A DNA stretch of 64,000 nucleotides, taken from NCBI RefSeq assembly GCF_008831285.2, contig NC_045146.1, forward strand, positions 23,577,703 through 23,641,702, given 5' to 3'. Positions within the stretch are counted from its first letter, which is position 1; the number at the start of each line of letters is the position of its first letter. The notes beneath the pieces are model-generated. The model did no database searches. It was given only the letters and a program-made list of their open reading frames with translations, and was not told the origin of the DNA. The stretch comes from Nymphaea colorata. Lineage: Eukaryota; Streptophyta; Magnoliopsida; Nymphaeales; Nymphaeaceae. Positions 1 through 64,000 of this stretch are shown in pieces. Both the position numbers and the translations under genes were made by a program.

Positions 1-573
1 GAATGAGAAAGACTGCCTAATTTTATTAAAGAAAAAGGTTTTCTTCACCATGCCATGAAGAGCTTTTTCTGGATACTGTCCCCCCAAGTCGTCCGACTCC
101 TACTTCTCGATCGGAGTCCAAGTAAAGAGGTCGCGCCCTTGCCGTTCAAGGGAAGAGAACGGTGAACGGTATTCGATCGCTTTCACCATCATCTTTTAAA
201 AAGCGTAAAAGAAAGAGAGGCCAAGCCCTCAAAAATAATTGCAAAAAAACATAAAATAAGAAAGAGGAAGGATCACCGAGCAAGCGCCCTCGCCTCAAAA
301 CAGCAAGTAACGATTTTCCTCCCTCTTCATTCGTTTCTAAAATTTCAGGCCTCCATGTAGTTTTTCTATTTATTACACCAAAAGAAAAACCAAATGCAGG
401 TGAAGATACACAGTTGCCCTTCAATATAAGTTACTTTTGCAGTTTTGTCCCTTCCGAGATTCAGGGTAATACGAATTATACAAAAAAAAAAATCGACCAG
501 GTAAAAAGAAAAATAATAGTTACTGCGGAAAGGGGTAAAAAAAGAATGGCAGGTAACGGATCTAACCGCCCGA
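1..573. other. 3' flank of the DUF7796 gene
   Basis: No gene is seen beyond the 3' untranslated region of the minus-strand gene whose stop codon ends at 574. Several short frames cross this stretch, but none has a recognisable protein or splice context. A canonical polyadenylation hexamer lies on the minus strand about 200 bases past the stop. Confidence 0.6.
369..374 (-). terminator. Candidate polyadenylation signal of the DUF7796 gene
   Basis: The minus strand reads AATAAA about 200 bases downstream of the stop codon at 574-576. The position suits a plant 3' untranslated region, but such hexamers are frequent in AT-rich DNA. Confidence 0.4.
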
Positions 574-2524
574 TCAGAGCCCTCGTCTGCAGATATCCGA
601 CGGTGAGGGCGCGTCCCAAGAAGCCGTCCGCTTCCGCATCGACTCGAAGTTCTCAACGCACTGGGAGACGTTCATCGCGGCGATCCGACGTCTCCAAGCA
701 GCCAGCCTCTTCCCGGCGGCCCGGTCGAACTCCCGCTCCCAGCCCTTCCCCCACGGCCCACTGGCGTCGCACAGAGCCGCCGAGCCGCGCGACCCGTCCG
801 TCCAGCTCCACCCTCTGTCCAGGTTCCCGAGCACGTCCGCCGCGCACGCCCCCCTGCAGACGGCCTTGCACGGCCTGCACTTGGCCCCGCTCAGCGGCCC
901 CTCGCTGCTCACAGCCGCCACCGGGACGCCGTAGCGCACCGGCGGGAAAGCGTACTGGCGGTCGCTCAGGACGCAGAAGGGCACGCGCCGCTCCACGAAC
1001 CGGACCTTGCGCGTCTTCAGCTGCGCTTTGAACGCCGACTCGGAGTTGAGCTGCTGGTACCCCGCCTTGTAGAGTTCCGGGATCAACGAGAGGCGGGACA
1101 GGGCAGCCCGAGACGTGTTCAGGTCGCCCACCCCGTAGCGGTCGTTGAGGCCCCCGTACCGCGACCCGCTGGGCACCACGTACTTCCCCGGGACGAAGTT
1201 ATTCGGGGAGATGGGCGCGGACCAGAAGCCGTCGACTCGGGTACGAACGATCCAGTCGTACTTGAACCCGTTCTCCTCCTGGTGCTTCTCGATCATAGTC
1301 AGGCAGCCCTCCACGAGGTTGAAGTACTGAAGCAGACCCTGCGAAACCGAGACGAGACGTCTAGGTCAGACCGGATCCCAAACCGGTGTGAACAGAACCT
1401 TTATAAGGCTATATAACCAACACACCGACTCAAAACCGAGACCCCATCCAAGTCAAGAGCCACCCTTTCGTCGGTTTCCAAAAGTTGGGTGGGGAGGGAC
1501 GGAAGGGGATGGCCTTTTCCAGAGGAGAAAATGACTAGAAAGCCCTCAAATCATTTATGCTTTTTCCTTATTCCGATCAAAATTGAAGGTCGTTTTGGTC
1601 ATTGCAGAACACGATAACGTCAGCACGAAAAAGCACGCCAGGCTGCCCTCCTGAATACTGAAACGCGCTGAAGAATGGGGGCAGTTTCGTAAATGAGGAG
1701 CCTTGCTCCTTTCACCCTGCAGAAACGGCCACGTCACCCCCCCCACCCCGGTTGGCGCCTCGATTTCTCGTTCCGACTCTGGCGACTTGAGACTCCGAGT
1801 CGACACAGAGTCGGGGGGAAAAGGAGGGAAGGTTGACGCCCACGCTAGCGAGTAGCGACGGGCAAAGCTACCGCAGACGCAGCACGAATGACGAAAATGC
1901 CCCGGGTCTGGAAAGGACGAAAACGGAACGGAACGGAGCGGGCAGAGAGCGAGAGAGGGGTTTGTGATGTTATACCTGCAGGCCTTTGGGGGAGTTGCTG
2001 GAGGTGAGGACGTGCTTCTGGAAGTGGTCCTCGGGTATGGGTTTCGGGTCGAAGATCTTTACTGCAGCGATCCGAGGGGCGGCCTTGAGGAGGGACAGCT
2101 TGTACGCGTCCTTGTCGAGCGGGCTGTGCAGGAACAGGTCCGAGTTGTTGAAGGCGCCTACGACCCGCTCCAGAAGCGACGGCCCCGTCAGCTCGAACCG
2201 TCTCGCCCCGCCCACCAGGCAGATCGCAACCCGAGACGCGTCGATCCTCCGCCTCTTCGCCCCCTCCGCCTCCGCGCTCCTCTTCTTAGGATTCACGGCG
2301 GAGGGCGCCCGCGAGACCGGGAAGGAGTAGAAGGAGAGGGATCTGAGAGGGGATAAGGGAGGGGCGTAGAAGTGGAGGACGGAGAGGATGAGGATGAGGG
2401 AGAGGGGCACGAGGATGAGGATGACGGCCCGGTAGTTGATGTCGACGGCCGTCCATCTCCACACGGCGAGGGCCGACGTGGGGGAGGTCGAGCTCGTCGA
2501 CTGCTGCTGCTGCTGCTGCTTCAT
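574..2524 (-). CDS. DUF7796 family single-pass membrane protein, two exons
   Basis: Exons on the minus strand are 2524-1976 and 1338-574, giving 437 residues. The junction is phase 0: exon 1 ends ...KGLQ before GTATAA and exon 2 opens [11 protein letters not shown] after GCAG. The ATG at 2524 was chosen because it opens a short polyglutamine run (residues 3-8). A hydrophobic segment at about 32-52 follows, giving type II topology. The conserved part starts near residue 97 with [13 protein letters not shown] and continues with [28 protein letters not shown] and [12 protein letters not shown] recognise these as the conserved plant family DUF7796. The VRTRVDG stretch resembles the DxD-type region of some glycosyltransferases, but enzymatic function is inference only. 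The coding sequence is GC-rich against AT-rich surroundings. The single intron is 637 bases. Identity as a gene is firm; function is unknown. Confidence 0.9.
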
Positions 2525-5500
2525 GGGTATCCCTTCCTTCTCCTCCTTCTGATCGCCTTCCTCCGGGCTCCCCCTTCCATCCAAGAGTTGCCTTCCGGTT
2601 TTCTTCTCTCCGAAGGCTAAGGACGCCGGCGACGACAGCCTCGCTCGTGAATTTAGGGGGACGGGGGGGGAGGAGATAGTGGAGCCCATTAATATGGGTC
2701 GATAACGGATCGCCGTCGGGCGGATTCTCATTTATCCAGAAGACTGGATTGCCCCTACTCCCGCCGTCAGGTTTGAAGTTTGAACAAGGGGGGGGGGGTT
2801 CAACCACGGCGGTGGGTCCGAGCCAAGATGGGTAGGCCGGGGCCTTGGCTAGGTCGATTTGGGCGCGCCTGGCCTGAGCAAATTCGTCAAACCGTCAAGA
2901 GTTCGATGCGTGAAGTGGGTACTTTGACTGTTATTTTCTTTTCTTGTTGCTTAAAGAAAAATAGTAATAATAGTAAAGGGGTTTATGCAACCGTTGCATG
3001 TTGTATGCCTGTGGTTATCACGACTATGGGTACCAACTCAGCCAATTTCATTCATGTCTTAAATTTCAGATACATTACGTCTCATTGACTACAATAGTGT
3101 TAATAAAACTTTGCATCCATAAAAATAATTTATGTGAAGTCTGATTAGGTGTATTCAGCTGACCGCGCCCACAAAGAGTGTTTTTTATTATTTTAAGAAA
3201 CACATATATATATATATATAGTTCTGCCAATTTTTTCTCCGTATTTAAGTTGAGATCAAAAGATGAGACATGCATGTCCAGCTAAGATTAGGTAAATTTT
3301 TTAATTTTTTTATCCCAAAATGTATGGAGCTATAGGATTTGCAAATGGATCAGATTTGGGCCGCATCTTTTGTCCCACAAATCTGAGCCTGCATTTGGAT
3401 CGAAAGAAAATAATCTGTTCAAGTTAGAATCATGCAGTATTGGTGCGAACAGCTAGCAAGGGTTTAGATCCTAGTTTCGGATCAAGATCTGTAAAAGCAA
3501 TACCAAGATCAAGTAGAGCTTCCCAGTTTTACTGCACATATATATATATATATAGAGAGGATGTAACCAATATATTTTATATTAAAAGAAGCAATAATGA
3601 GGGGATTAATTATCGAAGCTTTAGATGACTTCTCATTGTTTTTGGACTTCTGACTTATTGGTTGCTTATTTTTTTAGGGAATTGAATATCAATGTTTGCA
3701 GGGCGGTAACTGAGGGAGGAAAGAAAAGAGAAGCGATCTGTTGGATTCCTTATTTGTTCAACACGTTTGGTTGAACGTCTTGGAAGATGGAGACGAGTTC
3801 GGTGCTGAAAAATGGACGGCGTACCTGCAGAAAGCAACTCTTGAAGCGTCGTCATCCCATGGGCCGCGTGTCCGCGTCTTTTGCTGCAATGTGAAAGCCG
3901 CCTCACATTTTGTAGTAGGTAAAAACGACGAGCAGCTTTCAGCTTTTCGACCAAACAATTTGATCGGGCATTTTCTCCTTGTTTGCTCGCGAATCTGCCC
4001 GTCAGCCGTAAAATTATTTAATTGAGTGTTAGCCCCAGCCGGCAGAAGATTCGATCGACAGAATCGCAGAGTCTGGAGATTGGTTGAGGCTCTTCAACTT
4101 GATCTTTTTACATTTTTTTTCTTACAATATTGTTCGTTTCATGTATTGGGAGATAATATATTTATGTTATGAATTATTATTGGACAATAAAATCCGGGAA
4201 TCACAAGCGAAGTCTTTAATGTTCAACTACAAGATTAATTATCCCAATGTGCATCAACTACCACAATGCTTCTACTGATCTACTCTACCTTTGGCACATG
4301 AACGTAATGCCTAGAGGAATTGATATGCCCATTCGGATTAAAATTTCCAAAATATTGAAACGTTTTCACCAAACTGAGAATCTTGTGACTATGGCAAGCT
4401 TCACCTAGCTTGGAAGTCGCCATGAATGTTTATTGGCATATCTTGATAAAGAGGTTTACCTAAAATTTTGCCCGTTTGTATAGCTCTAAAGCCATGTCCA
4501 GAAACCTAGTTTCAGCATCAATTTAGTTTGTGAAAAATGATTTGGGTGGTAAAATAAGATTTTGATATGACACTACCAAGAATGGGTGTGACTAAAAGGC
4601 TCTTGATGAAAAAGTGAGAGAAGAAAAAACAACTTTTTCTGTCATTTCTTAATGGAAACAAGGATCAGCATCACCAAACACTCGTGTTGGTCCCTTATTG
4701 CCCACAAGCTTTTGTCGCTATGCGGTTGAAGATCATTACCGAGTGGTTGAGATGGTTTGAGTACGCTAACAGGTGAGACATTTTCTGATATCTGTGATTC
4801 CTGTTGCAGTTTGATTTGTTGGATCTGAATCTAATTAGTAATTGAGCTTACAATTCCCAAGTGATCGGTTATGCGAATCTGAACGCATATCAAAGTTCCA
4901 ATTAAGTTTTATTTAGTGTCGATCCAAAATCGAATGAGACTCCTGGTCCGAATAGGCAGTATTCAATTAGTGGAATCAGGTAACAGCTACATCCAATCTG
5001 AACAAGTTCCACTTTCTTCTTGTTTTTAATAAAGTAGGGTGACCCCCCAGCCCGATTTCTTCGGCATCCAATTTTCTAAAATCCCAAATCATACTAATCA
5101 AATTTAAATTCAGTATAAAATTACAGATAGACAAGTAAAATTATGTGTGAAGAGGTTCATGGTGACGGAGGTAGGATCAATCATCCTGCTCACCCAATTT
5201 CGCGTTTCTGAAATCTAAGCCGACGTCCAAGCAACATCCATTCAAACGCCACATGTCGAACGTGTTCAGACCTCTACTCTGGGACTTTTTTCTCAGAAGA
5301 AATCGAAGAAGACTTTTTATCACAATTTTTTTCTTTTTCTCCAGGCTTCTCAAGGTTCAGGAAACAGTTGTCTAGGTGCCTTCTTTTCTGGACAACTCTC
5401 TCTATTTTGACAAATTTCCCGGACAATATCCTTCTTGTGGAAAGGTTAGTTTTGAACCATAGGCAGGAAGCTCGACAGAAATTGCAGAGCCTTTGCATCT

Positions 5501-6066
5501 ATGCGTGTGTATAGCATTGCAAAGGGAGCAGATTCGTAAAAGCAAAACGCATTAGAGATCAGATCGAAGTCAGTTCTAGTACACTAGAAATTAGCAAAAT
5601 TCTCCAACCAGATCCAGGCCACTAGAACTTGTAGTGCGTATGTGCTTTTCTCTGTGATGTGTGTCTTTGAATGTAGGAACGGGAGTCATGGAGAAGAAAA
5701 TCACCCATTTTTTCATGACCAGCAAGTGCTGCCGTCGACCAAGTCATGCATCACAGCATCAGGATGATCCCAACATTTGAGCAACCACTCTTCATTATAT
5801 AGCAGAACGCCACTCATTGCCTTACGGCAAAAGGACTTCTTTGTTCAACCCATGCCGTCGGTTCAACTTGAGATGCACAAGCCAATCTACTAGTAACGAA
5901 CACAGAACCCTTCACGATTAAGACAGGTTGCTGCTGTAATATTCAAGCGTTAGTACAAGAAAACTACGCGAGGAAACGGAAGCTCATTTTCTTACTCTGA
6001 CTAGTTACATGGTTACAATGGTACTCAGCAACTCCATGAACTCTACATATATCTCGTGTATCCCTC
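2525..6066. other. Intergenic region between the DUF7796 gene and HCF244
   Basis: About 3.5 kb without a supportable gene. The right part (roughly 5700-6066) should contain the 3' untranslated region of HCF244. The left part (2525-2800) should contain the 5' region of the DUF7796 gene; an open frame continues upstream of its ATG, but with low-complexity sequence. Only short TA microsatellites and AT-rich DNA are seen in the middle. Confidence 0.6.
3204..3220. repeat. (TA)n microsatellite
   Basis: An uninterrupted AT dinucleotide run. A second, similar short run lies at 3537-3554. Confidence 0.8.
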
Positions 6067-9000
6067 TCAAAAGTAAATGTCTGTTTGCTTTGATTGTGCT
6101 TTGAGATCTTTTAATTTTTTCAATATGTTAGTGAAGTACTCCTGCAGATATCTCTCTAGAGTGATGATGTCCTTTGCATCCACGCCAAGCAGACTATATG
6201 TCTCGTTCATTTGAGCAGTGAAAACTGTGTTACTTGAAAGAACCTGAAAGGTGAAAACATGATGAACAATAAATTTGAGATGCCATAGTCATGCTAAAAT
6301 TTTTCATGAGAAGATTGCTTCTCGGTATTGTCATCGCACCAACATGATTTTCAGTTCATATTCACGGTACTTAACAGAGAATTTGACCGTCTCCAGCAAC
6401 ATTGGCCCCCAACTCCCACATTCCATGGTGCATGTTCCTGGCGACTGCTAGTGGGAGCTAAAACCTTCCTAAAACAGTTTTTTACACTGAAAAAGATGCC
6501 ACCATCTCTTTAAATATTACATGAGAAACATGACACAAGATTTACTCCTGTAAGCTTCCAGCAGGAATCAGGGTAGTGACAAGACCAATATGTCACATCT
6601 TAGAAGCACCATATGGACAATGCTAGGATCGCCACGGTCTGATCCACAATGCAGCCAACAATGAATTCGAGGGGAAAACATGCAATACTCTTATGCAGAC
6701 TTGCAGCCACACCTATAGACATGTTTCTTTGTGTCAAGATGTGTCCAAACCTACGGTTATGTGTCTGTGCATACGTGTGACTAACAAGATTGGTAGGTGA
6801 AGATGCCAACAAGCCAGACATGAATCAATGCCACACAAGAAGATCGAAGATTTTTCTTTACTGCTTTGTGTCTCATAAGGTAAGAAGAACTACGTGTTGA
6901 ACATCACCTCAGAGAATGCAAGTCTGTCAGCAACATCATTTGTCCACTGGAAAAACCGAGTGATTTGTCGAGTAAGCTTCAGAATGGAAACAGGAACAGT
7001 TGTCACATTGGCATCTTGTCCAGCAAGTCTCTCACATAGAGTTACCACCTACAAGTCATTTACTTCCGCAACATAAATAACTCACAAGTACATATTATAT
7101 TATTATCAAATCAAATATAATAGTTACCACCTACAGATTAATGCTTTGCAGTATAAACAATTTTCAAGCATATACTATTATACTTCAAACTAAGTACAGT
7201 ACTCCAGTGTGCCTTGGCATATGAAAAGGTGGGGATCCCCCAATATACATTCAGTAAATATGCATGCTACAAAGTGGCACTTGATACTTAAAGCCATGGA
7301 TGCTTTGCAGTAATGGAACCCAAATAACTTGCAAGTTGCAGGCACTCAGGCGGCACAAGAATAAAGGATCTCTACTCAAATTGCAAATTCCAATAATCAT
7401 AAATTGTATACCATATTCATAACTTTGTAACACCTCCAAGCCAAAATAGTATGGAGAACCAATTTTGTACACACCCAAATAGAAATTTCCTCAAGAACAT
7501 GTGGTGACTAGACAAGTTCAGTAGTGGATTATCATTTCATGGTTACAGAACTAAATTAGATAAGCAGGATAAATTGAAGAATGAAAGAATATATCAACTA
7601 TGGATCCATCAGGACAGAACCATTCAATGCACTATAACCATGGATGGATTGAATATCTCAACAGTTCTTGTGCAGCAAAATGGAATATAAGTATGTACAC
7701 CTCCTGGGTTGTCCATGCACGTGGACCAGCAAACGTCAAAACCTTCCCATCAAGTTTTGGATTTCGCAAAGCTATAAAGGTTAGTCGAGCTATATCCTGA
7801 AAGAACAGAATTCCCTTTTCAGATATACAAATCAACACAAGTATTCTAATCAGAAAAATACCGAAGGTAGAAAAATGCACACATGCTGATGCCACGATCT
7901 TAAAAAAACAATGGACCTGTGTATCCATGTAAGCAATTCTTGTGGGTGCATCAGTTCCCCAAACAGATTTCTGTTCTAATATTGGTACTGCATACTGTCC
8001 AATTAAACCCTGTAGAACATGGAATTGGTTAGAAGTAGTAAACAATATGATCTTGAACAGGATGGATAATTGAATGCTTCTCCTAACAACTCAAGGCATG
8101 TCCCTACTTTGCTGATACAGAAGCATATTGCAGCCAACCCAAATTTCACCAAAATTTTTTATAAACGATGACATTGAAAGAGGTATTGCACGAGATGGAT
8201 AAAAACCAAAAATGAGCAGGATGTGATGCAGATTGATGAAAGATGATATATAATGTGTGAACTCAGTCATTGTAGAACAGCTCAGTTCATAATGCTTTGT
8301 AGGGCTTACCACTTTGAAATACAAATTCTTGATGAAATCATCATTACCAACAATGGAAGAACTAACAATGTGATGCAAAATAGATACGTGTCAGAAATGG
8401 AAATAGCGCAATAACTACGTTGACAAGCCTTAGTAAATGTTTTTAAATTTTTTTGCAACACAGCTCAAATTTCCAAGTTATAGCATTTTCATATGCAACA
8501 TGGTGTAGTGTTTTTCCATGACATTTTGAAGGTTTATCTTGGGAGGCATAATTTTCAAATATTGATTATATCAAAAGTCACAAGCCATGAACTTTGTATA
8601 ACTGAAGAGGTAAAACAAGATTTTCCAAGGCATCTTTAACATAACAACTACCTGCATGAATCCACATAATCGGATTGTAATATGATTTAGACCCGAGTCT
8701 TGAAGATATCTCTCTGTGCATCGCTTGATCTCCATTAAAGGAACTTCTGGGTGCATGTCACAATTGTGAATTGAAAAGAAAACATACTTTTGAATTCCCA
8801 TAGCCTTTGCACACTGGATAAGAGAAACTTTTCCTTCCCAGTCCACCTAAGTGCAACAAAGAGAACTCACAATAGTTAATTTTCTATCTCATGAAATTCA
8901 AAAAAGAAAAAAAAAAATCTTTTGCCTATGAAAACAGTGACTGAATTATACATTATCACAACAAAAAGCATATAGACATGGACATACATGCTTATGTACA

Positions 9001-12000
9001 TATATATAATTACACACACACACATTATACGTATAATTAAGACAACGTATATTTCATCAGCCAAGGGAAGAGCTGTTCTTTACTGGGGGTATTTTGTCAT
9101 TATATGTCAAAAATTAATGTTTTTTGTCAGTAGGTAGCTTTTTGAGAATTTATCTTCAAAGTTGAGCACCTATTTATTAACTTTTAAAGTTGAGTGAAAG
9201 TTGAGTGGTGATTTGTTATTTACTCAAACATTAGGTGCCTTTTTTTAAATAAAAAAATGAAAATAATCAAATGTATGATAACTCTATAGATTGTCTTCAT
9301 TAGTAAAGTACGGTTCCTTCACTGTCTTGAATTCGGGATTGCAAGTCTTCGGCAAAAGATTCAACAGAAAAACTGCATAAATTCTTGTTCAGGCTATGTC
9401 AAAGTTGAATTGATCAGGTAAGCAACCATAAATGTCAGAAGACTCAGAACCACACTAGACAAAAGACACATTACACAAAATCCCCCTGCAAGATTGAAAT
9501 CTGAGGCTCTTAATATCATACATTGTCTCCAATATGCCTCAGCAATGGACAAGCAAATAGACTGTTTCAACTCAGATATCTAGAATGAAGCTTACTTTCA
9601 AGATACAGCAAAGACCAATACATGTTGCTTGTCACAATAAAACCATGGAGAGCCGAAACTTTTAACTAACCACTCTAAAGGTACTCTACCGGCAACAAGT
9701 TCACATGAACAGTGAACACAAAACCCACAGGCATTCACAAACAACATAAAAATTTTAAGCTTTTATGGCAATGTATATTCCTACCTGAGCAAATAACTAA
9801 AGCTGAGCCAAACATTATGAAACATACGTACAGTTTGAATTGGTTCTTCAGGTCTGCCCGTGGCACAATCTATTATAGTGTGGACACCTACTAGTGTAGC
9901 TGGTATGGTATCTGGCTTGCTTAAGTCACCCTGCGTGTTGGTCCCCATGCAACTAAGTAAGTAGATAGAAAAAGAAAGCTTAACAAATAAAATTCACATG
10001 AAAACATCTTGTCCTAAGGAAACTATTACCTGTGGCATCAAAGTAAGGAAGAGCTTACATGCATAATCTTCCTTTATGATATAAGAAAATAAAACAGTTG
10101 ACCCATTAGGGAGAAAAAAAAAAGAGAGAAAGAAAGGAACATAACTGACTTTTCTCTTGTCCTGCCATTTGTGATGATATTCTATTTTACATTCATTACA
10201 TTCCCCAGCCAGCAATTCTTGTGCAACTGAATGTACACATTCTACACACACACACACATGCATATATATATAAACCACAAATGAAATAGTGATGCCATTG
10301 ATTGACATATTTATAATGGATATAAACGTCATTGTCACCCTTCCCAATAATATGGCACCAGAAACATAACAGCATCAGCTGGAATATCATATCACATATC
10401 TAGTCAAGCTTTACTATCACCAGAATATGAGTCTCTGTAAGTGCTAATTACAGCAATTTTGTAGGATCCATGCACTTATGGTTTTTATGAACATTATGCA
10501 TCAGATAGATCAGACAAACTTATGAAACTGTGCTGAAGTTCTGTTGGTGCTGCAGCTGGCCATTGAACATAATATTGCAGGAGTAGGACAAAAACAAGAA
10601 TAACTGCAACTTTAAACGTTGCATCCATAAACTCAACCTTTGTTTTTTTTGGGTGACAAGGGTGAGCCCCAACCACCAATTTATTCTGAGAGGATTGCAG
10701 CTGCTTAGAAACTTCCCAGTTTCTATCAACCTCAAGGTGCTTGGAGCTTAACTTTCTCTGTCATATGATTGCGTGGGGATGGGAGGGTGGGGGGAATCTA
10801 CAGTAGACTAAAGTTGTATTAGAATGTCATGTTGCAAAGCAGGTCTGAACTTTAATTCTAAAATACCTCTGCTTCATATGAAGGAATTCAATGTCAAGAA
10901 AATGCTTCTCTCATCAGATAAAAGCAGGAATAAAAATCAACACCAAGCTGCTGTCAACAACACGAGAGAACTGATTTGCAAAACTAGCAGTCCTCAGAGA
11001 ACGAAGGGTTTGGCAAGGAAAATCTTACATTCACTATCGTTGCACCCCAATCTCGAAGGAAGTCAGCAGGAGTTGGCCGAGGTCTTACAAGACATCTGAC
11101 ATCATAGCCCTCGTCTAGTGCCCTCCTAACAACCTGACGTCCCAAAGTTCCAGTGGCCCCAACAACAAGTAGGCTTGTTGCTCTTACAGGAGTCCCAGAT
11201 GCCATGGCACTTGGTGCAGTTGTCTGAGCATTACATGTTATAGAGGCAGGTCTAACAGGCCTACCTAACCAAAAGAAAATCTGGGATAGTCAATTTAACG
11301 ACTGCTAGTCTATAAATGTACAAAGGACGACCATAAAAAGTTCCAGACATACAAGATATGCAATCATCAATCAAACAAGCCACAATGCTTCAGGTCAGCA
11401 TATACAAGAAATCAGCGTACTTCCAAATCAGAGCATTGATATAGAAGCAGAGGAGATCAGCACATCAAACGCCCTCTGGCTCTTGAGTTACAATTCATAT
11501 GGAATCCGTATGAAGAGTGAATTAGATCATTTAGGTCATGCATATATAAATTACACATAGGAGATAAAAGCAATTGAAAGTTTACAATGGAACTGAGCAA
11601 GAATAGATCATTGACCTTTCACAATCATAAAATTCATGAACCACATAAAGGCAAAACAAATTTTAGTTACACGGCATGTCAAATCTTATCGACTCTTCTT
11701 ATGCACTTAAAACACTTTCTAGCCGTTCACATGGCATCTGGCAAACATATGTTAATCTCGTCCTACGCATCTGCACAGGTAAACTCGCAAACCAAACAAT
11801 GAGGCTCTTAGCACTAGTGTCATGATTCAGCAATTGGGCATTGAACAACGTATACAACAGAGCATGGCACAATATTAAGTTAGGTCGGCCGGGAGACGAG
11901 GCACGGCCATCTGCCATTTTCTCTTGCTTCATCGACAGTCAGTTACGACAAAAGCAAACAAAGAAAGGTCCCCTATAGGTGGTGCCACCGCCAGATTTTA

Positions 12001-12184
12001 AGAAACAAGAGTTAGTGGGCGTACCTGCGCATCCCGAATTGGAGATGAGGGACTTGAATAGGGCAGATACATTGGAATCAACTTGTCGAATGGAGCGCCC
12101 CCAGAAGACGGAAGTGCCGCGCCGGCGGGAGAGAGAGCGGGCAGTCGACAACTGAGGGAGAGGAACACTGCAACTCGACGCCAT
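6067..12184 (-). CDS. HCF244: HCF244, plastid NmrA-like factor for psbA translation and PSII assembly
   Basis: Eight minus-strand exons: 12184-12025, 11264-11029, 9930-9832, 8846-8652, 8009-7917, 7796-7701, 7048-6908 and 6243-6067. They total 1197 bases, 398 residues, close to the roughly 395 of Arabidopsis HCF244 as I recall it. All junctions are GT-AG and close in frame. Residues 1 to about 70 form a Ser/Arg-rich transit peptide. The Rossmann glycine motif GATGTLG lies at 89-95. Further family signatures are DEGYDVRCLVRPRP, WEGKVSLIQCAKAMGIQKYV, SIHNCDMHPEVPLMEIK, SVWGTDAPTRIAYMDTQ and the C-terminus QSKQTDIYF. HCF244 (Ycf39-like, atypical SDR/NmrA) acts at the thylakoid with OHP1/OHP2 in D1 synthesis. 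Some donors are weak (GTGTAC after exon 6). The 1.1-kb intron 2 and 0.98-kb intron 3 contain nothing recognised. No inactivating lesion is seen. Confidence 0.97.
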
Positions 12185-12186
12185 TA

Positions 12187-12240
12187 GAGACACAGAGAGA
12201 GTGAGAGAGATAGAGAGAGAGAGAGAGAGCGCGCGAGAGA
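12187..12240. repeat. GA/CT-rich tract in the HCF244 5' leader
   Basis: The tract starts directly upstream of the HCF244 ATG. On the gene's strand it reads as a CT-rich tract, a frequent feature of plant 5' untranslated regions (Y-patch-like). It may be part of the transcript leader. Confidence 0.7.
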
Positions 12241-12356
12241 TCAAAATCAAGTTTGCTTTTGTGAGCAATCGTCCAACCACGTCGCCCGTTTTCCTTCCCC
12301 CAACGGATCAGTTGATTACGTCCACGCTTCGCACTGCCGCTGGATGCCTACATAAT

Positions 12357-12502
12357 CGGGTCAGATTCGGGTGGGGTCAAAATGTTATCAAAAACCGATT
12401 CATTTGGATTTGGACTTGGAAGTCAAATTAGATTAGTTGAAAGAGATTCGGATCTAACTAATTTTAAAAAAAATGGATTTTACCAATTTCGAATCTGACC
12501 CC
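12357..12502. repeat. Short inverted repeat, possible transposon remnant
   Basis: Arms at 12357-12369 (CGGGTCAGATTCG) and 12490-12502 (CGAATCTGACCCC) match at 12 of 13 positions in inverted orientation. The sequence between them repeats GGAT/CAAAT-type motifs. No target-site duplication was found, so a MITE is possible but unproven. Confidence 0.35.
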
Positions 12503-13220
12503 ACTTGGATCCAATATTTGTCACTGAATCGAACTAATAGCGTTTGGATTTGCTCTATATCCAACCCGAATGGGAACGACGAATGCTATGGAACTCATGT
12601 AGGCTACTCTAAAAGAAAGTTGATGTGTTTGCCTTTTCTTTTTAACTATTTTCTCATATATGACGTAAAACGACTTATTTTGCAACAAGATGCCGGACTC
12701 AATATTTCTGTACCTAAGCATTTGTTAAGGGTGTGTTTGATTGCCTGGTTAAATAAGTCTAGGGATGTTTTGATTAAGAAAAACATGGAGTGCCGTACTA
12801 TATTCACACAAACACATGTCTTTTAGCCAACATAACAAAAGTGTGTTCCCGTATCAAGGAACAATGATGTGTGGTTACTGAATGTGTTTACATCATCTTA
12901 TTTACTACGAAAGTGGTTAATTATGATTGCTACATGTATTTCAAGACACTGAGAATAAATGGTTAAAATATAGCACTGAAATGAACTTAGCGCATTAGAA
13001 GAGGAAATATAAGCTACATTGGAAACGATTCAAGATTATACAAGGAATCATTTATTTTCTTAATCAACTTGGGTTGATCGATTTTAAATCCCGCTTTTCA
13101 CAATATATGTATGATGAAAGAGGCTATACGACAACTTTTTAAGTTTTTAAAAAGTCATAGATAATATTATTTTTTTATTAAGATAATAGCGATGAAGGAA
13201 AGTGGGCATTCTGTGGGAAG

Positions 13221-13536
13221 ACACGTGTCACTCACGTGAACGGCCCACAAGTACGAGCGCACGTCCTTCTGGGCCCCGTTGTTGGAAAGCATCGCCTGGC
13301 TGACGTGGCAACTGAACCAACCACAAGCCCACAAGCGTAGTCATCAGCCACGTCGGACGCCACTCCCACTCCCTCCCCGCCTTTTTCCGCCTTATCCGCA
13401 TCTCGTAGCCCACCTGCCTTGCCACGTCATCCTCAACCCGATTGCTCCCTTTCCCTCCCGCCACGTGCCCCCTCTTTCTTGGAGCTGACTCGGATCGACC
13501 ACCGCCCTCACTTGCGGTCCTCAACCCCGCCACGTG
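13221..13536. promoter_or_regulatory. Cluster of eight ACGT-core motifs (G-box/ABRE-like)
   Basis: ACGT cores lie at 13223, 13234, 13261, 13303, 13350, 13424, 13463 and 13532. Four are full CACGTG G-boxes (13222, 13233, 13462 and 13531). Most of the rest sit in a GCCACGT or TGACGTGG context. The block is GC-rich compared with its flanks. ACGT cores bind bZIP and bHLH factors, including HY5, ABF and PIF factors. The cluster is about 1.0 kb upstream of HCF244 and 2.2 kb upstream of the ESV1-like gene. Regulatory function is inferred. Confidence 0.5.
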
Positions 13537-15675
13537 GTCGATCCTTGTCCTCTCATCTCCACGATGAACGGACCTGGAAGCCCCCCCGTTGATGCAGGAT
13601 AACGCTCCGCCGCGTGTTTGTATTTGTCCTCCTAATTATCGTCGCTAATTCTTTTTGGTTAACCCTTTCGGAAAAAGACTCCGTCGACCAAAGGGGTCGT
13701 TCTTTGTTTAGTCTGCTTTCAAATAATCCTCGACATCATGAGATTTTCTGTGATCAGACTGTTTATCCCGACCTCGTTGGGACTCGATGTTTCGGATCTG
13801 GATCTATAAGGACTAAAAACTAACCACCCATTTATACTTTTATGTATTTCCTATGAGATGTGGAGCGGTTCAATACAACAAGAATAGTGTTGGGATCGGA
13901 CGAGAGTAGGAAATCCACCTCCATTAATGGTAACCGTGTTTGTCTTTGTTATTTCTATTTGAATGCTGTATGTATGTTTTGTTTGGCACATCGACGTGCC
14001 TTTGTTGGTGTTGTTAGGTCTACAGTGGCGCACTCATGCTCCCTCCTCGTCTCTTGGTCACCACAAAGCGTTCGGGACGCGATGGGCTTGCTAACATAAA
14101 GAGTTGCCTGTTTACAATCAATTATGATGCCTAGGAGTTCATGTCTCTCGTTGCATACATACAAGCATGCATGCATGCATTCTAAATTTAAGATATAGTG
14201 TCTACATATATATGAGGATATCCTTATCTCAAAAGTTGGATAAGACAACTACAAATGATCATGACCACATTTTTCTTTAATAATATTCAGGATTTTTTGT
14301 TCAATGAGGCCTTTAATTGTTCCTTATATGTGGTAAAGAAATAATGCACAACATGTTGGTGCGAGAGAGGCACTCGCCAAAAGGATGATTGCTGCTGCAT
14401 CTAATAAATGAGACGTACAAGGATTGTGACTCTCAAAGTAACATGATTTTGAACAAGTGGGAGTTGTTGTTTTTTTTTTGTTATTGTTATTTTTATGCTT
14501 TTTGTAATTGATTACAATGCTTAATATCTCAATATGCGCTTTTAGTCAGTTACAATTTATATAAAAAAGTTACAACCAAGACATATAAAGCCAAAGTTTA
14601 TAACAAATATCGAACATTTGATGACCTTAATTTTGATTATAAAGTGGAAATTTTAGAAACAAAATTCCACTTCAATTTGGAATTAGTTCCATAGTTAAAA
14701 ATGATGTATTTGACGAAATAATAATTAAAATTGTAGAAGTAATGAATTAAAACCATCATGACATGCATGTCTTTAAGGATGAACAGAATAAAAATTCTAT
14801 ATTCATACTTCAGCCTCATAGGCAAAATCATAATTCTAAAATTTTGATTCAAGAATGAATCTATAATTCATAATCTAAGTTCTTTGTTCTATAGAACTCT
14901 ATAATTCCGGCCTCGTCAGGCGCCCTATTAAAGAACACTAGTGACTGCCTCATATCGCAAGCGATTTTAGTTTGCATTAAGAAAAAACTATAAATTAGAA
15001 CAACTAAGTGTGATACTTAATAACTGCATAAATCTCCAAATTCCTTCACGACCATATTAATACAACACTTAATTTATTATGAATTTGGTACTGTAAATAT
15101 ATATACATATATTCCCATCGTCTGAAATTTTAAATATTAAATCAAATTAAGATTAGTTTATCGGTATTAGTTTTTCAAGAAATCACATCAAAAAATGAAA
15201 AGGCTGCAAGAGAACGATACTGAGAAGCGACTTTAACAAAGGTTAATATGACAGACACATCTAGGTGTCTCTATTATCCTAAGAGCAGGCCATGGAAACT
15301 CTGAAACAAACAAAAACAAAATCAGGGAGGAGATTGTGAGAAATTTTACTATTGTGCACATTTGAAAGCTTGGCATATAATAATCCAGGGAAGGCGCTGT
15401 CCCGGCAGCGCCTCCATCACGTGCAGGGCCTTCCCCTGTATCTGCGTTCCGTCGCCGTCGATCTTCCCAGCCAACGGACACTTGCTCACTCAGCATCCTT
15501 CTACTCTCCTTTTCCTTTTCCCCGCCATCCGTAAACAGTGGGAGGGAAGAAGGCAGCACCGTTGCGGACGGCTCCCTTCTTCGTCCTCTCCTCAACCATC
15601 AGATCGGCATTGTCTCCGACGCCTTTATCTGCCGGATACCTAGGGTTTGTCGGTTTTAGTATTTGCCGCATTTAA

Positions 15676-15699
15676 ATGGCGTCGCTAATGGACAGGTAG
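15676..15699 (+). other. Short upstream ORF before the ESV1-like start
   Basis: An ATG 41 bases before the chosen start opens a seven-residue frame (MASLMDR) ending in TAG, 17 bases before the main ATG. It matters only if transcription starts upstream of 15676. Confidence 0.35.
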
Positions 15700-15716
15700 A
15701 GAACTGAGCGGGGGAA

Positions 15717-18700
15717 ATGGAGGCGAGCCGCTGGGGGGCGTTTTATGCGCCTTACGTCGGTCTGAGGCTGAAACCGTTCGGACCGCCGACGGCGTGTTCG
15801 TTTGGCCGACGGTTCGTCTGCGTCTCCCTCGACTCGAACCGCTCCGGCTTGGCCGACACCAGCCGGAATAGGAAGGTGAAGCCCGGGAGCGGGGAGGGGG
15901 CGGAGGAAGCCGTCGATCGGGGGCTCGAGCGCGGCCCGTGGGAGGGGCCGGCGAAGAAGCGGCCGCGGGAGGCTCGCGTTCGCGCTCTGCAATCTCGGCC
16001 CTTCACCGCTGCGAGGTGCTTTGTTTCTATTTGCCTCCTTTTTTTTTTCTCCTACGGTGCTTTGTTTGTCAAGACATTGCATTGTATGTATGGTGTTTCT
16101 CGCGAGTTTTCTGGATGCCTGGTAGTTTTTCATTTTTCCTTCTTTACAACTCGATCTTGGTGCAAGGAATTCGACGTTTCGAATTCTTTCCATGGACAGG
16201 AAAGGATTCGAAAAGAGTAGCAAGGGAAATGCGGCTTATGTTTGAGTTGAAAAGTTAATATCTTGTCTGCTTTCATCTAAGAATTTAGTGGGTGAACTTG
16301 ATAAACTCTGCCATCTACGATATGGAAAATGTTGTTCGTATGGTAGGTTCTAAATGCTAGAGTTGGTGCCTGGAAGGATGGTTGGACAGTGAAACAACGG
16401 GGTCCTAGCCGAGGTCCTCTGGCTGAAGTGGATTTTCTGGCTATTCGCCGACCAATTAAGAAACAGTGCAGATTGTATGAGAATGCTTAAACATGACAAA
16501 ATCTATTTGCTTGGGTGTCGAGCACAGCATGGTACATGGCAAAATCTTAAGTATTCAGGTGCGGCGTTCGAGTAGTATCGATTTAGATTGACTGAGTCAA
16601 AAACCTTTATTGAATTTAGTGTTCTTGTCTGTGGAAAAAGGAATCGGACGCTATTTCAAAAAGCTTTCGATTGTTGTTTTTTACGGTTGCGTCCGTTGAA
16701 ATCTGTACTACCTGGCATGACAAGGAACGATCGGTTTCGGATAATTGTAGCTTTTGCTTTATTCAAGTTTTAAACAGTAAAATTCTGGTGTCTGCAAATG
16801 TTTTGTGCCCCTCTGTTTCTTCTGCTCTCATTCGTTGGCTTGTTTTACTCTATCTCTTGTTTGATCCTGTCAGATCACTTGCTGCTTCATTCCCTAGATC
16901 CAGTTTGAGGTAGGAGAGTGGATTGTTTATTAAGTGAATAATACACGGTTCACTTAAGCCATTAGGATCAAATTTCTTCACTTAAACCATTAGGATCAAA
17001 TTTCTTTGGCAGGGTTTGTGAACTTCAGAATATACGTCTTCTACCTTGTTATATACTTCAGTTGAAGTATGTTACTTCTAGCACGCTTTTCAGGTCTCTT
17101 TGTCACAGGTATGCGATATGAAGTGGTCAACTTCCATTTGAGAACTAAAGGTGTAAAACATGTGAAAGGATACATTATTATAGTTGACTTGAATCAGATA
17201 ATGAGTGTAGGCATTTCTGATATTGCTGATTAGATCGCAAATGGATGAGAAAGACTCACAAAGTCTGTTGATCCATGCTTCAGGAGTCCCTAGAGCGACT
17301 TCAAATAGGCACTGGTACGTGGATATGTTAGGAGAACCCTATATTACTTGGAAAGCATGTACAAATACACATAGACATGTACATGTATATGAATCACCGT
17401 TTATCATGCATCTTCCAGCTTGTCCTCTTTCCTGGATAAAGTTTCCCCTATGTTTTTGACCTTTTAATTGTTAAAGTTTTTTCTGATATATTAGTTTCCA
17501 TGTCCTTTGGAAGTTTTGACCATATTTATCTACTAAATTTGTGAAACTTTTGCATTTATATATATAGCTGTTAAATGCTCTTTCTTTACTTGCAGACCTA
17601 GGGATGCCTCCGTGCAAGATCAGTTCTTTCCTCGCTGTAGTCCAAAAAACTTTCCTCCACAATCTCGTGATACTCCACCCAAGAGGGGTTCGGTTCTACA
17701 CTGAAGTAGCATATTTAGATTCTTGAATGTTGCAAGAGTTCTCCAAATAAAATTTTCAAAATATTATTTTGAGAGTTTGTCATTGACTTTCTGTAATTAG
17801 TTTTTGACATTTCCTCTGGTTTATTCTATACGTTAACATGTCTCACTTTTTTTCCTTCATGCTTCGTTATGTTACCCTGTACCATGTCTATGTAGAACAA
17901 ACTATATTTCTTAGTTTATCTATCTTGTGTATTGGTCTTTTTGACTCATCTTTGCTTTTTAACTGATCTAGTAAGCTTGACGCAGATACTGGCATTGCTA
18001 GTGAAAAAGACTGGGGGATCAATTTGCTAAACGAAAATGTAAATGAGTCTGGCACAAATAAAGATGGCAGTACATGGTACCGTGAAAGTGGGGAGGATCT
18101 TGGTGAAAATGGATATAGGTGTCGTTGGGCCATCATGGGTGGTCGCAGCCAGGATGGTTCTTCAGAATGGAGAGAAACGGTAAATTGAGCTTTACTTAAT
18201 TTTTCTTGTGTGGCCATCTGGTGGATCTGGGAGATATTTCTGGAATCATGGGAATATATAATTTTGAAATTCTAAAGCTTCACATTTGTAACTTTTTTTT
18301 TTTTACATACATCTCGATCGACATGATTATCTTGGGGTTAGATGAATTTGAATTATAGATAATTTGGCAAAAGTCCACATGGTAAATTGTGCTTATATTC
18401 TCATTGGTAATGAGTGAGACTTAGGATCATGGTTATACTAATAAATTATTTGAGGTGAAAATTACTCCCAGAGGAATCCTCTAAAATGAATTGGTCATTT
18501 GGCTCTGATCTTTCTTCAAAGGAATATTGAAGGGGAGAAAAAACTAAAAAACAATGAAAAAAATGACAAAAGAAAAGGAAATTTCATTCTATGTTTGATG
18601 CTTATGTTGAAGAGTTGGTTTCTCTTAGTTTTACCCATTGTCATAGTAAACACGTTTTATTCTAAAAAGCATGAAAAAAAAACACTAAAAACAGAGCAAC

Positions 18701-21700
18701 AGAAACAAGGGAAAAAATGCATTTTTTCAATGCAAAAATGAAAAACACGTTTTATATATTTTTTTTCCATTTTTTTGCGTTTTTATGCATTCTTTACATT
18801 TTTTAGTTACCGGATTTTTATTTTCACATGTTATTTTTAAGATTTTCATTTTTTAATTTTTAAAAACTTGTTGATATTTTTCCAATATTTTCTCGAGAAA
18901 AACAACTCTGCCGTATTATACCTGAAAAACCCTCACTGTTTAATACCCCAAAACGATATTTGTGACAAACTTTTAGCTGTACTTCTTAAGTATTGAGTAC
19001 CTTTAGTTAATGCACTTTTGTCGTTTCATTTTCAGTGGTGGGAGAAAGCTGACTGGACTGGGTACAAAGAACTAGGTAAAAACACTTTTGATGAATAGAA
19101 ATTTCTTACCTACTGCATCTTGATATCTGAAAAAGTTTGATCTATTTCATCTGTTCAACTTTTTGTCACTATTTCTTCTGTCTGCTGAACCCACTAGCCA
19201 TGAGCCTGTCTTCCAACCTTTCCTTGTCTTATTTATTTTGTCCTAGGAAATTATTCCTTCTTGAGCTGTTGAGTGATAAATGTGTATCAGAGATATTGAT
19301 GTCACCTTCTCAAAGTAATTGTTATCTCCAAAACCCTCCTTTTTGGTGTACTATTTGAAATGAACTTCATGGTTGGACTGCAATTGTTTGTCATGGTTCA
19401 ATTCTTTCATCTATATTGACTTTCTTTTTTCTTTGTGAGCAATTTTGTATTTTTTCAGGAGTGGAGAAATCTGGAAAGAATGCAGAAGGTGATTCATGGT
19501 GGGAAACTTGGAAAGAAGTTCTTTATCAAGATGAGTGGAGGTAGATCTGCATCACATTTTTTGTCGTAATGTGGTTCATTCTGAGAATCATAATAATTAA
19601 ATGTTGTGTAAATGGTGGAAGTATCTGGTCTCTCAATGAAATTTTGTTCTGCCTGTTAAAGTTTTGTATGTTGTCCTTTTTAGCTGAAAATTATTGTCAA
19701 AATCTTTTGACTGTCTGTCTCGCTGTCTTTATTGTACAATCATGTTTTTTTCTGATAATGGAACTGCTATTCCAAGTATCCCCTGGTCCCATTATTTATT
19801 AACTCAACAAACAGTGTGCTTTATTTTTCTTCAACCAATAATTTTGCCTTGTTCATGGCTAGAAGTCTCCCAGATATCTTTGGGACTGTAGGAAGAATAC
19901 CATTGTTTATAGACATTGACTACCACAACAAAGTAATCTAGGTGAATGTGATACAGAGATTGTTTTGAATTTTGTCTATTTTATCATGAAGCCTCACTCA
20001 TAGGATTTATGTCCCTCAATTCAGGGACGCTGGAGACTGTCAACAAATGAGAAAAGGAAAAAAAAGGTATAGATTTAGGATATGAAAATTCGTTACATAC
20101 TGCCACTATTAGTGGCTTCCGGAACTAACTTATTCTTCTGAGCTTTGAGGAGATCAGGTAGATTTGGACCTCAGATACGTGTCAGTTTTTTTTTTAAATC
20201 GAAGTCCTGTGAAATGGTTTCAATTGGATTTCCCAGAGTTTGCTACTTTCTTTTTACCATGTAAGAGGCTCCGTCAATATCTGGCTGGGTGTCTTGATTA
20301 TCCTATGGGCTCCTGTTGTCTCTCTGACAAATTCCTCTCTCAAGTTTTTCCTGTCCTTTCTATAAATAAGACCCGTAGGGTTTTCCTAAATCATGATTGG
20401 CAATGATGTTGAATCGTTGATACATAGAAATTGCATCCTGGTGCTGAAAGTTTCATAGGACATGAATATGTTGTCCAAATTTATTTGAAGTGACACTTCC
20501 TTAAGTGTAGACTACTGGCTTAAGACTTGTCATGGATGCATATCCAAAAATGGTAATATTAGTTAGCCGATTGTCTTTGCTTCTTTAATTCATATCTTTA
20601 TTTTGTTATGTTTTGACATGGGAGCTATTCTTCCTTGGAAGTTGGAACATATATAAGAATATAGCCATTGCTGTTGTCTCCAAATCTTATGAACTGTTAT
20701 GGTTATTAGAAGGGTTGTCAACTTAAATTTCGTTGTATTGAGGTGGTCTATTGCTTTTGTTTTCAGTAACCTGGCACGGATAGAGAGAAGTGCTCAGAAA
20801 CAAGCAAAATCAGGAAACGGCGATGCTGGTTGGTATGAGAAATGGTGAGGGCTGGAGATAATGAACTCCAAACTTATCAGAGCTTTCCATGTGCACATTT
20901 GTTTTCTGTATCCACATCCCACATTCATAAAATGTGATACTGTTCTTCTTGCCTTTTTCTGACTTTATTAGGTGGGAGAAGTACGATGCAAAAGGTTGGA
21001 CTGAGAAAGGTGCTCACAAGTATGGTAGATTGAATGATCAGTCATGGTGGGAAAAATGGGGAGAGCAGTATGACGGGACAGGATCTGTATTAAAATGGTT
21101 TTCTTCATTTCCTTTTGACCTTCAAGACATTGAAGTGGTCTATATCTTTTCATTTTTTCCCATTTTCTAGATCTTTTGCCTTGGTTGGCAAGTACAAAGT
21201 ATTTTCTCAGTATAGTGGAAAGAACATGCTTTCACAAAGTTAAGGATTAATGAACTTACATCTGAAAACACAGTAATGTATGAAGACATGCATCCCATTC
21301 TGCAAACAGTATGGGCCAATTGCATCTTATGCCCCTTACATGCTATGTAGTTAAAAGCTTGTAGGCAGATCTAGGCGGCAGACTCCACAAAAAGGTTTAG
21401 CCTATCCTATTGACAGAAAAGGAGTGGCAGGGAAGAAGAAAAAGAGGAAAAGGGGCAGACTGGGTCACTGGGGGTCTTGAGACTCCTCCACCTCAATCTA
21501 TATGCTATAAGATAAAAGCAACCAATTAAAATATTAAAAGGGAAGACCTTTTTTGTTTGGCTGCTTGGGTGCCTCAGACTAGGCATCTAGGCTGCTTCCT
21601 AGCATCTAGGTGTGCCTTTTACCACAAAGGTCACATATATCGATATGCTCTCATTCTATTGTTTTTCATATGAATTTGTTCTAATAACACTTTTGTGGTT

Positions 21701-22894
21701 TTTTTCAGTTCAAGTTGGTATTCCAATGTGATTTTTTTAATGTTACATTAACAGTTATTTGCTTATTTGTTGAAATCTCGTTGTGAAACATTAAGACTTC
21801 CAGTCTCCATATTGTTTAATTTGAACATTATCTTGTCAGTTGAATGTCTTGTCCTAGTTATTACTGTAGTTGGAGAAATTTTGTTTATTCTGCCTTCTTT
21901 TTTTCTTGGTTCTATGTTCTCAGGACCGATAAATGGGCAGAGACTGAACTTGGCACCAAATGGGGAGACAAGTGGGAAGATAAATTTTTTGCTGGCATTG
22001 GTGCAAGGCAAGGAGAGACATGGCATGTGTCACCTAGTGGTGATCGTAAGTTTGTTAATTTGTTCATTAGCTTGGTGTTTAGTTTATGCCTCTAGCATAT
22101 ATTGTTTTTAATGCGGCAATATGGAGATTGGTTCGTGAATTTATGGTCAACAAATTCTTTTCCTCCCTGTAATCAGGGTTCATTGGTTGACTTGAAGGGT
22201 CACTCATGCTTGTTAGCCGCAAATAAATGTCTCAGCTAAATGAATGCAGACTCTCAGTAAGATTTGTTTCAGTGGAATAAAAAAATCGCTAGGCCTCACT
22301 CTGGATTTGGTTTGTTTACACTTTAATGGATGTGGGCAGGATGTTTCTCTCCTTTTTTTCGGTTTGAGTCCACAGGATGCCTGGGTGTAAATTTTTGCTG
22401 GCATTGGTGCAAAGCAAGGAGAGACATGGCATGTCTCACCTAGTGGTGATCGTAAGTTTGTTAATTTGTTCATTAGCTTAGTGTTTAGTTTATGCCTCTA
22501 GCATATATTGTTTTAAGTGCGGCAATATGAAGGTTGGTGCGTGAATTTATGGTCAACATTTTTTTTCCTCCCTGTAATTAGGGTTCACTGGTTGACTCGA
22601 AGGGTCACTCATGCTTGTTAGCCACAAGTAAATGTCTCAGCTAAATGAGTGCAGACTCTCAGTAAGATTTGTTTTAGTGAAATAAAAAAATCGCTAGGCC
22701 TCACCCTGGATTTGGTTTGTTTACACTTTAATGAATGTCGGCAGGATGTTTCTCTCTTTTTCTTTCAGTTTGAGTCCACAGGATGCCTGGGTGTTGGTTC
22801 CAATGCTAATACAGGTGCCCAATTTCCAAAAAAACCTAGCTTGGTATATAAAAGCAGATAGCCAGATAACTAACTAAATCTATATATCTATACA

Positions 22895-22932
<38 letters not shown>

Positions 22933-23496
22933 AACACATGTTATACCTTGTTGAGATTTATGCTTATGTGCAGTTGGAGAAATGTCTCCATGATTTGTGC
23001 TGAATTGTGCATAACAACTTTCACGTGGAAGAAAAAGGTTTTGCAATTTTAGCATCAGGTAAATCAGTTTATCACTTAAGACACTGATAGCTGCTCATTT
23101 TTAGGATGGTCGAGGACGTGGGGAGAAGAACACTTTGGAACTGGGTATGTGCTCATAGTTTTATATTTCTGAGGAAAAAGTTAAACACCTGTCTCGTCAT
23201 TGTAACACTTTGAAAATATCTTCTTTCTTCAGGTGGAATTATCTGGATTTTTTATTTACTTTCATGTTACATGCTCTGGTTTCTTACCTAACAGTTAAAA
23301 TATGTTGTGTGTTTATAATTATCTTATAGTAAGTGTATTTTGCTCTTTCCTTTTTTTAAGATGATTAATAACCTAAAGATTAAGAGAATAAGAACGTTAC
23401 ATGGGGAAAGTTTCTCTTGTACTTTTGACATCCAAAAGCATTAGAAGACCCATATTAACATGTAATGTTGGTTCATAGTGAATGAGCTTGAAAGAT

Positions 23497-23560
<64 letters not shown>

Positions 23561-25951
23561 TCCCAAGTCCTTTGAGAAACACTTCTCTCCCTAAATGGTG
23601 TTTCTTCTAAGGCTGGTAAACAAGTTGAAACAAGCGAAGCTGATGGATGCTTGTATATTAGTTTTTTCCATTAAAAAAGCTAAGGGCCTTCTAGTTAAGA
23701 AGAAGAACAAGAAAAAGTATCCGGGGTAAGGGAAAATTTCTTCTCTTGGAGGGGGAGTGCTTCCGAGGCTTTTTTCTATCCGCTATACCCCTTTTCAAGG
23801 TTTGATTACACTATACAATGAGGAAGCCTAAAAATTTTGGTTTAGACCCCCTCACCTTGCAGAGAAGCCTTCCTCCATGTAATTCGTCTGCTAATTCCTC
23901 TATTAGCAGAATTAGGTATTTATTTTTCATCACGACTCTGTTTAATGGTTAATGACATGCAAATTGCAAAACCTCCATCTCCTGTCTTTCTTTGTTGATA
24001 AGCAACATCCAAGATGAGAGGGGATGGCTACTAGGTTAGATGATGCCTTCTTCCTGCATTTCAGCCACCAGCTTCTCAATCTCCCTTTTCTTGACCTATG
24101 CACATAGATATGTTGTAAGTTGTAACTGAGACAGGATTAGCACTGAGTTCCAAGAAGATTTGATGGTCCAGGTCCCTCCTTATTTTCAGGGCTGCCGAGC
24201 TGGGTTCTTGCAGCTGAGTTTCCTAACTGCATTCACTTATGCGGGCCTCCCTTCCTTGTCAAAGCATGTGGACATCACTACAGAGTCTCAAAATCACGTT
24301 CTGTGAGGATCTCAACTAGCATACTCTAGCACTATGTTGGCCTCTTTCGTTGGCAGCATATGTAGGTCAATGTCAAGACCTTCTTCCCCTTGAAATCCTA
24401 CTTACTCCCGAGTACAGTTCTTCCTGGCTCATTGTTTTGCCATACCTTACACCCACATCAAACAACATTTGACTTCTACCGGTACCCCAACATTTTCAAG
24501 GTTCCTTCCACGAGGAAGTTATGCTGCGTGTACATTAGGGTCAAATCAGATGTGTATATTATTGGAATACTTGTTGGATACTCAAATTATGAGAAAATTC
24601 TCTCTCTCTATCTCTCTCCTGTGGAAAAGGAGGAAGAATGCATTTTCCATAAGGGAGAATATCAATAAACATGTAATTTGAAGTATTTTTCATGATTGGT
24701 TGTTAGAGTCGAAGCTGAAAACACAAAGTGATAACTTCAAAGTCTCAGACGATTCATGAAGGGTAAGAAGCACTGCCATTTACCGAAAATTATTCAGGTG
24801 AAATATGTAAAATCATGTGAAGCTGTGTTCTGCTGAGGAAAAAAAAAGCTATGGAAAGGGAAGTTCACTATGCTAATTATGTTTTTCCAGAAAATATCTT
24901 GATCACTGAAAAGAACATATACAGCATTTATTCATGAAATAAAATATTTGATGTTGTTAGCCTCTCTAACCAGAAAAGGTTAAAAACACCAGAAAGTAAA
25001 AATGGCATGAAATGTCTGGCAGATTTATTGCAGTTTTTTATTTTCTAAAGAAACCAGGTTACTTGGGTCTCCAAGTTGGATATGTTCTCCCTTAATATTT
25101 TTCTCAGAACGAGATCAGTCACACACCAAGATCCTTTATGGTATACTTGTTCAGTCACAATTGTAACCTGTGTGGAACCCAAATTTCCAGATCGTGCATA
25201 GCTTTTTGCATCGTTAAACTAGTAGCTGCATGTCTGGTGTTAGCTGTCAGGGTAACTCTCTTGCACATGTTCATGTTTTGTGCCTGTGACTGGTGAGCAA
25301 ATAATCAGTACTTGGAGTTTTATATACGTAGAATCATATTGATTAATATGTTAGTTAAATTTCTGTTGGAAAGATTATGACTTATGAGCTTGAAATTTGA
25401 ATATCTTTGTTCTACCTGGAAACTGCCATACCAAAATCTGTTGCATTGAATTCATTATTTATTCTTTTGCACCCTCATGCAGTGGGAACAGAATATGCAA
25501 TGCTACCAAGTTACTAACTCATTCTTGTTCAAATTGTCAACGTTACAAATACTATTTACTGTTGCTGCATTGTCCATTTTCTCCCAGGAAAGTGCATAAA
25601 TATGGTCGGAGTACGACTGGGGAAAGTTGGGACATTGTGGTGGAGGAGGAAACCTATTATGAGTAAGATATACAAGTGGCATACATGTTCAAGCACTAAC
25701 TATTACTTACTGTTGGTAGTATTTTGTCCTGAAAGCCTCTAATGCATGTTACTGTACGGGCATCTGTTTGAAGGGCTGAACCACATTACGGATGGGCTGA
25801 CGCAGTGGGGAACTCAACACAGCTGTTGTCTATCCAGCCTCAGGAAAGGCCTCCCGGTGTCTATCCACTCATTGATTTCGGATCATCCACCGCAGCAACT
25901 GAGCCACCAAAACAGCCACCTGGATCACCGCCAGCTTCAGACGAAGATTAG
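15717..25951 (+). CDS. ESV1: ESV1-like tryptophan-rich starch-granule protein, 13 exons
   Basis: Exons: 15717-16015, 16874-16909, 17234-17314, 17602-17687, 17986-18179, 19036-19075, 19459-19540, 20767-20844, 20972-21097, 21924-22045, 23105-23144, 25588-25662 and 25774-25951; 1437 bases, 478 residues. Residues 1 to about 100 are a basic transit-type region. From exon 5 to exon 12 the protein is packed with Trp-rich repeats (EKDWGINLL, ETWWEKADWTGYKEL, SWWEKWGEQYDG, KWAETELGTKWGDKW, WSRTWGEEHFG). The tail is PPGVYP plus proline-rich, acidic sequence. This is the ESV1/LESV family, which binds glucans in plastid starch granules and controls starch turnover. The moderate length and tail favour ESV1 over the longer LESV, but this was not tested. 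Exon 4 needs the second of two nearby AGs, because the first makes a stop. The N-terminal exons 2-4 are less certain than the Trp-rich core. Confidence 0.87.
16949..17004 (+). repeat. 28-bp tandem repeat in ESV1 intron 2
   Basis: Two head-to-tail 28-bp copies (16949-16976 and 16977-17004) share the core CCATTAGGATCAAATTTC and differ at one base. It is a small local duplication with no evident function. Confidence 0.85.
21981..22794 (+). repeat. 407-bp tandem duplication copying the 3' part of ESV1 exon 10
   Basis: Copy 1 is 21981-22387 and copy 2 is 22388-22794. Both run from TAAATTTTTGCTGGCATTGG through the splice donor of exon 10 to CACAGGATGCCTGGGTGT. The copied exon part encodes AGIG, Q, GETWHVSPSGD and the GTAAGT donor. 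In copy 2 one residue is changed (R to K before QGET), and an in-frame TAA comes from the duplication junction just upstream. The second copy is therefore a pseudo-exon inside intron 10. Confidence 0.93.
22899..22931. repeat. (GA)n microsatellite in ESV1 intron 10
   Basis: An uninterrupted GA run of about 16 units lies just after the tandem duplication. Confidence 0.95.
23500..23556. repeat. Compound (CA)n(GA)n microsatellite in ESV1 intron 11
   Basis: A CA run passes directly into a GA run. It lies near the antisense Gypsy relic in the same intron. Confidence 0.95.
23826..24400 (-). pseudogene. Ty3/Gypsy reverse-transcriptase relic, antisense in ESV1 intron 11
   Basis: The minus strand, read from about 24400 down to 23826, gives broken pieces of a Gypsy-type polyprotein. 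These are DLDHQIFLELSANPVSV (the linker before RT), then KREIEKLVAEMQEEGII followed by a stop and PSSHPLSSW (the start of the RT palm). After a frame change come KYLILLIEELADELHGG and LLCKV. These match in order the usual Gypsy RT signatures (xxEIEKLVxEMLxxGIIxPSxSPxSSP, then xxYPLPxIxELLDELxGA). Frameshifts and stops show it is long dead. No LTRs were found around it in the intron. Confidence 0.8.
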
Positions 25952-27035
25952 TAGTATATATTTCTTTTGTTATTTTTGGAAGATAATACTGAAGGAGTTT
26001 TTCAATTGTAGGACACTTTCATTTCATTTAATTGCTCTTAATTCATTCATTCTTTGTGCAGTAAATCTCTTCGCTTTTTTTGGCATGTACGTGCTAGTAC
26101 CTTTTCATCCAAAGAATTGAAACTTGCATCTTTTTATTTGCTTAGAACACTGGGTCTCCTTTCCTTTATCCGACGTTGCTGTCTGCTTTTCAGATATATG
26201 TTGGCCAGGAGGCCTCATGTCAAAGACTCAAAGAGTTAAACCGGATTCTTATTTCTCAGAACAGCCCGAGATGCGTTTATATCAGTAACGATCGGACTGG
26301 GGTAGGGTAGATTTGGATACGAATAAAAACAGGTAGCTTCCACTTGCCTACTAAACAACACTAGAAAAAAAAATCTACGAACTTTTATATCTTTATTGAG
26401 CGGAGATTACTTTCGTACCTATTGGGTTTTCTGTGAGAACCTCTAAAGAGCTCCGTGAGTTTTGGTGGTTGGTGCATTTCAGTACCATTCTGTGCAATGA
26501 GATTGTCAGCTGGTCCGTTGCATCGGAAGATTAACGGTCTACACTATAGATCAGAAGTACTCGTTTTTATTATCTAGCCGGCCATCCGGCGTCAGCTTTC
26601 TGATTTCAGAGATCCGTCGTCATCCATGTGGTTTTAGCCACTGGTCGCAATGTACTGCCCACCCAATAAGACTGGGCTTGGTCCACCGCTCTGGCCTCTG
26701 TTCTCCACTAGCAAAAGTAAACAGGAGAGGGAGAGATGCAGGACAACTTGAAAGGTGGACAAAGAAATATGATCAAATACAACAAATGAAAATGATTAAA
26801 GAGAACTTGCCGTGTCAGAATCAGTTCCAAACGTGTCCACATGAAAAGCTTTTTTTTTTTTTCACTTTTTCAAAAATCTAAACATGAACCGACACCTTCA
26901 CGCGACCAATGTCCCCTAAAGTTATTTTTGCGTCAAATATTCTCTTAAAAACGAAAGGCCGCAGTTTGTTTGCCGATAATTCTTCACAATGAAGTAGCTT
27001 TAGAAGTAAAGCCAACAGATTGCGACTTGTCTGGC

Positions 27036-27079
27036 TGGTTGGTAAGAGTTCGGTCGTTGGTTGGTAAGAGTTCGGTCGT
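27036..27079 (+). repeat. Perfect 22-bp tandem repeat
   Basis: Two identical adjacent copies (27036-27057 and 27058-27079) containing GGTAAGAGTTCGGTCGT. The absence of any difference suggests a recent slip duplication. Confidence 0.95.
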
Positions 27080-29626
27080 CATTGTACGGGTGCTATTCTT
27101 TTGGTGTGACATTTTATTTGACAGGTGTATTAAGAGTCTATATCTAGGTCCTGAAGCAGTTCTGAATGTCTCGAATGACTTTCACTAATATGATCTTGAC
27201 TTGTTTGGGCTCCCCATAGGGATTCAGCAATATTTATGAGATAGAGCAATATGGTGAAGTAAATAAGTGCCTTGCCTGCTTAATTATGTACGGTTCACCA
27301 AATGAGAGTACACTTGGAAGTGATGTTGAAGCAAGCTTCCCTTTTTGAGCATACTCTCAGCCTCTCACATGATGGGTTGTGTGGCTGCTTTGGTTGATGA
27401 GAGATATCTTCACATGAGAAGTGGCCCAGTGGGCGTTAAAGGTTCGCTGTCACTCCACCTATAGAAAAATGCATGAACAATTAATTTCTTTCTTATGATA
27501 GATTTGGTAAGTTTAAACTGCCGCCAAGATGGCAAACTAGGCTTGTTTGAATCACGTTTAGGGACCGCACGTATTTTTCCCCTCTTCTTTTCTATCGACT
27601 AGTTTGATAATGACATTTTCGAAGCATGAGTTCATTAGTTACCAATCTAACAGGAGGCCAATTGCTTGGCCTTTTCTTCCTTTTTATTCCATCAACGTGG
27701 GCATGAAGTGCCAATGTTATTTTTTCTAATAAGTCTGTAGCTTCTGTCAAAATTTTGTCCCTTTGTCCTTTGCTTCCCACTCGAGAAAAGAGCCTGTTTG
27801 GTTTATTCTTGCGTATAAAATAAGAAAGAAGCGATTACAATGTCATGTAGTGTTTCTTTCTGAATGCTGAGTTTGCAGCACTAGCGAGGTAATCGATGCC
27901 ACGAACATGTGAGGCCGTTGAGGTTCTGCGATCTACAAAGAAGGGAGATAAGATGTGGCTTCTAATGGAAGAAGATGCCCGAGTTTCTTTCCCACGCATG
28001 TTCATTAGATTCAAATTAACAAATTCATGCGTTTGTCGCCTTCCTCCCTGCAACTAAACTGAGTGGCTGTCATGTTGCACGTTTTGAGGGGTTTTGCCTT
28101 GTGGGTAGTCGAGAAAAAAGACAAAAGAGAGTCGAGAGAAAAGAATAAAATTAGTTCTGCGTATCCAAATAATTTTTTCTCTAAAAACAATTCCCACTTA
28201 GATAGAAAGAGTTTGGCCTAGTGGGAGGGTCTGTAGCTGTCATGTGGCCAGTCGTGGTGCGAACTTTTAAGGGGCATTTTTCTTTGCGCAAACCATTCTA
28301 CAGATGTTCAACTTGTGCTCTAGAAGATATACACGCAGGTTTGGCTGGCGCTGCTCCCAAGGCTCAAGAGATTTTTAATCTATGTTGAATTTCAAACCAA
28401 TCCATTAAACTCTTCTAACATTAACTCTGGCAAAGGCATGACCCCAAGACATCAAAAGCAACTCTGAATCTTAAGAAATGAGAGAAGGGGTAAGCTTTGG
28501 CTTTCACATACTGTAGGGTTAACCTTCCACTCACCCAAAAACTTCCAAAAGACAGTGAAAATTAGAAAGTTTGGCAAAACAGGGTGAGTTCTTGAAGCGG
28601 ATTTTGCACTAAGAAGGTGGTGATTAAAAGGCTATATTTTCTCTTTGTACAAAATAGGATAACCAGATGTTGCGAAAGGTTTGCATACTTTAGCTGCACT
28701 TTCTTAGTTATCTGTCACCTCCGTCGCTTCCTGCATCCAGAACATGATATTTTGGAAGGCAAGTATATCTTGGAAGTTTGTTTCAATAGGGCAGGCAACC
28801 TTCAATGTCGAACTAATGACCCAGTGACTTAGTTGGCATGAATCTATTGGCCTGCTAACTCTTTGGAACGGTCCTTTAGATTTGAATATTGCTTACTTTT
28901 TCAGTAACATTTAATTGACCGCTCGCTCCAAATAGGAGGAAGTGTAACGTTTTTTCGAAGTTACAATGAAGACTCACATAACAAAAAAGTATAATTTTTA
29001 AAAATAATTTGCTTGTATGCATGTATATTCATACAAGATCGTTTATATGATGCGATTAAGATGATAACGACATGACCACAAAAAATAAACAGTCACCATT
29101 TTTCAGCTTGTCACGATTTCAAGATATTTTAAGCTATTAGAATCCTCGAAATGTCAACAGAGTTGTTGCCGGATTGCAGAAAATTGAAGACCGGGCAGGT
29201 TGGGGAGTTTGAACCAGCTTACCAGCCCAACTCTGTACAGGCAATTCTGTAAATGTGGAACATAACTGCAGCGCTGAAAGGTCAGCCTTATCCGTTATAG
29301 ATGTGCAAGGGGATTTGAACATCCTAAATATAGCTCCTCGAAGGCTCGAACTACCATTTTCAAAGCATGTGGGCGAGTAAACCTAAAACTGTGCACACTT
29401 TACATAATGCATTTAAAACCCGTTTAGAACAGATTAAGGTTTATAACCATTTAAAACGCATTAAAGTTTTCTTCTGTTAGATAGAACTGGCGTTACAGAG
29501 ATAGTCACTGCAACAATTTGCATGAAATTTTGCTGCTATTACACAAACTCTGAATGAATGACCAAGGGTATTTTGGAACTTAAACAGAGAAGGGACAAAG
29601 AAGACGGATGCATACGTTTTTAATAT

Positions 29627-29877
29627 GTATAATACGCTAACAAAATACAATAAGATACAGTAGAGAGAGTCTCTCCTTGTAATAAATTCCATCTTCCCGA
29701 GAGGACTTGTCCAGCACTTAGTCATCTCACGCCCATTCACTTTTCATATATATAATACGCCAATAAAATACAATAGATACGGTAGAGAGAGAGAAAGCGA
29801 GAGAGAATCTCTCCATTAATAAATTCCGTCTTCCCGAGAGGGCCTTGTCCAGCACATAGTCATCCCTCACGCCCCTC
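29627..29877 (+). repeat. Tandem duplication just upstream of the O-fucosyltransferase gene
   Basis: Copy 1 (about 29627-29737) and copy 2 (about 29749-29877) share TATAATACGC, AAATACAAT, the GA tract, AATAAATTCC and ATCTTCCCGAGAGG (copy 2 has GTCTTCCCGAGAGG), then TTGTCCAGCAC and CTCACGCCC. They differ by scattered substitutions and GA-run length. Both copies lie within 375 bases of the ATG at 30000, so promoter or leader elements have been doubled. Confidence 0.88.
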
Positions 29878-29961
29878 CTTTGGGCCTATGTACCATCTCT
29901 CCAGAAGCTGAGTTCTGTAGAAACTTGAAACGGGGAGAGCGGGCTTGGGGGGGAGGGGGAG

Positions 29962-29997
29962 ATGAGACTCGGTAGATCTTGGAGCTGCCGCCATTGA
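29962..29997 (+). other. Upstream ORF ending two bases before the O-fucosyltransferase ATG
   Basis: ATG at 29962 opens an 11-residue frame (MRLGRSWSCRH) whose TGA ends at 29997; the main ATG begins at 30000. The frame differs from the main frame. If present in the transcript it could limit initiation at the main ATG. Confidence 0.4.
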
Positions 29998-29999
29998 AG

Positions 30000-32900
30000 A
30001 TGGCGCTCTTCTCGTCGCAGAGAAGACGCTCGCCGTCGACGTCGTCATGGCGGATTACGCTCCCTTCGCCACTCGTCTGGCTCTCCTTTCTCATCCTTTT
30101 TGTCCTATTCTCTCTCCTATGTTTCTCCCTCATCGATCTCGATGTTTTCTTACGACCCCCACATCCTGTTAGTAAGGTATTTTCACCACCCATCTTTTTT
30201 CTTCTTGTTCTTCTCTTCCGCTTCCATCCCATGATTCTTGTTCTGTTGCTGGTGGGAAGGTCCGGAGAAAAATAGAGCTAGAACCCAAGATTCCAAGCAT
30301 ATTGGACCGTGAGGAAACAGTCTTCCGTGTTCCTGTAAGAACTATGGTCCCTATCTTTATTGTTCCGTTGGATTTGCTATGGCGGTAGTCGTTCTAAGGC
30401 TAGATTTTGGGTTTGTCGGTGGCTCTAATGCAGAATGGTGGACGCTCGAACACGTCGAATAGGCTCTGGAGATCAAAGAGAGCAAGTCTCTTCTATGGTT
30501 GTAGCAATTCCAGCAATAAGTTCGCAAGTATGATTTCATTTTATATTCGTAACTGTGTTTTGTCCTTTCATATCTTCTCGTCTCCTTCACCATACCCTTC
30601 ACATTAGATGCTTTTGCTTTATGGTTCTAGATCCGGTAATTTTGATTTTCTAGATCTCCAAAGTTTTCCCATACACAGCATGAATACTAATCTCAACCAG
30701 GCAAAGGTGGTAGGTCATGCATTTATGGCACGACGAAGAAGGAGATGGAACATGGACTTAATGATGCTGAAATGTGTTATTAGAAAAAATGGAGTTGATC
30801 TTGGAGAATTTAAATCGAAAAAGTTTGTGTGTGGAACTTATGTCCTAGACATTGTGGGGACAAATCGTTGAGAATCTGCTCCATGCAATTCAAGAGGCAC
30901 TTAACATTGTGCTGTTTGCTGTCCTAGTGAACAAATGATTAGCTGCACACTGCAGTTGGAAGGCGAAGGATGGTTTGGCCAATATTGGACTCCCAGAGAT
31001 GAAAGGAGCGTCTGAGAAAGTAAACTAGGAGAATGGGGAACATTACGGTGTCAGAAGCTAGATGGAGGAAATGTAAAGCATGTGGGCAGTGCCATCTAAG
31101 GCCTTTGGAGTTCAAATAGGTTTGCCAACAACATTCCATGACAAAATGGCATAGAGTGTAGGTCAATAGAATAGTTTCTTCAGGAAAAGGAAAGGATGCA
31201 GGGGGTGTTGATGTGCACATATTCGTTTATATTTTTATTTTCACTTATAGGTTTGCAGTCTCCTCAAGGAACAGCAGCATCCTGAAAGTAGAACTTGGTT
31301 TGAAATTTATGTTATCTGAGACATTGAATTCTGATATTGATTTATCTTAGTCAAAGACTGAGGTCAATTCATCCTGGGAGTAGAGATGGGTACCAAGAAA
31401 TTTATTTATTTATTTTTACCAAGTAACATGTGGGAATTAACATTATTGATCAATGACAAGTGCATAAATAGTTAATGGTAAGTGCACATTTAAGAGGTCC
31501 GTAGGCACTGTCGGGGAAATGGTAGCTGCATAGAGTTTATGGCTTTATGCATTTGAAAACATGTGTGCTGCCGATTCCTGTATTTTACACCTACCCGTGT
31601 TAATTACTAAATCCAGTTCTCAACGCAAGTACAAAGGCAAGCAATCTTCCAGAATACTCAAACCACCTTATTAATGCCCCTCCCAAGCAGCAATCACTGA
31701 TGTTGATTGACCAATCTTGTTCACAGAAAACATCTTACCGTACATCTTTTCTCATCACTATGCACAGGAAAGAATTACAAAACATAGTGTATACAGGTAG
31801 TGATAAAACAAGGGCAACCAAAGGCTGGACAAGAAGTTCCTGGCTAACAGATTAGGACGTGGATCATCTCCATGCTGTCTGATTGGTATCAGCACGAGGG
31901 GTTAACAGCAGGGAAATAACATTCTCTTTTAGGTTGGGGTGAACTAAATTTGCATCTGGGCAGCAAATAGAGAAAAGTAAGAAACAAGGTTGAATACCTT
32001 CCGCTGGTCCTGTCTTTCCTTTTGTTTAAAGCTACCAACCTTGCTTACTACCAAAAATGACCACTTTCTAGAAGTGACTTCTATGTACTGCAAGCAACTC
32101 TCCAGAGTTCTCGCTAATTTTAAGAAGTTCTAGATTTGAATCTGAGGATCCTGGAAATAAAAGAGTTTGTGTTGTCTTTCAACTGCAAACACAAATCTGT
32201 GTTCACTTCCTAGTCGTAAGGCTACTTTTGCCACCACAACTAGAGGACCTATGTCTGGCCGTGGATCGGGCTTGATTCATGATCTCATTATGCACAAATT
32301 TCCTGTTTTTGCTTCTCATAACCTCTGATATTTGGCTATATAGTCAAAATTGTGCTTAGGAACTGACTAGCAACCTAAATGGCTAGGCACATCACATAGG
32401 TGCCTCGAACAACGAAACTTATTAATGCTAAAAATCTAATTCCTTTGTTTGTTTGAGGTGAAGGAATTTCAGAACCTTCATTTCCCCCTCTTTTTCTCTT
32501 TTTCCTTCTTCCTTCTTTCTTCTTTTCCCCACATTTTCTGTGGAATATGACTAACTAGGCTCCTGCCTAGGCTTTTTTCGGGTCTTCTCCATTGTCTTTC
32601 CTAGCATTTAAATTGCATAGATATTTAGAAACTGGACTATGGAAGAGGACCAGATGGCATTCTTCATCCCTTTCACCATCCATTCATGGAGATCTTGCAT
32701 GACACTACTCCTAATGGGCGAAATTCTCCAAACCCCTGTAGGTAGTATTCAGCCCCAGCATTTCTTGACCCATCTAAATTTGAAGCTGCCTTTTTCTGAA
32801 CCGTATAAGCTCCTCGTGAGAATCTCCTCTGAGGTTTCCTTTTACAGTGAACTAGCTCATTAAAATTTTCAAGTCATTTGCTGCATCAGAACTCTCAAAA

Positions 32901-35900
32901 GATAGGTGATTTTGCACATCACAATTAGATCTATAAAGCATGCATCAGTTAGCCAATGAAACTCACAACATCTTTAGTCCATCCATTGTGAATACGTGCA
33001 CTTTCATGCAATTCATGAACACCATCACAGCCTTGGTTGATAGAGCTGCTGCATATCCTCTTTCCTGATTCCTCTTTACTTAGACAATTATGAATTTATT
33101 GCCCATCCATAAACCTGTCTATTACCAGATAGAGCCTTTTCACAGCCAGAAAATTCATTGTCTGTTGTGGTGGAGATGGATGGCGATAAGAATTCTCAGC
33201 CTGTTCCACTAAATTAGATGTTAAATTTAGAATATGTTTTCCTGGAAATAAGTTCTTGAGTATTGAGACCATTCATGTATTGGATATTAAAGTCTAAAAA
33301 GCTGATGAGCTTTGGTGTAAAGATTTCAATTTGGACAGAATTCATTGCACAGATGTCTAAATCTTTCATCAGTATTTTCTTGCATATCTCTGCAGCCCTT
33401 TGCAACATACTGAGTCTGGTTATTGCTATTTGCTACCAAGGTCTATAAATGGTTCTTCAAATACTAGGGTTAATGAATGTCATGGAGAGAGCAAGCAACA
33501 CATAGAGGTGAAATTAGATGTGCTGTAAACAGTTTTTTGTGCTTAAGAGTCAAGGTGATGAATCTGAATGATCCTTACGGAAAGGGAGATCAAGGAACTT
33601 CCATGCAAAACTGATATGGTGGTTGCTGAGAGAAGTAATAGGCTTATTTGTTTGTCAGAGGAGATGAATGTTAGCAACATGATCTAGGCTAAGAGATGCC
33701 AAAATTCCTAGTTTGTTTCTTTATATTTGCTCAGACCCTAACTTTGCTGCTTGTGTAAGATGTAGTTTGTTCACTGGCTTGTTTAAGTTACTGTGATGAA
33801 CTTGTTCCGATATGGCCAACCATTAGACTGAGACACCTCACCAAATATACCTCCATCTTCTGCTATTTCAAAGAATCAAGTGGCCTTAACTTCACTACCC
33901 AAACCAAGTACCCATCAAGGTACTGAAAAACCCAGAGTCACAATGTACCTACATGGTTTGGCGGATCCCAACAAGCCCTCTAGCAGTTTCGTTCGACAAA
34001 AGGCTAAGGAACCAAGAACCCCCTCATAAGTCCCTCAAAGATTCCTTACTGTAATAGATGGTATCACCTTATCAGTCTTCATCCAATTTAGAGGCTGCAT
34101 AGTGCTGGAGCAAGAGGCTGTGTTACATCTGTATGAGATTGACTATGCAGGGAAATTTTCTTATGTGTACTAACACACATCCACTTACATACTTTTCAAG
34201 TTAAGACTTAGAACTTTAATTGGCAGTGGTTCTGTTCAGGCGTACCTGATAAGTACTGAACTTCATTTGAGACAGGCTGTAAAAGTGTAAGACATATAGA
34301 TATAGGCATAGGGGAGACGTGTACAAAACTATACATGTTTTCTGACATATTCTTTGGTCATGGAAGCACCCATACGCAGTTGAGGTCAGTATCTCAGCGC
34401 CCTAGAATACCAAAAGAATGGTGAATATAGAAATCTTATAGCACCATTATTGGATCGGCATCTGGGTTTTATCTACCAAGTCAGGTGCTTGACTTCACCG
34501 TATGATCTTTGCAGGCTGCCCCTTGCTTTGCCTCTTTTTTTTTCCACTGTGATCATAAGGATTTTTTTCAATTAATTCAAATGAATCCTATGCAAACTGC
34601 CTTTCTTTTTCTACGTAATTGTTCCCAAAAAGTTTCTTGAATTAATTTTAACAAATGCACATATTAGTGTTTTGACAGTTTCGTTTGATTACCTCTTCTG
34701 GAAAACTGAAGATTTTATTCCATTTTGTTATCCTCATAAATGCAGATGTTTTCTTTTGTATAACAATATGTTTTATTGTTAAGCAGTGCTCTAAGAAGCT
34801 ATTTAGGTAAGAGATTCTTGATGTGCTCTTGTTCTTGCTATAACCTTGGAATTAATAAAATATTGACTGAAAGGGATTGAATTTTGTTATGCCTTTTAAA
34901 TTACCCTTTTTTGCCCCTCATTGTATGTTAGCTGCTAATGCGTTGGATAATTACTTAGCAACATTCAGTTATTTTTTTTGGCTTTATCATTTTTGTAGTC
35001 ATTTCACTTGTGCACATTTCTTCATGTTTGGCGTTCTTATTTGTCATGTGAAATTGCATGTTGGACATGCAGGAGCTGAAGTCAATACCCAACCAAACAG
35101 ATATTTAATGATTGCAACCAGTGGAGGGTTAAATCAGCAGAGAACTGGTGTATGTTTTCTTGCCAATTTTTCTATTGTGCTTGACCTTACACTGATTCCT
35201 AGTTTGAACATTTCTAATTATGTGGAGATTTTCAAATTCCAAACATGGTTGCAAACTTTGGGAGTTAAATAGTGGCTTGCATGAGTTGTCTCATATCAAA
35301 TGAGTCAGAAAAACAAATTAACTTGTTTAAAGTGAGATAGGCAAGGTATTGTCTTGGCCCAAGTCATATGAATTTTTCGGGGACTTGTCTTCATTCCTTT
35401 CCTTTTTTCATAATAATGAAACACTCATGTGCTTTTTGAATGTTTTAGCTTATCAAGTATATTGTTTACCTTTTTATGAAATTAAATAGAAACAGTGATT
35501 TACGTTGGTCAGCAGGTTAGACTATAGCGAATCTGGTATTGGAGTCCCAAATATGTAAATTATGGTTTCAAATGCTTACTATCTTGAATTTTGATGATAG
35601 TTTCACTGACATTTACGCAAAAAAGTACATTGCATTATGTAATGTAACATAACCATGAGGAACAATACTTACTTTCTGGGGTGTAACCGTGCCATGTTGA
35701 GTGTACTTAAGATATGCTTCTGTATCATAAGTTACATGCAATGCTAAGTGTTTCTTGTTCTACAAAATGACAAAAAAATCCTTTTTGTTTTTGGAACCTA
35801 AAGTTACATGACTTTCTTAAGGCTGAATATTAAGTTCATCATGAAAGACATACTCACACAATTAAAGTAATTCAAAAAATTTCATGTGTTCATGATTTTC

Positions 35901-38900
35901 TATGTAAGAGTTTATGTTTGTCCTGTTTAAGCTTTATGGCCATTAAGTTATTTCAACTTTCAAGACTCCAAGAAGGAAGTCATACAAAATGAGAACTTAT
36001 TTATTTTGATTCCCATTTAAGTACGAGAGTAATTTAAATAGTCAATTTTAATTATTTCTAATAAATTATGCATGTAAAGTGCTTGCTATTTTGTTATTTT
36101 TATGCAATTCCTGTTTCTTCACAGGTTTTTCTCCTATTTTCTTGGGATCTTGTTTTCTTTTCGTATTTGTTCTGTTTTTAATTTTTCTGTTAAAAATTTG
36201 AAGACCTTGCCATCTCTACAACGAAATGCATTAACATATATGACAAATAAATTTCACTATGAAGTATGAACTGAGGAGATGGAGTGCCAATGCTTTTGTT
36301 TTTCAACCTGTAAGGAGATTATAAAAAAATTGAGCTGTGTACTTTGTTCATATGTGTGGGGTATATGTCAAGGTGGAGACATTCTTAAAATAGTTTCTGC
36401 GCATGTTCAGCAATACATACATACATACACACACAATACATACATATATACATATGTACATATATATATACACACACACACAGACATACACAGGCATATA
36501 TGCAAAAACTTATCTTTTGTCTTCATTCATGTGTTCAGACTTCAGAGTGACCTAAGGAGTAATGCCCTATCTCCTTTCGGGGCTCGATTTCGTGAGTCCA
36601 TACTTCTACTACGTTCAGATGGTTCATAGCCTTACTGTAACAATTATTCCATATTATCACTGCTGTGGGGAAAAGGCATCAAAGCTTATGATAACTCACT
36701 TCACTTTGGCTTTATTCATGAGCAACTTTGAATCATCATATTGATCGTTTGTTTGAGGATCGCAACTTCAAGTGCTTAAGGACTAAGGTCACGTCGCATC
36801 AGAGCAAGAACAGCTTAAGCATCAAACCAAAACTAATGCTATTCAAGATGTTATTAATCTCTATTTCCTGGAGCTACATCCAGTCTTATGTCCTCACGTG
36901 CTAATTGCCTATGAACTGTTTAAAGTTGCTGTGGACATTGGTATATAATAAGTGAAATAAGGTGCCAACATGAACTGATTGCTATTGTTTCACTTCATAA
37001 ATGGAATTTGAAATATCTATCTGCAATACAATAGTGCTGGTCCACTGTGACAATACTATCAGCATCCGTTGATGTTAAGTCATACTAAAGATATTAATCT
37101 GCAGATAACTGATGCTGTTGTTGCTGCTCGAATTCTTAATGCTACTCTTGTGGTTCCTAAGCTGGACCAAAAGTCATTCTGGAAGGATGCTAGGTTTGTC
37201 TTCACCTTTATTGTCTATGGAGTCTGGATTAGCTAATTTGCCACTGTTTCAATTTGAGGAATAAAGGAATAAACTAATACCTGTTATTCCTTTCAATTTT
37301 TCAGCAATTTCAGCGACATATTTGATGTTGATTGGTTTATATCTTACCTTGCAAAAGATGTTACAATCATCAAACAGCTCCCCAAGAAAATCAGAAGGTC
37401 CAAGGGGAATCCATATACAATGCGTGTTCCGAGAAAATGCACACCGCGATGTTATCAGAGCCGTGTGTTGCCTGTGCTTCTGAAAAAACATGTAAACTTT
37501 CTTCTTAATTATTTACTTTAGATTGCTGATGCTGTGTCCACTTGTAATTCAATCATTCCTCCACTAATATGATAACACTGATATGAAGGGTTTTTGGTCT
37601 TTATCTGTGCACATTCTCCCTTGCAGTCATTTTACAATGCTTGTTTTTCAATCATTTTTAGAAGGTTTTTGTTTGCAGGAAGATCCCTTTTTCTTTTATA
37701 TCATTGTGAATTCTGATGACTTTAGAGCCTCGTGTCAAACTTGCTTAATTGTTCATTTTGTACATTTTGGTTTATTATGGTTACTAGTGGCTGCAGTTAG
37801 TTATTGCTAATGCAAACACCTTCCCCCACCCAAAAAAAAGCAAAGGGTTCTTTTTGGACATTGCATGCTGACTTTTGCTTTTTTGCTTAATACAGGTAGT
37901 TGAGCTCACCAAGTTTGATTTCAGGCTTGCAAATAAATTAGATACGGATCTGCAAAAGTTGAGATGTAGAGCCAATTACCATGGATTGCGGTTCCCAAAG
38001 TCCATAACCTGGATGGGGCAGAGACTAGTCCACAGAATGAAGGAGAAAAGTGGCCATTTTGTTGCTCTTCATCTCAGGTAAATATCTAGTCATGTGAAGT
38101 TTTCAACTTTTGTTGGTTGTCAAGGACAGGGAGGTCTTCCAATGCGATGTCTGTAACTAATTTTCTGGTAGAAGATATGGTTGATGATAGTGTTCCTAAA
38201 AAACACTTGATTAATGTCCTAAATTGTAACCCATGAAAATGACAGGTTTGAGCCAGACATGCTTGCATTTTCAGGATGCGACTATGGTGGCGGTGAAAAA
38301 GAAAAAAGAGAACTTGGTGCAATACGCAAAAGGTGGAAAACTTTACATGTAAGCTCACAAACTTGATGTGATAAATAGTGTGAGGAGCTTCTCTTGTTTT
38401 AAGTTGTTTGAGATGTACATTTGCAGAAGAACAACCCTGAGAAGGAAAGACGGCATGGAAAGTGTCCTTTGACTCCCGAAGAAGTGGGTCTGATGCTGAG
38501 GGCATTGGGTTTTGGCAGGGATGTATTTCTCTATGTGGCATCCGGGGAAGTATATGGTGGAGAAGAGACATTAGCCCCACTTAAAAAGCTCTTTCCAAAT
38601 TTTTACTCAAAGGAATCTTTAGCCACGAAAGAGGAATTGGCACCTTTCTCTTCATTTTCATCTCGAATGGCTGCACTTGATTACATTGTCTGCGATGAAA
38701 GTGATGTGTTTGTGACAAATAACAATGGCAACATGGCGAAGATGCTGGCTGGACGAAGGTATGGTTGTGATGGTGAAGATAATTGCAGTGTTGTAATTGC
38801 TTTATCTTTTGGTTCATCACCTCTTATTTCTTTTGTTGGTTCTGATGTTTTAGGAGGTATTTTGGACACAAACGCACGATAAGACCAAATGGGAAAAAGC

Positions 38901-39304
38901 TGTATTCTCTGTTCCTCAACCGTGCAAACATGAGTTGGGAAGCATTTGCATCTAAGGTCCGGACAAGCCAGAAAGGATTCATGGGAGAACCAAAAGAGAT
39001 GAGACCCGGAAGGGGTGAATTTCATGAGAATCCTTCAACTTGTATCTGTGAACTTACAGAAGCCGAGGCTAGGGACAAAAAGAGTCTTGCAAATAAGCCT
39101 AGTCGAAAGATTGGACAGGGGGAGAGCAGCAAAGAAGCTGAACCTGTTGAAGATGATTCAAGTGATCTTGAACCTGACCTTTCTGAATCGGACTATGTGG
39201 AGGATGGATTGCTTTCTCAACGGCAGTTGAACGAAACTGATGCCGATTATAGTCCATTTTTCCAGTCAGAAGAGACTGAGTTGGAGGATATGCTGTCGGA
39301 TTAG
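30000..39304 (+). CDS. O-fucosyltransferase family protein (type II membrane), ten exons
   Basis: Exons: 30000-30176, 30260-30334, 30434-30527, 35073-35149, 37105-37193, 37305-37491, 37896-38077, 38246-38348, 38427-38758 and 38854-39304; 1767 bases, 588 residues. A short basic N-terminus precedes a transmembrane anchor at about residues 28-52 (PLVWLSFLILFVLFSLLCFS). Family motifs are YLMIATSGGLNQQRTG (GDP-fucose site region), ITDAVVAARILNATLVVPKL, SDIFDVDWFISYLAKDV, HLRFEPDMLAFSGC (HxRF), GGEKEKRELGAIRKRWKTLH, VFVTNNNGNMAKML and the terminal LNRANMSWEAFA. Family members are plant O-fucosyltransferase-like Golgi enzymes; the acceptor substrate is not predictable here. The last 90 residues are an acidic extension (SDLEPDLSESDYVEDG). 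Intron 3 is 4.5 kb and intron 4 is 2.0 kb; both contain unrecognised AT-rich DNA. All junctions close in frame. Confidence 0.92.
36413..36482. repeat. CATA/CA/TA compound microsatellite in O-fucosyltransferase intron 4
   Basis: Mixed CATA, CA and TA repeats over about 70 bases. Confidence 0.85.
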
Positions 39305-41197
39305 CAAATGATACTCTCCCCCTCCAGGGCTTTTTTGTAGTTATTGATTCTTTCATCATTTATTTTTCGTATTTTGGGGTTCTTTATTACAGCTTTATTA
39401 CTGTTTCAGGGGGTATTTTTCCTGTAAGTAGGCTTCTGGAACAGTTGTATAGTTTATTTCTTTTTAAGAAAGTCCCCGAGGAAATGAAAATATAGTTTCA
39501 GCTGCTACCAAGTCCATGTATTGGTAGGAAGCTTGCACACGAGCCTGCACGCCCAATAATTCTACATAAAATTATAGTGCAAAAAATCTATCTGGTCTTG
39601 ATACCAGATACTTGCAACGATTCCAATTCCACGTCGACCTTCCTGTCTTCTCCTCAGCCTTCGATTAGCATAAACCTCATGGTGAATGAGAAAGACGGAT
39701 TCCTCTTCAACGTCCGTCTACGATCAATCCGGGGAGTCTTTTTGCAGGCTTAAGTTTACTTATTTTTGTAGCAAATGGGCTAAAACCAGGTGCAATTCAT
39801 GGAGCGTGTTGGGTAATTTAGGAGTGACTGAGACTGAGAGGCTAAGTGGGTGTTTGAGAAGAACATTCGTGTTGTCCGAACACATGTTTATGGAATGCAT
39901 GTTTCAAAGACATCGTGTTCTTGTGTTTAGAAATCATCGTATCATTCTTGATGCCGTTCTTCAATAATCAAACACTAAATATAATCACAATATGTTTCCT
40001 GGAATAAAGTATACTGTTCTTCGTACATGTGTTAGTATGTTGTTTAAAAACGCAATGTTATTGCTATCAAATGCTCCCTGTGTTAGTGACAAATTTAATT
40101 TTAATAACTAATTTGAAATATTAACAAGGGAAATGTCGGAATAATGTAATCTTGTGGATAGTTTTTTTGTTTTTCTTCATGCTGCAACTTAGCCGCGTGA
40201 CGCAAGCCAAGGACTAGGAATAGTTAAAATTTAGCACTTTGTTCTCGAGACTGTCAAGACAATAATAATATCATAACTGCTTATAACCTATGTCACAAGT
40301 ACACTTCACCTTATGCTGTTTATTGCCCATTTAGATTATTTGAAAAAAAAAATGACACTGATAGGGGCAATGTCATGCCTTTTTGATCGTGTCCTTTGCA
40401 TGTGAATTAAAGCCAACTAGCGGTCAAGGCCCGTCTTTAAGTTAATTTTCGGGTATTAAAATGATAAAAATATGCTTTTCATTGTCTGGGAATTAAACTA
40501 TTCTCCTTATAACATTGCATGTAACAATAGGATTTTACAATTTACAAAATTTCAGAAATCGTAGACATAGATTTTTGATTTTTATGAAAACTTAGATATT
40601 AGTTTTTTGAATTTTATGAAAACTTAGTTCTAAAAAAGTATTAAATTAAAAAAGTCTAAAAGCTTTCAAAATTTTAAAAATAGATGCAAACTTAATATAG
40701 TCATTCTTTGCGGAGGAAAGATGCAGATGGTTAGACGTGGTGTTGAAAATAGGGGGGGGATAAGATTTTGAGATTTTAGTTATTTTAATTATATCCAATT
40801 TGACTTTAGGCTCTGTAAATCCGAACCATTTTTTTCTCTGCATGAGATTTCCAGCAAAGTTCAGAAAAAATCATCTCGTGCCTCCTCAGGGAGCGTATGT
40901 GTCTCAAAACCAAACATGATTGCTTGGCCGAGCGATCGGCCATACCCAGGGCTCATGATGGTTCCTTGGTGGTGGCATGGTTTACTCGGTGCACGCAATC
41001 CTTTCACCTCACTCTCTCTCCCTCTCTTATGCTATCTTCTTGGGAACCAAGGAGGGGCGGCTCTTGGGCATTTTAACCTGACGTCCATGGCCGTTGCATC
41101 TTGGGGGTTAGCGTCTATCGTTCCTGAAGATCTCCTGCTGTGTTAACTACCACCAATTTGCAAGAGGCATCATTCTTGCTGCTGGGCTATTCACTAA
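39305..41197. other. Intergenic region between O-fucosyltransferase and DUF760 genes
   Basis: About 1.9 kb holding the 3' untranslated region of the upstream gene and the promoter of the downstream gene. Between 39845 and 40090 there is a MITE-like stretch beginning GGGTGTTTGA and ending TCAAATGCTCCC, but no target-site duplication was found. No coding sequence is supportable. Confidence 0.55.
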
Positions 41198-41428
41198 ATG
41201 GCTCACTTCGCCCAGCACTTCATCTTCAGGCCTCTGACTGTTAATCGCCATCCCTGCTTCTGGTCTTCATCTTCTTCTTCCGAATTTGTTTGCTTCCGTA
41301 GGTTGAAATACTGGAGGGGTTTGGGAATACCACAGAAGGACGGTAGGATACGGTTGGTGGCCCGGGCGGAAGCTACTCCTAATGAGTCGTCACCAAAAGA
41401 TACCAATCCTCCCAATGGGAACATGGTA

Positions 41429-41486
<58 letters not shown>

Positions 41487-44400
41487 CGCATTCATGGTTA
41501 AAAGATGGGCTTTGTAGTGGACGCAGCCTCAAGTTCGCTTGATTCTTATGTGATTGTTTGCTGAACGATTAGTGGTTAGATGGGTGTGAGTCATAAACTA
41601 CGTTTGCTGAACGATTCTTGGACTATCTATCAGCCAGGTATGGTTTTTGGGAGGTGCCATGGTAAAAGATGTCTAGATTAATTTTCTCTTTGTACTTTCT
41701 TTTCTTTTTCTCTTTTTATGTCATTGCGAGGAGAAAATTCCAAACATCTCTGAGAAGTTATGGATGTGGAGGTAGGAACAGTTTGTTGAATGAATTGGTA
41801 TTCATTTCTATATGTCAGGTATCGATTGGACCTGAAGGAAGCTTGAAGACGATTCTCGGAAGAATGGACGTTAGGCGCTGCATTGTGTGTGTATGAGACC
41901 AAGATAAAAAAAAAAACTTGACATTCTTTGAGCGAAATGCAAGTCGGGTTACAGGCGTTTAGTCAAAAGCACTACATAGGGCCTCTGCAGCAGGTGAACA
42001 GAGAGGTCTGTAAAAGGCTTGTAGGTGCATAGGTAGACAAGTTAACTTAGTTGGGTCCTGAAAAAGGATGAAAAGTTCAGATTAGCTTAAAAATTTAAAA
42101 TAACCAAAGACGCATAATAAGTTGTTGATTATGTGAATCCTGATGTTAAGCAACGAGGCTCAACATTCCCGCAAAAATAAGCAAGACAAGTTCCGCTTGT
42201 TAGAGCAGCACGGATTTTGCGCAGTCGTTTGGTCGTGCGCACCTGAGTGGAACTTGAGGCTGACTTACTCAAAGAGGTTTTTTTTTGCTATGATTTCTAT
42301 CTTATTACAAAATGGGAGTTTGACAAATTGGCAACTATCCTCTTACAATTTGGGAGTTTATATTGGAAGAGAGGACATCTCACTGGCTCATTGGCATGAG
42401 AGGTGGTTGTTGTTGGGACACGTAGGTAAGAGTCTATATGGAAACCTAACAAGCTTGAAACGTAACCTTGTCCCTCTATATTGAAGGTTGTGAGTTTTTC
42501 TTTCATACTTTAATTGTTTGTATAATCTTTCTGATTGTTCACATCCACAATATAAATTGCTGAAAAATTATTCTGTTTGATTTCTTCTTGCACTTGTACT
42601 TTTACAGTTTACACTCGTTCCTTTTCATTGTGTTTAGCTTGTCATCATAAGACAGATTCTCTGCACCTGCACACTGGATATTCCCACATAATATGCTCCA
42701 CTTGTTTGATATTTAGAGACCTAAAGTTTTCCTTTCCGTTTCTTCAATCAGCCAAAGAGCCGAAGGGATATCCTGTTGGAATATGTTAAAAACGTGCAGC
42801 CAGAATTTATGGAGTTATTTGCAAAAAGAGCATCTCGTCAGGTAACATTCTTTACCTTCTAGATCTGGGTTTATTTACTCATTTTCTCTTGTAAGGATGC
42901 AAGTTTTGAGCCACTTGGGCTTTGGCTGCTAGAAAAACCGTCAGAATTTAAATCTCATGGCCACCATCCTCTGCACAAGCCAAACCAAACATAGGACTTG
43001 GGAGCAGGGGTTCTAGGCCATGGAGTTTTACACCGTTCATTTGTGACTAATTCATTTCCCAGGTGTGGTTTCCTCATGTTAGAAACAAAGAATGGACAAA
43101 TTATTCAAGTTCAACCTTATCAATCAGCCATACAGGCTCATCAAAATTCTTATATAAATAGTTACATGCTTAATGCAGTGTTGTATTATTTCTGCTGGTA
43201 TTAAGAAAATTTAGTTGTCTGCTGAAGGTTGTTGAGGCAATGCGCCAGACAGTGACAAATATGATTGGAAGTCTCCCTCCTCAGTTTTTTGCTGTCACTG
43301 TGACCACTGTAAATATGCTAAACTCTTTTTGGTTTATGCGTTTTCTTTGTTATTTCTATGATGCTAAGCGTATGATTTCAAATCAGGTTGCAGAAAATCT
43401 TGCACAGCTCATGTACAGTGTTATGATGACGGGATACATGTTCAGGAATGCACAGTACCGTTTGGAACTCCAGCAGAGTCTAGAGCAAGTTGCCCTTCCA
43501 GAAGTTCAGTCAAAGAAGGTGGGCATGCTTTCAAAATGTACTTGACTTCTTGTGGGGGACTTTGTACACCAACTGTTTGTAATTTGTACAACATGGTTGC
43601 TTCTGTTACATGAGGATTTAAACTCTAATCAAGTTGACATGTGCACGTTAAATGTATTTTTGTTATGGATGACTTTGAATTTTGGGTGATGACGTTCTGT
43701 GTTGGGGACAGAGCCTTTCCATCATTCCATGTATGCATTTGCAAGATTTACTTTGGAAAGATGAGCAGATTATCAAGATTTTTTGGTTGATGATAATTGC
43801 AGGCTTGACAATGCTTATTTTATTTCCTTTTGGGCTGTTAGAATATGTTGTTATGGGAACCGGGTCCATATCTGGACCCGGTTCTATGGGGCGCGGGTAC
43901 CGAGGCGGGCTCGGTACCCTAGGCGGCTTCTCCTCTCTCCCTCTTTATATTGTCACTTGTGTTTAGTGTTGAAGCAGTGAAATATAATTTTCTCTCTCCT
44001 AGGGTTGCGGTGAGCCCCTAGGTCAGAGCCTCCCCGTGGTTTTTCACCTCTTTCTGAGGTTTTCCACGTAGATTGTGTGTTTGTTCTCCACTCTCTCTCT
44101 CTGTGGTTCGTGTTTCTACATGGTATCAGAGCCAGGTTAGTTGGAGAAGCGTTTTTTCCGAGGATCGTCAAGTTTTTTCGTTGCCCGACGCCGTTGAAGT
44201 TCCGGCGCCGCTGCTGCCCGTTTGACGTCGCCCTGCTCTGCCGCCGCTGTCCTTTGTTCCGCCGCCGCCGTCCTCTGTTCCGGCGCCGCTGCTGCACTTG
44301 TGACGTCGCCCTGTTCCGCCGCCGCCGTCCTCTGTTCCGCCGTCCTCTGTTGCGCCTCCGCGGTCCTCCGTTCGGCCCGTTCTTTGTTTCTGCCACCGTG

Positions 44401-47400
44401 GGTGGCCTCTGTGTTGCGCCGTCGCCTGCTTTCCGTTGCCGCTGCCTCATTCCCGCCGCCGTCGCCGCTGCCTCCTTCCCGTCGCCGTTGCCTCATTCCC
44501 GCTGCTGTGCCTCTTGTTGCTGTGTGCTTGTTTGTGATGGCAGAAGCGATGGGGACTCAAAAAGATGCTGTTCTTGACACGGGCAGCGCCTCCAAGACTG
44601 AGAACGTGCCGCTCCAGGTCACCTCCATCCGTCTGACCAAGGACAATTACCTATCTTGGTCTGCCGCTCTCGAGATTGGGATTACTAGCCGTGGGCGTCT
44701 CTCTTACATCACTGGCGACAAACCTGCGCCCATCAAATCTGATCCTCAATGGGCAACGTGGGCGTTGGAGGACAGCCAAGTGAAGGTGTGGATTATCAGC
44801 TCCGTATCATCCGATATCCAGCCCCTCATTCTGCGGAAGCCGACCTCTTTTGATATGTGGACTGTGCTTGCAAAGATGTATGGTCGCAAGAAGAGACATC
44901 TGCGTACCTATCAGATTAAACGCAGTATTTACTCTCTGACACAGGGTGATTTGTCTGTTGCTGCCTTCTATGCTGCCCTGAAGACCAAATGGGAGGAGCT
45001 AGATTATCATGTGACTGATGAGTGGACGTGCGGTTCAGATCATTCCCTCTACTGGGAAAAGGAATGGATGGACCGTACGTTTCTGTTTCTGGGAGGCCTG
45101 CGGGATGAATTCGAGTCTATTCGTAGCCAGATTCTTAATGGTGATGAGATTCCGGGGATAGAGGAAGTATATGCTCGTGTTGAGTCTGAAGAACAACGTC
45201 GCCAGGTGATGCATCTTGACACCGGTCATGGCCCTTCTGCCTTTGTCAGCCGTGCCTCAGGGACTGGGCAGCGTCCTGCCCGACATTGCACTCATTGCCA
45301 CAAGTTGGGGCATTCGGTGGATTTCTGTTGGGATCTTCATCCCGAGAAGAGACTGGTCAGAGGTCGTCCTCCCTCTGGCAAGCGTAGCCCTACTGTGTCT
45401 GATTCCAGTCAGAGCAATTCTTCTAGTGGTGCAAAGTCCAAGTTGTCTCCTGCTCAACTCAAGGAGCTACAGGCGTACATCAGCCGTCTATCTACTACCC
45501 CTGAGGAGTCCTCCACGTCTGAAGGGGCTCAGCTAGCCCAAGCCCTCATTGCCTCGATTGATCAAGGTAACCCTTCTCTTGGTGATTGGATTGTTGATAG
45601 TGGAGCCACTCACCACATGACAGGGGACTCTAAACTCTTTCAAGAATATCAACTTTCCTCTGGCAAGCAACGCGTGTCTATGGCAGATGGGTCTTCTATC
45701 TCTGTGGCTGGGAAAGGGAGCTTGTCCCTGCTGAACAAATACCATCTCCACAATGCCCTGCATGTTCCAAATATTCCTGTGAACTTACTCTCTGTCAGCA
45801 GTATTACTAAAGAATTAAACTGTAATCTAATTTTCTCTGCTGATCATTGTTCCCTGCAGGACTTGGTGACGGGGAAGAAGATTGGGATTGGTTCGGTTAC
45901 TGATGGGCTCTACAGGCTGCCGGTACAAGTTGCTTCAGCGTTGATTTCTGCCACGAGTGGTCACTTGTCTGGTGTGAATGATAGATCTACTGTTCTGCGA
46001 TGGCACGAGCGTCTTGGACATCTCCCCTTCCAGTTAATAAAGAAGTTGTTTCCTCATTTGTTTGCTTCTGTCTCCATTGACTCCTTCGCTTGTGAAGTGT
46101 GTCAATTGGCTAAACATGTCAGGGCTTCATACCCTATTTCTTTGAATAAATCCACCCATCCGTTTGCCTTAGTTCATTCCGATGTTTGGGGTCCTTCTGG
46201 AGTACCCACGTGTGGTGGTTGTCACTATTTTTTGACGCTTATTGATGATTACTCTAGATGTACGTTCGTGTACTTGTTGCGAGAACGTAGTGAGGTTCCA
46301 GCAGTTGTGAAAAACTTTGTTGCCTTTGTTGAGACTCAATTCCATACTACTGTTCAAGCTTTCCGTACGGATAATGCAAGAGAATATGTCTCCCAATCCC
46401 TTGATGAATTCTTGAAAGGAAAGGGTATTGTTCATGAAACCTCTTGTAGTTATACCCCTCCTCAGAATGGTATAGCTGAACGTAAAAATCGTCATCTATT
46501 GAATGTTACCCGGGCCATTATGTTCCAACGTCATGTCCCGAAGCGGTATTGGGGTGATGCACTTCTCACTAGTGCACATCTCATTAACCGTATGCCTACT
46601 AGAGTGCTGGATGGTCAGTCTCCTTATTCTACCCTGTGGCCTACTCAGAATCCGTGGCCTCTTACTCCTCGTGTCTTTGGGTGCAGTTGTTTTATGCATA
46701 ATCATAGCCCTACTCTCAAAAAACTTGATCCCCGATCTATTAAAGGAGTTTTCTTGGGGTACTCTTCCACTCAGAAGGGGTATAAATGTGTGGATCCCAC
46801 TACTTCCAAAGTATATGTTTCGAGGGATGTCACATTTCATGAACATGAGTCGTATTTTCCGGTGAATACTCTTCAGGGGGAGTGTCTTGGGAACAAAGGG
46901 GAAGAGTATTCCTCTAATCAGCTGATTCAATTTATGGAGTTTTTGGATTACAAGGTTAGTCCCAGTGTGATTGACACGGTCACGGTCAGTAATGAGAAGG
47001 GCAGTCATATGGAAGGGGTCACGGTGGATGCTCAGCCCACTGTTGCCCGGGATCACTTGTTTGGCAAGGTTTATGTCAGAAAGGAGAAAGCTACTGTGGA
47101 AGATGTTGGTGATGAGGATAGAACCAATCCTAATCTTGTGATCTCCCCGGATGACCCAAGTCCATCGAATGAAGAGCTCCCTATTGCTTTGCGCAAAGGC
47201 ACCAGGTCATGTACTTCTCACCCTATTCAGAGATTTGTTTCTTATGCTAAGCTCAGTACAAATTACAAATGTTTTATCACAACCTTATCCAAAGTTGTTA
47301 TTCCCAGGTCGGTGGATGATGCTAAGGATGATCCCAAGTGGTTACATGCTATGACGGAGGAGATGGGTGCGTTAGCTAAGAACAAAACATGGGAAGTTGT

Positions 47401-50400
47401 TGATATCCCTAAAGGGACACACTTAGTTGGCTCTAAGTGGGTTTACAACGTGAAGTACAAACCTGATGGCACTGTAGATCGATATAAAGCTCGTCTGGTT
47501 GCAAAGGGGTTCAGCCAGAAGTATGGGATCGACTATCTTGAGACCTTTGCCCCTGTTGCAAAGTTGAAGACTGTGAGGGTTATTCTTGCTCTTGCTGTGC
47601 ACAAGAAGTGGCGCATGGACCAGCTTGATGTTAAAAATGCGTTCTTGAACGGCCATCTGGAGGAAGAAGTCTATATGAGCATGCCTCCCGGGTATGTTCA
47701 AGAGGGAAAATGTTGTCACCTCAAGAAAGCTTTGTATGGCTTGAAGCAGTCGCCTAGAGCCTGGTTTGAGAGACTAAGGATCGTTATGAAGTCTACTGGG
47801 TACAAGCAAGGAAATGGAGATCATACCCTATTCATAAAGCAGAGAGATGGTCTGGTGAGTCTTCTCCTTGTCTACGTTGATGATATGATTGTCACGGGCA
47901 GTGATGAAGAAGAAAACAGAAAGATGAAAGAGAGATTAGCTAAAGAATTCGACCTCAAGGATCTGGGTAAGCTGAGATACTTTTTGGGGATAGAAATTGC
48001 TCGATCAGAGACAGGGCTGGTTATGAATCAAAGGAAGTACACTCTTGACTTATTAAAGGAGACAGGTAAACTTGGTTGTAGGCCCTATCTTACTCCTATG
48101 GAGTCGGGAACTAAGATAAGTATCAAGACGGGCACCACTCTGGATGAGGAAGGAAAAGGGCGATATCAGAGGCTAGTCGGTAAGCTTATCTATCTTACTC
48201 TAACTCGCCCTGATATCACGTATGCGGTAAATGTGCTAAGTCAATTTATGCATGCTCCAACGGATTGTCATTGGAAGAGTGCAGAACGAGTGTTGGGGTA
48301 TCTAAAGAATGACCCAGGAAAAGGGCTGCTGTATACTCGACAAGACAAACTTACTATTGAGGGCTACTCAGATGCAGATTGGGCAGGTTGCACTGACACA
48401 AGGAGGTCTACTACAGGGTATTGTATCTTTCTTGGAGGTAACCTAGTTGTTTGGAGAAGTAAGAGGCAAGAAGTATGTTCGAGGTCGAGTGCTGAGGCTG
48501 AGTACAGGGCTGTTGCAATGGGGGTTACAGAGATGCTGTGGCTGAAGATTCTTTTGACTGATATTGGTGTGGAACTGGGAGATAAAATGAAGATGTACTG
48601 TGACAACAAGTCTGCGATTAATCTTGCCAATAATCCAGTTCTACATGACAGGACCAAACATGTGGAGATTGACCGTCATTTTATCCGGGAACGCATTGAC
48701 TCAAAGGAGCTGATTCTGCCATATATGAAGTCTGAAGATCAAGTTGCAGACGTCCTAACTAAAGGGCTTTGTACTTCTTCATTTGAAAAGAATGTTAGCA
48801 AGCTTGGCATGTTTGACATGTATGCCAAGCTTGAGGGGGAGTGTTAGAATATGTTGTTATGGGAACCGGGTCCATATCTGGACCCGGTTCTATGGGGCGC
48901 GGGTACCGAGGCAGGCTCGGTACCCTAGGCGGCTTCTCCTCTCTCCCTCTTTATATTGTCACTTGTGTTTAGTGTTGAAGCAGTGAAATATAATTTTCTC
49001 TCTCCTAGGGTTGCGGTGAGCCCCTAGGTCAGAGCCTCCCCGTGGTTTTTCACCTCTTTCTGAGGTTTTCCACGTAGATTGTGTGTTTGTTCTCCACTCT
49101 CTCTCTCTGTGGTTCGTGTTTCTACATGGGCAAATGTATTGTTTGAGGCTTTCCTGCTTATTAGTTATCACATTAGAATTCCTATGTAGCACGCTAGCAA
49201 CCTTTGCTCTAGAGGTGAAGTATCCTTTTACTCTCTGTTTCTACTTTTAAGAACCTCCTGATAGTTTAGCTACTATATATTTAGGTTCTTGGCCCTCTGT
49301 CTCCTTGTGGACATGGTGTTTGGTGCTTGGCTTTTAGCAGGAGTTTGTTTATCTCCAATATGCGATTCATCTCATCTAAAAAATTGAGTTCATATTCGAT
49401 ATGAGATATTGCGAATCTTGCAAAATCTCTTTAAATGTTTCTCTGAATTTTTTGGTTGTATCATCTAATCCCTCTCAAGAACATATTCTTATGCATTGTG
49501 AAACTACCATCTGGAGCCCAAAAACGTGGCTTATGGTTCTTGTCAGTCAGTCACCTTCAACCATGAGTAAGAATTTCTGCCAAATTGATCTGACTAGACT
49601 AGCAGGTGGTGTCCTTGAGGCAGCAGTTCCAAAACTTCTGCTGACTTCCTTGTCCCTGCGTGAAAGTGTCTCTTTCTTTGCCGCCACTTAACTATGAACA
49701 TGTTAACAACCAAAAGAGCTTATTAATCATTGTCTGTTGGCTTTGTGGTAACTGCCTGGTTTTTATCTCTGTCAAAATAGTTTGTTGGCTTTGCTTCCAA
49801 CCACGTTGCTATGTTGAAAGAATTATAAAAGAAAAAACGAATATTTTGTATATCATTCTGTGATAATGGAATTCCGTTTATTTTTCTTCCAAATATACAG
49901 GATGCACCAGATTATGCACCTGGTACACAGAAAAATGTGACTGGTGAAGTCATCAGGTGGAACAATGTTTCTGGGCCAGAGAGAATGGATGCTGTAAAGT
50001 ACATTGAACTGCTAGAAGCTGAAATCGAGGAGCTATCACGCCAAGTAGAACGCAAATCCACAAATGGGGAGAATGAACTTTTGGCATATCTCAAATCTCT
50101 TCAACCTCAAAACTTGCAGGTATCTTTCAAAAATTTATGAGTATAAACTATCTGATTCTTTCTTCCTAGATTAACTGAAAAGTATACATGAAAATTATTC
50201 TTTGTAAGTTGGTGCTAGTAACCGGATATGGGATATGAATCGGGTCCCATTAGGGCTGATCCAACAATGCTTATAAATAGGTCGAAGGGCCCGAATTAAG
50301 GATCATCACTAGTATTAATCACCTGGCCCTCTGGTGAAGGAGAACCCTAATCGGGGATTAGGGTCAGCATGGGTGAATTTAGAGGCCTTATCGGGTGCCT

Positions 50401-53400
50401 TGCTCTTGTAACCAGCTGTGTTAGCCAGAGGTTAACAGTTGGTTAGTCTCTTACACCCCATTATATAACCCCCCAATGTTAATTATATAACAATGGACAA
50501 AAATAAAATGTTATTTGTACAAAAATCCACAAGAATGTGCTTGTTAATATCATGTCCTTCCTTTCCAACTATGTAAAGCACCCACAGAAGTGTTACTAAG
50601 TATTTTGCACGAGAACTCTATCAAAGATCACTGGACAGGTACTGGCTAGAGATAGTATGTGTATAGAGTGTGTGTGCAGTTCTGTTTAATGATTAATCTT
50701 TTGTACCATCTTATTATATTCCTACTTTTTGTCATTGAGATTGGTGTATTTATTCATTCTGCTAGTGACTGATTTCGTTTGCTGGGTAAGCTGAAGATAC
50801 TAGATATCAGAAGCTAAAATTTCAGATTTGCATTTGGTTTTATTAACAAACCAAGTCAGAGGAACTGAAATTTGGCTTGCGTCAGTCCATTACTGTCTGC
50901 CTTGTGACGTGATGGAGGACTATGGAAATCTTCCTGGAGCCACACCAAGTTTATAAACAGCACAGGCAAACCTTTAACAGCCAACAGTTGTAGCTTATAT
51001 AAGTGATACCGTAGCTGGAAAACTCTCTGCATTCTATCTATCTATTTAAATTACTACACTTGTATGTTCAGTGCAAATATGAAGAGCTGAAAAAGTGACT
51101 GTGTTCAATCCTAGTCTCAATACATAATGCTACTTCCTTTGATCAAAGGTCTTTGGTTTCATAAATCAATTTATAATCCTTTAGTTCCTTTGTTCAAGGG
51201 TCTTTGGTTTTATACATCAATTTGCTGAATGGGTCTTTTGCATTTCACTAGTTTCAAAGAATTGGGGGCCCTGGAGTATTTTAGCCAATGTTGTAAAAAG
51301 CGTATCATAAGCCGTATCGGTCTGGCTTTAAGATACGCTGTATCGTAAAATATCGTAACGTATCGTAACCGTATCGTTTTTTTTTAAATAATTATAAAAA
51401 TATAAAAAATTCTCAAAAAATAATAAAAAATCAATAAAAATTACCGTTTTCGTACCTCTATCGTGTTGTATCGTAACCGTATCGTAACGTATCGTGCCGT
51501 ATCATAACTGTATCGTTGCCGTATTGTAACCGTATCGTACGATACGGTGCCCGCATCGTAAATGTACGATACAGAGGGTGTATTGTATTGTATTTTACGT
51601 ACGATACGGCTCCGTATCGTACGATACGTACAACACTAATTTTAGCATAGACTAAGAAATTATAGTTTAAAAGTCTGAAGTTGGGGTTTTGAAAAATGTT
51701 GGTCTGACGACCACCAATTGTTCAAGTTCTGCATCAAATAGATCAGTTCCGTTCCATGAACCCTTTCATGTAGGAGGTGACTTGATGAGCTTAGCTGGAA
51801 TGGCTCGATGCCTACAAGAACCTGATATAGGCTTGGGGACAAAGGGCACAGTTATCGTGGCTCATTGAGTGGGTTGGACCACTTTTTGCATAAATTGTCA
51901 CGAGTAGTGTACACTCATATAAGATGGTTTAGATCCGTGGTGTGATGTGGGCTTCTACTAGAAGTATTTGCTTCCATTGCACTGTAATATAAAGGATGGT
52001 TCTTGGTGTCATTCACGTTTGGCAGCAGCCTCATTTTGCCACTCACCGCATCTTTATGGAGATTATAAAGACAGCAAAATCTTGTGTTGCTTATGCCCCT
52101 TAACTTGCATGATATTTTTTGTGGTTAACAAAGGTGAACTATTCAGTACTGATTCTAATGATTCTTTCCATTTCTCATATCAAAATTCTTTTTAACTTGT
52201 TCTTTCGTTACACTTCTACTTTTGGATTATTAGACTATCTTTTCTTTTCTTATAAAGTTGCTATATTGGTGCACTCTCTACTCTTATTGCATGCTTGGGT
52301 GATCCTAGAGCCAGATTAGAAACCTGGTTTTAGCATCAAAACTAGTTTCAAGGCAAGCATGGTTTGATGCCAAAGTCAAATTTCTAATCCGTTTCTAGTT
52401 TTAGTTGTGAACTGGCTATCATCTTGTGCCATTATGCTGATTTGTTATGATACTTATGCTTTCTGTGGCATACATCTGGAGTACTTGATGTATGTTACTG
52501 AATTCTTATACATGCCATATGGCTGCCTCTTATATGACTAGCTTGTGCAGGAACTAGCCAGTGGTGCTGGTGAGGATGTTGTATTTGCAATGAATACATT
52601 CATAAAGCGTCTTCTTGGGGCTTCAGATCCTGAACAAATGAAGGTATGGAATCAGTGTGCCACATTCCTTGCACTTCAGCTGAAAGACACTCCGTCTTTC
52701 TATTCTTCAATTGAAAACGATTGCCTCTCATTAATTTCATAATTGTCATTGTGTGTGAAACATAACTAAGCATATTTGTGCTAGTAGGCGTTTATTGTAG
52801 ATCTGCTATGCCTGTGTTTGTCTGTTTCTTAGAAGGTAATTAGGCTTTTCAAATGTGGAGAGAGAGATGATTTCCCATAATTTGGATCCTTATTGTTTCA
52901 CAATACTTTCATGTCTACAGTTAACATAATCGTGATATGATGCTTATGGGAGTTGGTGGTGAAATTGTTGACCAAAAAGCTTGGATTATTAGCAGGCCTC
53001 CTGTACATAGGAAGCATATAGCCATGGCTGCAGGCTTCTTGTCTGTAAAACTCAATTATTGTCATAGAGGCTAGATACTTTTGCTGTTGGATACAAGTCT
53101 TGATCTTGGCATGGCTGTGATTTTTGAGTTTCCATAATAGCCAAATAGCCAGATTAGGTTTATTAATGAGTTTCTGTTGCAGAGGTAGGTGCATGCGGAT
53201 GTCCAGGCAGGAACTAATTTCGCATTTCCTGTCATTCTGCAGGCAGCAGCGACACAGACTTCAGCTCCGGAGCTTGCAAATTTGCTCTACTGGCTGATGG
53301 TTGTGGGTTACAGCATCCGGAATATTGAGGTGCGGTTTGATATGGAGCGGGTTCTTGGCACTACCCCAAAACTTGCTGAGCTACCGCCTGGTGAGAGCCT

Positions 53401-53404
53401 CTAG
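41198..53404 (+). CDS. Plastid DUF760 family protein, eight exons, Copia insertion in intron 5
   Basis: Exons: 41198-41425, 41819-41890, 42752-42841, 43228-43308, 43387-43518, 49901-50119, 52551-52643 and 53243-53404; 1077 bases, 358 residues, every junction phase 0. Residues 1 to about 55 are a transit-type region. Family sequence follows: GPEGSLKTILGRMDVRRC, YVKNVQPEFMELFAKRAS, VVEAMRQTVTNMIGSLPPQF, VAENLAQLMYSVMMTGYMFR, VIRWNNVSGPERMDAVKYIE, a coiled-coil-like KYIELLEAEIEELSRQVER, EDVVFAMNTFIKRLLG and the end VLGTTPKLAELPPGESL. DUF760 proteins are plastid proteins without an established activity known to me. Residues 162-189 and 316-343 are clearly related (LAxLxYxxMxxGYxxRN), showing an internal duplication. 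Intron 5 (6.4 kb) is mostly the Copia element; intron 6 carries further transposon DNA. The exons themselves are undamaged. Confidence 0.93.
41431..41478. repeat. (TC)n microsatellite just after the DUF760 exon 1 donor
   Basis: About 24 TC units begin a few bases after the GT at 41426-41427, followed by a short TG run. The donor itself (ATG|GTACTT) lacks the usual purine-rich positions +3 to +5. Confidence 0.95.
43831..43835 (+). other. Target-site duplication, left copy (TGGGC)
   Basis: TGGGC directly precedes the 5' LTR and recurs at 49127-49131 directly after the 3' LTR. Five bases is the typical length for Ty1/Copia integration. Confidence 0.95.
43857..43919 (+). repeat. Two adjacent perfect hairpins in the LTR U3 region
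   Basis: Hairpin 1: GAACCGGGTCC (43857-43867) pairs with GGACCCGGTTC (43874-43884) around a six-base loop. Hairpin 2: GGGTACCGAG (43895-43904) pairs with CTCGGTACCC (43910-43919) around a five-base loop. Both recur in the 3' LTR at +5006. The only LTR difference falls in the second loop. Role unknown; they lie just upstream of the TATA-like motif. Confidence 0.9.
43944..43950 (+). promoter_or_regulatory. TATA-like motif of the 5' LTR
   Basis: TTTATAT lies in the first half of the LTR, a plausible position for the element's promoter before the R region. Not experimentally placed. Confidence 0.5.
44121..44133 (+). other. Primer-binding site for initiator tRNA-Met
   Basis: TGGTATCAGAGCC follows the LTR with no spacer. 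This is the standard plant Copia complement to the 3' end of initiator methionine tRNA. Confidence 0.96.
44199..44350 (+). repeat. 78-bp imperfect repeat in the Copia leader
   Basis: GTTCCGGCGCCGCTGCTGC occurs at 44199 and again at 44277, each followed by GACGTCGCCCTG and GCCGCC-rich sequence with GTCCTCTGTTCCG. The period is divisible by three, and the frame of the downstream polyprotein stays open through the repeat, but no ATG precedes 44537 in that frame. Confidence 0.75.
44537..48847 (+). CDS. Copia gag-pol polyprotein (1436 residues, intact)
   Basis: The ATG at 44537 is the first in-frame start after the leader. Domains in order: a gag region opening VTSIRLTKDNYLSW; CCHC zinc knuckle from about 251 (CTHCHKLGHSVDFC); aspartic protease DSG at 354; GAG-pre-integrase HERLGH...CEVC; integrase core with catalytic D549, D612 and E648 in DD35E spacing and the motif TPPQNGIAERKN; Copia RT from about 950 with DVKNAFLNGHLEEEVYM and YVDD at 1113-1116; RNase H from D1279 (SDADWAGC, SSAEAEYRA, CDNKSAI, HVEIDRHF). 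No interruption is seen. The stop TAG lies inside the first six bases of the 3' LTR, so the frame reads through the polypurine tract. Protein functions are the standard Copia replication cycle. Confidence 0.98.
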   Translation: MAEAMGTQKDAVLDTGSASKTENVPLQVTSIRLTKDNYLSWSAALEIGITSRGRLSYITGDKPAPIKSDPQWATWALEDSQVKVWIISSVSSDIQPLILRKPTSFDMWTVLAKMYGRKKRHLRTYQIKRSIYSLTQGDLSVAAFYAALKTKWEELDYHVTDEWTCGSDHSLYWEKEWMDRTFLFLGGLRDEFESIRSQILNGDEIPGIEEVYARVESEEQRRQVMHLDTGHGPSAFVSRASGTGQRPARHCTHCHKLGHSVDFCWDLHPEKRLVRGRPPSGKRSPTVSDSSQSNSSSGAKSKLSPAQLKELQAYISRLSTTPEESSTSEGAQLAQALIASIDQGNPSLGDWIVDSGATHHMTGDSKLFQEYQLSSGKQRVSMADGSSISVAGKGSLSLLNKYHLHNALHVPNIPVNLLSVSSITKELNCNLIFSADHCSLQDLVTGKKIGIGSVTDGLYRLPVQVASALISATSGHLSGVNDRSTVLRWHERLGHLPFQLIKKLFPHLFASVSIDSFACEVCQLAKHVRASYPISLNKSTHPFALVHSDVWGPSGVPTCGGCHYFLTLIDDYSRCTFVYLLRERSEVPAVVKNFVAFVETQFHTTVQAFRTDNAREYVSQSLDEFLKGKGIVHETSCSYTPPQNGIAERKNRHLLNVTRAIMFQRHVPKRYWGDALLTSAHLINRMPTRVLDGQSPYSTLWPTQNPWPLTPRVFGCSCFMHNHSPTLKKLDPRSIKGVFLGYSSTQKGYKCVDPTTSKVYVSRDVTFHEHESYFPVNTLQGECLGNKGEEYSSNQLIQFMEFLDYKVSPSVIDTVTVSNEKGSHMEGVTVDAQPTVARDHLFGKVYVRKEKATVEDVGDEDRTNPNLVISPDDPSPSNEELPIALRKGTRSCTSHPIQRFVSYAKLSTNYKCFITTLSKVVIPRSVDDAKDDPKWLHAMTEEMGALAKNKTWEVVDIPKGTHLVGSKWVYNVKYKPDGTVDRYKARLVAKGFSQKYGIDYLETFAPVAKLKTVRVILALAVHKKWRMDQLDVKNAFLNGHLEEEVYMSMPPGYVQEGKCCHLKKALYGLKQSPRAWFERLRIVMKSTGYKQGNGDHTLFIKQRDGLVSLLLVYVDDMIVTGSDEEENRKMKERLAKEFDLKDLGKLRYFLGIEIARSETGLVMNQRKYTLDLLKETGKLGCRPYLTPMESGTKISIKTGTTLDEEGKGRYQRLVGKLIYLTLTRPDITYAVNVLSQFMHAPTDCHWKSAERVLGYLKNDPGKGLLYTRQDKLTIEGYSDADWAGCTDTRRSTTGYCIFLGGNLVVWRSKRQEVCSRSSAEAEYRAVAMGVTEMLWLKILLTDIGVELGDKMKMYCDNKSAINLANNPVLHDRTKHVEIDRHFIRERIDSKELILPYMKSEDQVADVLTKGLCTSSFEKNVSKLGMFDMYAKLEGEC
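48832..48841 (+). other. Polypurine tract
   Basis: TGAGGGGGAG directly precedes the 3' LTR and is in the correct position to prime plus-strand DNA. It also encodes the final residues of the polyprotein (LEGE). Confidence 0.93.
48842..49126 (+). repeat. 3' LTR of the Copia element
   Basis: 285 bases matching the 5' LTR at 284 positions. The difference is A at 48913 against G at 43907. It is followed by the right TGGGC target copy. Confidence 0.98.
49127..49131 (+). other. Target-site duplication, right copy (TGGGC)
   Basis: A perfect match to the five bases before the 5' LTR. Confidence 0.95.
50203..50455 (+). mobile_element. LTR-like relic in DUF760 intron 6
   Basis: The stretch starts TGTAAG and ends CTTACA, an LTR-type short inverted terminal repeat. 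It contains a TATA box (TTATAAATAG near 50270) and is GC-richer than the intron around it. No second copy, coding sequence or target-site duplication was found, so a solo LTR or small non-autonomous element is a suggestion only. Confidence 0.35.
51286..51638. mobile_element. hAT-like MITE (353 bp) in DUF760 intron 6
   Basis: Flanked by a perfect 8-bp direct repeat ATTTTAGC (51278-51285 and 51639-51646). The ends are CAATGTTG and, inverted, TAGTGTTG, matching the hAT terminal style. The interior has no coding capacity and consists of many CGTATCG/CGATACG units, several arranged as palindromes (for example CCGTATCGTACGATACGG). An 8-bp duplication with these ends supports the hAT superfamily. 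Confidence 0.82.
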
Positions 53405-53675
53405 TACTGCTGTTGGACTGTCGGGCCAGAAATGGACGCGGGCAGATGGCGATCAACAGAGCATGATTCATGCCTTGACTTTCTTGCAAAGACATTCATA
53501 TAACAGCTTTAATTTGCTCGGCCGTTTCTAGAGCTTCTTGTCTAGCGAAAATCATCAGTATTTTTATCAAGTTGAAGAATGGTAGTTGAAAGCCATAGGT
53601 TGAACGCAACAAACTTTATAATCACTTCGGTTCAATCATTACGCCCATGAGTGGGATCAATTTGAATGATAACAC

Positions 53676-53721
53676 AACCATGGAATGCGATTTCTTGTAA
53701 CCATGGAATGCAATTTCTTGA
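53676..53721 (+). repeat. 23-bp tandem repeat in the DUF760 3' region
   Basis: Two copies (53676-53698 and 53699-53721) of AACCATGGAATGC followed by ATTTCTTG, differing at one internal base and the last base. Confidence 0.9.
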
Positions 53722-55672
53722 AGATTAACTGAACTCTGTATTCGTGCGTTTGTGTGCGAGTGTGAGAGAGAGTGGGAGACCTATCAATGGGATGGGAGAG
53801 TTGTAAGCCATCTCTCTTCCTCTTATCTCCAAGGTTTAAGGTTGCTTTGAAATTACTGTCATACGGTATATATTTTAACTTGAGTGTTTGCACGCCACCA
53901 TTGTCCAGAAAAGTAGAATCCACAAGAATTAAACTGAAAACACATCATCTTTGCTGCCCTAAAACAGCTTCCTGGGATCATATGTTGCACAATTGATAAG
54001 TCATAGATTTTTAGGAACTTTTATTATATTAAAGGCCAAACTTTATTTTTAATCAGCAAGAATAAAAAATATATATCTCTTTGTCCTTTTGACCTGGTTT
54101 CTGTGAGACCAAGACATAGGAATAAGACAAATATCATTGGAAAACTTGGAAAAGAAAATTGTCTTGCATATCTCATTTGCGATAAAGAGGTTTTCAAAAG
54201 ACTCATTTTTTCGTTCAAAGCCATCGACTAACTTTCAACTTCAGGAAGTGCCTTGTCTGAATTATGACATTATCCTTTTCTTGAAGATTATACATATAAA
54301 GACATTAATATTCACTAATTGGCTCCATCGTGACGAGAACGTTGCATGAGAGAATTCTTGGCGACGTTAGTGACTGTCGGTAAAGACCAGCAACCATTTT
54401 TCCAAGCAAAACTGACCACTTATTGAGCCAGGCTAGAGATACACGCCGAAGCTTATTGTCCACCAAGAATCGTGAATAATTGATACGGTGTGAACTGATG
54501 AAACATTTCTGTTCGACTAAGCGACTTCCGATGAGTCTAGGCTCCATCTTTTCAAAAATTTGTTTGATTGGGTCCAAGCAATTTGTCTCTTATCTTGAAG
54601 AGGTCAACAGACCCAAGTGCAAGACACCATTCACAAATCAATCAGAAATAAATTTTGCTTGAACTGGCTTTTCAAGCCAATCTACAATGTTAGCAAAACA
54701 TGGTAATTAGCAAACTATATATTTCTCATGAGGAAGCCACGCTCACTCTCCTCTTTAACTGCTAGACAATACACAGTGTCATGCTTAATTAGAATAGACG
54801 AAATGCAAAATAATTTAAAAAGTTATTAGCAAAAACTAAGCCTTTCCCAAACACAGGTCCTGTTTTTCAGTTGATGATGAAAAGGTGGACTTTTAGAAAA
54901 TCTTTTTTCCGACATTCCCTTTTTTTTTTCAGATAAAAAATTAAAGTTCATCTTCATTCTCCGCTCTGAAGGTCCTTTGAGACCTACATGAAAACTAGAC
55001 GCTATAAAATGTGGAAAGAGGGAAAGCGGATGAAATGCGATCCTTTTTCACTGAAACGGACAAAGGCTGTGGGTCCAGCGGAATGGAAAACTCATTCAGT
55101 TTCCGGTCTCCCATTCCAATCGAAACTGGTTGTGGCAAAATTCTCTCTCGAAACTCCTTGGAATGGAAAAGCCCAACCGGGAAAAAGGGCGTTCGGAAAG
55201 GGATGTGGCCATGTCGGCCGTGTGCTTCCCATTTATCCGTCAAGAATATGCCGGCGATATTCTTCAAATTATTCTAACGGGAAGAAAAAAATTAACCGTT
55301 GAATGGCCACAAATTTCAATGATAATTACCGTCTATATAAAATTCTTTTCTTTTACCGACACCAGCATTGATCTAAGGTAAATCATGAATCGAGGCGCCG
55401 TATAGGGACCCTTTTTCTCAAGTTGGTGTTTGTCATCTTTAGATTGTCAATTTTACAGCCGTATTATTCCGCTCAACTAGATGAATCATGCCAGCATCGA
55501 CAATTCAAGAAAAGTCAAACTTCAAACTTTGTAACATTTATGTCTGTCTAATTCATTGGTGGGGCAGTATTAGCTGATATGGGTTGACATATCTTGATAC
55601 CGGCAATATTGTTTTTGATTATTTGGTATATAAGACAATGCAAGTTTGTTTGATCATTGCACTGGAAAACTA

Positions 55673-55963
55673 AAGGTAGCGTTTCGATGTACACTAAAAA
55701 AAAATTAGTTTTGCGAAAACTAGTTTGGAATCGATTTTGAAAAACTGGTTCGTGTGTTTGACTACAGGATCAAAACACTTTTCCTTTTTTTTTTCTTTTT
55801 TGTGAATAACCTGAGGTGCCATGCTAATTCATTTCCTTATAAAAACAATTTTTGCCAAAACTCATTTTTGGTGTCATCCAAACTTCTTGGAAACGGCATT
55901 TTGAAAGTAAAACCATTTTTTACTTCAAAAAATGGTTTGGGGCTGTCATCTAAACGCCTTCTT
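55673..55963. mobile_element. Possible MITE (PIF/Harbinger style)
   Basis: The left end AAGGTAGCGTTTCGATG and the inverted right end AAGAAGGCGTTTAGATG are related. The interior has AAAACTAGTTTTG-type imperfect palindromes and no coding sequence. A three-base target duplication was not found, so this is weak. Confidence 0.35.
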
Positions 55964-56683
55964 AGAGTTCACCATGCTTTATCTGCTCAATATCCAAGAA
56001 ATTATAAACGACGAAGTTCCAATTGGGACTCTAATTTGTGATCGTCTCGATTCCAATACTTGGCACTTGAAGTCACGTTTGTTTTGCAATACGAAATACA
56101 AGGCACTAAAGAACTTCTTAATTATAACAGTAACTCCAGAGAAAACGTCGCACGTTTCAGAGAAGATGATGAGAATCTCCGACGCCGTAAGACGCCTCGC
56201 TGCGTGCCGGGCGTCGGAATTTCCGTCGCAACCTGAGGCGCTTGTTATACAGACATGTTTCGTTTCACTTTGACGTGAAATTCCGATTTCTTCAAAAATG
56301 CATAAAACATTTGTTCCAACTCGAATCGTACTTCGACACAGTTAAATCTCTTTTCCGGAAAGAGATAAACGGGAAAAAGACGAAGACTAACGTTCATTTT
56401 GCGTGCTGCGAAAAAAAAAGAAGTCCCCAGCTCATCTTCTGCGCTTCCCGCCAGGCAGACGCCGGAAAAAGGAAAAGGAGAATTTCTTATCTATGGGTTT
56501 TTACTTGCGCTTTCATTTATTTGAGAAAGGCCTCAACTTTCCAGGAAGGAACTACAACAAGAAAAGGTCGAAGGCCTTTATATGCTTCAGAGCACGCGTT
56601 CTTCGTGAAAACAAAAGTCGTCCACTTCCGGGGGTAAAAAAAAAAAAAGGACAAAAAGAAGTTACTTCCACATGTTCTTCCCC

Positions 56684-56690
56684 ATAAATA
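56684..56690 (+). promoter_or_regulatory. Candidate TATA box of the first LysM gene
   Basis: ATAAATA lies 110 bases before the ATG at 56794, a good distance for a short plant leader. Confidence 0.5.
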
Positions 56691-56793
56691 CAGCTTGCTT
56701 TGTACTCCACCGTCGTCACTCTTCTGCAACTATTACGCGCTCTTTTAGAGCGTGACAGAGGGAGAAGGAGGGGTCATCTTTTCCCCTACCACC

Positions 56794-59529
56794 ATGAATC
56801 CCACCCCTTTTCTGCTCTTCCTCCTGCTGCTCGGAACCTCCACAATCAGCAGCGTGGCCGCGTTGGGGTTTAAATGCAGCGGCACCGCTACGAAATGCCA
56901 AGCCTTGGTGGGATACACCCCAAAGAATGCGTCGACTCTCTCCGCCATCGCCTCCCTCTTCGGCCTCAAGTCCCACTCCTCCCTCCTGGGGCCCAACGCC
57001 CTCCCGCTCAACACCTCCAAGCACCACAAGATCACCGCCGGCCAGGCGGTCCGTGTCCCCATCAGCTGCAGCTGCGGCAATGGCAGGGGCTACTCCGACC
57101 GTTCTCCGGTGTACGTCGTGAAGCACGGGGATTTCCTCGACCATATTGCGAGGGACGTGTTCTCCGAGCTCCTGAATTACAGCTCCATCGCGACTGTCAA
57201 TAACATCCCCGACCCCAACCAGATTCAAGGGGGGCAAAAGCTGTGGATCCCGCTCCCTTGCAGCTGCGACCAAGGGGAAACCTTTCCGATTGAACACTAC
57301 GCCCACGTTGTGGCGAAGGGCACGGACCTGACTGGAATCGCCGCCCAGTTCGGGACTACCCAGGCAAAGCTCATGACTCTCAACGACATCTCCGACGCCA
57401 CCACCCTCCAGGCAGGCCAGGTGCTCGACGTGCCCCTCCGAGGTGAGCCCTCTCCTGATCGCCCCTCTCTCCCTTCTTCACGCAGGCGTGCGTATGGTTC
57501 AGTCATTAGTCTGAAACAGGAACGCGATTTTTCGTGAACGAATTTACGATCTTGTCGTTTCGGGCTCCTGCCTTGGTAAGGTTTTTGGGTTGGAGAGCCA
57601 AATTCCCAAAATAGCTTAGTCATTTAGGGCTTGCGCTGGGATGGTAGTAGAACGATTCTCTTTAGAACATATTCTTATATAGTATCATGTTTGTTGAGAA
57701 TGATTTGATACATTTTTTGAGCAACTTTATGTTGATGAGGTTGGCGCATCGTGGTGGTCAACTTTGTTTTGTTACGGTGGGTGGTCGCTTTTAGTTGAAG
57801 CAAATCGTTCGACTATGGATCTTAATCGAGGCAATAACAGAACTTTTTGTTCGTTTATTTCTTGCAGTTTGCTCTTCTGCAATCCAGAACACGTCGTTGG
57901 ACAGTTCTTTGGCAGTGGCTAATGGCAGCTATGCTTTTACTGCTAAGAACTGCGTCCTGTGCAAATGCAGCAGCGCCTCCTGGCAGTAAGTCCTCATCCC
58001 TTCTCCATCTCTGTTTCTTTTATGCTCTCTGCTAAAGCGACTTCAATTTCTCAGGGAATTCCCTACGGATCGCCGCCTGATTCGTTGTTATCCTTTCTTT
58101 TCTGGTGTTGCTGCAGATTAGATTGTGCGCCCAATACCTTAGGCAACTTAACCTGCCCTTCCATGGAGTGCAGCAGCACGGGCATGACCATGGGGAACCG
58201 GTCTACCGTCACCTCCTGTCAAGAAAATGTGTGCTCTTATGCTGGTTACACAAATAACAATACCATCCTGACCACCATGATCTCCCAATCAACTTGCCCT
58301 GTTTCACGTAAGTGCCTCCTTCTTCTTCTTCCTGAAGACGATAAATCTTGGACCTCTTAGTGCATTAGAGGTGATTAAGCCCTTTTCCATGAAAAAAGAT
58401 TAGGGAACCATGCATACTTGGTTGGTGGGTCAGCTGTAAAGCTTGTCGTGCTGGTTTAATCTGTTCTCTTCTTCATATGGTCGACTTCTCCAAGACATAA
58501 ATCTCCAAGTTGAATGATCTTTGAGCAACATCTGGGCAGGCAGGGCCAAAAGACCTCGGCCTCTCAAGAGACCACAGTGTTCATTGATGCCATTACAACT
58601 ACACTTGCTAAGTTCACCAACATATTAGATAAGAAACTGTAAACGCATGTTTAGATAGAGCATTTGATTGCGTCGATCTGCTTAAACAAAAGTATGTTGG
58701 TGATACCATCGTTAGTATTCGCGACGGTGGCTCTTGATATCTAGAATAAGCACGATGCTGAGCAGAAATTTAAAGGGGCGGACCAGATTAGAACTTTGAT
58801 CTTAAGAGCTGCCCTGTAGAACTTTGGATCTACCTCTATCTCTAGGTTGTTGTATAAAGCGTGGCCCAATGCGCCCCCACTTTATTTAGGTCTCACTTGG
58901 TGCTTGATTACTTCAGATTTATGAATGTGATGTGGCGTGCTTTTGTTGACATGGCAAAAGCCTTACATTAAAATTCACTGTGCTCTGATTTTTGTTTCCA
59001 ATGTTTGAACGTGATGTTCTTTTGAGCGATGTGTAGGCTGAGCTCCCACTGATGTTACTTCTTCGAGCCATGTGCTTGTAGGGGCTAAGTGGTTGTTTGC
59101 TCAGCTCGAGTTTTAAAAAATTCTCACCTGTAGTGCGTTGAAACACGTGAAAATTTTAGTATACATTTTTTGGTTTAAACATGAAGAATGTGAATGTGAA
59201 GTTTTATGCACTTGAACATGGAAAAATTATAAGTTTCGCTATTTGTGACAAAATTTGTCGTGCTGGTTTAATCTGTTCTCTTCTTCATATGTTCGAAATG
59301 ATTCATGTTTAGAAACGCATTCTAACAAGTGAAGCTAGTGAGTGGCCTTTAGTAGAAGAAGAGCCATCGCTATTTGTGACAAAATTTGTTGGATCGGTGC
59401 GATGCAGCTGCTTCGTCTCCAAGCGAGAGTTCTCCTGCAAGCGCAGTCATGGGCCGCGTAAAAGGAGCGAGATGGGGTTGGCCATTGATGTTGGGGTTGC
59501 TTGCTTCTGTACTGCTGATCCATGCATGA
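56794..59529 (+). CDS. LysM-domain GPI-anchored protein (LYM/LYP/CEBiP family), copy 1
   Basis: Exons: 56794-57442, 57868-57985, 58117-58307 and 59408-59529; 1080 bases, 359 residues, intron phases 1, 2, 1. A signal peptide (about 1-23, LLFLLLLGTSTISSVAALG) precedes three LysM-like segments: about 39-90, 106-153 (YVVKHGDFL to WIPL) and 169-215 (YAHVVAKGTDL to DVPL). They are separated by the CxC pairs CSC at 92-94 and 156-158. A Cys-rich region follows (CVLCKC, CPSMEC, VCSYAGYTN). The C-terminus has a small Ser/Ala spacer (SSPSESSPASA) and a hydrophobic tail ending ASVLLIHA, typical of GPI attachment. N-glycosylation sites include N45, N73 and N128. The family binds peptidoglycan or chitin fragments at the plasma membrane with LysM receptor kinases; which ligand applies here is not predictable. 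The closest types recalled are LYM1/LYM3 and rice LYP4/LYP6. Confidence 0.95.
58443..58479 (+). repeat. Exact 37-bp direct repeat in intron 3 of the first LysM gene (copy 1)
   Basis: The sequence from TTGTCGTGCTGG to CTTCTTCATATG recurs without change at 59255-59291, 812 bases away in the same intron. Confidence 0.95.
59236..59389 (+). repeat. Repeat mosaic before exon 4 of the first LysM gene
   Basis: Contains the second copy of the 37-bp repeat (59255-59291), overlapped at its left by the first copy (59236-59258) of a 23-bp sequence starting TCGCTATTTGTGACAAAA. The 23-bp sequence recurs exactly at 59367-59389, 18 bases before exon 4. Confidence 0.93.
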
Positions 59530-60023
59530 GGTCTAGCTTTTTCTCTTAACGGAAGTGCTCAAATGGAAGTGCACCCAATCGGATCCACCGTGATTCCCTC
59601 ATCCTGTTGTGTCGCCTTCTTGTCATTTATTTATTTTTCCTTCTTTGATCATTTGTGGTCTTGCTGTATAATGTGACCAAGAAATTCGGAGCTGCGTATT
59701 GGTAAAACCTTGTTTTGAACTTTTTGAATGTCATTTTCCTTTTCTGCATGGGTCAAGAAATCGGCGTTGAGGGGCCAGCAACATCTGTCTTCCTGCCATA
59801 CTGTTTTACTTATGTTGCTTTTGATAGCCTCGGCAATCAATTATATTCGACACTGTATTAAAAAACGTGAGATCTTGGTAACGTTGATTTTCAGTTGATG
59901 TTACATGTTAAAAAAAAAAAAATCATATATTTAAGGTTGGATCTTAGGCATCTTCTATCACTGTGGGTCTAAGAATGGAGGTGAAACAAACAAGTCCTTA
60001 ATCAATTTCCATTTTGTGTTCTA

Positions 60024-60043
60024 TCTCTCTCTCTCTCTCTCTC
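60024..60043. repeat. (TC)n microsatellite
   Basis: Ten TC units in the region downstream of the first LysM gene. Confidence 0.95.
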
Positions 60044-60189
60044 ACCAACCAATGTATAACATGGTTGGATCTGTGGTGCATGAACAGCATGTCTCTCATG
60101 ACCATTATCCTTCAATCGGCATTGGAGGTTATAGGCTAGAGGTGATGTCCTACAGCCTTTCAGGACAAGACATAGGTGTCGATTTCTTT

Positions 60190-60560
60190 ATAGCAAGCTC
60201 GATCAAGCTTGACTCGACTACATAAAATTAAGCTATCGAACTTAACTCGTTTGATGGTAACTCGTGTAAGTGTTAATTTATGTAACTCGTTTAATTTATG
60301 TAAACGTTTAATTCGTGTAACTTGTGAAATTATGTTTTTACCTTAAAAGTTGAAACATGTGGATCGGGTATTATATAGAGTATTGGTTTGCAAATGGAGT
60401 CAAATATAAACGAATCTTGAGTTCTTGAAACTCGAACTCGACTCATTTATCATTTCGAGTTTTTTTTTAAGTTCAAACTTGACTCATTTATAAACGAGTC
60501 GAACACGAGCCAAGCTTTTTCGAGCGAGTTCCAGTCAAGCCCGAGTTAACTCGCCTCGTT
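60190..60560. repeat. Degenerate ACTCG/CGAGT repeat block
   Basis: Many imperfect ACTCG, CGAGT, AGCTCG and TCGAAC units occur on both strands. The left portion is enriched in AACTCGTTTRAT-type units and the right portion in inverted GAGTTAACTCG-type units. Such blocks are common degenerate non-coding repeats in plants. Clear ends and a target duplication were not found. Confidence 0.45.
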
Positions 60561-61146
60561 GTGCAGCATTATTTCTCCCCACTTCCAAGGCTTTCAAGCT
60601 CGCTTTTTCCACCTTTTTATAGTAGCTAGAGTTTAATTGGACTCTGTGGTTGCATGTCCATAAAAACTAAGGACCATTATGAGCCAGCGTTTCGAGTAAA
60701 ATTTTCGTTTACTAGAACAATGTAATGGGGTCAAGTCAAGGAAGAAATAAGACAGGCCCTACTTTACTCATTTTCTAGTTTCTCACGGTGGACCAGTGAA
60801 GTCCAGGACTGTGCAACAACGAACTAATCTTTGTCAGTATCTCTCAAGATCTTGAATGGGAACAAAAAAATTAAAGCCAAGATGTTGCGCCTATTCGTTT
60901 TGCTACTTCCAGCAAATTTCCTTCTTGACAAAACATCACCTCTTTTTCTTCTCCTTGTGGAGAAAATATCATGGATTGTGTTCATTTCTGCGACCATTTT
61001 CCTACTCCAAACCTATCTTCAAACGGAGACGGAGACTAAGAAAATCAACATTCGCACTGGCTTTGATTGAATCAAACTTACTCGGAAGCCACCATGCAAG
61101 CTCACAGATGGTTAAGTTGTGCAATCATAATAAGTGGTCACAGGAC

Positions 61147-61957
61147 TTGACTGCACCAACTCAAGAAGAAGACAAGTTGAGTCACCGTGCTAGTCAATTG
61201 GCCGGTTGACAAGTGTGCGTCCGCAATCAAAGATTTGGTTGACTGTTGACTTCGGATTGAGATTTGAGCATGACTTTTTTTTTTATTAACACTTGTTCAC
61301 AAGCTGTTTCGGCCCTAACTGATTGAGGATCGATCCATCTCTATTTCATTGTGATCGACAATCAGTTTCAAAAACCTTGAAATCTTAAGACAAATTCGTC
61401 ATTTTTCTACCTCTATAATGATGAATTAGGCGCCGCCACGTACTTACTTAAACGAGTTTATATCAGGAGAAGTGATCATATTCTTGAAGGAAACTATTAA
61501 TGGGCAAATTTAATCTGAAACGCTTTATCTATTCTGGATTACTTGAGAAATGGTTGAGATAAATTGGTCAGTAGCAACAGCGCAGGCATGGATTTCGTTG
61601 ATGGAAAAAGAAAACTCTTACTATCGTCATCATTTTCTGTCTAATCAGTCAGTGGGTCAGATGATGCATTGAGAAAGAAATTTGAACTCTTATATTCTGA
61701 ATGTGAATGCGCAGACTAGAAGGCGGGACCGTGGAGTCCAGGTCTTCTCTGCAAATAAATTTCTATGCAGGGAGCCAACTAGCAAGCATCGTGGTTAAGA
61801 TCTGATTCCAGAATTTGAATACTAACAAGCACAGTATGAAATCCATTGACATCCCCAAGACCACAATATGTTAGAAGAGTAAAAATCCCGGTCGTCACGG
61901 CCGGTCGTCCCGTCGTCGACGGTTGACCCCTAACATCGATTGGCCCACCCCTTGACT
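61147..61957 (+). promoter_or_regulatory. W-box cluster upstream of the second LysM gene
   Basis: TTGAC[CT] W-boxes lie at 61147-61152, 61239-61244, 61246-61251, 61923-61928 and 61952-61957. Two are almost fused (TTGACTGTTGACTT) and two lie just before the TATA-like motif. WRKY factors bind this motif in immune-responsive genes. Function is inferred from the motif and the family of the downstream gene. Confidence 0.55.
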
Positions 61958-61960
61958 GTC

Positions 61961-61969
61961 TTTTTATAT
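61961..61969 (+). promoter_or_regulatory. Candidate TATA box of the second LysM gene
   Basis: TTTTTATAT lies about 140 bases before the ATG at 62104 and four bases after a W-box. The intervening leader includes a GA run. Confidence 0.5.
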
Positions 61970-62103
61970 TCAGATAAAGAGAAGGAGAGAGAGAGAGATT
62001 TATTCATTTTCAGTATTAAAATTTAAACGCACAAAGCAAAGCTCTGCTCAACCAAAAATTTCTAACTCCGTCACCGCCGTCGTCGATTTCTCTGATAGAC
62101 GCC

Positions 62104-63467
62104 ATGAAAGTACGGACCACCCTCTTCTTCTTTCTGGCGTTGCTGATAACCACGCATCTGAGAGCCGCTGCCCTGGGATTCAAGTGCTCTAGTGCCACCA
62201 CTCACACCTGCCAGTCCATGGTCGGCTACATCGCGTCCACAAACACCACCCTTGCCGCTGTCGCCACCAAGTTCGGCCTCCGCTCCTACGCCGTTCTGCT
62301 CGGCCCAAACTCGCTTCCCCTCAATGCCTCCGGCCACCACCCAGTCGGATCCGGACAGACGGTCCGGGTCCCCATACCCTGCCGCTGCACGGACGGAAGG
62401 GGTTATTCGGATCGGGTCCCAGTGCACACGGTCCAGGACAATGAGTACCTCTACGTGATAGCCACGGAAGTGTTCTCGAGTCTCGTGGACTACCCATCCA
62501 TCGCCGCCGTCAATCGGATTCGGGACCCCAACACGATCCATAACGGGCAGAGGTTGTGGATCCCGCTCCCGTGCAGCTGCGACCCGGTCGGGAAAAAGTT
62601 CCCGGTCATTCATTACGCGCACGTCGTCCTGCCTGGCTCCTCCTTGGACGGCATCGCCGCCCAGTTCGGTGATGATGAGGGCCAGATCATGAAACTGAAC
62701 GGCATTGAGAACCCGAACCTCCTTGCAGCAGGGCAGGTCCTTGACATCCCCCTCAGAGGTGAGTCTGTTTCGGATCCGATCTAACTGGGAACCGTACTTG
62801 TTTGTCCTGAAAATGGATTCCCCTGCAGTTTGTTCCTCTCAGATCCGGAATTCTTCATTGGACAAGTCCTTAGCGGTCGCCGGCGGCAGCTACGCCCTTA
62901 CTGCACATAACTGCGTCCAGTGCAAATGCAGCAATTCTTGGCAGTAATTCCTTTCACTCTTTTTTGAGCTCATCTGTCTTATTCTTGACCATTCCTGCCA
63001 TGGGAAGAAGTGTTTGGTTCAATATTGTTAGAAATTGCCTCGATGTGATCTGAGGTCGGCCGGATTCCATCTGTGTTTAGCTCTTATAGATAATTATAAG
63101 ATCATTCCTCAACGACGCTTAACATCTTTTTATTACTACGAGTTGTCAGGGGAAGAGATTTCATAGGAACGGTTGTCCAAATTTTGGTGGTACAAAAGTT
63201 TGATTCTCTTTTTATTTAAGCAACTTTTTGGTGATTGTAATTCCTAATTTTTGAGGTTGCGTTGTTAAATTTTCAGACTGCAGTGTGAACCAAATCCTGT
63301 GGCGAATATGTCCGCTTGCCCCTCCATGCACTGCAAAGGCACAAACATGGTCATCGGCGACTCTGTCACCGGCACTGGTTGCGGTTCGCCGACTTGTTCA
63401 TACGCCGGTTACACAAATCAGAGCATTCTCACGGCCATCGCCGCCGGACAAACATGTGTACCCGCCG
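62104..63467 (+). CDS. LysM-domain GPI-anchored protein, copy 2 (3' end outside window)
   Basis: Exons in the window are 62104-62758, 62829-62943 and 63277-63467, with the same intron phases (1, 2, 1) as copy 1; 320 complete codons. The last exon, expected to hold the Ser-rich spacer and GPI signal, is not found before 64000. In copy 1 the matching intron is 1.1 kb, so this gene most likely continues past the window. A signal peptide (about 1-23, LFFFLALLITTHLRAAALG) and three LysM-like segments follow (CQSMVGYIASTNTTL, HTVQDNEYLYVIATEVF, YAHVVLPGSSLDGIAAQFG). CxC pairs and the Cys-rich block CVQCKCSNSW, CPSMHCKG and CSYAGYTNQSIL match copy 1. The ATG is supported by the immediately following signal peptide. 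It is an evident tandem duplicate, diverged in most surface residues. Its partner and ligand are not predictable from sequence. Confidence 0.94.
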
Positions 63468-64000
63468 GTGAGTTCACATTCTATTGCTGAACATTTGAAA
63501 CACCACGTCGCAGTATTACAACCCGATTTTTGGTTGGTCAACATGCAGATAAACATAACATCATCATTTACATGTACATGTAACTGGTATTAATAATTTC
63601 TCGCTATATTTTGACAAGCTTCAATTAAAAATGACTCAAAAGCCATCAGCGACTTGTTCTCGCTATCCATCATAATGTCTTTTAAGACCATATTGTTAAA
63701 TGCGTTGACGTGAAGCGATGCATTGAGCTTGCCAGGTAAAACGATGCGCAATGTGGTGATGTAATTCTTATGCATTTGGTCCAAAATTTTGAAATATATA
63801 ATATCAATGTAAAAAATAAAAAATAAAAAGGTAAAAATGATCTGGAAGTCTAACTTATTTGAAAAACTACCTATATACAATTTTCTATAAATTGAAACTA
63901 ACTAGAAAGGTATGATCTCTAACTAACTTGAAAAATCTAAAATCTAAGATAAAAAAACATGTTTTTTCAAAGTACAATAAAATTTTATGAAAATTCAAAA
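63468..64000 (+). other. Start of intron 3 of the second LysM gene
   Basis: The donor GTGAGT follows exon 3. The remaining 530 bases are strongly AT-rich, and no exon with a Ser-rich spacer and hydrophobic tail is seen. Confidence 0.7.

Follow-up and report, generated by a model that had tools for sequence, protein, structure and literature searches.

The fourth intron of a Nymphaea colorata gene with two DUF760 stretches raises the question of what occupies it, how recently this arrived, and what it might do to the transcripts of the host. In the window (the whole 64,000-nucleotide stretch of DNA analyzed), we find an LTR retrotransposon of 5,291 bp on the + strand at 43836-49126; the LTR ends and the target-site duplication place its borders exactly where a first-pass annotation had put them. 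Very probably, the locus reflects the recent integration of a structurally complete Ty1/copia LTR retrotransposon, in the sense orientation, within intron 4 of a nuclear DUF760 gene. The DNA itself establishes both ends and the target-site duplication, the open frame with its order of domains, and a host coding sequence that is intact; Table 1 gives the coordinates.

Table 1. Coordinates of the host gene and of the features of the inserted element (window positions)
Feature	Position	Strand	Details
Host gene	41198-53404	+	seven exons, 334 codons, two DUF760 stretches
Host exons 1-4	41198-41425, 42752-42841, 43228-43308, 43387-43518	+	
Host intron 4	43519-49900	+	GTGGGC...ATACAG, 6,382 bp; contains element
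Target-site duplication, left copy	43831-43835		TGGGC
5' LTR	43836-44120	+	285 bp, TG...CA ends
U3 hairpin 1	43857-43884; 3' LTR copy from 48863	+	perfect 12-bp stem, 4-nt loop
U3 hairpin 2	43895-43919; 3' LTR copy from 48901	+	perfect 10-bp stem, 5-nt loop
TATA-like box	43944-43950	+	TTTATAT, in LTR; putative function
Candidate poly(A)-type LTR element	43981-43986	+	AATATA; putative function
Primer-binding site	44121-44132	+	TGGTATCAGAGC; tRNA-Met type
GC-rich leader	44133-44536	+	tandem repeats within 44199-44513
Single gag-pol frame	44537-48847	+	open, 1,436 codons
GAG, PF14223	44687-45001	+	Pfam, E 1.1e-9
CCHC zinc knuckle	45287-45328	+	motif
Protease-region beta-barrel domain Pol_BBD	45587-45811	+	E 3.2e-20; VDSGA at 45593
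Integrase	46004-46480	+	HHCC zinc motif; rve core 46154-46459, E 2.4e-15
SH3-like domain PF25597	46667-46855	+	after integrase core; E 8.8e-28
Reverse transcriptase RVT_2	47381-48103	+	two pieces, E 1.3e-49 and 3.4e-16; YVDD at 47873
RNase H-like motifs	48365-48616	+	YSDAD, SSAEAEYRA, DNKSA; motif only
Polypurine tract	48833-48841	+	GAGGGGGAG; adjoins 3' LTR
3' LTR	48842-49126	+	285 bp
Target-site duplication, right copy	49127-49131		TGGGC
Host exons 5-7	49901-50119, 52551-52643, 53243-53404	+	

The flanks of the element (...TTTTGGGC and TGGGCAAA...) give a 5-bp duplication whose two copies are identical, a length reported for 93.4% of surveyed plant LTR elements (PMC6317226). Together with the TG...CA ends of the LTRs, this short duplication is what is expected of Ty1/copia. 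Comparison of the LTRs reproduces the single difference in 285 positions claimed earlier; it lies at LTR position 72, where the 5' copy has G and the 3' copy A.

Between the LTRs, the gag-pol frame runs without internal stop over all of the codons first proposed, and its TAG stop is formed by the initial six bases of the 3' LTR. Its GAG is of the copia type, matching PF14223 and PF14244 (Pfam) and followed by a CCHC knuckle. The Pfam domain order (GAG, protease region, integrase, reverse transcriptase) is that of Ty1/copia, with integrase (rve) before reverse transcriptase (RVT_2), and supports the original Copia identification. The integrase holds one D-D(35)-E match (residues 549/612/648); its HHCC match has H-x4-H spacing, and a stricter pattern with H-x3-H had no match in the frame. 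No Pfam match to RNase H was found in the frame, and a search of PDB sequences with the reverse transcriptase piece came back empty at E 0.001. An LDTGS match at frame residue 13 was dismissed as chance because it is located ahead of GAG.

Directly after the 5' LTR, the primer site matches the end of a plant initiator tRNA-Met over 11 nt and at 13/16 positions, departing from it beyond 11 nt. A tRNA-Met primer site is usual in most Ty1/copia groups (PMC6317226). The claim that all replication signals are present stands for the LTRs and the purine tract, with the caveats that the primer site matches the tRNA-Met end in part and that RNase H is seen by motif only. The region from primer site through leader (44121-44536) has a GC content of 0.64 and a CpG observed/expected ratio of 1.21, and contains no ATG anywhere; antisense frames at 43953-44450 and 44137-44496 were judged to be by-products of the GC-rich repeats of the leader. 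The element would have arrived by the ordinary copy-and-paste cycle, in which a transcript would start from the 5' LTR, reverse transcription would be primed by tRNA-Met, and the integrase of the element would make a 5-bp staggered cut.

That the insertion is young, as first proposed, is probable; the age then given, 0.1-0.2 million years, is derived from a single substitution and depends on the rate assumed. At 1.3e-8 per site per year, that one difference has a Poisson 95% range of 0.003-0.75 My. An insertion older than it appears, with LTRs homogenized by gene conversion or a slow host clock in a long-lived plant, seems unlikely: with just one difference per 285 bp, the 95% range extends up to 7.5 My if the clock runs tenfold slower (1.3e-9 per site per year), but 1,436 codons without a stop and identical target-site duplication copies both fit youth, although neither does so strongly. 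Recent integration remains our preferred reading. In 0.135 My, the 4,311-base frame would gather only ∼7.6 substitutions (computed), so a frame of that age would be open by default and the claim of autonomy is weakened. There is a considerable, if less than even, chance that the element is complete yet inactive, either silenced or carrying missense damage hidden by the open frame; its key residues are known from motifs alone, but the zinc knuckle, DSG, HHCC, D-D(35)-E, YVDD, and RNase H-like motifs are all there.

Membership in Ale, Alesia, Angela, Ikeros, Ivana, and Tork is a matter of clade in RT, INT, and RH trees, and the Bianca lineage is marked by a half-tRNA-Ile primer site. Bianca elements also have two ORFs with a gap (PMC6317226 or PMC2829016) and were rejected here, as the element has one ORF. 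The self-priming of the TAR lineage, in which at least 10 nt of the LTR are complementary to the stretch right after it (PMC6317226 or PMC2829016), was likewise rejected, with no LTR complement of 8-14 nt at offsets 0-5. The SIRE lineage was set aside on two grounds: the extra ORF between pol and the 3' LTR is absent, the gag-pol stop lying in the 3' LTR, and in place of a high-copy CGG-CCG motif each LTR has one copy each of two unlike hairpins (stems of at least 8 bp). This rejection is the softest because about a quarter of SIRE elements are without the extra ORF (present in 74%, lacking in 26%; PMC6317226).

When six pieces of the element (LTR, leader, gag, protease-integrase, RT, and RNase H) were searched against the rest of the window, none (0/6) found a further copy at E 1e-3. 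Viral contigs gave 1, 5, and 11 pattern-matching stretches for RT, integrase, and short RT pieces, respectively, none of which encodes a relative. A 16-base pattern across the LTR/primer-site junction gave 26 stretches, and these are taken as chance because 0/26 match the INT or RT piece (tblastn, E 0.01). The window has no Rfam match at gathering threshold and no tRNA by ARAGORN.

Exon borders of the host gene were read from sequence and are backed by the DUF760 match. The seven joined exons give a 334-codon frame without internal stop, with GT-AG at 6/6 introns; the sense, intronic position, the intact host exons on both sides, and the 6.4-kb combined intron (6,382 bp measured) described previously all hold. 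The label "plastid gene" fails as worded and is better put as a nuclear gene whose family includes plastid members: for seven of the eight Arabidopsis DUF760 members, five are reported as plastid and two as of unknown location, and four members were enriched with a CLPC1 trap (PMC8889267). Like these Arabidopsis proteins, the host protein carries DUF760, in two stretches. The host gene may encode a chloroplast protein.

The element, sense to the host gene, separates the exons of DUF760 domain 1 from those of domain 2. Host transcripts would mostly read through, the whole element being spliced out, and a share may stop at the 5' LTR or retain part of intron 4; the shortened product would comprise 177 host residues and 8 more encoded by the intron, up to a stop at 43543-43545, and so would keep DUF760 domain 1 and lose domain 2. 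Changes to host transcripts caused by intronic Copia elements are already known and well described. Transcripts of RPP7, an Arabidopsis immune-receptor gene (which the present host gene is not), terminate at the 5' LTR of COPIA-R7 in intron 1, where that LTR serves as a poly(A) site (PMC7529245); the 5' LTR here is a candidate for such a role. PPD7 (AT3G05410), a different gene, encodes a chloroplast protein and holds a retrotransposon within a long intron (PMC10241880, PMC7529245), and the intronic elements of RPP7 and PPD7 cause premature polyadenylation in epigenetic mutants (PMC10241880). New insertions of ONSEN (ATCOPIA78), likewise full-length Copia elements within genes, are spliced out whole or bring new start/end sites; seven were partly exonized and three intronic ones spliced out entirely (PMC12112155), so splicing-out need not dominate here. 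RNA and H3K9me2 data with EDM2 dependence (COPIA-R7; PMC7529245), demonstrated premature polyadenylation (PPD7; PMC10241880), and observed transposition and RNA (ONSEN; PMC12112155) underlie those cases, whereas the present element is likened to them by insertion type and from sequence alone. We consider it very unlikely that the element now serves the host gene as a regulatory part, acting as a poly(A)-site switch like that at RPP7. Such a switch is favored by the sense orientation, by a position that parts the exons of DUF760 domain 1 from those of domain 2, by a donor (GTGGGC) that seems weak relative to the consensus, and by the precedents at RPP7 and PPD7 (PMC7529245, PMC10241880), but the insertion is probably too young for selection to show. 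At present, the locus offers a clean case for annotation and may be usable as a presence/absence marker; its importance would grow if long-read RNA revealed LTR-terminated isoforms parting the two DUF760 domains.

Two perfect hairpins per LTR, upstream of the TATA-like box, are a newly seen feature and a little unusual for an otherwise ordinary element. Stems of 12 and 10 bp were reached in 0 and 1 of 2,000 shuffles, respectively, and the sole LTR difference falls inside the loop of hairpin 2. By reading, hairpin 1 contains a spaced CGG...CCG dyad; a weaker inverted repeat (7 bp) is also present once per LTR. GC-rich LTR palindromes upstream of a TATA box are described for Sireviruses as well (PMC2829016, PMC10760457), but there a palindromic CGG-CCG motif recurs in high copy number (PMC2829016), whereas here two distinct long hairpins each occur once per LTR. 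A correlation between LTR hairpins and small RNAs is reported for maize Copia elements (PMC2829016, PMC10760457). Given its sense orientation within an intron, the element would add four U3 hairpins (two per LTR) to every read-through host pre-mRNA; that these could feed small-RNA production, turning the intron into a trap by which the whole family is silenced in trans, lies at the far edge of plausibility, and the element would matter more if they yielded small RNAs from the host transcript. The RNA of the element itself should hold the U3 hairpins at its 3' end only.

The element at 43836-49126 is very probably a recent, structurally complete Ty1/copia insertion lying in sense in intron 4 of the DUF760 gene. 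Its two LTRs open with TGTTAG, close with TCTACA and differ at one position; TGGGC directly outside both is a 5-bp target-site duplication. Directly 3' of the 5' LTR stands TGGTATCAGAGC, a candidate tRNA-Met-type primer site that matches what we take to be the plant initiator tRNA-Met end over 11 nt (13/16 positions overall), and the polypurine tract GAGGGGGAG adjoins the 3' LTR on its upstream side. The single gag-pol frame between them runs just into the 3' LTR, whose opening bases supply its stop codon. The coordinates and counts of the first-pass annotation proved right. The observation is correct and its object ordinary: across 300 plant genomes, one survey catalogues 2,593,685 intact LTR retrotransposons (PMC8282616). 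The leader lacks an ATG, has a GC content of 0.64, contains tandem repeats and shows a CpG observed/expected ratio of 1.21, against 0.66 in the rest of the window.

Coordinates of the element and of the host gene exons (window positions)
Feature	Position	Strand	Description
Host exon 1	41198-41425	+	
Host exon 2	42752-42841	+	
Host exon 3	43228-43308	+	
Host exon 4	43387-43518	+	
5' LTR	43836-44120	+	285 bp, direct repeat
Hairpins, 5' LTR	43857-43919		two perfect U3 hairpins, stems whole
Leader	44121-44536		416 nt
gag-pol	44537-48847	+	1,436 codons
3' LTR	48842-49126	+	285 bp, direct repeat
Hairpins, 3' LTR	48863-48925		two perfect U3 hairpins, stems whole
Host exon 5	49901-50119	+	
Host exon 6	52551-52643	+	
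Host exon 7	53243-53404	+	

For the Pfam scan the gag-pol frame was cut into five pieces, each scanned separately. These gave, in order, a Copia-type GAG (PF14223, E 1.1e-9; PF14244, E 2.4e-5); Pol_BBD (E 3.2e-20) and, under its cut-off, gag_pre-integrs; the integrase core (E 2.4e-15) with an SH3-like domain (E 8.8e-28); and RVT_2 in both the fourth and the fifth piece (E 1.3e-49 and 3.4e-16). None of the five pieces hit an RNase H model; the frame contains the RNase H-like motifs YSDAD, SSAEAEYRA and DNKSA, along with a CCHC knuckle, DSG, HHCC (H-x4-H), one D-D(35)-E and YVDD, motifs that we take to be catalytic or zinc-binding. Judged by its domain order, with the integrase before the RT, the element is Copia. 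Plant Copia groups are described as differing little in structure; most elements outside Bianca, TAR and SIRE are primed by full tRNA-Met, and those of Osser, Bryco and part of Gymco-II by half-tRNA-Met (PMC6317226). Bianca carries two ORFs and is primed by half-tRNA-Ile (PMC6317226); the element has one ORF. Unlike the 74% of SIRE elements with an extra downstream ORF (PMC6317226), it has no room for one. TAR is self-priming (PMC6317226), and no self-priming complement of 8-14 nt, the TAR feature, was found in the element. Candidate lineages are Ale, Alesia, Angela, Ikeros, Ivana and Tork; three scans of viral contigs found no relatives.

An age of 0.1-0.2 million years had been proposed. One difference in 285 positions does give 0.135 My at an assumed rate of 1.3e-8, but with a 95% Poisson range of 0.003-0.75 My; assumed rates of 7e-9 and 1.3e-9 give 0.25 My (0.006-1.4) and 1.35 My (0.03-7.5), so the claim needs softening. 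The sole difference, G/A, falls on a CpG in the 5' LTR. Because such changes gather fast in methylated DNA, it argues for the younger end of the range if G is ancestral. The description as autonomous should be softened likewise: the frame is open, but since only ~7.6 substitutions are expected in it after 0.135 My, an open frame is a poor guide to whether the element is active today.

The host exons on either side are intact, as first described: the seven predicted exons join into 334 codons uninterrupted by a stop, and 6/6 introns have GT-AG borders. Intron 4, put at 6.4 kb, measures 6,382 bp and would be 1,086 bp long if the element and one copy of the target-site duplication were removed. 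Pfam finds DUF760 in two stretches of the protein (E 8e-49), the best at residues 84-165, from exons 2-4 upstream of the element, and the second as an exon-7 piece (E 1.3e-9) and a weak exon-6 piece under the cut-off (E 0.16). Read-through from exon 4 adds eight intron codons before a stop at 43543-43545, so that an unspliced or LTR-terminated transcript would yield a protein with DUF760 domain 1 only. The serine-rich N-terminal start could be a transit peptide. In Arabidopsis, 5 of 7 DUF760 table rows considered give the protein as plastid, and four members were enriched in a CLPC1 trap (PMC8889267). Host intron 5 holds a possible small transposon at 51340-51720, a run of degenerate 10-11-bp repeats (GTATCGTAAC) that includes a perfect stem of 11 bp (51598).

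The anatomy suggests entry by the ordinary retrotransposition cycle. Because host exons and splice sites are intact, we judge that read-through with splicing-out of the element would be the main outcome; a truncated isoform may accompany it. This effect is inferred from published cases. RPP7 transcripts terminate at a 5' LTR (PMC7529245), and RPP7 and PPD7, a chloroplast-protein gene, show premature poly(A) in epigenetic mutants (PMC10241880). Among eight homozygous new ONSEN insertions, three intronic ones were spliced out whole; partial exonization is reported at seven insertions (PMC12112155). These counts do not clearly support splicing-out as the favoured outcome, which slightly lowers our confidence in the overall reading.

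The one feature deserving follow-up is the pair of U3 hairpins in each LTR, formed by inverted repeats that precede a TATA-like box. The first, at LTR position 22, has a perfect 12-bp stem and a 4-nt loop; the second, at position 60, has a perfect 10-bp stem and a 5-nt loop. The sole LTR difference sits in the second loop and leaves both stems unbroken. The stems are far beyond shuffle expectation, perfect stems of at least 12 bp arising in 0/2,000 dinucleotide-preserving shuffles of the LTR and of at least 10 bp in 1/2,000. Folding of the first 100 LTR bases gives z = -8.0 (DNA) and -4.8 (RNA), with 0/200 shuffles equally stable in either case. Long perfect stems are rare in the window, yet not unique to the element. 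Six are at least 10 bp long with a loop of 3-10 nt; the two LTRs account for four of these, and one each lies at 51598 and at 55910. The last (55910-55938) has a 12-bp stem and a 5-nt loop. Sireviruses likewise carry palindromes upstream of the TATA box (PMC2829016), and in maize Copia hairpins are concentrated in LTRs and accompanied by more small RNA (PMC10760457), so the U3 hairpins are a variation on a known theme.

Outside the element, 24 of the 79 stop-to-stop frames of at least 95 codons were Pfam-scanned in full. Upstream of the DUF760 gene, exon-like frames match GDP-fucose protein O-fucosyltransferase at 38412-38882 (E 7e-33) and, under the cut-off, at 34871-35269 (E 7.1e-4). On the + strand, two frames at 56749-57537 and 62020-62781 contain NFP/LYK-type LysM domains; they lie ~4.5 kb apart and are possibly tandem duplicates. 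A frame at 1973-2731 (- strand) matches DUF7796 (E 3e-39), and at 21981-22794 a 405-bp unit is duplicated in tandem (two copies, 93% matches).
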